Assembly: GCA_947034885.2 (NCBI GenBank)
Contig: OX344755.2
Location: forward strand, 4,962,501 to 5,026,500
Direction: 5' to 3'
From: Thuidium tamariscinum
Lineage: Eukaryota; Streptophyta; Bryopsida; Hypnales; Thuidiaceae
Length of the DNA: 64,000 nt
Position numbers and translations under genes: made by a program. The notes under the pieces are model-generated. The model made no database searches and was not told the origin of the DNA. It was given only the letters and a program-made list of their open reading frames with translations. Within the stretch, counting starts at the first letter, position 1. The number at the start of each line of letters is the position of its first letter. This document shows positions 1 to 64,000 of this stretch, piece by piece.

Positions 1-420
1 AAAACCTTCAGAAACCTTTGGAGTTCATACTGACATCCTACTTTAGAACTTCACAAAGAGATCGTTGGGACTCAGGTTCTAAGCTCTTCTCCGGTACACT
101 CTTCTATCATTATCGTCAATTTGAGAAACACACCGGCGCAATTCTGGATGCCAAAATGATGAAATTCATCTGCATTAAGCTCAAGAAACCAAGACCTCTA
201 CATTTCAAGCAGGGCACTCTCAAAAGTGCGGCAGCCGAGGAATTCCACCAATTTAATGAAATTGACGATCATACTAAATAACTTCATGTAAGCTTTCACA
301 TGATTTGCTCAAAAAGGATCGTTTTCCTCGTGATTTAATCATAAGCAGAACTACAATCAGATTACTAGTATAACGATGAATGTAAAACTGAAAATAGGAG
401 TTTCCAAAAACATTGGGGAA
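1..420. repeat. Duplicated block 3' of gene copy A
   Basis: This stretch is closely similar to 21103-21530, which lies in the same position 3' of copy C. Both copies can be read on the minus strand as a short segment containing LELNADEF and GVFLKLTI, but stops break the frame, so I do not call an exon. It belongs to the A/C segmental duplication. Confidence 0.6.
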
Positions 421-574
421 TGGGGATTTTAGTCAACTGATTTTTCAACCCTCGTTTCAACAAGCATTGTGGATTCAGTAAATCAGGTTGCTGAACTTTC
501 GGATATCGTGAGAAATTCTCAATCGATTTACATGAGGACCCAGTGAACACGGGGACAATCAATCTTGATCTGAA

Positions 575-1919
575 TCACTGGGCAGGAGGGGAACCTGGTT
601 TACACAAAATGCCCCAAAACGAAACAGGAAATAACACTCCAAAGGCAACTAAGGTTAAAATGACGACCACAAAGTTAAGGCGCCTCTTTGTCGACGACTT
701 CTGTTTGTTACTGTCGCGCTTTATCTCCCGGTTCAACTGGAGAAAATCAATTTCCTCGGGTCCTGGCTCTCGAAGCAATTGTCCCACTTTCACTGCAATC
801 AGTTTGCATACAAAGGCGAATCAAAATCAAATCAAAATTAACTGAACCCTCCCACACCTGCAAATTAATTCCTGGGACTGAAATCTCTAGATTCCAAAGA
901 CGCCTGTAAACATATGAAACACACAGTAGAGTAGAGGTGCTGCTTGCTAGAACCAATTGAAAGGGGGAAAAAACCATCCTTTCAGAGCTAGTGAGTTTCC
1001 AAGCCTTGCATGGTAAGGTAAGGTAAGCCACAATATAATCACAGACCTTGATATCTCGGTCCTCTGAATCTATGGTCGTCTGCAACTCGTTAATTTGATT
1101 CCACTTCTGTATAACTCCAAAAGTGCTGACCACCGAGGCCAGCACCGACAAGGCAATGGGGCTCCACTTGTTGTGACAATACAAAAAGTTCGACTGCGAC
1201 ACGGCCGTGAGCACCACCCCTTGGAACACGCTGACAAATCCGATCACCTGGTACACCTCGTTCTTCAAACTGGCCACCTGGCTCTCCTTGCGCTCCACTC
1301 GACGGCTGAAGAACTCCGCCTTGCGATTCCACTCCGCTAGCGTCGCGCTGAAAATGGGATTATTCTCAATGTCCAACAGTTTCTTGGTCTCCTGGAAGCA
1401 CAACGGCAATTTCGGATACCCTCTACGACCGTCCAGGAATTCGATTTCGATTTCCGCTGTTACTACTTCCCCTTCCTTCAGCTGGCGGGCTTTAATCTCG
1501 TCCGGATCCTCAACTTCAATACGATGGTCGTACGCTTTCCGAAGCTCTTTCTCCTCCAAGAGCTTCAACAGGCGCTGCACCTCCACGCGTCGCTCGGTTA
1601 TCTCGAGCAGAAGCTCCTTCCACAGCGCCGGCTTCTCCGTGTCCCGTGTCCGGCTAGCATTCGGAATCTCCTCGACCCCTTCTCCAGGACCGTCCTTCCC
1701 GTTCGAAGCAGAAGACGAAGAAGAAGTAGCCCCGTCCTCCCGTTGTGATGATCTGGACTCCTTCTGGATGACCTGGCAATCGCCAGCAAGCTCCAAAAGC
1801 TCCAGCGACAGCGCCCGACGCGCCTCCAGGTGCCGAAGTTCGAGCTCCTGCAGTTCCTCTTGCAATCGCTCCTCCCTCAACCGCTTGCGCTCTTCCGCTC
1901 GAGGGTCTTGGCTTTCCTT
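575..1919 (-). pseudogene. Coiled-coil / three-helix membrane gene, copy A, start codon lost
   Basis: Two exons are readable. Exon 1 (about 1919-1043) encodes a Glu/Arg/Leu-rich coiled coil, an acidic Ser-rich linker, a conserved ATLAEW segment and two hydrophobic helices (FVSVFQGVVLTAV near 1255-1196; SPIALSVLASVVSTFGV near 1170-1110). Exon 2 (about 792-575) encodes a third helix (VVVILTLVAFGVLFP) and ends CKPGSPPAQ. The acceptor is CAG at 795-793; a donor GTGATT at 1042 gives the right phase, although AAG|GTCTGT three codons' worth upstream is also possible. Copies B, C and D start ATG-GAA-AGC, but here the codon at 1919-1917 is AAG. No in-frame ATG lies between it and the upstream TAA at 1988-1986, and the next in-frame Met is beyond both helices. 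An out-of-frame ATG has arisen at 1966. The rest of the frame is open, so the loss looks recent. The family is not recognised; membrane location is inferred from the helices. Confidence 0.7.
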
Positions 1920-2330
1920 ACACTCTCCTGTTTTCGGGAGGCAGGAGTGTTTGACGCTGGCGCCATGGAATCGTGGATGCGAAGTTTACTAAGTTAAGCT
2001 TAGCCGGCTTTCTGGGAACCCTGGTTTTAGCTGTCGAGGTGGCGTGCAGAGTCCGTCGATCAAGGGACGGACTGGGTAGCCGCGCTGCCCAGTCCAAATC
2101 CGTGCTGTAAGGTAGAATTCCCTTTTTTCCTGGTCCCACCGACTGTGCTCTGAGCACTGAGTCCGTCTATTTGTTTTACACAACATTCCTTCCGCGAGTG
2201 ATGTGGAAAAATTCCACACCAAATCAGAAATTGGTGATGCTCTTGGAGAATTGGTCAGAGCCCGGACAAGGGAGGTATATTGCATTAAAGAACTACTGTA
2301 GTGGGCCCTGTGCCAATGCCACAGTCAGAA
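1920..2330 (-). promoter_or_regulatory. Conserved upstream region of copy A
   Basis: The sequence 5' of the gene is conserved in all four copies (compare 11443-12070, 23183-23537 and 55263-55780). Shared marks include GGGAGGCAGGAG next to the start, a CAAGGGAC segment, and TTTGTTTTACA about 250 bp upstream. Conservation matches that of the gene, so it probably holds the 5' leader and core promoter. I see no convincing TATA box. Confidence 0.45.
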
Positions 2331-2867
2331 CTAAAGTAAAAGTAAATTTTTAATTTTTTAATCCATTAAAACTTTGAAATTCAATAACTTTCACGTTGAA
2401 AGTCGGAATGCCATGAAACCAAGCCTATGCACCCCTCTTCGCTGAGAGCTTTCCAACAGTACCAAGCACGCAATCGGGGGATGCACAATCCGAGAGATCT
2501 CAACATGACAAACAAACAAAATAAAACAAAACAAAACAAACTACATGTCTTAAAGTATAGATTAATGAATTGTTAGTTCAATGTCAAGCAATCAATAATG
2601 TTGAAATTTGTAAACATGATGGAGGTAGATAAAATGAATGCTAATTTGGGTTCTTTGATTGTAAATATGAATCCAAAATTTGCAAAAATAATTATTTGCA
2701 AAAAATAAAAAATTCATGTATTTTTCCACGAGGTAAATCCACCTTGTTGGGCCTACCTTGAAAGGTAGGATTTAACATCCTGCAATGTTTAGGCAGACAC
2801 GATAGTAAGTGTATTGTCCATCAGGCATAGATTCTTTCTAACAAGCTAGAAACTCAATAAGGTAGGT
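2331..2867. repeat. A+T-rich block A spacer
   Basis: There is no gene here. The sequence matches 12080-12610, 23815-24640 and 55780-56290 with small indels, including the shared CCACGAGGTAAAT segment. It is spacer carried along in the segmental duplications. Confidence 0.6.
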
Positions 2868-2869
2868 AC

Positions 2870-3154
2870 ACCCAAAATAGTGGCACCTGACCTTAAAAGC
2901 ACCTGACCTTAAAAACACCTAACCTACAATGTGCATACATTTCCAAAATTAGTCATGTACCCAGACTCTAGATGGTGTTTTTAGAAACAGACTTTGATCA
3001 TTAATAACTTTTGCATACAGTATCCAAATCCTTTGATCTTTGGTGCATTGAAACATGCTTTCACTCGCCAACAAGATTGTATAAAAATGTGAACAGCATG
3101 ATAATAGGAACTAGGCACAATAAGAATAAGTGACGCTTTTAGGTGTACCCACCT
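2870..3154. mobile_element. TA-target MITE, copy 1 (AGGTAGGTACACCC family)
   Basis: The ends are AGGTAGGTACACCC and its near-complement GGTGTACCCACCT, flanked by TA on both sides (2868-2869 and 3155-3156). The empty site CTCAATATCTGAG is at about 12610 in block B. The 285-bp element has no coding capacity. TA duplication and short inverted termini fit a Tc1/mariner-type MITE. This copy is more diverged than the other three. Confidence 0.8.
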
Positions 3155-3156
3155 TA

Positions 3157-5134
3157 TCTGAAGTGTGAGCAAGGCGGCCAGCTTCAGGTTGGACTGCATT
3201 GTTCTTTTTCTTTTTATTAATTTTTTGAAACTGAAATTAGTGAACTGAAGCCTGGCCGGCTATGTGAAGAACTGAAGCCTTGAGGCAAGTAACTTAGAGC
3301 CGGGGTGAACTGACCCCCACCCGGCCACTTGGGAAAACGCTGAAATTTTTACTTTCTCCACATGATAAAAATTGCAAATTTTGAATACATATTTGCAATC
3401 AGAGGTCCCAAATTAGTTGAGTAGAGTATACAAAGTAAGTTAGTCAAACATAGAATAGGGAGCTTTTTGTTTTACTTGTACTCTTGGAATTATTTGGTGT
3501 GGCCAAGTGAGGGGGTAAATTCACCATGTATGTTGAGGCAAATAGCCAAATCAGTAGGTGATTGTGTTTTGGCTTATGAACAACACTCATGTCTTAGGGA
3601 GAAATCTGAGATTTGTGGTTTTAATTGATTACACAAAATAGTTAAACTAGATTGCCCCAAACTAATTTTGTCAACATTTGACACCATGTAATATTTCCAC
3701 TAGTTGTACATGAATGCACTACATTTGCATTAGGTATTGTTGTAATTGGGACTCGTGAACCTCCATATGTAGAAATGAATTTTTTGTTTAATATTTGTTG
3801 ACTTCGATAGCTTGTTGAATAACTTTTGGGGGATAAGGCAACCTAATTGTAAAGGCAACTTAATTTTACTATTCTGTGTAGCCACAAGTTAGTGTAGTAA
3901 AGAAAAAGGTTCATGACAAGAGCCCATAGAGAAACACGAACTAAAATTTTAACAATGTGGACCTTCTAAAAAAAATCTGAATCCATTTTTCTAGACAAGA
4001 GAAAATAAATAGGCCCCTTCTTCAAGATGAATCATATGTTTTGGAACTTCCTACAATTAGTTATGAAATGGTTGAAGTTGATATGACAAAGGCTAGAGGC
4101 TCTAAATTGCGGACCTCATCAAATCTACAAGATTTGAGCATTGTTGATGTAGTGAGAAAATGACAAGTATGTATGTTGTACATTTGACAACATGGGCAAT
4201 TTTTGAGCCTCAATGCTCAAAAAATGTTGGAGTTAATAAATTTTAGGGCTTATTCAATTGTTATGATAAAATGTGGCTTCCTTTCCAATCTTGACTCTTG
4301 AGGAAGTGAGAAAAAAATTGTTAGGAAAACAATTCATTAAACCCCTTTGGCCCTTCAAATGACAAAATGGATTTCCAACACATTTCTATGACTTCAATTA
4401 TTAATGAAAATTTTTGAAAATTTCTCATAAGATATATTAACTATTTAGCTATATTGAAATATGCTTTTTTGTTGCATGGGTGTCTAAGAGAGCAAGAATT
4501 ATACCATAATAAGCCCTAATTTCTATTTTGTCGGTATAAAATAAACCCACAAAAACTTTAAATTAAAATTTAATTATTTTCAAAATTATAATTTGGCCTA
4601 CATATGAAGCTTCTGTTCATTGCATTTGGGTTAGTGATGTGAAAGTTAGGAACAATTTTGTGTAAGGGACAATCTGATCAACTTTTTAAAATAAAACCCT
4701 TATAAGATTAATTTTCTAAAGTAATTTTTATATACTTTGAAAATATTTGTTTGACAATCTTACATTTTGATAGCTAGAGTATTGTTACTATTGGAATTTT
4801 TGTGTTTGAAATCCATCTTACAGAACCTACTACCAATCAAACATCACTAACAACAAATTCAATAAGAAAAAATCCCCTACAATCTCTTGGTTGTTAATAG
4901 ACTATTAGTGAGGTTCACCTTCCAAATGTTCTACATATGTTATGTTGGAAAGCTACTTGGTGTCTTACTATTCCTTTTGGGTGAAAAATATTGTAAAAAC
5001 ATAAATTCCCTAGGTTTATCTTTCCTACAACAATACTAATTCAATGAAGGTCACTTACTACACACTTGGGACTAAGTGAAAGAAAAATCAAAATAATTTT
5101 TTGCACTTTCAATGTTTGGTAGAGAATAGGGGTA
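3157..5134. repeat. A+T-rich block A tail
   Basis: There is no gene. This repeats at 24640-26900, 14820-15500 and 58465-59760, recognisable by a shared GAACTGACCCCCACC segment and a later CACTACATTTG stretch. Short open frames are not conserved between copies. Confidence 0.55.
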
Positions 5135-5990
5135 TTAACCCCTAAACAACTAAGGCCTTTTTTTCGGCCCAAAAACACTGAGAATTATCATTTCTATTGC
5201 AAAGAGTGAAATGAATTGAACTTGTTCTCTTTGGACATCTTATTGTAGGATATTCACTACAAGAGAAGGGGTGGTTTTAGTGAGTTTTTCAATATAGTCC
5301 CAGATATAAGATTACAAGTAATGACCTTTGAAGCAATTTTTAGCAAATACTTATGAAAAATACCACATAGATTGCAAGATATCTACGTTTAAAGTTAAAA
5401 GAACAATTTTTTTAGTATACTATTGGACTAGATTTTTGACTTTGAACCTTCTTAATTTTGATTTTTTGCACCACTAGTTTTTGAGCTTTAAATCTTTCTA
5501 GTGGAGAATTTGATTGAGGGTCAAGGAAAAAAATTTGGATTCAAAAAAAATTAATTTCATTCTTAAAGAAATTGTTAAGTACAAGTAGATATGAGATAGA
5601 AAGAAAATCTAGATTATTTAAATTTCTAAGAAGGAACTAAAATGTATTAATTCCAATGGTAAGATTGTTCTAACAAACTAACTAAATTATGTGTAATTTT
5701 TCTTAATTATAAAAACTGCATTCACAAATAAATCACATAAGTTATTTTTTTGAAAAGATGCTTAGATTGCCTGCAAAAAAAGATTGTCCTTAACTTTCAC
5801 ATAACTTATTAAAATGAAACAAATCAAAGCTTTCCATGTATAGAAAAGTACAATCTTTGGGATGTTGTTTTTTCTTCAAAATCAAAGTTTAGAATTTTTT
5901 TTGGCTTCTCCGTTTCCCCTATATTGAATTAAGGACTTAAGGACTTAAGTAATCTATTGAAAAGAGGTGATCAGCCTGTTTGATTAATTT
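5135..5990. mobile_element. Truncated TTAA-family element
   Basis: It begins TTAA-CCCCTAAACAACTAAGG and is related to the fuller copy at 59765-60705 and to the truncated copy from 26905. The right terminus is missing and the sequence is cut near 5990. A CACTACAAG stretch at about 5270 is absent from the 59765 copy, so it is a likely later insertion. No coding capacity. Confidence 0.5.
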
Positions 5991-6005
5991 CCCTCCCCTC
6001 CTCCT

Positions 6006-6024
6006 CCCCCCCCCCCCCCCCCCC
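6006..6024. repeat. C19 homopolymer
   Basis: A run of 19 cytosines on the plus strand, next to a short fragment of the GTATCC-rich repeat also seen at 39.7 and 61.5 kb. Confidence 0.9.
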
Positions 6025-6400
6025 TCATTAGAAAAATCAATAACTGTTAGATTTGAATTTTTTAAATCCCACCCTGCCTCTAAGAAAAATCAGCAACCAT
6101 CGGATACAAATATGGATACCTAATACGAATATTGAATATGGATAATACATATAAATATTTGTACCAAATACAAATATTGATACTAGTTCTAAATACGTAT
6201 ATCTATACTAGATATTGAGCTCACTCATCTGATAGGCAACCCAGAAAATCCAAATTGTACTCACTGGTGGCGTGTGGAATTCAGCATTGGACATAATTCT
6301 GAGGTCAGTTTGATCCAGTCCCACAACCAGTCCCACTGTGAAGAAAAAATCAACAACAGATAGCTTTGCCATGCCCTTGCAATCAAGGAACACTTAACCC

Positions 6401-6650
6401 TTAACCCCTAAGTGTCACAAACCAAACAACTCTGAAGGCGGGACCATCCTAAAAAAAGGCAACATAACTTGAATTTGAATTGGTTATTGCATTCTTCATC
6501 ATATAGATCTTTAGCCAACAACCTCATCAATCTAAACTCATTTCTTTGGGGGAAATCCACTATATGGATGTAAACATTATACGGTTTGATGAATCTAGTC
6601 TCCCAGAATTACAGGTTTGAAAAACATTCCTTGTAACGTTCAAGGGTTAA
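6401..6650. mobile_element. Short TTAA-family MITE
   Basis: TTAA lies at both borders (6401-6404, 6647-6650), with termini CCCCTAAGTGTCAC and CCCTTGAACGTTAC. The related block at about 49262 has a single TTAA at this point, which fits an empty site. The 242-bp interior has no coding capacity. Confidence 0.6.
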
Positions 6651-6869
6651 ACAATAAGCTAATGACAATGGAAATCATGAATTTTGATACCGTGGGAATC
6701 ATTGCTTTAAAAAAAATCCAAAAGCACTCATTGGAAGTCAAAGCACTACAAAAGGGAGGACACTAAATTCTCCATTCGAATTGGGCCCCGCAAGGGCAAA
6801 ATTTTTTTGGAAATAATATTTTTTGCAAATTTTGAATTCATATTCACTATGAGGGACTCCAAATTAGCT

Positions 6870-6872
<3 letters not shown>

Positions 6873-6922
<50 letters not shown>
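6873..6922. repeat. (GT)25 microsatellite
   Basis: An uninterrupted GT dinucleotide tract of 50 bp. The corresponding place in the duplicate near 49.3 kb lacks it. Confidence 0.95.
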
Positions 6923-6923
<1 letters not shown>

Positions 6924-9900
6924 CTCAAACATACCTAGACACGGCCCAAAAATAAGGGGCTTTTTTACTTTTATCTCTAGTGAATCCAAAAATGACCCTG
7001 TGGGGCCCTGTTCGAATGGAAGATTTAGTGTCTTGCCTACAAAAGATCTTCACTTTCCACCCCTAATTCTGAAGATGAATAATCGCATTTCTCTCTTATA
7101 CAAAGAGATTCTCTCTTGTTTATTGACTAGAAAATGTCCTCCATGTTGTTTATGGGTTAAACAATTGTGGAAGAATGTTATGTACATCTTGCTCATAGTA
7201 ACATCTTGCATATGTGGCCTTAGAGTGAGAGTTAGACCACTCATGTATAGCTACAATTCCATAACATTATATGCCCTACTTAACCTTGTGAAAACGTTGC
7301 AAACCAAAATGGTTTGATGAATGATAAGAGATTTTCCCATATAAGACAAAAATGCAATCATTCATCCTCGATTTTAGGAGTGGAAAGTGGAGATCTTCTA
7401 TAGTTCTTTGACTCCAAATGAGTTTTTTTGAATATTTTATTACCAATGACTCCCACGGTTTTAGAAATGATGAAATCCACATGGCCCCCTACGTCCTTCC
7501 AGGGTTAAATAGCAGATTTTGACTTCTTCCACAACCAAGTGAATCACGCTAACGTACATGGTTGTCTGTATGGGAAGATGAATTAGTTTAGGAGCTTGTT
7601 CATCTCTTCCACAACAACCATTATTTAAAGCACTACGCCATTCCAACCAACTAGATTCATGACCATCTCTTCATCTGAGAATAACAACAACATACAGCTT
7701 CATTCCATCAACTGATAGAATCACTCCTAATTGTAGGCATGTACCTACAACCATTTGAAGGTGTTTGTAACACATGTACCTATAGCACATATACATTATA
7801 ATATGGGAAGTTGATAATATAAGTACCTATAATATAGACGCCTATTATCATAGAAAGTATATATAATATAGATTTTTGGATTCATAGAATCTATACTCAC
7901 ATGCTAGCATTTTCTTTCATATATTCAAACCCAACTTGTCATTATAAAAAATTTTGTTTACAAAATGCCTTGATTTTTTTTCAAGCAAGAAAATATAAGT
8001 GGAGGAATAATTAGAGTCCTAGAAAACCCTCCTTTTGAACCAAATTTGTGAAGAAAGTTCAACTCATGAATTTGGGAAATTCCTTGCTACTACAACTCAA
8101 GTTGCTTGTGGATACGGAGCATATTACACCATGTGAAGTGGAACTTGACCTTCAAGTTGAACTTTGGAACTTGGTACTTTTGATTATTAGGGGTTGTCAG
8201 AGCTCTTCAGAGAAATTGATTTCCTCAAGGAATGCGAAGTTGGTGAGATAAAATAGCAGACTCTGATTTCTTCCACAACCAAGTGAGTCACACTAACGAA
8301 CATGGTTGTCTGTATGGGAAGATGAATTAGTTTAGCAGCTTGTTCATCTCTTCCACAATGACCACTATTTAAAGCATGATGCCATTCCAACCAGATTGAT
8401 GACTATTTCTACATCTGAGAAAAACAACAACAGCAGTGATCACATAGAGCTTCACTCCATCAACTGAGGTAATTCTTAAAAATCATGCTCAGATTCTCAG
8501 ATTCTCTGATTTCCAGTACAATTCTGACAGAAACATTTTCACAATTGAAAGCAAGAAAAATGTTCTGTGTCTGGATTTGGAATATTCTTTCCAATTTCAT
8601 TTCCAAGTATAGTAAAATGGGTAATGCTCTTAGTAAGCAAAACATTGGCTAAAATGGCTTTGTTTCAATCGCATTTAGTATTGGGATGGATTTCTACACC
8701 TCTAGCTTCTAGTATAGAAAAGGAAGACAATTACACCATGTGATGAGCATATAATGTTATCACAATAAATACTAATCCAAAACCAACACCCAACCTACAA
8801 CCTAAGCTACATATTTTCCTTACACAAAGACCCAAGACAATGAAACCTGGTATAAGTTTTAGGTTTGATATTAATTTGGGGCATACAAACCTTAGCTGAT
8901 GACTTTTGGTTCTTAGAATTGCCTTCAATCATGGGCATTGCATCATGATCACAACCAAATCCAACCCTATTTGACAATCAAAATGCCAAACAGTCACACA
9001 TGAAGCATCTAGCAATATGTTCAATAAAAATAGGCTCATAATGCATATTATAAGCCTATTCCCACACTCAAGCCTAGACTGCATTAGTACCAATACATTA
9101 TAAAACTGTACACTTTGAAGAACTCCTAATATCGGTAGGCATTGCAATTTCTTGAATACTACAATTGTGTCACGGTTGGAGACTTTGAAGGCTCAGAATT
9201 GGCATCAACTTTGGCACCTACAAGAGGAGAAAATTGTTTCCAATTAGACAACATTTTGTGTTGGTTGAAAAAGATTGTTTAGATGTACAACCCTGCTTCA
9301 CATTCTTATGGTTACAGTTACATTTGTTTTAAGAGTGTGATAATGCAAGTGTAGTGATCAAAACAGTCATGTCACAATCTCATTTGCTAGTTAAGAGATA
9401 ATTACAACTCATAACCCTTCAATCTAATCATTTTAAGCCCTTCAATCAACCAAAAACTCTTCTATCTAAACATTCTTAATTGAGTAGAACGCCTTGATTT
9501 ACGCTATCAATGTCCCTATAATGCTCTTGAGCCCCCCAACTCTTGAGCATTATGAAGTCAAAAATTGTGATATTCAAAGTGACCAATGCTCAAAACACTA
9601 GGATTGCTATTGAAAGTTCTTAGGTAATTCAATTCTGGAAGAGTGGTACAAGAAATATAGTACATACCACGTCCTCAGGTGACAAAGTAGGTACTAACAG
9701 CCTGCAACTCTCCTCCAAAATCAAATTAATTCGAAGAAGTCATGAGTCTAATACATGATTTGTTCAAAAAGGATCATCTTCCTAGTGATATAATGATAGG
9801 CAGCAGTACAACCAGATTACTAGGAGTTTCCACAAACATTGGGGAATGCAGATTTTAGTAAAATTGGAGTTCCAACCCTGGTTTCAACAAACATTGGGGG

Positions 9901-10009
9901 ATTCAGTAAAACAGGTTGCTGAACTTTCAGGCATCATGAGGAAGGGTCAAGTGTACTCACCACTGTCATCAGTGAACACGGGGACATTCAATCTGCTCAG
10001 AGATCCGAA

Positions 10010-11442
10010 TCACTGGGCAGGAGGAGGGGCACCTGGTTTACACAAAATTCTCCAAAACGAAATAGGGAATGACACTCCAAAGGCAACTATGGCTAATAAG
10101 ATCCCAAAGTAAAAGCCTCCGCCTTTCGGCGACTCCCTCGGTCGGTCAGTGCCGCGCCTTATCTCCCGGTGCACCTGGACAAAATCAATTCCCTCGGGTC
10201 CTGGTTCTCGAAGCAATCGTCCCACTTCCACTGCAGTCTGTTTGCATACAAAGGCGAATCAAAATCAAAGATCAAAATCAACTGAACCCTCCCACACCTG
10301 CAAATCAATTCTACATTCCAAAGACGCCCGTAAACATGTGAACACACAGTAGAAGTGCTGCTTGCTGGAATCAGTTGTAAAGGAAAAAAAGAACTAAACA
10401 TCCTTTCAGAGCTGGTGAGTTCCAAGCCTTGCAAGGTAAGGTACGCCACAATGTATTCACAGACCTTGATGTCTCTGTTAATTGAATTGAGGATTTCTTG
10501 CAAAGAGTTAATATGATTCCACTTCTGTATAACTCCCAAAGTACTGATCACCGAGGCTATCACCGACAAGGCAATCGGGCTCCACACGTTGTGACAGTAC
10601 AAAAGGCTGGAAGTCGACACGGCTGTGAGCACCACCCCTTGGAACACGCTGAAGAATGCGAGCAACTGGTACACCTCGTTCTTCACACTGGCCACCTGGT
10701 TCAGGTAGCGCTCCCCCTGAAGGAAGAACAACTCTTCCTTTCGACTCCACTCGAGCAGCGTCATGCTGAAAATGGGATTCTTCTCTATGTCTAACAATTT
10801 CCTAATCTCTTGGTAGTTCTCCGGTAATTTCGGATATCCTATCCTACCGTCCACATAATTGATTTCGTCTGTCGCCGTTCCTCTCAGTCCACGAGGTTCG
10901 TTTCTCGCAAACCGCCGACCTCCTCGCTCGGCAGCAAGCTCGCGCGGATCCTCAACTTTAATGCGATGGTCGTACACCGTCCGAAGCGCTGTCCTCTCCA
11001 GATCCTCCACCAGGCGCTGCATCTCCACGCGCACCTCGGTCTTCGCCGGCAGAAGCTCCAACAGCGCCTGCTTCTCCTCGCCCCCTTTTTCCGGTCCCTG
11101 CATGCCGTTCAAAGCAGTACCAGCGGAAGAAGTAGCCCCGTCCTCCTGTTCCTGGCACTTCAGATTCGATGCCGCCTCCTCCTCGCCGTGTTCCACCAGA
11201 CACCGGTCGGCTGTCGGCAACTCCGCCGACAGTTGCCGTTGCTGACCCGGGAGTGATCTCCTGATCCATTCCTCCCACACCTGGTCCTGGAGGGCCTTGC
11301 GAGCGAAGGCTATGTCCCCAAGCTCCTGCGACAGCGCCTGCCGCTCCTCCTGGTGCCGAAGTTCGAGCTCCTGCAGTTCCACTTGCAATCGCTCCTCCCT
11401 GAGCCGCTTGCGCTCTTCCGCTCGTGGGACTTGGCTTTCCAT
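10010..11442 (-). CDS. Coiled-coil / three-helix membrane protein, copy B (intact)
   Basis: This is the only intact family member. Exon 1 is 11442-10461 and exon 2 is 10230-10010. The donor (T|GTGAAT) and acceptor (TGCAG|TG) give a 400-residue protein. Start: ATG-GAA-AGC, shared with C and D. Residues 10-45 form a coiled coil (LREERLQVELQELELRHQEE). An acidic linker follows, then a conserved block with GYPKLPENYQEIRKLLDIEK and a Trp-containing segment. Helices are near residues 258-280 (FFSVFQGVVLTAV), 290-310 (SPIALSVIASVISTLGV) and 367-390 (ILLAIVAFGVSFPISFW), and the protein ends CKPGAPPPAQ. Conservation of helix three in all four copies supports the splice. I infer a membrane protein with a large soluble N-terminal part. 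I do not recognise a named family. A MITE (11525-11797) sits about 85 bp upstream of the ATG. Confidence 0.7.
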
Positions 11443-11524
11443 ATTACTCTCTGGTTTTCGGGAGGCAGGAGGAATGTTTGACGCTGGCGCGATGGAATCC
11501 TGGATGCGAAGTTTACTAAGCGTA
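11443..11524 (-). promoter_or_regulatory. 5' leader of copy B
   Basis: This short segment between the ATG and the MITE is conserved in copies A, C and D (GGGAGGCAGGAG and a GATGCGAAGTTTACTAAG stretch). It is probably untranslated leader. Confidence 0.4.
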
Positions 11525-11797
11525 AGGTAGGTACACCCAAAAGCGCCACTTATTCATACAGAGCCTAGTTCCTGCTATTAATTAGTTCAAATTTTTATGT
11601 AGTCCTGTTGGCAAGTGAAAGCATGTTCCAACGCACCAAAGAACGCAGGATTTGGATACCGTATGCAAAAGTTATTAACAGGCAAAGTCTGTTTCTGAAA
11701 GCGCCATCTACAGTCTGTAAACATGACTGATTTCGGAAATGTATGTGCATTGTAGATGGCGCTGTTAGGAACAGGGCGATTTTGGGTGTACCTACCT
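11525..11797. mobile_element. TA-target MITE, copy 2, in the 5' region of copy B
   Basis: The 273-bp element has ends AGGTAGGTACACCCAAAAG and the complement, with TA on each side (11523-11524, 11798-11799). Copy D has the empty site AAGCGTAAGTTAGCC near 55338-55352. Near-identity with copies at 23540 and 27879 suggests a recent burst. Tc1/mariner-type by its TA target. Confidence 0.88.
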
Positions 11798-11799
11798 TA

Positions 11800-12075
11800 A
11801 GTTAGCCGGCTTTCTAGGAACCCTGGTTTTAGCTGTCGAGATGGCGTGCAAAGTCCGTCGATCAAGGGACTGGGTAGCCGCGCTGCCCACCTGGACAAAA
11901 TCCGTGCTGGAAGGTAGAATTTCCTTTTTTCCTGGTCCCACTGTGCTCTGAACAGTCCGTCTTTTTGTTTTACATAACATTCTTTATGCGAGTGATGTGG
12001 AAAAATTCCACACCAAATCAGAAATTGTTGATGCTCTTGGAGAATTGGTGAGAGCCCGGACAAGGGAAGTATTGT
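11800..12075 (-). promoter_or_regulatory. Distal conserved upstream region of copy B
   Basis: This is the continuation of the region conserved 5' of all four gene copies, displaced from the gene by the 273-bp MITE. The MITE adds about 275 bp to the leader or promoter compared with C and D. Confidence 0.4.
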
Positions 12076-12736
12076 AGGAAAGAATTGATGAATTATTAGT
12101 TCGATGTCAAGCAATCAATTAATAATGTTGAAATTTGTAAACATGATGGAGGTAGGTAAACTGAGGATGAAATTTAATTGGCTAGGGATGATTTAGCTAA
12201 CGCAATGTTTATGCAAGACATTCAATCCTACCTTTGAAGGTGGGTACAGCAAGGTAAATTTTGGGTTCTCTGGGGTTAAAGTGAAAAAAGTCCCCTATTT
12301 TGTGCCAAGACTAGGGTACGTCCTAAACCTCTTAACGCTAGTTTGGATTCTTTCATTGCAAATGTAAATCCAAATTTTTTATTCTTATTTTTTGAAACCC
12401 GGAGTTTATTCCAATAAATCCAGAATTTGCAAAAAATATTAAAAAAATTCCGGCATTTCTCCACGAGGTAAATTCACCTTGTTGGGCCGACCTTCAAAGG
12501 CATGATTTCACATCCTGCAATGTTTAGGGTTGGTTGGCAGACATGACATGACAGCAAGCTTAAGTGTACTGTCCATCGAGCATGGATTTTTTCTAACAAG
12601 CTAGGAACTCAATATCTGAGCCAGACTGAAGTGTGACGCAAGGCGGCGGGCTTCAGTTTGCAGTGCATTGTTCTTTTTCTTCTTATCAATTTTTTGAAAC
12701 TGAAATTAGTGAACTGAAGCCTGGCCGGCTATGTAA
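12076..12736. repeat. Block B spacer
   Basis: A+T-rich DNA with no gene. It is the counterpart of 2360-3250 and 55780-56410. Confidence 0.55.
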
Positions 12737-12999
12737 GAGCATCCCCACCAGGGAGTTCTCTTTCCCTAAAAATTTAGGGAGAGGACCTCAGATGGGGATG
12801 GGGATACAGAAGCTTGTGCGCACCGGTCTCAAAACAAGATCTCTACCCCAAATTTATAGAGAACTCGGTAAAAGTTGGGCCCAATTCTCTATATTCAAGC
12901 TCATATAAAGAACACGCGAGGTCTCATCTCTATAAAGTCAAGGTTGACTGGATTGAGGTCCCAATTTTAGGGAAAGAGAACTCCCTGGTGGGGATGCTC
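12737..12999. mobile_element. PIF/Harbinger-like MITE, copy 1
   Basis: The termini are GAGCATCCCCACCAGGG and its complement CCTGGTGGGGATGCTC. TAA precedes it and TTA (13000-13002) follows. The 263-bp body is non-coding and about as long as copies at 13003 and 52491. Confidence 0.8.
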
Positions 13000-13002
13000 T
13001 TA

Positions 13003-13265
13003 GAGCATCCCCACCAGGTGAGTTCCCTATCCCTAAAAATTTAGGGAGAGGACCTCAAATGGGGATGGGGATACAGAAGCTTGCACGCACCAGTCTCAAA
13101 GCAAAATCTCTACCCCAAATTATAGAGAACTCGCTAAAAGTTGCATCCAATTCCCTATATCCGAGCTCATATAGAGAACTCGTGAGGTCTCATCCCTATA
13201 AAGTCAAGGTTGACTAGATTGAGATCCCAAGTTTAGGGATAGGGAACACCCCAGTGGGGATGCTC
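13003..13265. mobile_element. PIF/Harbinger-like MITE, copy 2, abutting copy 1
   Basis: Same family as the preceding element and in the same orientation, starting straight after a shared TTA. It ends GGGGATGCTC followed by TAA (13266-13268). The body is closest to the copy at 52491-52753. Confidence 0.8.
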
Positions 13266-13287
13266 TAAGGATCCCCATGCCTGCACT

Positions 13288-14338
13288 TTAATCCCTAACT
13301 GCAGGGGACATCATTTCATGGCTTTTGCATTAACAGAAACACTACAACAAAACATGGTAAAAAAAGTCGTACTCAAAATTGAGTGCAATTTTTTGTGCCA
13401 CGTTTTTGTGCATGCGCGTGTAGAGGGCAATCAGATTTTTTTGCAATTTTTCACTACAATTTTTTGAATTTTGGGGCGTGTAATATACCATTGGAAAGAT
13501 ATTTTCAATACCTTTCCAATGGTATATTACACGCCCCACAATTCAAAAAATTGTAGTGATAAATTTCAAAAAAGGCTGATTATGCACATAGTTTGCCCAC
13601 ACAAAACTGTGGCAAAAAAAACCACACTCAATTTTGAGTACAATTTTTTTTATCATGTTTTGTTATAGTGAAGATCATATGGAGAACAATTGAAAGCATT
13701 TTTTCATTCATTTTTGCCTTGTTGATCTTGGAGGGTTACGAAGAGTATCCTGAGTTTGTAGGCTTCCTATTGTTTAACTTCTCATGAATGAGAAGTTAGT
13801 AAAAAAATCGGATCACTAAAATATGCTATTTTCAATGTATTTTGGAAAGTTGTTGCTCCTGTCTCTAAATCTAAAATTTCTCCACAAAAATGATAGTTTT
13901 TGAGTTTGAATCCAATTAACAAAATGAAGGTCATTTATTATAGTTTCTTCTCTGATTGGAAATTTGGAAAAAATCATAAATTTGAATCTTTTATAACAAT
14001 TTGAACTTTGGATGTATTTTCAGTGTCTTCTAGAAAAATTTAGTTTACACCATGATGTTTGCCACTAAAATGTACACACATGGTGAAATTCTCAGATTTT
14101 TTGACATAATTTCCTATTTGATATGATTTTTCTTCACTTTTTCTTCAAAAATTCTCAGAAAAATCAATTTTCCTCAAAAAAATCTGAAATTTCTAGGAAG
14201 TACAGAAGAGATGTAACATCATCCCTGATAAATAAAAACAAAATTTTATTGTACATATTCAGTCCCAAAATGGTAGCAAAGTGTGTGTTGGCATAGGGTC
14301 TGAAAACAGTGGTTATAGGTCCAGCATTTAGGGGTTAA
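13288..14338. mobile_element. TTAA-family element with a nested foldback element
   Basis: TTAA lies at both borders (13288-13291, 14335-14338), with termini TCCCTAACTGCAGGG and CCCCTAAATGCTGGAC. Block D has the exact empty site, GCACTTTAAAGCAACAC at about 57934-57950, with one TTAA. Removing the nested 331-bp element leaves about 710 bp, close to the related element at 48193-48927. Non-coding; piggyBac-like by target and terminus. Confidence 0.85.
13340..13670. mobile_element. Foldback CACTA-like MITE
   Basis: The whole 331 bp is one long imperfect palindrome: the left arm starts CACTACAACAAAACATGG and the right arm, complemented, CACTATAACAAAACATGA. The arms meet near 13505. Because of this, both strands carry almost the same open frame (GRVIYHWK on each), which is an artefact of symmetry. 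CACTA termini suggest CMC/En-Spm origin. Flanking triplets AAA and AAG are only a partial duplication. Confidence 0.75.
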
Positions 14339-14360
14339 AGCAACACTTTAGACATTGTAC

Positions 14361-14396
14361 ACCACTGATCTTCCTCTCAGAAGGAAGATCAGTGGT
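14361..14396. other. Perfect 15-bp hairpin
   Basis: ACCACTGATCTTCCT (14361-14375) and its exact complement (14382-14396) enclose the loop CTCAGA. The block D copy at 57964-57999 has one arm mismatch. Confidence 0.8.
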
Positions 14397-14405
14397 TGAA
14401 AATGT

Positions 14406-14787
14406 TTAACCCTTAAAGGTCAATACAGACGTTCAACGTCCGATGAATGACAGAAAGTCAAGTTGTTTGATGTAGAAATTTTTTTTTCATCCATTTTTTT
14501 CAGTGAATGCGATAATACAAATGTTCTTTGTCTTTGAAGCCCAAAAACAGTGCCACTGAACGCTTCCTCATATTTAGGTGGTGCAAATTGTAAGTAGAAA
14601 CCACGGAGATTCTTAGAAACAATGTTAGAAGCCCTATTGCCCTTCTTGCAATTTGTATGGAGGTAGCAAGCCATGCAGGATTTTGCAAGATCATGAACAG
14701 TGTTTTTCTCACGGTCAAACAATGGATGATGAACAATCCATAGCCTAGCTTTGCCCCACGGTGATCAGTTCGTCATTCAAGGGTTAA
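14406..14787. mobile_element. TTAA-bordered element, copy 1
   Basis: TTAA lies at 14406-14409 and 14784-14787, with termini CCCTTAAAGGTCAATAC and CCCTTGAATGACGAAC. A counterpart occupies 58010-58421, so it predates the B/D duplication. Non-coding. Confidence 0.6.
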
Positions 14788-14819
14788 AGAGTTGCTTCCA
14801 AGTGTAGCCATGGGGATGC

Positions 14820-17800
14820 TCTAAAGCAATTAGGGTTGGGGTGAATTGACCCCCACTTGACCACTTGGGAAAACACTGAAATCTTCACTTTCTACACATA
14901 ATAAAAATTGCAAATTTTGAATTCATATTTGTAATCAGAGGCCCCAAATTAGCTGAGTAATGTATACAAGGTAAGTTAGTCAAGCATAGAATAGGGAGCT
15001 TTTTGTTTTACTTATATCCCTGGAATTACTTGGTGTGGCCAACCGAAGGGGCTAATTCACCAAGTAAGTTGAGGCAAATAGGCAAATCAATAGGTGATTG
15101 TGTATTGGCTTATGAACAACACTCATGTCTTAGGAAAAAGTTTGAGATTTGTGGTTTCAATTTGACGACACAAAATAGTTAAATTAGATTGCCCCAAAGT
15201 AGTCTATCAACATTGGACACTATGTAAATATTTTCACTAGTTGTACATGAATGCACTACATTAGAATTAGGTATTGTTGTAATTGGGATTTATGAACTTC
15301 CATATGTAGAAATGAATTTTTTTTTCAAGATTTGTTGACTTAGATAGCTTGTAGGCAACCTAATTTTAAAGTCAATCTTATTGTGAAGGCAATCTAATTT
15401 TACTATTTTGTATAACCACAAACTAGTGCAATTAAGAAAGAAGTTCATGACAAGAACCCATAGAGAAACACAAACTAAAATTTTAAGAATGTGGACCTTC
15501 TTAAACTGTCCCTAGACTGCAATTAAATAATGTATTTGCCAAATGCTTGACTCTAATTTGCTGATGTACATAAAGGACATATACCAAATCTGATTGAATC
15601 ATTGCTAATTTTAGCAACTTTAGATTTGGAGGCATCTATTGAATAGTTTTAATGGTTTAGGGAGCCAACACTTTGGAAAATCATAGAAGTTACATACGGC
15701 ATCAGAAAAATCTTTTTTTAAAAATATTCATGATTTTCACTTGCTAATATTAGAAAAATATTATTTTTAGAAAAAATTGCCTCCAACTATGCTAAATTCC
15801 TTATTTGGACAGTTTTGGGTGTTTCCACTGTAAATGGTGTCTTGAATGAAAAACTAGTAGGCCACCCCAAGATTTATCATACCTACTATGAAACCATGGA
15901 TGAATTTCTTAGATGATAGTCATGGAGTTCTAGAAAAAGGCTAACCGAACACTAGCTACTGAATGTTATAGAGTTTTTGAAAAAAGTGCTAAGATGGTGA
16001 TCATTTCAAATTTGGTAAAGCATTGTATTTTTACATCCATCCATCTTCTGGAACTAAAAATACTTTCCAATCATGTTCATACATTTTTTAATCCAAATTT
16101 GACAATTTCATCTATATTTTGAATTGAAATGAGAAATTTATAACAAAAAAAGATCACTTTTACCAAACAAGGCATTCATTTTGAAATGATCCAATTTGGC
16201 ACCACAATGCCACCAAAAAGAAGGATGGGTTTGAGACTACCAATTGATGCATGATTAGGCACGTACAATAATTCATACATTGCCAAATTCTGTAATGCGA
16301 CCAGGGAATTCATAATCATTGGCATTGATTGTACTCAACACACTGTAAGGCGGTATTTTCATTTAATCAATCATTTCAGGTATTCTAAACATGATATAGT
16401 GTAAGAAAGAAACACCTATTTCTGCACATGTTCTTTGTCCCTAAACTCATCCAATTACGTCCCTAGACTTTGATGAATGTGTCTTCCATATGCTAAACAT
16501 TGATTTGTTGAGACATTCGAAGGATATATATATTTAACTGTGATTCACTAACAACTAATTTTTGCAAAGTTTAGATTTGAGTGCACCTATGTGACAATTT
16601 CAGTGGTCTATGTAGCCAATACTTTGAAAAATCATAGAAATTACATACAACATCCAAAAAATCTAATTTTTAATAGATATTTATAATTTTCACTTGCTAA
16701 TACTACAAAAATATTATTTAAAAGAATAGATGCCTTCAACTATGCTAGATTATTTATATTGACAATTTTGGGTGCTCCCACCTAGTGCAAGGCAAAGCAA
16801 ATTTTTTCAAAGATGCAACAATAGAAGTTATAGGGATTGCAAAATTTTTGGTAATTTTATCATATTAATTGAAATTACTATGAATTTTGAAAGGCAAAAA
16901 AAGAACAAGTAACATATATAGACAATCTCTAGATTCTTCTAATTCCAGTCATTCAAAGAACTTCTTTCCTACTCACTGCTTCCTACTTTCTTGCACACTG
17001 CTTTTGAACATGTGTCATGAATTTTTAATCCCAACTTTGAAAAGGAGAAAAAATACATTTTGTAGGCAGGTCTTTCTTGGTTGTGTTAGGTTGTAGTTGT
17101 GGGTTGGGTTTTTTTGTTTTTGTATCTCCAAACCACTTGTGGTTAGTACCTTGTGCTCTTATTCTTTTGCAATGAAATTGCATTTTCTTATGTGCCAAAA
17201 GAAATGTAGGAAGAAATTTTCTTACATTTTGTTTTTGAAGCTAAGGTGGATCTTAGTACAACATTAAATAATCATACCAAGTTTTGAAACAAGCAAGTCT
17301 CTACATTTATGTGAAGAAGGATTTGAATTTTGTCTATGTATTGATTGGAAAATTTATTATATGCCTGTATGACGAAATGAGTTTGTGACTGTAGGAAATC
17401 AAAGTTTTTTTTTTTTTAGTGATTTAGCTTTTTTGAAGTATTGGCAATAATTTTCGATGAACTTTGAGGAAGTGGCTACTTTTGTTCATTGTAGGGAGAA
17501 AACAATTTTCCCTAAATAGGTGAATATTAGTGAATTTTTGCTGTGCATAGATTTTGATGATAAAGCAAAAGTGGCAACATATCCATCTTTATAGTAGATG
17601 TATACTAGCCAGAACTAAAAATGTGATCTAATGACTACTATTTGGTGCACGATCTGGTGACTTTGTTTGGAATAATGAGAGAAGTACAAGTGATTATAAA
17701 CTTGTGCTTAACAAATTTAGTGACAATGTTATCTTTTGGTAGGAGGCTAGATGGCTAAATACAATTAGTGGATAGTGAAATTAGGCAAAAAACAACAATT

Positions 17801-17905
17801 TCTACTCCTTAAATTCCTTCAGTAAAAGCAAAGTACATGGTCGGTGGGTGAATTTTGACAATTTTTAGCCAATACAAAAAAAATTGGATCAGAGTGTCTC
17901 AGCTT
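14820..17905. repeat. Block B tail, A+T-rich
   Basis: No gene is supported in about 3.1 kb. 14820-15500 matches 58465-59130, 15507-16395 matches 62690-63575, and 16000-17930 matches 31980-40030 after removal of insertions there. The open frame at 16887-17096 is disrupted in the related copy near 37520, so it is not called. Confidence 0.6.
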
Positions 17906-18036
17906 ATTGACATCAACCACCGGTTCTCAATTTCTCATCGATGGTAATTCTTCAATGAATCAGGAAATCAATATCATTCAGGTCTTTGGCGATCATCTGC
18001 AACAACGTTCAATACATGACAGAATTTGCTACTGCA

Positions 18037-18115
18037 GCGACGGAGACGGACCTCGTCCGTTTGAGGGAGCGCTTAGGGTTTGGGGTTTGAGCTGCGCCGC
18101 CGATAGTTCTTTTTG
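18037..18115 (+). repeat. 79-bp inverted repeat, left arm
   Basis: GCGACGGAGACGGACCTCG to a TTCTTTTTG end. It matches the complement of 19337-19415 with only a few differences. The two arms enclose 1.22 kb of otherwise single-copy DNA holding a C2-like exon. Confidence 0.85.
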
Positions 18116-18932
18116 CATTTTCGGTGGTCGTCAGGTACTCTTGAACAATAAGGGTAATCGTATGAGAACTTTGCTCCCGAACAAATGATACCAATTCTGT
18201 CCGTCCTCCCAAGTTCCTAACTCGCAATAATACTTTTCTCAATCGATCGATCGGATTCGTAGTTTCGCAAGCATCGATCTCGGCTCATTGGGCATTGAGT
18301 GTTTTCTGTTTACAAAATTAATCGCATGCATTGCTTCCAATGCCATTCGAATTCCGTAAAAATGTCTGATTGGTGCAATGCGCGTCGTTGAAATATCACG
18401 GTGAACCCTCAATGCGAAAGAAAGTGAAATGACATTTAGCAAGCCAGGAGGTGTGTTTGTGTTTGTGAAAATCACGTACTTATCACCGGTCATCAGTGCA
18501 CAATACAATGATCAAAAGGCAATTTGTGTATGAATTTATATTTCAAATGGTAAGCACAATTGCACAACAAGGTAATGTTAATGTGAATGGTGCATAAATT
18601 GATTGAAATGTTGATCACCAATTCAACCAGCAAGACTGAAACTATCTTGTAGGTCGGGAGACGGAAGTTTGATTTGAGATTGTGCAGGAGAACGATGGTA
18701 CGAACTTCCAAAATTTGCTTGCACGCTGTACATACTTGTGCCAACTTTGAGTTGATTTATCTTTTGATTCATCCAAGCTATTCAAATTGATCGGGACAGT
18801 GATCGAGGTACCCATATCCTTCACTGAAACAGTCTAATTTCACTGAAATTCGTCCTCTTCGTTTCAGCTCTGACGCTTTAAAAGCTCCTGCAGTCTGTAC
18901 TTCTGAGACTGGCTTGCAATTTGTTCTGTATG

Positions 18933-19079
18933 TACCAGTACGTCCGCTTGGCCGTTGGAGCTGTGTGAACTGAAAAGAAGATAGTCAAGCACAATCTAAA
19001 TCCGGAGTGGAACCAAGTTTTTGCTGTCGGGAGGGACAAGAATCAAGGCAGGACTTTGGAATTGATTGTTTGGAATGCG
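18933..19079 (+). pseudogene. C2-domain-like exon or gene fragment
   Basis: The plus strand encodes YVRLAVG, then, after an in-frame TGA, KKIVKHNLNPEWNQVFAV followed by RTLELIVWNA. The NLNPEWNQVF core and the following hydrophobic strand are typical of C2 domains of plant synaptotagmin or MCTP type, which bind membranes, often with Ca2+. The segment ends in GCG|GTGAGC, a good donor, and may begin after the acceptor-like GTACCAG at about 18938. Only one strand-pair of a C2 domain is present and I find no partner exons within 1 kb either side. The TGA and the enclosing inverted repeats suggest a captured gene fragment rather than a working gene. An exon of a larger gene remains possible. Confidence 0.55.
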
Positions 19080-19336
19080 GTGAGCTCCCGTTGGTTGTAT
19101 ACTCCCTCTTGATTTGCTTGTCGATGGCTTTACTCTGTTTCAATGTGGATACATAATATGCCAGTGTTCGCATTTTTGGCTGAAATTTTCATTCTCGCAC
19201 AAGAAACATTTCCAAACTACAAAACATATGAGTACCAACGAGTTCAAATTCAAATTCGATATACACTCTGAAAAACCTCAACCCTTGAGAGCCAACTGAG
19301 AGTATCATACACTAAATAAGAACTTGACAAGGGCAC

Positions 19337-19415
19337 CAAAAAGAACAATCGGCGGCGCAGCTCAAACCCCAAACCTTAAGCGCTCCCTCAAACGGACGAG
19401 GTCCGTCTCCGTCGC
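19337..19415 (-). repeat. 79-bp inverted repeat, right arm
   Basis: The complement of 18037-18115. No convincing direct duplication is seen outside the two arms: GCTACTGCA on the left and GGTGCAGCT on the right. Confidence 0.85.
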
Positions 19416-19639
19416 GGTGCAGCTCTGTCGATCAAGGCGCGATGGAACAGTGCGGGTCGGGCTCCATCGGAGGTGGGCCGGCCAAACTGCTGGATCGAAG
19501 CGTGGGCCCGTGGTCGAGCCCGCTCCCCACGTTGCTTGGGCCCACCTTCGAATGGAGGATTTAGCGTCTTGCGAATCTCTTCACGGGGATTCTCTTGGAG
19601 GGGACTTGGGGCACCACCTTTGGCAGGATCTACAAAAGG

Positions 19640-20090
19640 AGGAAATCGTTGCCAATTAGAAACATATCACGTATTCATAAAAAAAATTGCTTAGATGGAC
19701 AACCCTGCTTCACACTCTCACGGTTATAGTCATATTTGTTTCTCGATGAGAATCATAGCTCATAACCCTTCAATAAGCTCATTCCAAGCCCTTTCATCAA
19801 CCAAAAACTAGAACGTTTTGACCAAAGCAACACCTTGGCATTTTGATATGTTCTAATAATGCTCTTCAGCTAGCTTCCCAACTCTCACGCATTATGAAGT
19901 CCAAGATGGTGATATTCAAGGTGACCAATGTTCAAAACACTAGGATTGTTAGTGAAAGTTCTCAGGTAATGCAATTTTGGAAGACAGGTTCAGGAAATAT
20001 AGTACATACCAAGTCCTCAGGTGACAAAGTAGGTCCTATAGTCTGCAACTCTCTTCCAAAATTGAATTATCAAGCATGATTCAAAGAAGT
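19640..20090. repeat. Third copy of the 9.2-9.74 kb segment
   Basis: This is similar to 9230-9740 and 52100-52850, recognisable by an ACAACCCTGCTTCAC stretch. It places B-type flanking DNA next to block C. No coding content is supported. Confidence 0.6.
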
Positions 20091-20120
20091 CACGCATCTT
20101 GTGCCTCCAAGAATCCCTTT

Positions 20121-20726
20121 CTAATTGTGCATATTTAGGACTCCCATACTCCCTGAAATCCAGGACTGGAGAGTGCGAAAGTAGTGGAATTTTGCCCATT
20201 CAACGAAACTGACATTGAAGGCTACCAAAAAACTAGAACACAAGTGAAAAGCTCCGAAGTCTTTCCAAGAAAATTTATGGAAAAACATTTCAAGGAGTTC
20301 AGTTTCCCTCCGAAATGCGATCAACTCGTAAATGGGTTGCTTGAAATGGACCCTCGATCTTAGTAGAGGTGGTGGAAGAGCAATTGGAAGCAATCCATAC
20401 CTTCTTTGGAAGTAAAAAAAGCCATGAAAGGTACTTCTCAATCTCCTTTGGAAGCTCTCAGCCTCTCTCGGAAACTCTTTCAGAACGAAGTCTTTGGAAA
20501 TCTCAATTGCGGAAAGTCGTTGAATGGTGTCTGAAGAAAACGACCCCAACTTCTTATTGTTCGGCAGTTTATACAACACATACTCGTAGTAAGTGGCATG
20601 GTTGTCCGCTTGGATTGTCATGACCTTCCCCGGCTCCAGCACTGGGTGCTCGTGGAGTATGTTAGAATTCCCCTCCGTCACTTGCACGTTGGAACCCGAA
20701 TTGTTCCTCAAGGTGGTCTTCCCCAT
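20121..20726 (-). CDS. Uncharacterised protein, about 201 residues
   Basis: One open frame runs from ATG at 20726 (MGKTTLRNNSG) to a stop at 20121. The frame extends 10 codons further upstream only through a TTG, so I use the ATG. The N-terminal part (residues 1-65, with NVQVTEGN, LEPGKVMTIQ and NATYYEYVL-like HATYYEYVLYK) reads like a compact beta-rich domain. By memory it resembles short plant proteins grouped as DUF7748, but this is tentative. The C-terminal half is rich in Phe, Arg and Leu with no motif I know and may contain unspliced intron sequence. There is no paralogue in the window. The gene lies 3' of copy C on the same strand, with no sign of a functional link. Confidence 0.5.
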   Translation of the reverse strand: MGKTTLRNNSGSNVQVTEGNSNILHEHPVLEPGKVMTIQADNHATYYEYVLYKLPNNKKLGSFSSDTIQRLSAIEISKDFVLKEFPREAESFQRRLRSTFHGFFYFQRRYGLLPIALPPPLLRSRVHFKQPIYELIAFRRETELLEMFFHKFSWKDFGAFHLCSSFLVAFNVSFVEWAKFHYFRTLQSWISGSMGVLNMHN

Positions 20727-20759
20727 TTTGGCTGTGATTGAACTGCATCCCCACAACTT

Positions 20760-21730
20760 TTAAGAGCCAAGAATTCGGTAGCATTCTCACATTCTTGAAC
20801 AGAAGGCAACTCGAGATCCTTTCAAAGGAATCTTCCTAGAGAAGAGTTCAAACTCATATCCTGTTATATTGGTTCAGAGAATAATATAAAGTTGTGGGAT
20901 AGGCTACAACCTCTTATCCATTAGATACTTTGAATTATCTCCACCACTTTTTGTAGTATCATGCTCAATTAGTTCAGAAAGACATTGTTGTGGCTAAGGA
21001 TATACAGCACTTGACTATCCCAGGTGGTCATTCAATGTGGCCTGTGATGCAATTGCATCCATACAGTTTCTAATTAGCGAAGAATGCAGCTCATCCTCTA
21101 AGAGAAACCTTTGGAGTTCACACTGACATCCTACTTTATAACTTTACAAAGAGATTGTTGGAACTCAGGTTCTAGGCTCTTCTCTGATACACTCTTCTAC
21201 CCATTCAATTCTTACAGCACCTATTATTCCACTATTCTCTTTGAACATCACTATCGTCAATTTGAGAAACACACCGCCGCTATTTTTGACGCCAAAATGA
21301 TAAAATTCATCTGCGTTAAGCTCAAGAAACCAAGACGGTAGAGATCTACATTTCAAGCAGGGCACTCTCGAAAGTACGGCAGCCGAGGAATTCCACCAAT
21401 TTAATGAAATTGACGATCATACTAATAACTTCATGTAAGCTTACACTTGATTTACTAAAAAGGATCGTTTTCCTCGTGATTTAATCACAAGCGGAACTAC
21501 AATCAGATTACTAGTATAACGGAAAATAGGAGTTTCCAAAAACATTGGGGACTGGGGGTTTTTAGTAAACTGAAATTTCAACCCTCGTTTCAACAAGCAC
21601 TGAGGATTCAGTAAATCAGGTTGCTGAACTTTCATATATCGTGAAAAATTCTCAATCAATTCACATGAGGATGGGTCTCATGTGTACTCACCAGTAAACA
21701 CGGGGACAATCAATCTGCTCAGAGATCTGA
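20760..21730. repeat. Spacer and block C edge
   Basis: 20760-21100 has nothing I can identify. 21103-21680 matches 1-540 in block A. No gene is supported. Confidence 0.5.
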
Positions 21731-21731
21731 A

Positions 21732-23182
21732 TCACTGGGCAGGACGGGAACCTGGTTTACACAAAATGCTCCAAAACGAAATAGGAAATAACAGTCCAAA
21801 GGCAACTAAGGTTAACAAGACGACCACAAAGTTAAGGCGTCCCTTTGTCGACGACTTCTTCTGTTGGTTAGAGTTGCGCTTTATCTCCCGGTTCAACTGG
21901 GAAAAATCAATTCCCTCGGGTCCTGGTTCTCGAAGCAAATTTCCCACTTTCACTGCAGTCTGTTTGCATACAAAGGCGAATCAAAATCAAAATCACCTGA
22001 ACCCTCCCACACCTGCAAATTAATTCCTGGGATTGAAATCTCTAGATTCCAAAGACGCCTGTAAACATATGAAACACACAGTAAAGTAGAGGTGCTGCTT
22101 GCTAGAACCAATTCCAGGGGGAAAAAAACATCCTTTCAGAGCCAGTGAGTTTCCAAGCCTTGCATGGTGAGGTAAGTAAGCCACAATATAATCACAGACC
22201 TTGACAGCTCGGTTCTCTGAATCTATGGTCGTCTGCAATTCTTGAATTTGATTCCACTTCTGTATAATTCCAAAAGTGCTGACCACGGAGGCCAGCACCG
22301 ATAAGGCAATGGGGCTCCACTTGTTGTGACAAAACAAAAAGCTCGACTGCGACACGGCTGTGAGCACCACCCCTTGGAACACGCTGACGAATCCGACCAC
22401 CTGGTACACCTCGTTCTTCAAACTGGCCACCTGGTTCTTGCTGTGCTCCACCCGACGGGTAAACAACTCCGCCTTGCGCGTCCACTCCGCCAGCGTCGCG
22501 CTGAAAATGGGATTCTTCTCAATGTCCAACAGTTTCTTGGTCTCCTGGAAGCACTCCGGCAATTTCGGATACCCTCTACGACCGTCCACGAATTCGATTT
22601 CTCTTTCCGCTGTAACTTCCCCTTCCTCCTTTTCTTTTTTTTGAAACACATGCACTTAACTTCCCCTTCCTTCAGCTGGTGGGCTTCAATCTCGTGCGGA
22701 TCCTCAACTTCAATACGATATTCGTACGCTTTCCGAAGCTCTTTCTCTTCCAAAAGCTTCAACAGGCGCTGCACCTCCACGCGTCGCTCGGTTATCTCGG
22801 GCAGAAGCTCCTTCCACAGCGCCGGCTTCTCCGTGTCCCGTGTCCGGCTAGCAATCGGAATCTCCTCAACCCCTTCTCCAGGACCGTCCTTCCCGTTCGA
22901 AGCAGAAGAAGAAGAAGAAGAAGCCCCGTCCTCCCGTCGTGATGACCTCAACTCCTCCTGGATGACCTGGCAATGGTCAACAAGCTCCACAAGCTCCTGC
23001 GACAGCGCTCGCCGCTCCTCCTGGTACCGTTTGCCGAGCTCCAGCAGTGCCTCTTGCAATCGCACATCCCTCAGCCCCTTGCGCTCCTCCTGGTGCCGAA
23101 GATCGAGCTTCCGCAGTTCCTCTTGCAATCGCTTCTCCCTCAGCCGCTTGCGCTCTTCCGCTCGTGGGTCTTGGCTTTCCAT
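21732..23182 (-). pseudogene. Coiled-coil / three-helix gene, copy C, frameshifted by a 44-bp insertion
   Basis: Start ATG-GAA-AGC at 23182. Exon 1 reads to about 22196 and exon 2 is 21952-21732, ending CKPGSRPAQ after the third helix. The N-terminal coiled coil is longer than in A and B because a unit of about 25 residues is duplicated (LREKRLQEELRKLDLRHQEE, then LRDVRLQEALLELGKRYQEE). After LKEGEV the frame is broken: 22614-22627 and 22658-22671 are identical 14-mers around 30 bp of foreign DNA, adding 44 bp. Downstream of this the correct frame resumes (EGEVTAEREIEF) with both helices intact. The 44 bp cannot be removed as a GT-AG intron in any register of the repeat. It is the closest relative of copy A. 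Confidence 0.75.
22614..22671 (-). mobile_element. Tiny retroposon-like insertion in copy C
   Basis: Two copies of AACTTCCCCTTCCT (plus strand) flank 30 bp. On the minus strand the insert reads AAGTGCATGTGTTTC followed by an A-rich tail AAAAAAAAGAAAAGG and then the target copy. A 14-bp duplication with an A-tail at one end fits LINE-mediated insertion of a very short RNA copy. A filler duplication during double-strand break repair is the alternative. Confidence 0.5.
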
Positions 23183-23537
23183 ATTACTCTCTGGTTTTCG
23201 GGAGGCAGGAGGAATGTTCGACGTTGGCGTGATCGAATCGTGGATGCGAAGTTTACAAAGTTAAGCGTCGCCGGCTTTCGAGGAACCCGGATTTTATGAT
23301 AGCTGTCGAGATGGCGTGCAAAGTCCGTCGATCAAGGGACTGGGTGGCCGCGCTGCCCACCTGGACCAAATCCGTGCTGGAAGGTCGAATTCCCTTTTCT
23401 CCTGGTCCCACCGACTGTGCTCTGAACAGTCCGTCCTTTTGTTTTACACAACATTCTTTACACAGGCAAGTGATGTGGAAATTTTGACACCAAATCAGTA
23501 ACTGTTGAAGAATTGGTCAAAGCCCAGACAAGGGAAG
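23183..23537 (-). promoter_or_regulatory. Conserved upstream region of copy C
   Basis: This is the counterpart of the regions 5' of A, B and D, uninterrupted here. It ends at the TA where a MITE is inserted (23538). Confidence 0.4.
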
Positions 23538-23539
23538 TA

Positions 23540-23812
23540 AGGTGGGTACACCCAAAAGCGCCTTGTTCCTAAAAGCGCCATCTACAGTGCACATACATTT
23601 CCTAAATCAGTCATGTTCATAGACAGTAGATGGCGCTTCCAAAAACAGACTTTGACTATTAATAACTTTTGCATATGGTATCCAAATCCTACGTTCTTTG
23701 GTGTGTTGGAACATGCTTTCACTTGCCAACAAGACTACATAAAAATTTGAACTAATTAATAGCAGGAGCTAGACGCAGTATGAATAAGTGGCACTTTTGG
23801 GTGTACCTACCT
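23540..23812. mobile_element. TA-target MITE, copy 3
   Basis: The ends are AGGTGGGTACACCC and complement, with flanking TA at 23538-23539 and 23813-23814. Block D keeps the empty site GGGAAGTATTGTAGG near 55767-55781. 273 bp, non-coding. Confidence 0.88.
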
Positions 23813-23814
23813 TA

Positions 23815-24399
23815 TTGTAGGAAAGAATTGATGAATTATTAGTTCAATGTCAAGCAATCAATAATGTTGAAATTTGTTAACATGATGGAGGTACAATGGA
23901 AACACCCAAAACCGTTCAAGTAAGGAATTCAGCATAGTTGGAGGCAGTGTTTTCTAAAAATGATATTTTTTAGTATTAGTAAGTGAAAATCATGAATATT
24001 AAAAAAAAAATAGATTTTTCGTATACACTATGTAATTTCTACAAATTTTCAAAGTGTAGGCTCCCTAGACCTATGGAACCGTCCTGTAGGTGCCCCCAAC
24101 ATTGAACCCTGCAAAAATCAACACTCAACCAACCAGATTTTTCTATGTGTCTTTCAATTGTGTTAGCAAATTACAATCACACATGTGGTGAACACATTAA
24201 GGGAACTCTACTAATGCATTTGGGTGAATCTACAGTTCACTGTAGGGAACAGGTGTGGGAGTGGGTGTTTTGCCCTTAGATAAACTAAATTCTAGTTTGG
24301 ATTCTTTGATTGCAAATATGAATTTAAAATTTGCAAAAAATAAAAAATTCATGTATTTTTCCACGAGGTAAATCCACCTCGGTGGGCCTACCTTGAAAG
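23815..24399. repeat. Block C spacer with an extra insertion
   Basis: Compared with block A, about 330 bp starting TACAATGGAAACACCC near 23892 is extra. The same end occurs in complement near 15830 and 63020, so it is a dispersed repeat. No gene. Confidence 0.45.
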
Positions 24400-24537
24400 C
24401 AGGGTTTTTTTTCTGGCGATCTATCGCCAGATTTGAAATTTGATTCGCCAATGTCTGTGGCCCCTGCCAAATATTGCCCTCTGCTGGGAAGGCACGCAAG
24501 GCTGTTTCCTGTTCATCTACAGTGCAAAAAAAACCAG
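24400..24537. mobile_element. hAT-like MITE (138 bp)
   Basis: The termini are CAGGGTTTTTTTTCTGG and complement CTGGTTTTTTTTGCAC. CTTGAAAG is duplicated on both sides (24392-24399, 24538-24545), the 8-bp target size of hAT elements. Block A has the single-copy site at about 2757-2765. Confidence 0.82.
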
Positions 24538-24961
24538 CTTGAAAGGTAGGATTTAACATCCTGCAATGTTAAGGCAGACATGATAGTAAGTGTACTGTCC
24601 ATCAAGCATGGATTATTTCTAACAAGCTAGAAACTCAGAAAGTTATCTGAAGTGTGAGCAAGGCGGCCGGCTTCAGGTTGGACTGCATTATTTTTTTTCT
24701 CTTTATTAATTTTTTGAAACTGAAATTAGTGAACTGAAGCCTGAAGCGTTGAGGCAAGTACCTTAGGGCCGGGGTGAACTGACCCCCACCCGGACACTTG
24801 GGAAAACACTGAAATTTTTACTTTCTACACATGATAAGAATTGCAAATTTTGAATACATATTTGCAATCAGAGGCCCCAAATTAGCTGAGTAGGGTATAC
24901 AAGGTAAGTTAGTCAAGCATAGAATAGGGAGCTTTTTGTTTTACTTGTACCCTTGGAATTA

Positions 24962-25261
24962 AGGAAAGAGGTCCATAAATTGACCATCTAAGGGCTGGAA
25001 TAGAATTTTGCGAAGTTCAAACATCTTGAAAGAGAGTATGAATAGGCATCTAACCTGAGTTGTTTCAAATTTTTTGGAGCTATGTGGAATTAGTTATGAA
25101 TTTTTGAAGTCAATATGGCATAGGGCTCCAAAACTACCAACCCCCTCAAATGCTCACTATTTGTACATTATTGTGAAGATAAAATAGTATCATGTACCAG
25201 AAATATACATTTCAAAAGGTGAGTGACTTTGGAGCCTCAGTGGTTTTCAAGTCTCCTCCCT
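24962..25261. mobile_element. TA-target MITE, second family
   Basis: Block D reads GGAATTACTT (58656-58665) and block A GGAATTATTT at this point. Here 300 bp bounded by AGGAAAGAGGTCC and CTCCTCCCT is inserted between two TA copies. A related sequence lies in complement at about 30940-31112, and another near 39090-39230. Confidence 0.65.
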
Positions 25262-25263
25262 TA

Positions 25264-27434
25264 CTTGGTGTGGCCAAGTGAGGGGACTAATTTACCAAGT
25301 ACGTTGAGGCAAATAGACAAATCAATAGGTGATTGTGTTTTGGCTTATAAACAACACTCATGTCTTAGGAAAAAGTCTAAGATTTGTGGTTTTAATTGAT
25401 TATACGAAATAGTTCAATTAAATTGCACAAAACTAATTTGTCAACATTTGACACTATGTAATCTTTTCATTAGTTGTACATGAATGCACTACATTTGAAT
25501 TAGGTATTGTTGTAATTGGGACTCATGAACCTCCATATGTAGAAATTAATTTTTCTTTTAATATTTGTTGACTTAGATAGCTTGTTGAATAACTTTCTTG
25601 GGGTAAGTCAACCTAATTGTAGAGGCAATCTAATTTTACTATTTTATGTAGCTACAAGCTAGTGTAGTAAAGAAAGAGGTTCATGACAAGAGCCCATGGA
25701 GAAACACAAACTAAAATTTAAAAAAATGTGGACCTTCTAAAAAAAATTTCAATCCTCTTTTCTAGACAAAAGAAAATAAATAAGCCCCTACTTCAAGTTG
25801 TTTCATATGTTTTGAAACTTCCTACAATTAGTTATGACTTGGTTGAAGTTGATATGGCAAAGGCTAGAAGCTCTAGATTGCGGACCTCATCAAATCTACA
25901 AGATTTGAGCATTGTTGATGTAGTGAGAAAATGACAAGTGCGTATGTTGTACATTTGACAATGTGGGCAATTTTTGAGCCTCAATGCTCAAAGAACGTTG
26001 GAGTCAATCAATTTTAGGGCTTATTCAATTGTTATGATAAAATGTGGCTTCCTTTCCAATCTTGACTCTTGAGGAAGCGAGAAGAAAATTGTTAGGAAAA
26101 CAATTCATTAAACCCCTTCGGCCCTTCAAATGACAAAATGGATTTCCAACACATTTCTATGACTTCAATTATTAATGAAACTTTTTGAAACTTTCTCATA
26201 AGATATAATAACTATTTAGCTACATTGAAATATGCTTTTTGTTGCATCAGTGTCTAAAAGAGCAAGAATTATACCATAATAAGCCCTAATTTCCATTTTG
26301 TCAGTAGGGAAATAAATCTACAAAAACTTTAAATTAAATTAGTTTTTTTTCAAAATTATAGTTTGGCCTACATATGAAGCTTTGGTTCATTGCATTTGGA
26401 TTAGTGATGTGAAAGTTAGGAACAATTTTGTTTACGAGGCAATCTAATCAACTTCTCAAAATAAAACCCTTATAAGATTAATTTTCTAATGCAATTTTTA
26501 CATACTTTGAAAAAATTTGTTTGGCAATCTTAGATTGTCATAGCTAGAGCATTGTCATAGTTGGAATTTGTGTGTTTGAAACCCATCTTATAGAACCTAC
26601 TACCAATCAAACATCACTAACAACAAATTCAATAAGAAAAAATCATCTACAATTTCTTGGTTGTTAATAGACTATTAGTGAGGTTCACCTTCCAAATGTT
26701 CTACATATGTTATGTTGGAAAGCTACTTGGTGGCCTACTATTCCTTTCGGGTGAAAAATATTGTAAAAACATAAATTTCCTAGGTTTGTCTTTCCTACAA
26801 CAATACTAATTCAACGAGGGTCACTTACCATATACTTGAGACCAAGTAAAAGAAAAATCAAAATTATTTTTTGTACTTTCAATGTTTGGTAGAGAATAGG
26901 GGTATTAACCCCTAAACAACTAAGGCCTTTTTTGGGCCCAAAACACTGAAAATTATCATTTCTATTGCAAAGAGTGAAATGAATTGAACTTGTTATCTTT
27001 GGACATCTTATTGTAGGATATTCACTACAAGAAAAAGGGGTGTTTTTAGTGAGTTTTTCAATATAGTCCTAGACATAAGATTATAAGGAATGATCTTTGA
27101 AGCAATTTTTAGCAAAAACTTACTAAAATACCACATGGATTGCAAGGTATCTATGTTTAAAATTAAGAAAATAATTTTTTAGTACATTGTTAGACTAGAT
27201 TTTTTGACTTTGAACCTTCTTAATTTTAATTTTTTGCACTACTGATTTTTGAGCTTTAAATCTTTCTAGTGGAGAATTTGATTGAGGGTCAAGGAAAAAA
27301 TTTGGATTCAAAAGAACTTAATTTCATTCTTAAGGAAATTGTTAAGTACAAGTAGATATGAGATAGAAAGAAAATCTAGATTATTTAAACTCCTAAGAAG
27401 GAACAAAAATGTATTAATTCCAATGGTGAGATTG
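25264..27434. repeat. Block C tail
   Basis: A+T-rich, no gene, collinear with 3510-5660. From 26905 it includes the left part of a TTAA-family element (TTAA-CCCCTAAACAAC) without a right end. Confidence 0.55.
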
Positions 27435-27701
27435 CATTAGATGTTTTTTCTGCTAGTAACAAGACTGCGAGTTCCCGACTGTGGGAATGCTGGGGAACGC
27501 TGCCACGTCTGCGATCTGACGTGGCTGAGAGAATGCCACGTCAGATTCTAATAATAAAATAATAATTTTATTTTTCAAAATAAATTATTTTTTTAATTAA
27601 AAATTTATTATTTTATTATTTTATTATTTTTTATTCTGACTGTTCCCAGCATTGGGAACAGGCCTGAAACTTTCTTCTAATCTTTGAAAAAACATCTAAT
27701 G
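27435..27701. mobile_element. MITE with CATTAGATG termini
   Basis: The termini CATTAGATGTTTTTTC are a perfect 16-bp inverted repeat. Inside lies an 11-bp stem (TCTGACGTGGC) and a strongly A+T-rich core. Block A has the uninterrupted sequence at about 5670. A distant relative, with a similar CCACGT interior, may be 31620-31866. Superfamily is not assigned. Confidence 0.65.
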
Positions 27702-27878
27702 TTCGACTACAAAGGAATGGGGTCTTCTAAGTAGTGTCCTAGACATCATGTCTCTCAAGTAATGTCTTTTAATGTGTCTTTTAAGTAAAATTTTATTGAA
27801 GAGACTCTCTTTTCAAGATAATTTTACTTATTGATGACCATCTCTACGTCTGAGAAAAACAACATCAGTGATCACATA

Positions 27879-28151
27879 AGGTGGGTACACCCAAAAGCAC
27901 CCTGTTCCTAAAAGCGCCATCTACAGTGCACATACATTTCCGAAATCAGTCATGTTCACAGACTGTAGATGGCGCTTTCAAAAACAGACCTTGACTGTTA
28001 ATAACTTTTGCACACGGTATCCAAATCCTGTGTTCTTTGGTGCGTTGGAACATGCTTTCACTTGCCAACAAGACTACATAAAAATTTGAACTAATTAATA
28101 GCAGGAACTAGGCTCAGTATGAATAAGTGGCGCTTTTGGGTGTACCTACCT
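27879..28151. mobile_element. TA-target MITE, copy 4
   Basis: 273 bp with AGGTGGGTACACCC termini, flanked by TA (27877-27878, 28152-28153). The empty site GATCACATAGAGCTTC is at about 8436-8451 in block B and again near 51306. Confidence 0.85.
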
Positions 28152-28182
28152 TATAGCTTCACTCCATCAACTGAGGGAATTC

Positions 28183-29136
28183 TTAACCCCTAAAGGACCA
28201 AACTGCGTTTTTTGGCAACATAGCGATTTTGGGCAGTTTACTATGAATGGAGTTTTTATCCTTTTTCTTTGAAATTTTCACACAACATGCGCCCAAGGAG
28301 TTGCTTTGAGGTCCAACAAGTTTCATAACATTTGACTACATAGTCAAAAAGTTATTACATGATATATGATTTCCTTTGATCTCTGGGCAGCCTGGGTAGA
28401 TAAAAAAACTTCTTTAAAAATAATTTTTTGAAAAAATGAAAAATTGAAATATTTTATTTAGAATTTTGTGTATGCAAGAATCTTTGAATCATTCCATTTG
28501 GATTAGTGAGTCAAAAGTTATGAGGAGGTTTAGTTTGAGGTAGTTTGTGGCTAGTTACAAAATTCCTACACTACAAAAAAAGTTTGAAATCCTTTATTTA
28601 ATTCAATTTTTAATATTTTTGGATAAAAATATTTGCAATAGGTGAAGATTGTTTATTACAACATTTTAACCATTGGGATCAAAAAATTTCAATTCCATAA
28701 ATAAATTGTGTACAATTTAGTGTTTTGGCTCATTTTCTACTTCTTTGTACTTGTTATTTTTTTCCTCTATGTTTTACAAATCCAAATGATTTGAATTTCT
28801 TTTTGCATATAGCCAACTTTCCTTTAAGAATGAATCCAGAGAGTAACCACCAATTTGAACTTTTTTTCATACAAATGTAACCTTGTGAAGTGCAGCTGCC
28901 CGGATTTCCGCAGTGGTAAAAAAATGATTTTTGTCACTTCAAACACTAATATCTTGCAATCTACACAGCGGAAATTGCTGAAATTTTTTCCATGTCTTTT
29001 TAAAATTATTCTCTAAAAGATCCTACGGTTACTTTTGTCCAAAAATGTTTTTTTCTTAAAATTTGATAATTGTCTAAAAAATGACAATTTTGAAGCGGTT
29101 TTGGTGAAAACATAGTCAAAAACCTTTAGGGGTTAA
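28183..29136. mobile_element. TTAA-family element, 946-bp type
   Basis: TTAA-CCCCTAAAGGACC at the left and CCTTTAGGGG-TTAA at the right. The empty site ATTCTTAAAAATCATG is at 8470-8485 and 51337-51352. A close relative in opposite orientation is nested in the copia element at 43274-44222. No transposase frame. Confidence 0.85.
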
Positions 29137-29542
29137 AATCATGCTCAGATTCACAGATTCTCTGATTTCCCAGTACGATTTGGAGAGAAACATTTTCACA
29201 ATTGAAAGCAAGAAAAATGTTCTGTGTCTGGATTTGGAAAATTCTTTCCAATTTCATTTCCAAGCATAGTAAAAAAGGGTAATGCTCTTAGGAAGCAAAA
29301 CATTGGCTGAACTGAAATTGACACCAACTGAAGGCTCACCAAAAAATTGAATGACTATATACCTTGAGTAGGCAGTAACTGCCAGTACTAACTGTTAGTA
29401 CAATGAATAAACCACATCTGCATGCGCACTGGGAAACCAAAGAAGAAAACTTTGCAGCACTTGGCAGATTTTGGCGATGCTTGCTGACAAGGTTCTTCTC
29501 CAACAAAGATGCACTCCAGCAAAGAAAAAAAATATTTACAAT
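29137..29542. repeat. Block B-type fragment
   Basis: 29137-29300 matches 8480-8660. The rest (29300-29542) has no recognisable content. Confidence 0.45.
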
Positions 29543-30471
29543 TTAACCCATAAAGGTCTAAGGCCATTTCTTTTTGTCAAAAATCACTCAAAATTGCCAT
29601 TTTTGTTGTGTTCATTCAAAAAAATAAAAAAAAATGTTTTAATAAAATTTTACCATAGGATCTTCTACTTTGTTTTTTTGAAATCATGTGGTAAAAATTT
29701 CATGAAGTTTGACCCTACAGATTGGAAGATATGAGCATTCAAAGTTTTAAAAACATAGTCTTTTTAAACACTATCTTGCAATTTGAGATGACTTTGATTG
29801 CCATTTGTTGAATTTTTTTGCACTATAGACTTTCAATAAAAAAATTTATGTATTGAAGAATTGAGTTGAAAGTTTAGGAATTTTTTTAAAAAAAAGCGTG
29901 ATTTTCATTCCTTAAAAACTTATTAAGTAGAAGTAAGTTCAAGATTGAAAGAAAAATTAAATCATTAATAGCTCTAAGATGGAATTGAAACACAATAATC
30001 CCAATTGTGAGATTGTTCTAGCAAGCAAATTTAACCTTGTCAAGATTTTTTTTTGAAAAAAATGTGAAAATTGCATTTAGAAATGAAACCTATTAGTTAT
30101 TTTTTCAAGAAGATGCTCAAACTGCCCAAAACACAAGATTGTTTATAACTTTCACATAACTAATCCAAATGGAATGAATTAAAGCTTCACACGTAGACAA
30201 AAATATGATTTATAAGACAAAAATTTAATTTAATTTAATTAAAAAAATTTGTGAATATATATTTTTGCCTGCTAAGTTAAAATTTGGGCTTTTGAGGTAT
30301 AACTTTTGCTCATAGGTACCAATTGAAATAAAAAATTATATTCCCACAAAGCTAATTAATTTTCCTATATTATGAGAAAGTTTCAAAAAGTTTCACTAAA
30401 AATTAAGGTCATCATAACCTGCCTGAACTCCAAATTGTCCCCGGAGGAAACAATGGGCTTTTAGAGGTTAA
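29543..30471. mobile_element. TTAA-family element
   Basis: TTAA-CCCATAAAGGTC at the left and CTTTTAGAGG-TTAA at the right, 921 bp inside. It is similar in length and interior to the elements at 36501 and 59765. Non-coding. Confidence 0.7.
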
Positions 30472-30814
30472 GAAACAGATATCTTCATTCTGCTAATTTT
30501 TGTCAAAGAATTAACGATAGTCCGCCATAACAAAACATGAAATACTCAACAAAAGCTCCTTAATTTGACACAACTCCCACAAGTGAGGTGCAACTTCATG
30601 CTTCCAGTTGCAATTCAAAGCCTGCCATTCAATTTGCAATTCAATGCGCCACTCTCAAAAACTTTGCTGTGAAACCAACAGTCCGGTTGCAATTGATTTT
30701 TCGTCATTCTTGGCAGTAATCTGTGGTGAGAACACCCAAAACTGTCACATGGAAGAGTATAGAGCATGTGCACCCATTCACAGGATATATAGGAGGAGGC
30801 TCTTGAATGGAGCG
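30472..30814. other. Unassigned spacer
   Basis: An open frame at 30608-30874 has no recognisable domain and runs into the MITE at 30815, so it is not called as a gene. Confidence 0.4.
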
Positions 30815-30928
30815 GGTTCTAAAATGGTGCCCTATCTTAAATGTACAGTGCTCATACATGTTGCATTTTCATAGCCTTCAGCAGTGTACTGACAGTGTAC
30901 ATTTTAGCTAGGGCACCATTTTAGAGCC
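30815..30928. mobile_element. Small inverted-repeat element (114 bp)
   Basis: GGTTCTAAAATGGTGCCCTA at one end and the complement GGCTCTAAAATGGTGCCCTA at the other, with arms of about 37 bp. No clear target duplication. Confidence 0.65.
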
Positions 30929-31619
30929 TTATGCCCTTTCCACTTCAGAATTTGATAACTAATTCTAGAGAGCTCCAAAAAATATGAAATGACTTGGATT
31001 AGATGCCTATTCAAGCTGTCTTTCAAGGAAAATTCTCTGGAAAATATTTCAAGATGTTTGACCTGCCCAAAATTCTGTTCCAACCCTTAGATGGTCAGTT
31101 TATGGACCTCCTCCCCTAGGGATGGGGAAATGGGTTTTCTCGAACCCTCCATGTCTCAAGCTTCTCCTAGCCGGGGAGACACCCTAGCCATTCCCACCCT
31201 GACAACCTGGGCAAAGAGTGGAATAACAAGCCGTTGCTTTAATTGTTGGTTGTTAGTGTTGTTGGATTTTGGGAACTAGGGGAAAAAAACTATATTGAGA
31301 TAAACTCAAAACAAGTTGTGAACTTTAATTTGCTTGAGAATTGAAGATCCAAAATATGCCCTTCTAGGTCTACATCCACTTTTGAGTTTACATCCAAACA
31401 TTGGAAAACTATTTGTTCTAAGAATTTTAAATATTGAGTTAAAAAAATGAATCCAACAAGTAATTTCTTAAAAACAATCATATTGTAATTTGCTCCAAAA
31501 CAAGATGCTCCATAACCTACATCACTAATCCAAATGGAATAAATGAAAGCTATGTAGACCAAAAAAACAATCTACAAGATACTAATAAATTAATCATTCA
31601 AATACATTAGAAGAAATTT
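30929..31619. repeat. Mixed repeat fragments
   Basis: 30940-31112 is the complement of 24962-25090. The GC-richer stretch 31110-31280 has a 62-codon frame without recognisable similarity. The remainder is A+T-rich and empty. Confidence 0.4.
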
Positions 31620-31866
31620 GAGGGCATTAGGAGACTACGGGTTCCCGAACTGCGGGAACGCAGTTTCTGCCCTGTGAACTCGAATCCTACGTGGTTGGGA
31701 CACTACCACGTAATAATTCATTTATTTTTTCAAAATTTTTTGACTTATTTTCATATTTCAGGACCCAATTTTTTATTTATTTTTTCGATAAAAGTTGGCC
31801 CAATAGGGGTCTGCAACATTGGGAGCCGTTTTGGGAACAGACCCGAAACGGCCCTGTAATGCCCTC
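31620..31866. mobile_element. Candidate MITE with GAGGGCATTA termini
   Basis: A 10-bp inverted terminal repeat GAGGGCATTA bounds 247 bp that includes CCACGT motifs and mirrored GGGTTCCCG / GGGAACAG stretches. The flanks show no clear target duplication. Confidence 0.5.
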
Positions 31867-32464
31867 AGATTTCATCTAATGCTAAAAGTTGTAAAACTTG
31901 AATTCAAAATAAAAAGTTAAACATAGAAAGTATGTTTGAGGTGTGTTTGAGGTAGACTTCAAATACACCTCAAGCACACTTTTACTTTTTACATCCATGC
32001 ATCTTTGAGACCTAAAAACACTTTTCAATCACATTCATATGTTTTTCATATAAATTTGACAATTTGATCTATATTTTGAATAGAAATGAGAAATTTCTAA
32101 TGAAAAAAGATTACTTTTACCCGGTAGAAATGAAGAATTTATTTTGGAATGATGCAACTTGGCCTGACAATGTGTGAGCCCCGTCATTGTCACTCAGGCC
32201 TCAGATTTTTCTTTTTTTTCGCTTATTGCTCGTATTTAGGGTAATTATGGTTAAAATCAACTAAAAAGAGTGCTCACAGTAGGATTGATACAATTCTTGC
32301 CAATGATGGAGAATTGGGTCTAAATATTTTAGAGAACCTTAAAAGACTCCTTAGACCCAATTTCTACAACTTATCGGGAGGTTAGACATGATATTAAGCA
32401 TTTCACAGGAAATGGCACTAGCACCACGGGAGTCCAACAGTCTCCTACGGGCGTCACGGCGAAG

Positions 32465-32572
32465 CCAATTGGTGAAGATTCCCTTGTGTGGGAATGATTC
32501 CTCCCCGGAGGAATTAAGCCAACTAGTGGAGATTCCCTTGTACGGGAATGATTCCTCCCCGGAGGAATTATT
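32465..32572. repeat. 54-bp tandem duplication
   Basis: Two units of 54 bp, each with AGATTCCCTTG and the palindrome TTCCTCCCCGGAGGAA. It lies near the left end of the LTR-type insertion. Confidence 0.8.
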
Positions 32573-33281
32573 TCCGCCACAGTGCAATTTCTGCCTTGAT
32601 TAGACAGTGTGGGTTTTTAGCGAAACTTTGCACTTGTCATTGGGGGGCTTCCTAGAAGATCCCCTAAAAGTTTCGTAATTTTCTGGACTACGGAAATGAC
32701 TCCATGGGAAGTCAACCGCTTTTACCGGCAATTGGAAATTCATGGAAAATTCCACGGTGATGGTAAAATCCCACTAAAAATTAGGATAGTATGTTTTAGC
32801 CTAAATAAGCGTCCCGCCAAATTTCAAGACATTCCGATAGCGACAAGCACCAGAACCAGCGGCGGCAACAACTTTCTAGGTTTTTACCAAAACTCTTGCG
32901 AGTTGACCAGCGCACGGGGAGCATACGGAGTCCGATTCAGGTCAACTTAGACTCTTTTCCAACATTCTTGGACCTTCCCGACAACTTAGGCTAGTCAAAA
33001 CCTTTGGGAAAAATCAATTCCAAAAGATAGATTTTCCACCCTTTTTACTGATTCGTGAATGTTAGCTTTGGAGCGCATTTGGGCTCCGAGAGTAAGGGGT
33101 AGAGGTTCTTTCAAACTAATTTGGGTCCTCTGGAGCTAATGGCGCTGTCCGTTTGGCGATCGGACCATTTCTCCAAAAGTTAGGATAGCTACAGCAGTAG
33201 GGTAGATTTTTAGATCGTTAATTTGGTTTTTTCGTGGTTAGTTTTATTAGTAACTTGAGGGGGGAGGAGGCCTTGGAAATG

Positions 33282-33290
33282 TATAAAAGG
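33282..33290 (+). promoter_or_regulatory. TATA box in the LTR-type insertion
   Basis: TATAAAAGG followed by a pyrimidine-rich stretch of about 60 bp, the layout of a Pol II core promoter in a plant LTR. Confidence 0.55.
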
Positions 33291-34330
33291 CCTCCCCTTC
33301 CCCTCATTTCACACCCCTTTCTTTCATTTCTCATTTCGTTGGGCCGCCACGAAGCCCTTATTCTAAGTTTTTGGCCGTAGCGCCAAACCTATGCTCAATT
33401 TTGTAGAGACATTGTTCTCCTTGTCTCCCCTCTCTTTTCTCTTGTTTTTTGGAGTGTTTTCCAAGGATGTTGGGGTCCCTTGGAACCTCTTGCTTATTTG
33501 TTTGGAAATTATTGATACCATCATCGGGTGAGTTAAGTCTTTGGACAAGGGATTCACAGCCTGGATAGGCTTATCGAGGATCCCCCTTGGCTTAAACGTC
33601 GGTTTTAGGTACTCTTTAGGAATTTGGAAAGGTCCCAACCTTCCTTAGTCTTTGTGTGAACCAACCTCTGGCAAAATTTGCCTAGAAATTGGGCCATTTA
33701 CTCCGAGACGGCGAAGCTTTGAACCCACTTACAATTTTCTAGTATTTATTGTAGTGAAGAAGATAGCAAAGAAAGTAGTTAGAAATCCAATTTGAGTTTT
33801 AAGTTGGAAGGGTCCCCTGAGGGACCCAGATTTGATGTGGCTTCCACTGCCTTATCATATGTTTAGAAGTTAAAAATCAGTTTACACCACTAGCTAGGGC
33901 CCCAACCGGAGCTTCGAAGCCCAGCCAGAGCTACAGTCGGCCAGGGAGCCAGTACCGTCCCGGCCCACCAGCCCTCAGAGCCCACTGGCCCTTGAGCCCA
34001 CCGGCCGCCAAGCCAGGCCGACACAGCTGCCAGCCTTGTGGCCAGCACTGACAGCCTTAACGGCAGGTTAACCACCATTAGTACGGGTTGATTAGGCCCA
34101 GTTTCGGCCATGCATGGTCTCATCTGAACATACCTCATAGACTGAGGAAACCAACTGGGGTGATACCCAGAGGGTCCCAATTCTGGGTTTTTTCTTGGAA
34201 ATCTTACTATCTGGTGGGATTTTTGAAAGGAGAACTGTCCCTAGAATTGACAATTGAGTGAAATTTAGTTGGAGATTAAAAATCTAGTTAGAGTAAGCCA
34301 GGGAGAGTGAGAGAAAAGAAGAGCTCCGGT

Positions 34331-34617
34331 GAGGCCAGACAGTCCAAAAATTCCAATTTGCTGAAGTTGAGAGAAAGCCAGACAAGCCAGGAAGGCCAGA
34401 GCAATTGAGAGAAGGGTGAGGGAGGTCTGATCAGGTCAAACTAAGTTGACCAGCCACCCCAACAAGCCAGTTTGAGGCCAGACCATTCAAAACTCTAATT
34501 TTCTGAAGTTGAGAGAAGCCAGACAAGCCAGGAGGCTAGAGCAACCGAGAGAAGGGTGAGGAGAGGGCTGATCAGGTCAAACTGAGTTGACCAAGCCAAC
34601 CCCAACAAGCCAGATTG
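34331..34617. repeat. About 142-bp tandem duplication
   Basis: Two units, each starting GAGGCCAGAC and containing CTGAAGTTGAGAGAA, CCAGACAAGCCAGGA and GATCAGGTCAAACT. Purine-rich, with short CCAG/GCCAG motifs that recur in the flanks. Confidence 0.75.
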
Positions 34618-36500
34618 AACGAGAGCCTTCCCCATCATCAGGGAGGCTACTGGCTGCTCAAAAAGTCAATACAGAGGGAGTGCTGGCTCACCAGGGTCCC
34701 AAAACACAAGTCCAGCTGAGAAAACACAATCTGTTGAGGTCCAGCACAAGCCACCTTCCGAAATTCTCCCACAAAATTGCAAGAACAAGCTCCAAGATCA
34801 AGCGCGCAAGTGTGAGTGAAGAAGTGGGAGTGAGGTTTAAGCATTAGCAATTAGGGAGGAAGAAGAAGGAAGTTGGGTGGTGCAGAAAACCAAATAGAAT
34901 AAGTTGACTTTTTAACCATGGATGTTTTAGATTAGAGACGAATAGAGAAAAAAACAAATAGAAGAATAGTTTGACTTTGAGAAGTTAGAGGTGTTGCCAA
35001 TTTGGAGAAAAGTTGGAAAACCTTAGTTGTAATAGAATTGACTTTCAAAACCATTTAGGGGCTAACTTCAAGAATTAGATTTTATTAGGATATTTTAGAA
35101 GTTGACTTTGGGAACTATTTAAAAGAAAAAAGAAGAAGCTCGAAGGATAAAGAAAAATACAAAACAAAGATAAGGAGAGGAGGAAGGTTTTGAAGGGAAA
35201 TACCCCATTCAACTATATCCGAACAAAAAAGCACCAAGATGGAGGTGGAACAAGCGCCAATGGGAGGATTTATCGAATCACAGGAGGACCTTGAACACGC
35301 CATGATGGAGGTTAGTCTTTGAAACTCTCTTGTTCCCATTTTTCCATAATTTCCTTTTGGTTATAAAATTTAGCTGTTAGTTAGAAGTAATCGACCCTAG
35401 AATTACCCAAAAGATAAGAAATTAGACAAAGTTAGAATCAATAGTAATTTTAGACTTTTTAGACTTAGGCAGTAAAAATAGGAAGTTGAAGCCACAATTA
35501 ATCTCGAGGAAAAGTAATTGACCGGGAAATTTTGGTGAACCAGATAACGGTCAAAATTTGCTTACAATTACTTTATCCAAGGAATACATGGTGGAGATTA
35601 ACTTTAGTAACTAGGAAGGATAAAAGGATAAATCCAAAAGAATTAAACCCTTTAGATAAAAAGGAGTTCAACAAGGTAAAAGTTGGATGAACCGGTCAAC
35701 GGTCCAAATTTACCGTGGAAATTCACAATTATCCCAAGTCAAAGATTGAGGTTTTACTGTGGAAAGATAAAATTATTCCTATTAAGGTAAAACTCAAATT
35801 AACTATTTAGGTATCCAAAGTTAAAGTGGTAAAAGAATAGTTACAGCAGTAAGCTAATTAGACTAAAAAATAATTAAAGAACAAGTTAGAATCCTCTAGA
35901 GATATCATTAGAACATAAAAAACCCGAGAATACTTAGACTCTATCAACAAGCGATACGCTGAAAAAGAGTGAACCCTTAGCTAGAACCTTTGATTATTTG
36001 GAAAGGTCAATTAGGATTGACCAAGACAAGTGAAACCCTAGATTCCCACCAATACTACAAAGTAGAAACTGACTGAAAGACTTATTTCAAGTTCGAAAAC
36101 CTTAGAATGAGAGTTATTCCCGTCTGGCAAGCGCATGAGGGGTGATTAGGAGTAGGAAGTTAGGAAGATCCATTGCTTGGAAGGCGTAATTGGATTGCAT
36201 GTAGGTTAGACACCCATTAGGAATCACTCACAGAATAGTAGAACCTGGTTGTGTACACTTTATTCCAAGGGTGGGAATAAAGCGCCCACACAATGCCACC
36301 AAAATATGACATCCAAAAAATCTAATTTTTTATAATATTATATATGACATCCAAAAAATTACCTACAACATCCATAAAATCTTATTAAATAATTAATTTT
36401 TATGATTTTCACTTGATAATTCTAAAAAATATTATTTTTAGGAAAATATACCTCCAACTATGCTAAATTCCTTATATTGATGATTTTGGGTGCTCCCACC

Positions 36501-37417
36501 TTAGCCCCTAAAGAACCAAGCCCTGTTTTCTACCCAAAAATACTAAAAACTGCTAATTCTATAGCAAAGAGTAAAAATAAAAATTAATTCATTTTTTTTC
36601 ACATCTAACCATAGGATCTTATACCTCACTAGTCTAAGATAGTGTGAAAAAAAATTCAGAATTTTTGACCACATACATTGCAAGATACTTGCATTTAAAG
36701 TGGGAAAAACAAGTTTTTCAACACATTACGGGACTGGATTTTTTGACTTTGAACATTTTTAACTTAAAAATTTTGCACTAAAGGGTTTTGAGCTTTAATA
36801 ATTTCTAGTGAAAAATTGAGTTGAGAATCTAGGAAAAAAAAAGAAATTCAAAAAAACTTAATTTTCATTCTTAAAAAAAAATTTAAATACAAGTAGGTAC
36901 GAGATAGAAGGAAAATCTAAAATATTAATATCTTTTAGATGGAATTAAAATGCCCTAATCCTAATGGTGAGATTATTCTAGCAAGTAAACTAAACCATGA
37001 AAATTTTTTTATTTTGAAAAATTGCAAAAATTGCATCCAAAAATGAATCCTACAAGTTTGTTTTTTTCAAGAAAATGCTCTAATTGCCCGAAAAACAAGA
37101 ATGTCCATAACTTTCTCATAACAAATCCAAATAAAATGAATCAAAGCTTCCTAGATAGACAAAAATATAATCTATAAGAAAAAAAATTCAAATTTTTTCT
37201 TTGCTCCCCGAATTTCCCGCCGTCCCCTGTTTTGAGGTTATTTGGGCATAACTTTTGTTCCCGGTCACCGATTGAAAAAAAAATTATATCCCCACGAAGA
37301 TATTCAATTTTTCTATCTCTAAAAGAAGTTTCAAAAAATTAGGACAAAATTCAGCCCGTAGGTACCTGCCCAAAATTGCATTTGTTCCCCGAAGGGACAA
37401 TGGTTCTTTAGAGGTTA
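36501..37417. mobile_element. TTAA-family element with a TTAG target
   Basis: TTAG-CCCCTAAAGAACC at the left and GGTTCTTTAGAGG-TTAG at the right. The uninterrupted site is CCCACCTAGTGCAAGG at 16776-16791. About 909 bp inside, non-coding. The target differs from TTAA at the last base. Confidence 0.75.
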
Positions 37418-37892
37418 GTGCAAGGCAAAACAAATGTTTTCAACAGTGCAATGTTAGAAGTTATGGGGATTGCAAAAACTTTGGTAATTTATCACATTAA
37501 CTTAAATTACTATTAATTTTGAAAAGAAAAAAATACACAAGTACCATAGACAATCTCTAGATTCTTCTAATTCTAATGAAGATAGTCAAAAAATTACTTT
37601 CCCACATACTGCTTCCTACTTTCTTGCACACTACTTTTGGACATATGCCATGAAATTTTAGTCCCAACTCTGAAAAGGAGAAAAAACAAATTGTGTAGGC
37701 CAGTCCCTCTTAGGTGTGTTAGGATATATAGTTGTGGGTTGGGTGTTGTTTGGTTTTTATCACCAAGCCACTTGTGGTTGACACCTTGTGCTCTAATTCT
37801 TTTGCAATGAAATTGCATTTTTGATGTGCCAAAAAAATGATGGAAGAAATTTTCTTACATTTTGTTTTTAAATGTGGGTCTTAATATGACAT
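37418..37892. repeat. Copy of 16786-17270
   Basis: Collinear with the tail of block B. No gene is supported; frames are not shared between the copies. Confidence 0.55.
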
Positions 37893-38546
37893 TTAACCCC
37901 AGAATGACATTGAGGACAAAATGTGTTCTCAAGCATTTTTAGAAGCTAAATAAAACCTATCCAAGTTATTATATTTAGAAGTTTATATTTTTTGAAGAAT
38001 CCTTTATAAGTCTAATTTTAGCATCAAAAATCCGATTTTGAAAGTGAATGATCATGGTTTGTTAATTCAAGATTTTGTGCAAAGGTGTTCATTGCAATCT
38101 TGGCTTTTTGTAGTGTTGAGGGTTCTTGGAAATGAGTCTCAAATACATTAGATCTTGGAGAAAAAATCACATTCAAAATTCATTTACAAAAACTGTAGAG
38201 TAGATTTTGAGAAGCCATAAATTGATTGGGGTTTTGCATATTAGGCTGTTAATCTTGTATTTTTTTGGTGACCAAATTTTTAGATTTGACATGTGAAAAG
38301 AGGATTGAAAGACTTCAAATCATTTTTACAGTTTTAACACCCCCATGATCAAATATTATAACCTTTCAATCCATTATTGATATTGTTGTTTTTTCTTTTC
38401 TAATGTAATCTCTAACATGTCTAGTTTGAATTTGTATGGTTATAATTTAAAAAAAATTGGAACAACTTATCAAAATGTTGGCATTTTATTCAATGTAGAG
38501 TAAATTCTTTAAAGCTAAAGAAAACTCAAGGTCATTATGGGGTTAA
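37893..38546. mobile_element. TTAA-family element, 646-bp type
   Basis: TTAA at both edges, with termini CCCCAGAATGACATTGAGG and CCCCATAATGACCTTGAG. The empty site ACATTAAATAATC is at about 17261-17273. Its interior matches the element at 56415-57069 in opposite orientation. Confidence 0.82.
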
Positions 38547-40040
38547 TAATTACACAAGTTTCAAAACATGCAAATCTCTACATTTATGTGGAAGAAGGAT
38601 TTGAATTTTGTCTGTCTGTTCATTGGCAAGCTTACTAAATGTCTATATGGTAGGTGGCTTGAAAAGAGACCATCTTCTTCAAAGGGTCCAGTAGGGAGCC
38701 GTGTAATGAAGAGTCAATGGTTCCAAAATGGATTGCCAATAATGTGAGTGCATAATTAAGACTTGTCATATGTTGCTTCATACTTTGCCAATGGATGGAA
38801 TTAAAGCCAAAGAGGATCCATTTCAAAGCTAGGGGGGGTTTACTTAATTTTTCTAAATGAGAATTGATTGCCCAATTAACTTCTTCCAAATGTTAAAATA
38901 CTATAAGATTCGTTTAAGTTTTCATAAGATCGCATTTAGGAACTTCATGTATTACTTTTTTGATGCAACACTACTTATTTGAAGTCAAGCCATATCTTTT
39001 TTCAGACCACATGTGCATGGTTTTTGTGAGGCCTACAAGTTAGGAATAGGTACCTACCCCATAATTCTTTAAAAATTTATAAGTAATTCATAAATGATCC
39101 AAAAAACATGAAACCACTTGAATTAGATTCCTCTTCAATTCCTCTTCAAGAGAAAAATAAGTGAAAAAGAATTTCAAGCATTTGAAAACCATCAAAAAGG
39201 CCAACAGCCCTTAAAGGGTCACTTTTCAATCCAGCTACCTTACAATAGAATGAATTTGTGACTGAGTGCAGGAGATTGGAGTGTCTCAGCTTTTTTCTTT
39301 TCTTTATTTTTTACACAAATGAAACAAAATTTCATTCCAAGTTGAAAAATACATACCTGCCAGCCACAATGTCTCAACTTATTGACATCAACTATTTGTG
39401 GTAGTGACTGCCACTTTTGAGCTCATTGTCATTGTGACAAACTGTGTCACAATGAGCTCAAAAACTAAAAAAATTTAAAAATTGATGCAACCCCCCTCTC
39501 AATCTGATTTAAACATTAAAATTAAAATTTTAAACTTTTTTAACCCCCTCCCAATCTGATATAAGTATTTAATTTTTAATTTTTAAATTGTTTAAACTTG
39601 TAAATTTGTCCTCCCCCAACGGCCCCACCCTCTTATAATTCTAAGAGGGTGGGTTGGGAGACAAAGAATATGGGATATGACATTTAGTATCAGTAAATTG
39701 TACCCGTATCTGTATTTTGTACCTATATCTTGTGCTAGTATCATGTACCATATGCTATACCCATATTATGTATTAGTATCATGTACATGTATCCTGTATA
39801 GTATTATGTACCCGTATTTTGTATCAATATCTTATACTCGTATTTTGTACCCATATTTTATACCGTATGTTGTATTGTATCGATATCTGACAGTTGTTGA
39901 TTTTTTCAAATCCAATGGATGTTGATTTTTATGATGGGGGAGGGGGTAGGAAAATTGATCAAAAACAGTGACTGCCACTTTTCGTTATATTGTCTCAGCT
40001 TATTGACATCAACCACCAGTTCCCATTGATGGTGATTCTA
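38547..40040. repeat. Repeat spacer with a conserved hairpin and a GTAT-rich tract
   Basis: 38547-38640 continues block B tail sequence. 39410-39960 matches 61180-61760: a hairpin TTTGAGCTCATT ... AATGAGCTCAAA with inner GTGACA/TGTCAC, then a tract of degenerate GTATCC/GTACCC repeats (about 39690-39890). No gene. Confidence 0.5.
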
Positions 40041-40271
40041 GTTGAGTATAGAATACTAAACAAAATAGCAAAGCAATAAACAACACCAAAGTATACTCAA
40101 AGAACTAAGTGTCTTCATAATAAGTTGGTGGTATATACAAAGGGAGAAGGGAGAGAGACAATGAATAGTTCCCTTCTCCCATTGGACAAGAATGATTCCC
40201 TAAGCCACGTGTCACTCACCATTATGGTGAGCGTTCACACTACATATCTTAATACTCCTCCTCGCTCAACA
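40041..40271 (-). repeat. Copia 3' LTR
   Basis: On the minus strand it starts TGTTGAGCGAGGAGGAGTAT, a typical plant copia LTR start, and ends near ATACTCAAC. A G-box (CCACGTGTC at 40205-40213) and an adjacent 8-bp inverted repeat CTCACCAT/ATGGTGAG lie inside. The host homologue at 17940 diverges exactly at its edge. About 231 bp. Confidence 0.6.
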
Positions 40272-40330
40272 TAATAATGGTAAAATAAAATTTTAATAAG
40301 TACTAATCGATGAAGGCTATAAAATCAAAT

Positions 40331-40606
40331 AAAAACCAGTCACTGTCGCCAAGTCGTGGACTTGGTCGGTTGGTTTCATACGTCGGTGCTCAACCGATCG
40401 GTCCGAGGTTCGATACCCGTCAGCCCCGTTGACTGATCCGGAAAACTTGCGGCTTGGCATCGCTAGTGAGGCAGGAATAAACATCCGACCCGCTACCCTA
40501 CCCCTGAGTTGTGATGTGACAAGATGCAGGACACCCCAAGATGGTAACAAGCTCTAGCATTGAAACCTAAACCGTAGTTCTCACCACGACCCCACCTTTT
40601 TCTATT
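40331..40606 (+). mobile_element. tRNA-derived SINE-like element
   Basis: The sequence has a perfect Pol III B box GGTTCGATACC (40407-40417) preceded by an A-box-like TGGACTTGGTCGG (40357-40369). It is GC-rich against A+T-rich surroundings and ends CCCCACCTTTTT, a Pol III terminator. It lies between the RNase H region and the 3' LTR of the copia element, so it probably inserted there. The clover-leaf is not complete, so it is not a tRNA gene. No clear target duplication. Confidence 0.5.
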
Positions 40607-40795
40607 TTGTAAAATTTTATAAATGTTGCCTCGTTAAAACCTTATCTAGGGAAATCTTAATATATTTTAAGGATAAAACTACAGATGAAGGAAAAAGAAT
40701 ACAACTCCTTTATCAATCCAATTTCATAGTAAAACCCACTGGGAAAAATCTATGGAAGGGAATTAAAAAGGGTCAATAAACTTTATAAAGAAAAA

Positions 40796-42593
40796 CTATT
40801 GAATTTCTTGTTCTAAACTACTAAGTCGTCGCATTCCAATGCCATGGACAAGTCGACGATGGGTAGTTGATGGAAGAGCCTTGGTAAAAATATCAGCAAG
40901 ATTATCTGCTGATGCAATTTTCTTAACTTCAAGTATTTTGTCTATAATTAAATCATTAGTAAAGGTGAAATACTTTGGATCAATATGTTTTGTACGATCA
41001 CCTTTAATAAAACCTGCTTGCATTTGAGTAACACAAACACTATTGTCTTCGTATAAAACAGTTGGAGAATTATCATAAAATAATCCGCAATTCGTTCGAA
41101 TGAACTTGTCAATCGATCTCAACCAAATACATTCACGAGATGCTTCATGTAAAGCAACAATTTCTGCATGGTTAGATGATGTGGCAGTAATAGTTTGCTT
41201 TACAGATTTCCAAGATATTGCAGCTCCATGTCCCAAGAAAACATAGCCTGTTTGAGATTAAGATGTCGCAAGATCAGATCTATATCCTGCATCAGCATAT
41301 CCAACTAATGTTGGATCAAATGATCGAGTATAGTATAGTCCCAAGTCTTCAGTTCCTTTCAAATAACGAAAAAGGTGTTTGATGTCATTCCAATGTCGAA
41401 GTGTAGGCCGAGCACTATGCCTTGCAAGAACACTGACTGCAAATGAAATATCAGGTCTTGAAGACATAGCCAAATATAAAAGTGCTCCGATCGCAGCGAG
41501 GTATGGATAATTTTCACTCAGCTTTTCCTCCTCCTCGCAAGGACGGTAAGGGTCTTCACCTTGAGAAGTGCGACTGATCATAGGTGTTGACAGAGGATAT
41601 GCATCAAACATGTTGAATCTTTTTAAGATTCGGTTGATGTAGGTTGTTTGAGAAAGAAAAATATTATTATCTTTCAAATGATGAACTTGCAAACCAATAC
41701 AGAAGGTAGTATTGCCAAGTAATTTCATTTCAAACTCTCGAATAAGTAGTTGAGTAGTTGCAGTTAATGCAGATTTGGTACCCACTAGGTTTAAATCATC
41801 AACATAAACTGCAATGATGACAAAATCATCTTTGTCTCGTTTAATAAAGAGACATGGAAGTAATGAATTATTAATAAAGCCATTTGCAATAAGAAATTGT
41901 TGTAAGCGTTGGTACCACATGCGTCCAGATTGTTTAAGACCATATAGTGCACGTTGTAATTTAACGCCACGATGTTTGCCTGGAATAGTGGTGCTTGGAG
42001 TTGTAGATTCAAGGCCAGGGGGGACTTTCATATAAATATTGGTATGAAGTAAGCCATATAAGTAAGCAGTAACGACGTCCATAAGGATCATTTCAAGGAT
42101 AGTGTGGACTGCCATTCCAAGGAGATAACGAAAAGTAATAGTATCCATAACTGGTGAATACGTGATATCATAATCAATGCCAAACTTTTGTATGTATCCT
42201 TGAGCAACAAGACGAATTTTATAGCGAATAATCTCACCTTTGTCATTTCGTTTGCGTACAAAAACCAATTTGTATCTAAGAGATCGTGAATTGAGATTAT
42301 CCACAATAGGTCCAAAGACTTGTCGTTTTTTCAAAGAAACATACTCCTCCTCAATAGCAGCTTTCCACTTGAGCCAATCAGGGCGACGCATAGCATCTTC
42401 AACTGTACGTGGTTTGGGGTCATCTTTTTCGCAAGAAATTTTTTCGACAATCATAGAAATGAATGGTTCATCAATGTCGATGTTTGCTCTATGTCATATA
42501 TTACCAGTACCACAGTACATCATAGACAATTCTGTGTTTAAATTAGACATAATTTCGTTAGAAGTAGATGGTTAAATAAAATTGGAAGTGGAT
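40796..42593 (-). pseudogene. Copia reverse transcriptase and RNase H
   Basis: The frame from 42454 to 41258 covers most of the copia reverse transcriptase: a DVVTAYLYG segment (the usual catalytic Asp block), ALYGLKQSGRMWY and the YVDDL catalytic motif. A single TAA at 41258-41260 separates it from RNase H in the same frame (41236-40796), with HAEIVALHEASRE, YEDNSVCV, KHIDPKYF and the terminal ADIFTKALP. The SRPDISFAVSVLARH segment typical of plant copia is present. Upstream of 42454 more stops occur before the insertion at 42693. Codons look decayed only by point changes. Confidence 0.85.
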
Positions 42594-42692
42594 ACTGTAG
42601 GTAAAGAAGGAGTAGCATCAATAATAGTCTTGCGTTTGCGTGGTTGTTTGTCTAGTTCACGAGTCCGTTTACTAATAGATTGAGGAGTAGCA

Positions 42693-44872
42693 CCCGGGGA
42701 GATCACTCCTTGTAATTTTAAGCATACACCTGAGTTAAGAGGGTATTTAACATAGGGCTATTTACCTTCATTTTAGTAATTAAAATGACCGTATTTTTAC
42801 AAATAAATTCAATCATTTGGTTTTTATAGTTAGGCTATTTTATATATAAAATTTATATGTCTAATTTTTTCATATCCATTTACAACACACTATAAAAGTA
42901 GTGTCTTACATATACACTATTTTTTTAATATATGCACTACTTGTATTGTAGTATAATTTCAATTGATAAATAAAAATGTAAAATGCAACAATAGCTTTAA
43001 ATATTCTAAATTCTATGTCATGTATTCTAAACAAACTAATATGGTGAATAATAAACATCATAGGAACATTAAATATAGTTATGATATTAAAACTAAGAAA
43101 AACACCAATCCTAGCAATATAACATGAACAACATAAGAAATTGACACTCTAAAAATATTGTAGATTAACCCAAGAATATGACCTCTATTGTAATATAGAG
43201 ACTATATATTTTATTTTTATATATGCAATTACAATGGTTTTGAATTTAGAATCAAAAAATAAAAGAGTGTTTATTAACCGCCTACAGGTTTTTGACTATG
43301 TTTTCACCAAAAATGCTCCAAAACTGCCATTTCTAATACAAGTGCAATTTTTTTAAAACACATTTTTGACTCATGTAACCATAGGATCTTGTATTAAGGT
43401 GGTTTGTAAACATGGGGAAAAAATTTCAGAAATTTCCACCGTGTAGATTGCAAGATATAAGTAATTGAATTGACAAAAATTGTTCTTTTATCCCTGCGAA
43501 AATCCGGGCAGCTGCACTTCACAAGGTCACATTCGTGTGAAAAAAAACTCAAAATCGTGGTTACTCTTTGAATTCATACTTCAATGCAAGTTGGCTACAT
43601 TCTCAAAAAAATTCAAACCATTTGGAATTGTACAACATATAGGAAAAAATAAGTAAGTAGAAAGAAGTAAAAAATGAGCCAAAATACTAAATTGTGAACA
43701 TTTTATTCATTGAATTGAAAATTTTCAATCCCAATGGTTAAAATGTTGTAATAAACAATCTACACCTTCAATTTTTATTTTTTTTCAAAAATATGAAAAA
43801 CTTGAATTAAATGATGAATTTCAAACTTTTTTTGTATTGTAGAGATTCTGTAACTAGCTACAAATTACCCCAAACTCAAAATCTTCATAACTTTTGACTC
43901 ATTGATCAAAATGGATTGATTCAAATCTTCCCATGTCTATATAAACCTAATGAACCAATTTGAACTTTCACTTTTAAAAAAAAAGTTTTTTTGAAGAAGT
44001 TTTTTCAGCTACCCAGGCTGTCTGTCGAGTAAAGAAAACAACATATCCTGCCATAACTTTAAAACCGTGAAGTCAAAAGTCATGAAAATTGTCGGGCCTT
44101 AAAGTTACTTCTTGGGTACACATTGTATCAAAATTTCAAAGAAAAAAAACAACTCCATCCGTAGTGAGCTGCCCTAAAAATTTATAATCTCAAAAAACGT
44201 TGTTCATGGCTTTAGGGGTTAAACACTAGCAAAAAGAAGATGATTCTAAACATTTACAAGTATATGTTCAAGGAATGGAGGCAAATCTAGAGTTTTTAGT
44301 GTCAAAGCATAGAAAAGATTCCATGCAAATGTTGCACACTCTACATCAATTTCTTAATGGGTAGTTTGTGTGAACACAAATCTCCATATTACAACCTCAT
44401 TGTAAATTTACAGCTCAATTCTTTTGTCTTGGAACACTAGTTTTTACATGCTTTTACACAATTGGTATACTTAGGGAAAGATTTGTATGTATAGGTTAGA
44501 GTGTACACCATACACCATATGCCATGCATTATTCCATATATTATTTGATGATAACAACAAATCTCCTAAAAAACATCCTTAGATTTACTAAATTGTGTAA
44601 GTTTTATCATTCAATTAAAAAAATTTGTTTACATCTGTACTCATTGTACTACAAACTTTTTATATGAACCCTATTTGTAAAGGCTAATTTATTAATAAAA
44701 ATTACTACTAAATGATATTTATACATAGCCTAATTTATATATAATAGGATATGTGACATTTCGAGAACCCTATAGTAGTTCTACATATATATAAAATTTA
44801 TCCCCTTTGAATTAAATAGACCCTATCTTTTAACTCACGTAGTTTTCTAAAAATCGTGAGTAATCTCCCCAG
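42693..44872. mobile_element. 2.18-kb Mutator-like non-autonomous element inside copia
   Basis: It interrupts the region between integrase and reverse transcriptase. GGAGTAGCA is duplicated (42684-42692, 44873-44881), a 9-bp target as in Mutator-like elements; removing the insert restores the copia frame across the junction. Termini are CCCGGGGAGATCACTC and complement CTGGGGAGATTACTC, with further partial subterminal similarity (GAGTTAA, then AGGG.CTATTTA). The interior has no transposase and holds a TTAA element at 43274-44222. Confidence 0.8.
43274..44222. mobile_element. TTAA-family element nested inside the Mutator-like element
   Basis: TTAA borders at 43274-43277 and 44219-44222; on the minus strand it starts CCCCTAAAGCCATGAAC. 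It is the inverted relative of 28183-29136 and has almost the same length (941 against 946 bp). It gives the insertion order copia, then Mutator-like, then TTAA element. Confidence 0.8.
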
Positions 44873-44881
44873 GGAGTAGCA

Positions 44882-46105
44882 ATGGTTGTGGTTTCTGGTA
44901 CAAAAACTCGAGTAGGAAGGTTTCGAGCCTCATTCAATGGAGTTTTAGTGATCCTTGGAGCATCATTAAAGCCATCAGGTGTTTGGTCAGCAATCTTTTG
45001 TAAATGTAAAATTTTGGCAACTTCATTTTCAATCAAAGATGTTCGTGGATCAGGATTTGATATAAACGTTTGAGGTGTTCGAAAAGTAAGACTAGTAGAA
45101 GTCTGTTGAATAGATTCTCCTCCTTTTAAAGATGGGAATACATCTTCTTCAAATCGACAATTTGCAAAACGTGCACGAAGTAACGTATCAGTAGAAGGGT
45201 TGATGTAACGAATAATGCTTGGAAAGTCAAATCCCACATAAATACTTTCTTAGCGATGAGCGCCAATAGTATGACGTTGAGGTTCTGCAATTGGAATCCA
45301 GACGCGGCATCCAAATACTCATAAATGAAAGACATTTAGAACACGTCCTGAAAGAAGCTCTTGTGAAGAAGCAATCTCTACAGATGAAGGACAAAGTCGA
45401 ATTAGAGTTGCAGCAAGGAGAACTGCATGTCCCCACATGTATGCAGGCAAATTTGCATGTAATAATAAAGGTCTTGTTATAAGCTGAATGCGCTTGATAA
45501 AAGACTCTGCCAATCCGTTTTGGGCATGTTCATATAGAACTGAATATGTCAAATCAATCCTAGTAGCAATACAATAATCTTCGAAAGATTTGGACCAAAA
45601 TTCTTGGGCATTATCCATCCGAAGTGTTTTGATAGGATGATCGGAAAAATGAGCCTTGAATCGGATCAACATCGAAAGTAAATTGGAAAAAGCCAAATTT
45701 CGAGTTGAAAGTAGAGAAACATGATATTGTCTGCCTGAGGCATCAACCAAAACCAAAAAATATCGAAATGGTCCAGACATAGGTGTTATAGGACCACAAA
45801 TATCACCATGTAGCCTCGAAAGCATTGGTGGTAATTCACTAGGCAACTTCCATAGAGATGGTCTGACAATCAATTTGCCTTATACACATGCTTGGCATAA
45901 TGTCATAGAATTTACATCAGCTAGCTGTAAATTATGACCAAGAACACATGGAAGAATTTTACGAAATAAAGTGAAGCCTGGATGACCCAATCTTTCATAC
46001 CACAGTGAAGTTTTATTATAAAAAGAAGATAAAACAAAAGTAGATACATTTGGTGGTCGGATTGAAATCCGATACAAGCTACTTGCCGCATCAAAGGCTG
46101 TTTCT
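44882..46105 (-). pseudogene. Copia integrase region
   Basis: From the gag-pre-integrase segment (WYERLGHPG, LCQAC near 46000-45890) through the integrase core: HGDICGP, RMDNAQEF, HAQNGLAES, then a downstream VFGCRVWIP and a linker ending PETTTIATP at the insertion boundary. In-frame stops are found after LCQACV, at 45319-45321 (TGA) and near 45250 (TAA). Order and motifs are those of Ty1/copia integrase, which joins the cDNA to host DNA. Confidence 0.82.
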
Positions 46106-46106
46106 A

Positions 46107-46526
46107 CTATTTTATTATTCTGTACAAAACCAGAGCCTCTCGCCTATCTAGAATTTTGGTCGAGAGATGAAAACCATTGGTGCGGATATCTCGATAGCTG
46201 ATCAAGCTTCGAGGCGTAGAGGGAGAAAACATAGCACGCATGCATGTTATGGTGGTGCCCTCAGGCAAAATCACCTTTGCAGGTCCCTCCTGGAAACGAA
46301 ACACATTTGATCTAGCCATAGTTATTAAATTTCTGGTTTGCTAGGTTGAGAGATTATCAACATTAAAAAATTGTTTATTCTGTAAAATTGTATGTGTAGT
46401 TGCAGAGTCAAGGAGTACATCACAAGACTCACTAGTAGAGGTATCCTCAGCAACATGTGTTTCAAAGTCTTTAGCTCCAAACGAGTCCATAGACGCATCC
46501 ATAGTATGGGTTTTACGACCCTGAGC
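46107..46526 (-). pseudogene. Copia protease region
   Basis: The minus strand carries LLDSATTHTI (about 46415-46385), the active-site motif of copia aspartic proteases. It is followed by a TAG and then a segment with RSLISYRDIRTNGFH, the usual sequence between protease and integrase. Stops interrupt the frame at its start, after NLST and after KILDR. Confidence 0.75.
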
Positions 46527-47498
46527 TCAAAGTTTCTTATTTCCTTGAAACATCTTGACAAAATAGTCTGATGTACGACAGACACTTGCCAAATGTCCAA
46601 CTCTACCACATTTGTGGCAAGAACGCGTCTCTGATTGACGCTTACTATGGTTTTGAGTAGAAGAATTAGTATTATTTTTATACGCATGACTATGACTAGC
46701 TGACTGTTTACAGCGATGTTTCTTAAATTTGTGTATCTTAGGTTTGACATGAGAAACCTTGACAACATGAGACTCAGGAACTGTAGTCCCAATGGGGCGA
46801 GCTTCTGCATTTCGCAGAAGAATCTCATTTTGCTTTTCAACAAGTAGTAATAGAGACATGAGATCTGAGTGATTCTCAAATTTCATGTTTCTATACTGTT
46901 GAGCAAGTACAACAAAAACTGGTGGAAATGTTGAGAGAGTTTTCTCAATCATTTCTTGCTCGGTTATGGATTGACCACACAATCGCAATTGTGATATAAT
47001 GCGGTACAATTCATTGTTAAAAGCAATGAGTGTTGGAAAATCCAACACTCGTAAATGGGTCCAATCATGGAGAGCCCTAGGAAGAAACATCATCTTCTGA
47101 TGGTCAAAATGAGATTTGAGCTTTTACCAAAGCTCATTTGGTTTTTCTATCTCTAAATATTGATGTTGTAAAGAGGGAACAACATGGCGACGGAGCAAAA
47201 GTAATGCTTTCCAAGAAATGGCTTGAGAAACAGTGGTTGCAGGAATAGCAACATTCTTAGTAGAGCCTGTAGCAGCAGGAGCAGTGGTACTTACAGTGGG
47301 GGTAGTGTCAAATACAATAGCGTCTGATAGTCCCTCAGCAAATATATGTGCTTTAACCGTCCTCGCCCATAATAGATAATTGCTCCCATCTGCTGCAAGT
47401 TGTGGAAAAAGAAGAGGCTGAAGCCTTGGTGGCTCAATAATAGTGGCAGCCACCGGAATAGTCGTAGATGTAGCAACAGAAGATGTCGAAGTAATCAT
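46527..47498 (-). pseudogene. Copia gag (nucleocapsid) with one internal stop
   Basis: ATG at 47498 begins a Thr/Ala-rich leader, then NYLLWARTVKAHI, typical of copia gag. A single TAA at 47124-47126 (after EKPNELW) breaks the frame, which then continues to 46527. The C-terminal part has the zinc knuckle CHKCGRVGHLASVC (CX2CX4HX4C) preceded by a basic Lys/Arg/His-rich stretch, as expected for RNA binding. Apart from the one stop the frame is open. Confidence 0.85.
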
Positions 47499-47539
47499 GA
47501 TGTAGAAGAAAGAAGAAAAATATGGCTTTGGGAGAAATT

Positions 47540-47795
47540 AGGGTTTGGAATGAGAAATAAAGATAAAGATGAAATTTGAGATAAAGATAAAGATATAGTA
47601 AAAGATAAAGATCGAATAAAAATAAATAAAAGAAATTAAATAAAAGATAAAATAAAAATAAAAGTAATAAATAGTAAATAGTGAATAGTAAATAGTAAAT
47701 AGTAAATAATAAGTAGTAAATTATAAATAATAAGTAGTAAGTAGTGAATAGTAAAATAAAATTAAAAGAAAGATAAAGATAGAGAGCGGGATAAA
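47540..47795. repeat. GATAAA / TAGTAAA low-complexity tract
   Basis: Irregular repeats of AGATAAA and AATAGTAAAT on the plus strand. It occupies the place where a copia leader and 5' LTR would be expected. Confidence 0.75.
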
Positions 47796-47829
47796 GATTT
47801 AGTTGGTAGAATTTGAACTACTCTTTGTG

Positions 47830-48143
47830 GGAAATTCTTTTGAACTTGAAATTTTGCACATTAGTTAGTAACACTAAGGTGATGTAACACCAAAAATTTC
47901 ATAGTCAAAACTTTTTTTCAATTTTTGGGAGGGTGTCAAAGTTGGTAGTAGTGAAATTTTTTTTGAGCTACACATGTTGGTACATGTTTGAATATCTTTT
48001 TTTGTATAAATCATTTGGACTTGAAATTTTGGCACATATGTTATTAGCATAGAGAGGATCTTGCAAAAAAAAATCATGGAAAAATATTAATTTTTCAGCT
48101 CTCGGGAGGGCGTCAAAGTGGGCAGCAGTGAACTTTTTTTTCA
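47830..48143. repeat. Diverged tandem duplication, period about 165-175 bp
   Basis: Two units each contain GACTTGAAATTTTG-like, GGGAGGGYGTCAAAG and CAGTGAA/TAGTGAA segments in the same order. No gene. Confidence 0.55.
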
Positions 48144-48192
48144 CTGTGAATGCAAAAATTCGTAAGTTTATGGTACTTGACTGTACAGGGGC

Positions 48193-48927
48193 TTAACCCT
48201 TAAACACCGGGCCTACAGCCACTGGTTTCAGGACTCACTATCCATCACCCAGTTTGTTGCCATTTTCTAACCAGATTTGTATGAAATTTTTTAATTTTAT
48301 TTTTCAGAGATGAAAATACATGTCCTCTATACTTCAAAAAAAATTCAGATTTTTTTGAGGAAAATTGTATTTTATGAAATTTTTTGAAGAGAAAATGAAG
48401 AAAAAATCATAGAAAATAGAAAATAATCTCAAAAAATCTGAAAATTTCACCATGTGTGAAAAATACAGTGGAAATCATCATGGTGTAAACTAATTTGCCG
48501 TGTACATCTATAATTAGAATGCAATGGACATTAAAAATACAGCCAAAGTTCAAATTGCAATAAAATATTCAATTTTACGAATTTTTTCAAAATTTCAGTT
48601 GGAAAAGAAACTAGAGTAGAGGACCTCCATTTCATTAGTTGGGCTCAAATTCAAAAAATGTCGTTTTCAAGGATAAATTTCAGATTTACTCAATTTCTCA
48701 AAATACACTAAAATGACAAATTTTGCCATCCGTTTTCCTTCATTATTTCTAAATTACATGAAAAAAAAAATCAATTACACTAAGAATTCACTTGGACACT
48801 CTTTGTAACTCAACATGAAAGGTCATTGGGAAAAAAACGGATGAAAAAAGTACTGTTCAGCCCCTCTAGTGGCTTGGAGAAGCCATTCGTAAGCCACAGA
48901 ATGGCGCCGCCGGCATTTCAGGGTTAA
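48193..48927. mobile_element. TTAA-family element
   Basis: TTAA-CCCTTAAACACCGGGC at the left; the right terminus in complement is CCCTGAAATGCCGGC. 727 bp, non-coding. The interior is related in inverted orientation to the element at 13288-14338. Confidence 0.72.
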
Positions 48928-48999
48928 GAACCCTGGGCTTAATCTCCCTCGTACCACAGAAATTAAAGCATCAGTTCTCTGCAACACAATGAGCTTTTT

Positions 49000-50628
49000 G
49001 ATAGGCAACCCAGAAACTCCAAATTGTCCTCACTGGTGGTGTGTGGAATTGGGCATTGGACATGATTCTGAGCTTTGATCCAGTCCCACAACCAGTCCAG
49101 TTCATAACTTAACTGATTACGAAGAAAAAATCAACAACAGATAGCTTGAGCCATGCCCTTGCAAACAAACAAGCATCTAAATATTCCCTCTTTTCAACAT
49201 ACATACTCTCCTGAGAAGGCAACCACCTACTACTGCCAAAACCAAAGGGACACTTAACCTTTAAACGACAAGCTGGTGACTGTGTAAAACATGAATTTTG
49301 ATACCATGGGAATCATTGTTTAAAAAAAATTCAAAGCACTCATTGTTAGAAGTCAAAGCATTATAGAATATCTTCTCTTTCCACCCCTAATTCTGAGGAT
49401 GAATAATTGCATTTCTCTCTTACACATAGACATTATCTCTTGTTTATTGATTAGAAAATGTCCTCCATGTTGTTTATGGGTTAAATAACTATGGAAGAAT
49501 GTTATGTACATCTTGTTCATAATAACATCTTGCATGCGTGGCTTTGGGGTGAGAATTAGACCACTCGCACATAGCTAGAATTCCATAACATTATATGCCC
49601 TACTTAACCTTGTAAAAATGTTGCAGACCAAAATGGTTTGATGAATGACAAGAGATTTTTCCATGTAGGACAAAAATGCAATCATTCATCCTCAGTTTTA
49701 GGAGTGCAAAATGGAGATCTTCTATAGTTCTTTGACTCCAAATGAATTTTTTTGAATATTTGATTACCAATGACTCCCGCAGTTTTAGAAAAGATGATAT
49801 CTACAGGGACCCCCACGTCCTTCCAGGGCTAAATAGCAGATTCTGACTTCTTCCACAACCAAGTGAGTCACGCTAACATACATGGTTGTCTGTATGGGAA
49901 GATGAAGTAGTTTAGCAGCTTGTTCATCTCTTCCACAACAACCGTTATTTAAAGCATGATGCCATTCCAACCAACCAGATTGATGGCCATCTCTTCATCT
50001 GAGAAAAACAACAACATACAGCTTCATTCCATCAACTGAGGGAATTCTTAGAATCACTCCTAATTGTAGGCATGTATCTACAATCATTTGGAGGTGTTTG
50101 TAATACATATACCTATAGCACATATACATTATAATATGGAAAGTTGATAATATAAGTATTTATAATATAGACGTCTATAATCATAGAAAGTATATATAAT
50201 ATAGACTCTTGGATTCATATAATCTATACTCATATGCTAGCATTTTTCTTCATATATTCAAACCCAACTTGTTATTATAAAAAAATTTGTTTACAAAATG
50301 CCTTGATTTTTTTTCAAGCAAGAAAATATAAGTGGAGGAATAATTAGAGTCCTAGGAAACCCTCCTTTTGAACCAAATTTGGGAAGAAAGTTCAACTCAT
50401 GAATTTGGAAAATTCCTTGCTACTACAACTCAAGTTGCTTGTGGATACGGAGCATATTACACCATGTGAAGTGGAACTTGACCTTCAAGTTGAACTTTGG
50501 AACTTGGTACTTTTGATTATTAGGGGTTGTCAGAGCTCTTCAGAGAAATTGATTTCCTGAAGGAATGGGAAGTTGGTGAGATAAAATAGCAGACTCTGAT
50601 TTCTTCCACAACCAAGTGAGTCACACTA
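49000..50628. repeat. Block D, first part
   Basis: Collinear with 6200-8290. No gene. The 25-unit GT tract and the TTAA element of block B are missing here. Confidence 0.65.
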
Positions 50629-51160
50629 AGGTAGCAGCACCCATAAGCGTCAATTTAAGGGAATTGAAGAAGCAAAACAGACCCATGAGGCTTGAGAATT
50701 TTTTCAGTAGTTAGCATTAAGGAACCAAAAATATTGGCAATGGATGCTAATTGCCACTCACTAGCATGAGTTCACAATGATTTTTCAAAGTACAAAATCA
50801 GCAAAAATATAATGTTGTGAGTAGGCACTCCTAAACTAGAGTGGAACTAAAGCCATGACTAGCATCTGCTTTGTCAATGATAGTCATTACTGGTCAGTGT
50901 AATAGTTACAAGTAGCACTTATATCCATTAGCTAAAACTGCACCCCAACTACCTTGTTATTTTAGTTAATGGATATGACTTCACATTATCCACCATTCAG
51001 TATACCTATTTTCAAGCCAATGGCACTAAATTCTGTCACAGTTTTCTTCCATGACCATCACTTTCTCTCACCTGTCAGCCATGGGTTCCCAAACTATGAC
51101 TATGGGTCACAATATAGGTCACGCCCATGGGGACACTCACGCTTATGGGTGTTGCTACCT
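50629..51160. mobile_element. TA-target MITE, third family (532 bp)
   Basis: Termini AGGTAGCAGCACCCATAAG and complement, with TA on both sides (50627-50628, 51161-51162). Block B has the empty site GTCACACTAACGAAC at about 8286-8300. The terminus resembles the 273-bp family (AGGTRG...ACACCC), so they may share a transposase. Confidence 0.82.
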
Positions 51161-51162
51161 TA

Positions 51163-52490
51163 ATGAACATGGTTGTCTGTATGGGAAGATGAATTAGTTT
51201 AGCAGCTTGTTCATCTCTTCCACAATGACCACTATTTAAAGCATGATGCCATTCCAACCAGATTCATGACTATTTCTACATCTGAGAAAAACAACAACAG
51301 CAGTGATCACATAGAGCTTCACTCCATCAACTGAGGTAATTCTTAAAAATCATGCTCAGATTCTCAGATTCTCTGATTTCCAGTACAATTCTGACAGAAA
51401 CATTTTCACAATTGAAAGCAAGAAAAATGTTCTGTGTCTGGATTTGGAATATTCTTTCCAATTTCATTTCCAAGTATAGTAAAATGGGTAATGCTCTTAG
51501 TAAGCAAAACATTGGCTAAAATGGCTTTGTTTCAATCGCATTTAGTATTGGGATGGATTTCTACACCTCTAGCTTCTAGTATAGAAAAGGAAGACAATTA
51601 CACCATGTGATGAGCATATAATGTTATCACAATAAATACTAATCCAAAACCAACACCCAACCTACAACCTAAGCTACATATTTTCCTTACACAAAGACCC
51701 AAGACAATGAAACCTGGTATAAGTTTTAGGTTTGATATTAATTTGGGGCATACAAACCTTAGCTGATGACTTTTGGTTCTTAGAATTGCCTTCAATCATG
51801 GGCATTGCATCATGATCACAACCAAATCCAACCCTATTTGACAATCAAAATGCCAAACAGTCACACATGAAGCATCTAGCAATATGTTCAATAAAAATAG
51901 GCTCATAATGCATATTATAAGCCTATTCCCACACTCAAGCCTAGACTGCATTAGTACCAATACATTATAAAACTGTACACTTTGAAGAACTCCTAATATC
52001 GGTAGGCATTGCAATTTCTTGAATACTACAATTGTGTCACGGTTGGAGACTTTGAAGGCTCAGAATTGGCATCAACTTTGGCACCTACAAGAGGAGAAAA
52101 TTGTTTCCAATTAGACAACATTTTGTGTTGGTTGAAAAAGATTGTTTAGATGTACAACCCTGCTTCACATTCTTATGGTTACAGTTACATTTGTTTTAAG
52201 AGTGTGATAATGCAAGTGTAGTGATCAAAACAGTCATGTCACAATCTCATTTGCTAGTTAAGAGATAATTACAACTCATAACCCTTCAATCTGATCAGTT
52301 TAAGCCCTTCAATCAACCAAAAACTCTTCTATCTAAACATTCTTAATTGAGTAGAACGCCTTGAATTTACGCTATCAATGTCCCTATAATGTTCTTGAGC
52401 CCCCCAACTCTTGAGCATTATGAAGTCAAAAATTGTGATATTCAAGGTGACCAATGCTCAAAACACTAGGATTGCTATTGAAAGTTCTTA
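51163..52490. repeat. Block D, nearly identical to 8298-9620
   Basis: Near-identity with block B over about 1.1 kb, then slightly more diverged to the MITE at 52491. No gene is supported. Confidence 0.7.
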
Positions 52491-52753
52491 GAGCATCCCC
52501 ACCAGGTGAGTTCCCTATCCCTAAAAATTTAGGGAGAGGACCTCAGATGGGGATGGGGATACAGAAGCTTGCACGCACCGGTCCCAAAGTAAAATCTCTA
52601 CCCCAAATTATAGAGAACTCGCTAAAAGTTGCATCCAATTCCCTATATCCGAGCTCATATAGAGAACTCGTGAGGTCTCATCCCTATAAAGTCAAGGTTG
52701 ACTAGATTGAGATCCCAAGTTTAGGGAAAGGGAACACCGCGGTGGGGATGCTC
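52491..52753. mobile_element. PIF/Harbinger-like MITE, copy 3
   Basis: GAGCATCCCCACC...GGTGGGGATGCTC with TTA on both sides (52488-52490, 52754-52756). The empty site AAGTTCTTAGGTAATTC is at about 9616-9632. Closest to 13003-13265. Confidence 0.88.
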
Positions 52754-53131
52754 TTAGGTAATTCAATTCTACAAGAGTGGTACAAGAAATAGCTCAGGTG
52801 ACAAAGTAGGTACTACAACCTGCAACTCTCCTCTAAAATTGAATTAATTCAAAGAAGTCACGAGTCTAATACATGATTTGTTCAAAAAGGATCATCTTCC
52901 TAGTGATATAATGATAGGCAGAAGTACAACCAGATTACTAGGAGTTTCCACAAACATTAAGGAATGCGGATTTTAGTAAAAATTGGAGTTCCAACCCTGG
53001 TTTCAACAAACATTGGGGGATTCAGTAAAACAGGTTGCTGAACTTTCAGGCATCATGAGGAAGGGTCAAAGTGTACTCTCACCACTGTCACCAGAGACCA
53101 CGGGGACATTCAATCTGCTCAGAGATCCGAA

Positions 53132-55262
53132 TCACTGCACAGGAGGAGGGGCACCTGGTTTACACAAAATTCTCCAAAACGAAATAGGGAATAACACTCC
53201 AAAGGCAACTAAGGCTAATAAGATCACAAAGTAAAAGCTTCCGGGTCGTTGCAAGAAACACCGACCAAAAAGTGTAGCGTTTTTGAACGTAGTCTTTTTT
53301 TTTCCGGGAGTACTTTAAAATTAGAAAAACAAGTTTTAAAAAAAGTGAAAAATATGTTTCATGTATAAACCTTTAAGAAGAAGGTACCCTAGAAAGGAAA
53401 GGCATAGGAAAAATCTCTAAGTAGGAAATCCAGAAAAGTGCGAAATCTCATGAAAATTAGTACTTCCACATTTTTATTTGTAAAAAATAGGAAAATCAAT
53501 TTTAAGAAAAACTGAAAATTGGCCATTTGAGGAAAGTTGATTTTAATGAGATTTGACCAAAAGAACGATCTTAGAACCATCATCAATGTTCAAAAATTGT
53601 GTGCCACGGGAAAAAATTTGTACTCATGTGGAGGACATAAAAAAACATATTTTTAGATTTTTATTTGGAATTTATAGGTTTTACACCTATGCAAATAGAC
53701 CATGAAAGTTTCGTCTTCAAATCATTAAATTTAGACACTGCGAACGTAATGATAACCATAAACGTAATTTTATGACGCTCAACGAAAATGTTTTTTAAAT
53801 ATAAAATGATTTTTTTTAATTTCTGAAAAATAAGGGATCTAATAACCTTCAAGTTAGGTATGTTCAATAAAAATTTCATGTTCACTGGACTTATTCTCCA
53901 AAAGTTATAGTAAACAACAAAAAAGTGGTTCTCATTGTGACATGAAATAGGACCGCTGTTTCTTGCAATGACCCTTCCGCCTTTCAACAACTTCCCCTGT
54001 TGGTTAGGGATGCGCGCTATCTTACGTAGCACCTGGACAGAATCAATTCCCACGGGTCCTGGTCGTCGAAACCATTGTTCCATTTGTACTGCAGCCTGTT
54101 TGCATACAAAGGCGAATCAAAATCAAGATCAAAATCACCTGAACCCTCCCACACCTGCAAATCAATTCTACATTCCAAAGACATGTGAACACACAGTAGA
54201 AGTGCTGCTTGCTGGAACTAGTTGTAAAGGAAAAAAAGAACTAAACATCCTTTTAGAGCTGGTGAGTTCCAAGCCTTGCAAGGTAAGGTACGCCACAATA
54301 TATTCAGACCTCGATGTCTCTATTCACTGAATTGAGGATTTCTTGCAAAGAGTTAATTTATGATTCCACTTCTGTATAACTCCCAAAGTACTGATCACCG
54401 AGGCTAGCACCGACAAGGCAATCGGGCTCCACATGTTGTGGCAGTTCAAAAGGCTGGAAGTCGACACGGCCGTGAGCACCACCCCTTGGAAAACGCTGAA
54501 GAATCCAAGCAACTGGTACACCTCGTTCTTCACACTGGCCACCTGGTTCAGGTAGCGCTCAAAAAACAATTCTTGCTTTTGTTTCCACTCGTGCAGCGTC
54601 TTGCTGAAAATGGGATTCTTCTCTATGTCCAACAATTTCCTAATCTCTTGGTAGGGGTCCACATATTTGATGTCGTCTATCACAGTTTCTGATAGTTCAC
54701 GAAGTTCGCCTCTCGCTTCCCTGGGCCCAAACCACCGACCTCCTCGCTCGGCAGCGGCTTTAATCTCGCGCGGATCCTCAATGGTAATGCGATGGTCGTA
54801 CACCTGCCGAAGCGCTTTCTCATCCAGAACCACCACCAGGCGCTGCATCTCCACGCACAGCTCGGTCTTCGCCGGCAGAAGCTCCACCAGCGCCTGCTTC
54901 TCCTTGTCCCCTTTCTCCGGTCCCTGCATGCCGTTCAAAGCAGCACCAGCAGAAGAAGTAGCCCCGTCCTCCTGTCCCTGGCGCTTCAGATTCGATGCCG
55001 CCTCCTGCTCGCCGTGTTCCACCGGACCCCGATCGGCTGTCGGCAACTCCGCCGACAGTTGCCGTTGCTGACCCGGGAGTGATCTCCATTCCTCCCACAC
55101 CTGGTCCTGGAGGGCCTTGCGAGCGAAGGCAATCTCCCCAAGCTCCTGCGACAGCGCCTGCCGCTCCTCCTGGTGCCAAAGTCCGAGCTCCCGCAGTGCC
55201 TCTTCCAATTGCAGCTCCCTCAGCAGCCTGCGCTCTTCCGCTCGTGGGACTTGGCTTTCCAT
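53132..55262 (-). pseudogene. Coiled-coil / three-helix gene, copy D, two disabling lesions
   Basis: Start ATG-GAA-AGC at 55262 (MESQVPRAEERR). Exon 1 encodes the coiled coil, linker and both helices (FFSVFQGVVLTAV; SPIALSVLASVISTLGV). Two extra bases near 54357 shift the frame after IQKWNH and give a stop at 54324. A further 2-bp deletion changes the donor region (GAGGTCTGAAT against B). Exon 2 begins at about 54088 but is split by a 730-bp transposon (53244-53973). Its end survives beyond the insertion: a helix VILLALVAFGVLFPISFW, CKPGAPPPVQ and a stop at 53132-53134. Copy B is the closest relative. The gene is inactive as read. Confidence 0.8.
53244..53973. mobile_element. 730-bp inverted-repeat transposon in exon 2 of copy D
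   Basis: Termini GGTCGTTGCAAGAAACACCG and complement GGTCATTGCAAGAAACAGCG. CTTCCG is duplicated on both sides (53238-53243, 53974-53979); copy B has the uninterrupted AGCCTCCGCCTTTC at 10107-10120. No transposase frame. The 6-bp duplication does not settle the superfamily. Confidence 0.85.
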
Positions 55263-55780
55263 ATTACTCTCTGGTTTTCGGGAGGCAGGAGGAATGTTTG
55301 ACGCTGGCGCGATGGAATCGTGGATGCGAAGTTTACTAAGCGTAAGTTAGCCGGCTTTCTAGGAACCCGGGTTTCATGATAGCTGTCGAGATGGCGTGCC
55401 TCGGCACTAAGTCCTCGACGATTTTCCCAAATCGCCGCTGCCCGCTTGCCCACGGAAAGCCTGCCCGCCCAATCAAAAAAAAAAGCCCCCTATATTATGC
55501 CTATTTTTTGAAATTTTTGCACTCTCCCCGACTAATTAGGGGGGCGTGCAAAGCCCGTCCGTCGATCAAGGGACTGGGTAGCCGCGCTGCCCACCTGGAC
55601 AGAATCCGTGCTGGAAGGTCGAATTCCCTTTTCTCCTGGTCCCACCGACTGTGCTCTGAACAGTCCGTCCTTTTGTTTTACACAACATTCTTTACACAGG
55701 CAAGTGATGTGGAGATTTTCACACCAAATCAGTAACTGTTGAAGAATTGGTCAAAGCCCAGACAAGGGAAGTATTGTAGG
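55263..55780 (-). promoter_or_regulatory. Upstream region of copy D with a 143-bp insertion
   Basis: The conserved 5' region of the family, interrupted at 55400-55542 by 143 bp flanked by GGCGTGC (55393-55399, 55543-55549). The insert has an A10 tract and a TTTTTTG stretch but no clear inverted ends. The rest resembles 23183-23537. Confidence 0.5.
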
Positions 55781-56414
55781 AAAGAATTGATGAATTATTA
55801 GTTCGATGTCAAGCAATCAATTAATAATGTTGAAATTTGTAAACATGATGGAGGTAGGTAAACTGAGGATGAAATTTAATTGGCTAGGGGTGATTTAGCT
55901 AATGCAATGTTTATGCAAGACATTCAATCCTACCTTTGAAGGTGGGAACAACAAGGTAACTTTTGGGTTCTCTGGGGTTAAAGTGAAAAAAGTCCCCTAT
56001 TTCATGCTGAGACTAGGGTACGTTCTAAACCTCTTAACGCTAATTTGGATTCTTTCATTGTAAATCCAAATTTTTTATTCTTATTTTTTGAAACCCGGAG
56101 TTTATTCCAATAATTTGCAAAAAATATTTAAAAAATTCCTGCATTTCTCCACGAGGTAAATTCACCTTCTTGGGCCTACCTTCAAAGGCATGATTTCACA
56201 TCCTGCAATCTTTAGGGTTGGTTGGCAGACATGACATGACAGCAAGCTTAAGTGTACTGTCCATCGAGCATGGATTCTTTCTAACTCAATATCTGAGTCA
56301 GACTGAAGTGTGACGCAAGGCGGCCGGCTTCAGTTTGCAGTGCATTGTTCTTTTTCTTTTTATTAATTTTTTGAAACTGAAATTAGTGAACTGAAGCCTG
56401 GCCGGTTCTGTAAG
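55781..56414. repeat. Block D spacer
   Basis: Collinear with 12065-12735. No gene. Confidence 0.55.
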
Positions 56415-57069
56415 TTAACCCCTAACTGCCCAAGGCCTATTTCTAGTTTCTTAGAATTTGCTCTAAGTTGAACAAAATGCCAACATATTGATAAGTTGTA
56501 TCAATCTTTTTTGAATTGTAACCATACAAATTCAGACTAGACATGTTAGAGATTACATAGGAAAAGAAAACACGACAATAACACTTGTGGAATAAAAGAT
56601 TATAACGTTTGACCATGAGGGTGTTAAAACTACAAAAGTGATATAAAGTGTTTTTATCCTCTTTTTGCAAGTTAAATCTAAAAAGTTGGTGACCAAAAAA
56701 ATATGAGGTGAAAGGGCCTAACATGCACAACTCCAATCAATTTACGGCTCTTCAAAATCTATTCTACAATTTTTTTAAATGAATTTTGAATGTGATTTTT
56801 TTTTCAAGATCTAGTGTATTTGAAGCTCATTTTCAAGAGCTCTCAACACTACACAAAGTCAAGATTGCAAGGGGTACTCTTGTACAAAATCTTGTATGGA
56901 AAAATCACTATCATTCATTTACCAGATCGGATTTTTGACACTAAAACTAGACTTCTAGAAGAACTTTCCAAAAATACAAACTACTAAAAATTGCAAATTG
57001 GTCAAATTTTATTTAACTTCAAAATTTTGCAAACACCATATTCTGGTGCCTTGGGCAGTTATGGGTTAA
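56415..57069. mobile_element. TTAA-family element, 647-bp type
   Basis: TTAA borders, with termini CCCCTAACTGCCCAAGGC and complement CCCATAACTGCCCAAGGC, the longest near-perfect repeat in this family here (17 of 18). Inverted relative of 37893-38546. Non-coding. Confidence 0.85.
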
Positions 57070-57423
57070 GGGCCACTTCTCATGGAGGCTCTGGAGGTCC
57101 ATGGGCCGGATGGCGAGTTGGAGGGGACCTGGACCTCCCGGGGCTTCCCCAGACCTCCAAGGCCTGGAAGGCCTCTCCCCTTTTCTCCCGGCTTTGTTGC
57201 TGGTTTATAGGGAAACACAACAGTAAAGCAAAGTAGATTAAACCTGGAAGATCGACATGTTTGTCTTCATCTGTTATTTGGGGGGTCCAGGTCTGGGGTC
57301 TAGGGCCTTCAGCTCTGATTTTCGATCCTGCGGGGCCTGGAGGTCCAACTCCCCTCCAAACCCAATGGGAATTGCCTGGACTTCCAGGTTCTGGAGGTCC
57401 AGGCCTCCCATGGGAAATGCCTC
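57070..57423. mobile_element. GC-rich TAA-bordered MITE
   Basis: Left GGGCCACTTCTCATGG, right in complement GAGGCATTTCCCATGG, with TAA on each side (57067-57069, 57424-57426). GC-rich, with repeated CTGGAGGTCC. Open frames on both strands reflect composition. Confidence 0.6.
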
Positions 57424-57426
57424 TAA

Positions 57427-57898
57427 GAGCATCCCCATGGCTCACCAGCCAAGAAGGGACGCCAAACATGGTTTGGGGTGTACTGCCAAAGCGGTCCATT
57501 TTAGAAATGCGTCCCTTGCCCCACGCCTATCACGCCATTTGAACACGGCAATGCATGGGAGTTTGAATAAAATATAAATAATAGCTCAAAAATAGCTCCT
57601 CATTGATTACAAATTGAATATAAAAAGTTTTATAATGCTAAACAAGCACATGTCAACCGGATTGTCTACATGCGGATTCAAATTTCTTGGCCAATGCGAT
57701 TTCATTCTTACCTTTTTGTATTTATTGACGCTTTGCCGAGCCCGCTCTTGGACACTCAATTTGGCCGGGTGCTTGCCAAATTTGGCTGGGGCTGCTCACT
57801 TTTTTGGCTTCCACGTGTTTGCGGTGGGGAGCAAATCATAGAGCGAGCTCAGCCAAGCAGCGGGTCAGCTGTTTTGGCGAGGCGCCGTGCGGATGCTC
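57427..57898. mobile_element. PIF/Harbinger-like MITE, abutting the previous one
   Basis: GAGCATCCCCATGGCTCACC at the left and complement GAGCATCCGCACGGCGCC at the right, with TAA at 57424-57426 and 57899-57901. 472 bp without a supported gene. Confidence 0.72.
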
Positions 57899-57917
57899 TA
57901 AGGAACTGATGCCTTTA

Positions 57918-58456
57918 CAGCATCCCCATGCCTGCACTTTAAAGCAACACTTTAGACATTGTACACCACTGATCTTCCTCTCAGAAGGAAGATGAGTGGT
58001 TGAAAATGTTTAATCATTAGGTCGACACGGATGTTCAACGTCCGATGAATGATAGAAAGTTAGGCTGCTGGATGTAGAGAATTTTTTTTCATCTGTTTTT
58101 TCAATGAATGCGATATTGCTCTTGTGCTCTGTCTTAGAAGCCCCAAAACAATGCCAATGAACGCTTCCTCATATTTAGGTGGTGCAAATTGTAAATTGAA
58201 ACCACGGAGATTCTTGTAAATGGTGTTAGAGGTCCGGTTGTCTACATAGAAAGGCAAAAAGACGGGGAGGGTGCCCTTCTTGCAATTTGTATGAATGCAA
58301 CAAGCAATGCAAAATTTTGCAAGATCATGAATAGTGTTTTTCTCGCAGTCAAACAATGGATGGTGAATAGTCCACAACCTAGCTTCGCCCCACGGTGATT
58401 AGTTTGTTGTTCAAGGGTTAAAGAGTTGCTTCCAAGTGTAGCTATAGGAATGCTCT
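57918..58456. mobile_element. Harbinger-like repeat carrying a hairpin and a TTAA element
   Basis: Begins AGCATCCCCATGCCTGCAC and ends near GAATGCTCTC. It contains the hairpin (57964-57999, one mismatch) and the TTAA-bordered segment 58010-58421. It corresponds to about 13269-14822, minus the TTAA element present there. Confidence 0.55.
58010..58421. mobile_element. TTAA-bordered element, copy 2
   Basis: TTAA at 58010-58013 and 58418-58421, right terminus CCCTTGAACAAC in complement. Orthologous by position to 14406-14787. Left terminus eroded. Confidence 0.5.
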
Positions 58457-58459
58457 CAA

Positions 58460-59764
58460 GCAAGTAGGGCTGTGGTGAATTGACCCCCATCCGGCCACTA
58501 GGGAAAACACTGAAATTTTCACTTTCTACACATGATAAAAATTGCAAATTTTGAATTCATATTTGCAATCAGAGGCCCTAAATTAGCTAAGAAGAGTGTA
58601 TAAGGTAAGTTAGTCAAGCATAGAATAGGGACCTTTTTGTTTTACTTATACCCTTGGAATTACTTTGTGTGGCCAAGTGAGGGGGTTAATTCACCAAGTA
58701 TGTTGAGGCAAATAGGCAAATCAATAGGTGATTGTGTTTTGGTTTATGAACAACACTCATGTCTTAGGAAAAAGTCTAAGATTTGTGGTTTCAATTGACG
58801 ACACAAAATAGTTAAATTAGATTGCCCCAAACTAATTTGTCAACATTGGACACTATGTAAATATTTTCACTAGTTGAACATGAATGCACTACATTTGAAT
58901 AAGGTATTATTGTAATTGGGATTCATGAACCTCTATATGTAGGAATTAATTTTTTATTTAACATTTCTTGATTTAGATAGCTTGTAAAGGCAACCTAATT
59001 TTAAAGGCAATCTTATTGTAAAGGCAATCTAATTTTACTATTTTGTATAGCCACAAACTAGTGCAATAAAGAGAGAAGTTCATGACAAGAGCCCATAGAG
59101 AAACACAAACTAAAATTTTAAGAATGTGAACCTTCTAAGAAAAACTTGAGTTCTTTTTTCTAGACAAGAGAAAATAAATAGGCCCCTTCTTTAAGTTGTT
59201 TCATATGTTTTGGAACTTCCTATAATTAATTATGAATTGGTTGAAGTTGATATGGCAAAGTTTAGAGGCTTTAAATTGCTAATCTCATCAAATCTAGAAG
59301 ATTTGAGCATTGTTGATGTAGTGAGAAAACTTACAAAAGTCATGTTTTAATGCAATTTTCACATTATTTGAAAACAATTTGTTTGACAATCTTAGATTGT
59401 GATATCTAGAACAATATCTTTGTTGGATTTTTGTGTTTGCTTCCCATCTTATAGCTACTACCAATCAAACATTAGTAACAACAAATTCAACAAGAAAAAA
59501 TCATCTACAATCTTGTAGTTGTTTATAGACTATTAGTGAGGTTCGCCTTCCAAATGTTCTTCATATATTATGTAGAAAAGCTACTTGGTGTCCTACTATT
59601 CTTCTTCAGGTGAAAAATATTATAAAAACTTAAATTTCCTAGGTTTATCTTTCCTACAACAATATTAATTCAAGCAAGGTCACTTACTATATACTTGGGT
59701 TCCAAGTGAAAGAAAAATCAAAATTCTTTTTTGCACTTTCAATGTTCTACACAAAATAGAGGTA
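58460..59764. repeat. Block D tail
   Basis: A+T-rich and collinear with 3290-5130 and 24770-26900. No gene. Confidence 0.5.
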
Positions 59765-60705
59765 TTAGCCTCTAAACAACTAAGGCCATTTTTTGGCCAA
59801 AAAACATTGAGACTGATTGCCATTTCTATTGCGAAGACTAAAAAGAATTGAATTTTTTCTCTTTTGAGATCTCATTGTAGGATATTATACTTAATTAGCA
59901 TGAAAATGTTTGGAATAATTTTGAAATTTTTGGACCATATAGATTGCAAAATATCTATGTTTAAAGTAAAAAGAACAATTTTTTTAGTACATTGTCAAAC
60001 TAGATTTATTGACTCTGAACCTTTCTAATTTAAATTTTTTGCACTACTGATTTTGTGAGCTTTAAATCTTTCTAGTGGAGAACTCAATTGAAAGTCAAGG
60101 AAAAAAAATTTGAATTCAAGAAATCTTAATTTCATTCTTAAGAAAATTGATTAAGTATAGTACAAGTAGACATGAGATAGAAGTAAAGTCTAGATTATTT
60201 AAATTTCTAAGATGGAATTAAAATGCACTAATTACAATAGTGAGATCGTTTTAGCAAACAAATTAAATTATGTGTAGTTTTAAAAAATATATATAATAAT
60301 TGCATTCACAAACAAATCCAATAAGTTATTTCTTGAAAAAGATGATTAGACTGCTTAAAAAACAAGATTGTTTTTACTTTTATATAACTTATTAAAATGA
60401 AACAAATCAAAGTTTTCCATGTAGAGAAAAACACAATCTATAGGATTTTTTTTGTCTTAAAATTCAAAGTTTATAATTTTTTTGGACTTCCCGATTTCTC
60501 CTATTTCGAACTTATTTGGGATATCTTTTTATCCTAGGCACTAATTTGGAAAAAAAATTACATTCCCATGGAGCTAATCTATTTTTCTATCTTCAAGATA
60601 AATATGAAAAAATCAAAATATAAATTGACGGTGCAAGTACATGTCCCAAATCCCATTTGTCCACCATATGGTGATAATTATGGACAATGGTCCTTTAAAA
60701 GTTAA
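59765..60705. mobile_element. TTAA-family element
   Basis: Left TTAG-CCTCTAAACAAC, right CCTTTAAAAG-TTAA. The full-length relative of the truncated copies at 5135 and 26905. Non-coding. Confidence 0.6.
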
Positions 60706-62099
60706 AGAGACCAAACAATTTAAAGGACTTATTGTAGAGAACTATAGGTACTAAATACATGATGTATAGCCCTTTGTCACTTTAGTAACCATTGATGTAT
60801 TGACAATGAAGGTAAATATTCATGTAGTGTGAAATGCTAATTAATTAGTATCTCCTTAAATGTCCTATTTTGTGTAGATTTTTGAAATATACTGTAGTAT
60901 AACCAATGATAGTGCTTAGATTTATTGGATTTTCCATTCAAAAATAATAAAAATTGAACTTGGTCCCAATTATAACTAAATTGAGTGTACAATAAAGTAT
61001 TTCCCCCCCCCCTCTTCTCCCCTCCTTGTAATTTTGAGAACCCATATTATAGGACAATCAATATGGGACAATTCAATACAAAATCCGTATTCTATTTGAT
61101 ATCCATACAATATGTGGAACCCATGCCCAATATTTGTATCCATATTCATCTCTAGTATTCATATTGACTTAGAGCACTTGCCTCTTTTGAGCTCATTGTC
61201 ATTGTGACAAACTGTGTCACAATGAGCTGAAAAACTAAAAAAATTTAAAATTAAAGAAAAAATTAGCACCTCCCCCTCAGCCCCTCCCAATCTGATTTAA
61301 TGATTTAAACATTAAAATTTAAATATTAAAATTTTTAAGCCCCCTCCCCTCCCAATTTGATATAAATATTAAATATTAAATTTTCAAATTTTTTTAATTT
61401 GTAAATCCCCCCTCCCCCCACCCCCTCTTATAATTCTCAGAGGGTGGGGTTGGAGACAAAGGATATGGGATAAAGGATACAATATATAGTATATGGTATC
61501 CATATACACATATATCGTATTTGTATTCATCGTATGCGTATTCAGTATTAGTATCCGTATACAGCATCCGTATTTAATTTCCGTATTCCGTATCCGTATC
61601 GATATGCGGTATTTATATCAGTATCCGACGGTTGTTGATTTTTCTTGGAGGGGGGTTGAGATTTATTTTATTCAAATCCAACGGCTACTGATTTTTTTGA
61701 TGAGGGGGGGTAGAAAAATTAATCACATCACAATGACTGCCTCTTTTCGTTACATTGTATCTAGGGTCCATGTTTGTATTCGTATTTAATATTATATTTT
61801 GAATTCATATTTGAACGGCTCAAATTATTTCACACAAAGATCAATGGCTTGTGATTTTTGAGAAATGGATGGCATTTTGGAGGAGAAGAATTTTTTTCTT
61901 CTTAAATCAACAGCTTGTGATTTTTTTACAAAATCGGGAACTAATGCAAACCAGCAAGTAACAATATCTTTTGAACACGTTGTTGAGTTAATGCAACATT
62001 TGTCAACCCCTACACTGACATATTATAACATTAATTTTAGTAGGCTAAATTATTTCCCCAGTAGAGACTTATCAAATTATTTTATTATCATGGCGGCCA
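60706..62099. repeat. Spacer with hairpin and GTATCC-rich tract
   Basis: 61003-61012 is a C10 run. 61180-61760 is the counterpart of 39410-39960, with the same hairpin (GAGCTCATT...AATGAGCT at about 61195-61232) and a tract of GTATCCGTAT-like repeats at 61500-61640. No gene. Confidence 0.5.
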
Positions 62100-62102
62100 T
62101 TA

Positions 62103-62508
62103 GAGCATCCCCACTAGCTGCGCACAGGAGAGGCGCGGCCAGGGGGTGCTTGCCGAGCCATTCAAGAAGGCGGGGCCCGGGCAAATGAATTTCCCCCACC
62201 CCGACACGCCAAACGAGCACAAGGAACAATCAATTCCAGATTTCAAGGCACTTTTCCATGGATTCCAAGAAAACAAGCCAGTAGTCAATGGTAAAGCTTC
62301 TCGAAAAGAGGAATTAAATTTTAAAAAAAGGCACACCAAGCTTGGCCAAGGTTTCTCCATTTGGCCATGCCATCCTTAAATTTGGCCGGGCCCGGCCTTT
62401 CTTTTTGCTTGGTTGTACCTCCCGTGGGGCAATTTATTCGCCCAAGCCCAGCCATTCCCCGAGTTGGCCCACTGCTTGAGTCACTCCCTAAGGCCCATGG
62501 GGATGCTC
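62103..62508. mobile_element. PIF/Harbinger-like MITE (406 bp)
   Basis: GAGCATCCCCACTAGC and complement GAGCATCCCCATGGGCC, with TTA at 62100-62102 and 62509-62511. GC-rich against its surroundings; overlapping frames on both strands are not supported as genes. Confidence 0.8.
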
Positions 62509-62511
62509 TTA

Positions 62512-63571
62512 CATCACATTGAGTGTGTATTGTGTAGTTTGTCAAAAATTAAAAGAGATTTACTGGTTCCTAACTTCCTATATCAATGGAATTTTGTCCA
62601 TTTGTTTCAAAAAAAAACTAAAAAAAACAAGTAAAGGAGAAATACCCAATACTACACTTGTATCTTGCATTGGACCCCAGAGTCATCTAGAACTGTCTCT
62701 AGACTACAATTGAATAATGTGTTTGCGAAATGCTTGACTCTAATTTGCTCATGTATGTAAAGGACATATACCAAATCTGATTGGATCGCTACTAATTTTA
62801 GTAGTTTTAGATTTGGGGCATCTACTGAACAATTTTAGTGGTTTAGGGAGCCAACACTTTGGAAAATCATAGAAGTTACATATGACATCAAAAAAATCTT
62901 TTTTTTGAATATTCATGATTTTCACTCACTAATACTAGAAAATATTATCTTTAGAAAAAATTACCTCCAACTATGCTAAATTCCTTATTAGGACGGTTTT
63001 GGGTGTTTCCATTGTAAATAGTGTCTTGAATGAAAAACTAGTAGGCCACTCCAAGATTTCTCATATCCACTATGAAACCATGGATGAATTTCTTAGATGA
63101 TAGTCATGGAGTTCTAAGAAAAGGAAAATCCAACATTAGCTACCGAATGTTATATAGTTTTTGAAAAAAGTGCTAAGATGGTGATCATTTCAAATTTGGT
63201 AAAGCATTGTATTTTTACATCCATCCATCTTTTGGAACTAAAAACACTTTCCAATCATGTTCATACATTTTTCATCCAAATTTGACAATTTCATCTATAT
63301 TTTGAATTGAAATGAGAAATTTATAACAAAAAAAGATCACTTTTACCAAAATAAGGAATTCATTTTGAAATGATGCAATTTGGCACCACAATGTTACCAA
63401 AAAGAAGGATTGGTCTGAGACTACCAATTGATGCATGATTAGGCACGTACAATAATTCATACATTGCCAAATTCTGTAATGCGACCAGGGAATTCATAAT
63501 CATTGGCATTGATTGTACTCAACACACTGTAAGGCGGTATTTTCATTTAATCAATCATTTCAGGTATTCTA
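62512..63571. repeat. Block D far tail
   Basis: 62690-63571 is closely similar to 15507-16395, ending exactly where a new element begins. No gene. Confidence 0.6.
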
Positions 63572-64000
63572 AAGGCCACTTCACACTATGGCCGAAGGTT
63601 GAGAGTCTATCGGTTTCCACCAATCAAATTTCAAGAAACCATGAGTTCGGACTCTCGACCCTTCACACTACGCGGCACAATCCAAAGTCCATCAAAATTT
63701 GATGTCCCCAAAACTGCCTACATGGCAACCAAATGCTTACATGGCGACAGACTCTCGACTAGAGTTTGGGTCGAGCAAAAATGGAGACCCAAACTCTAGT
63801 TGAGAGGCCGTGGGAGTTTTTTCATTAAAAATTAGAATCTAATAAGATCTTAATCATTAGATTGGCATAGGTTTGGACTTTGGGCTTGGCCATGGGCCGC
63901 TTCACACTATGGCCGTCCAAGTTGAGAGGCCGTGGGAGTTCATTTTCAAGAGTTTGGACCTTTTGGACTTGGCCTTTGGAGGCTTCACACTATGACCGGC
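63572..64000. mobile_element. Element running off the window end
   Basis: GGCCACTTCACACTATGGCC starts where similarity to block B (16395) stops. The unit CTTCACACTATGGCC recurs at 63900 and 63983. A 21-bp hairpin arm pair with one mismatch lies at 63752-63772 and 63786-63806 (CTCTCGACTAGAGTTTGGG). The right end is outside the window. Confidence 0.5.

Follow-up and report, generated by a model that had tools for sequence, protein, structure and literature searches.

The window, the 64-kb stretch of the Thuidium tamariscinum assembly analysed here, carries a repeated gene family, remnants of several transposons and a set of short elements bordered by TTAA, among them the element under study at 13288..14338. 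The repeated genes lie on the minus strand within large segmental duplications (747-1985, 10159-11553, 22020-23260 and 54324-55346). A protein encoded at 22020-22655, also on the minus strand, found 20 relatives in a protein search, and the three that are named all belong to the moss Ceratodon purpureus (49-56% identity), which bears out the placement of this DNA in a plant by the first-pass annotation, made from the sequence alone. Two further minus-strand features were recognised: a frame at 20121-20759 with DUF7748 (PF24928, E 1e-11) and, at 40796-47537, a broken copia-type retrotransposon with an RVT_2 match and an integrase match just below the curated cut-off. A dispersed, unclassified repeat of about 320 bp recurs at 16459-16780, 15508-15828, 62695-63011 and 23892-24199. 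Directly adjoining the element under study, 12736-13277 holds two tandem MITE copies with a 266-bp period (GAGCATCCCCACC...GGGGATGCTC), which we take to be PIF/Harbinger-like.

The first-pass annotation had proposed at least ten TTAA-bordered elements, and all 11 of the starts that it listed pair with a right end of the same terminus kind. A twelfth element, absent from its list, was found at 49254..49484. The twelve, none of which is assigned a strand, measure 231-1051 bp and total 8,649 bp, or 13.5% of the window. They are short, non-coding and TIR-bearing and belong to high-copy-number repeats, as MITEs do. A stop-to-stop frame of at least 110 aa occurs among them only in the 14406 element; this 114-aa frame, considered as a transposase remnant, was dropped because it has no Pfam match.

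These elements had been read as one family with several subfamilies. BLAST among the 12 does recover groups within the set, three MITE groups and some small unlinked elements, and this structure fits several families better than one. The first group spans 918-954 bp and comprises the elements at 28183..29136 (954 bp), 43274..44222 (949 bp, grouped by sequence with 28183 at 78%), 29543..30471 (929 bp), 36501..37418 (918 bp) and 59765..60705 (941 bp). Within this group, the 43274 element has the integrase-like frame of the copia-type remnant on one side and its reverse transcriptase frame on the other, and the limit of the left flank of 36501 coincides, exactly or to a few bases, with the end of the dispersed 320-bp repeat. 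The second group, of about 655 bp, unites 37893..38546 (654 bp) and 56415..57069 (655 bp), which are 81% identical over 572 bp. The third joins the element under study to 48193..48927 (735 bp) at 75% identity over 500 bp. The 1051-bp length of the element under study is secondary, since some 330 bp of it are a nested hairpin (approximate bounds 13336..13673) lying in an element of roughly 720 bp; the hairpin's inverted arms of 71 and 75 nt and CACTAC...TAGTG ends are presumably those of a CACTA-like insertion. The elements at 6401..6650 (250 bp, TTAA on both sides), 49254..49484 (231 bp) and 14406..14787 (382 bp, with a paralogous copy at about 58009-58421) showed no match to other window elements at the BLAST cut-off used.

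The borders had been described as TTAA and rarely TTAG, and this description holds: ten of the twelve elements are flanked by TTAA/TTAA, 36501 by TTAG/TTAG, and 59765 by TTAG on the left and TTAA on the right. The left-end G of 59765 is probably a point change, because its diverged paralogues starting at 5135 and 26905 read TTAA there. Inside the tetramer, C occupies the three following positions in 23, 23 and 18 of the 24 ends, giving the CCC start. The inverted repeats are imperfect, with 5 to 15 of 16 ungapped positions in agreement, 43274 being the worst and 56415 matching at 15. A scan of the window with the terminus TTAACCCYTAAASR recovered 6 sites without a mismatch, 9 with one and 12 with two, where a set of 20 first-order Markov sequences leads one to expect 0, 0.25 and 3.95 respectively. 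No excess is seen at three mismatches, with 28 sites observed versus 42 expected. The terminus profile that the first-pass annotation had suggested, built over 16 positions, yields 31 window sites above 14 bits versus 0.9 expected, a result that is partly circular since the profile derives from these same elements. Given the many segmental duplications within the window, neither the insertions nor the terminus matches are all independent.

The same duplications make occupied and empty pairs available. The three empty sites claimed earlier are real, one of them exact and two within one base. For the element under study, both flanks of 13288-14338 are matched at a single TTAA at 57939..57942, which is the exact case; the sites for 37893 (17264..17267) and 28183 (8476..8479) each fit within one base. 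Two pairs are new. The empty counterpart of 36501, at 16783..16785, has CCTAG where the occupied copy has CCTTAG, and so lacks one T. The empty TTAA for 6401-6650, at 49261..49264, belongs to the left-hand terminus of an element of the 49254 type; the 6401 element occupies the corresponding TTAA, so one such element can insert into the terminus of another. Occupied/empty pairs thus total five, one exact and the others with small differences. Paralogues with a single TTAA, as aligned here, fit insertion and precise excision alike.

We extended the analysis to the window's own assembly (363,211,507 bases in 19 contigs), with the elements at 48193, 28183 and 37893 as queries, and tabulated 79 MITE copies across these three families, one of which is the window's own copy. 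For the 48193 query, the best 40 copies were scored of 3,214 first-look candidates, and the 39 others are at 93-98%. Thirty loci of this family were fetched, including the window copy, and both ends were recognised in 29 (L041 is incomplete) with end anchors that leave out the tetramer. These 29 divide into 24 TTAA/TTAA, one TTAG/TTAG, one ATAT/ATAT and three one-sided copies (GTAA/TTAA, TTAA/TCAA and TTGA/TTAA). The 28183 query gave a best 47 rows of 9,587 first-look candidates, 40 of them full-length or nearly so; the 39 others among these best-scoring copies score 94-97%. Of thirty copies of the family, 28 have TTAA/TTAA. The remaining two, one with CTAA/CTAA and one with GTAA/TTAA, have matches that start at query base 2, so their tetramers were read by eye with the frame moved by one base. 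For 37893, among the best 41 rows of 5,069 first-look candidates, the best copies are 82-92% identical to the window copy, and all 20 chosen full-length copies are TTAA/TTAA, two sharing flanks and leaving 19 independent sites. The tabulation of genomic target sites that had been called for, over these selected copies, gives TTAA/TTAA in 72 of 79, matched non-TTAA tetramers in three and one-sided differences in four, with a TTAA share that is biased upward because the copies are the best-scoring ones against TTAA-ended queries. In the flanks of L062, L023 and L011, one TTAA is common to neighbouring elements of the same type, as if they were chained end-to-end.

A longer element with the same ends and a DDE_Tnp_1_7 transposase had been suggested as something to scan for, and elements with ends of the same kind that encode a piggyBac transposase (PF13843) are present. 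When the genome was searched with PF13843, 658 first-look candidates arose, of which 116 were scored (best E 5.7e-80), and none of 14 control genomes gave a signal; by eye count, 74 of the 116 rows lack an in-frame stop in the domain, and PF13843 gives 261-273 bits on four divergent sequences. Eleven loci (L009-L019) are copies of one element, each 5,096 bp long with TTAA on both sides and a different flank, starting TTAACCCCTAAACGCCGG and ending in the complement of TTAACCCTGAAACGCCGG. They comprise four distinct sequences with 0-3 differences per pair (mean 0.73), and a frame of 1,023 codons is open in all 11. This near-identity suggests very recent spread and recent activity. In L009 the frame runs over 3450-6518 and its transposase domain, which matches PF13843 at E 5.1e-79, begins at residue 533, leaving a long N-terminal part. 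An overlapping upstream frame of 285 aa in L009, without a Pfam match, is possibly an exon or a second gene.

Five further transposase loci were fetched (L050-L054), and in four of them both ends were recognised, bearing TTAA and repeats that begin with CCC, the TTAA being partly built in because the search pattern held it and up to two candidates per side were chosen among; no left end of L050 was seen with this TTAA-containing pattern. Lineages other than the 5,096-bp element also have open frames. Across six aligned sequences the aspartates D173, D278, D394 and D397 are invariant, in keeping with the catalytic DDD triad of the solved T. ni transposase 6x67, to which L009 aligns, and C491, C494, C502, C505, C510, C514 and H519 are likewise invariant, marking a Cys-rich domain, with a C-terminal Cys/His motif that becomes less regular once L054 is added to the alignment. 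The aligned transposases are diverse (35-74% identity to L009). A separate comparison among four sequences gave dN values of 0.20-0.46. In a quick tree of 58 rows, with midpoint root and one support type, seven sequences of the genome studied here (G000) form a 22-row clade (SH-aLRT 100) together with 15 unnamed environmental sequences of no known host. All 10 rows named as animal fall outside this clade, as do the other rows without a name. Two transposase protein searches returned no named plant protein: the organism-named rows of the first (92 hits) are all animals, and none of the best 120 of 175 rows of the second carries an organism name.

The MITEs and the transposase-bearing elements resemble each other in their ends to varying degrees. 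At BLAST E <1e-3, five of the 12 window MITEs match ends among three transposase-bearing elements, out of five elements compared. Clear matches at both ends (68-73% over 95-182 bp) are confined to 29543 (73% over 182 bp and 72% over 96 bp of its subterminal regions) and 36501 (68% over 139 bp and 71% over 95 bp), both to L054. Single-end matches link the left end of 43274 to L054 (74% over 80 bp), the left end of 37893 to the 5' end of L052 (75% over 60 bp) and the right end of 48193 to the 5' end of L009, the 5,096-bp element (83% over 35 bp). With the first 18 bases omitted, 11 of 24 MITE ends exceed the shuffled 95% level against ten autonomous ends and 13 do not. By this measure both ends of 59765 rise above the shuffles, with L054 as the partner. 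Three elements fit a tidy pairing less well. For 28183, the right end gives similar scores with L054, L053 and L052, and the left end does not rise above shuffles; for 48193, L054 outscores L009 at the left end, and the right end is barely above shuffles to L009 (22 vs 21); for 37893, the right end is not above shuffles. Neither BLAST nor the shuffle comparison linked 6401, 49254 or 14406 to a transposase lineage, and 13288 and 56415 are tied to transposase elements only through their groups. Judged from these end sequences, the 918-954-bp group is well linked to piggyBac-type elements and the other two groups modestly so; the small elements lack such a link.

The piggyBac reading that the first-pass annotation drew from TTAA borders and CCC termini gains support from the four-base duplication and from PF13843 in elements with the same ends. 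We consider it highly probable (roughly 0.94) that the window elements are piggyBac MITEs that were mobilised in the past by transposases of 5.1-5.6-kb relatives in the same genome. The MITEs would be non-coding derivatives that kept piggyBac ends, that is, TTAA and CCCYTAA-type inverted termini; the transposases would cut them out at TTAA and paste them into a new TTAA by piggyBac hairpin cut-and-paste, each MITE group probably being served mainly by the lineage with the most similar ends. A broader proposition, which we hold at even odds, is that this is a native and currently mobile piggyBac radiation in a land plant, in which several transposase lineages, deeply diverged but within a single clade separate from the named animal sequences, would each have its own MITE family, and piggyBac would be no stray but rank among the leading DNA transposon groups of the genome.

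Among the alternatives, the one that survives best, at somewhat short of even odds, accepts piggyBac MITEs and makes them old and immobile, the near-identical 5,096-bp copies representing a separate burst that no longer moves them. It draws on the contrast between the best MITE copies (93-98% in two families, 82-92% for 37893) and the 0-3 differences in 5,096 bp, as well as on the short, one-sided end match of 48193 to the 5,096-bp lineage. These identities, however, were taken to the window copies and not among the youngest copies, and open frames occur in the other transposase lineages too. An origin in another TTAA-targeting superfamily such as Kolobok, which also duplicates TTAA, is very improbable: the elements with the same ends encode DDE_Tnp_1_7, and in the catalytic core the L009 transposase aligns to solved structures of piggyBat (E 1.4e-26) and of T. 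ni piggyBac (E 1.1e-23).

That the elements are PIF/Harbinger MITEs with a TTA/TWA duplication, or Stowaway/mariner MITEs with a TA duplication, for which TTAA is the preferred context of a shorter duplication, has next to no chance of being correct, even though both kinds are common in plants, a PIF-like MITE adjoins the 13288 element, and TTAA contains TA and TTA, so that most single sites read alike under these models: the TTAG/TTAG, ATAT/ATAT and CTAA/CTAA copies, together with TTAG/TTAG at 36501 in the window, have their outer bases duplicated too, which neither the 2-bp TA nor the 3-bp TWA duplication would copy, and elements with matching ends carry PF13843. Both shorter duplications were rejected on these matched tetramers. 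TTA or TWA sites genome-wide had been named as the outcome that would count against piggyBac, and the copies examined resolve instead to a 4-bp duplication of TTAA type. The other such outcome was an autonomous partner with a PIF/Harbinger transposase, and the longer elements recovered with ends of this kind carry DDE_Tnp_1_7.

piggyBac has been studied mostly in animals, and its use in plants has been that of a tool brought in from outside. A plant that combines many open transposase frames with a set of near-identical copies and several families of MITEs would allow the spread and control of piggyBac to be studied in a native plant setting and would supply a source of plant-adapted transposases; recognising it would also allow TTAA repeats that annotation may leave unclassified to be labelled correctly. 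The superfamily had been called rare or little described in land plants. This stands insofar as no piggyBac description from a moss was found among the matches listed in the open-licence literature; it does not stand for plants at large, since four papers name plant or archaeplastid piggyBac. According to PMC8086355, which cites Bouallegue et al. 2017, plants carry piggyBac-like elements; PMC10813416 includes plants among the organisms from which such elements have been isolated; PMC10794571 counts PiggyBac as one of the DNA transposon superfamilies of plants; and PMC9942806 mentions archaeplastid piggyBac. For C-fern, PMC6890710 gives 1,230 PiggyBac-labelled repeats covering 122,417 bp, or 0.00% of the genome.

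Of the systems with solved structures, piggyBat of Myotis lucifugus (9c0f), a member of the piggyBac superfamily, is the better of the two matches, at modest identity and with the difference that the frame here has 1,023 codons with a long N-terminal part. T. ni piggyBac has CCC ends. The T. ni transposase (6x67/6x68) further resembles the moss proteins, as described in PMC7351741, in its TTAA target, its DDD triad (D268/D346/D447) and its C-terminal Cys-rich domain. According to the same paper, it forms TTAA hairpins at the ends of the transposon and inserts them at a TTAA target, so that four base pairs are duplicated; the TTAA can be restored on excision. The elements here have an anatomy that fits this hairpin route. 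The C-terminal motif, H...CxxC...CxxC...C-x3-C-x4-H as read by eye from six aligned sequences, appears nearer to the arrangement of piggyBat and PiggyMac given in PMC8086355 than to the CxxC-CxxC-CxxH-CxxC of T. ni.

The closest parallel in overall organisation is Pokey/mPok of Daphnia, as outlined in PMC3849761. There, too, autonomous elements of about 5.1 kb accompany MITEs of about 750 bp, and separate MITE lineages are paired with separate autonomous lineages, an arrangement to which the groups described here may be likened. TTAA is found in 88% of the Daphnia cases, with rare TTAT, ATAA and CTAA, and non-TTAA sites are likewise rare in the moss; insertion into the TTAA flanking another copy is also described for Pokey/mPok, as likened here. 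The two differ in that Pokey/mPok has an animal host and a preferred rDNA site, whereas the host here is a plant and each of the three MITE queries returned thousands of unscored first-look candidates. The elements of T. tamariscinum represent a familiar type of system, and what makes them notable is their poorly documented host, their diversity and their apparent recency.
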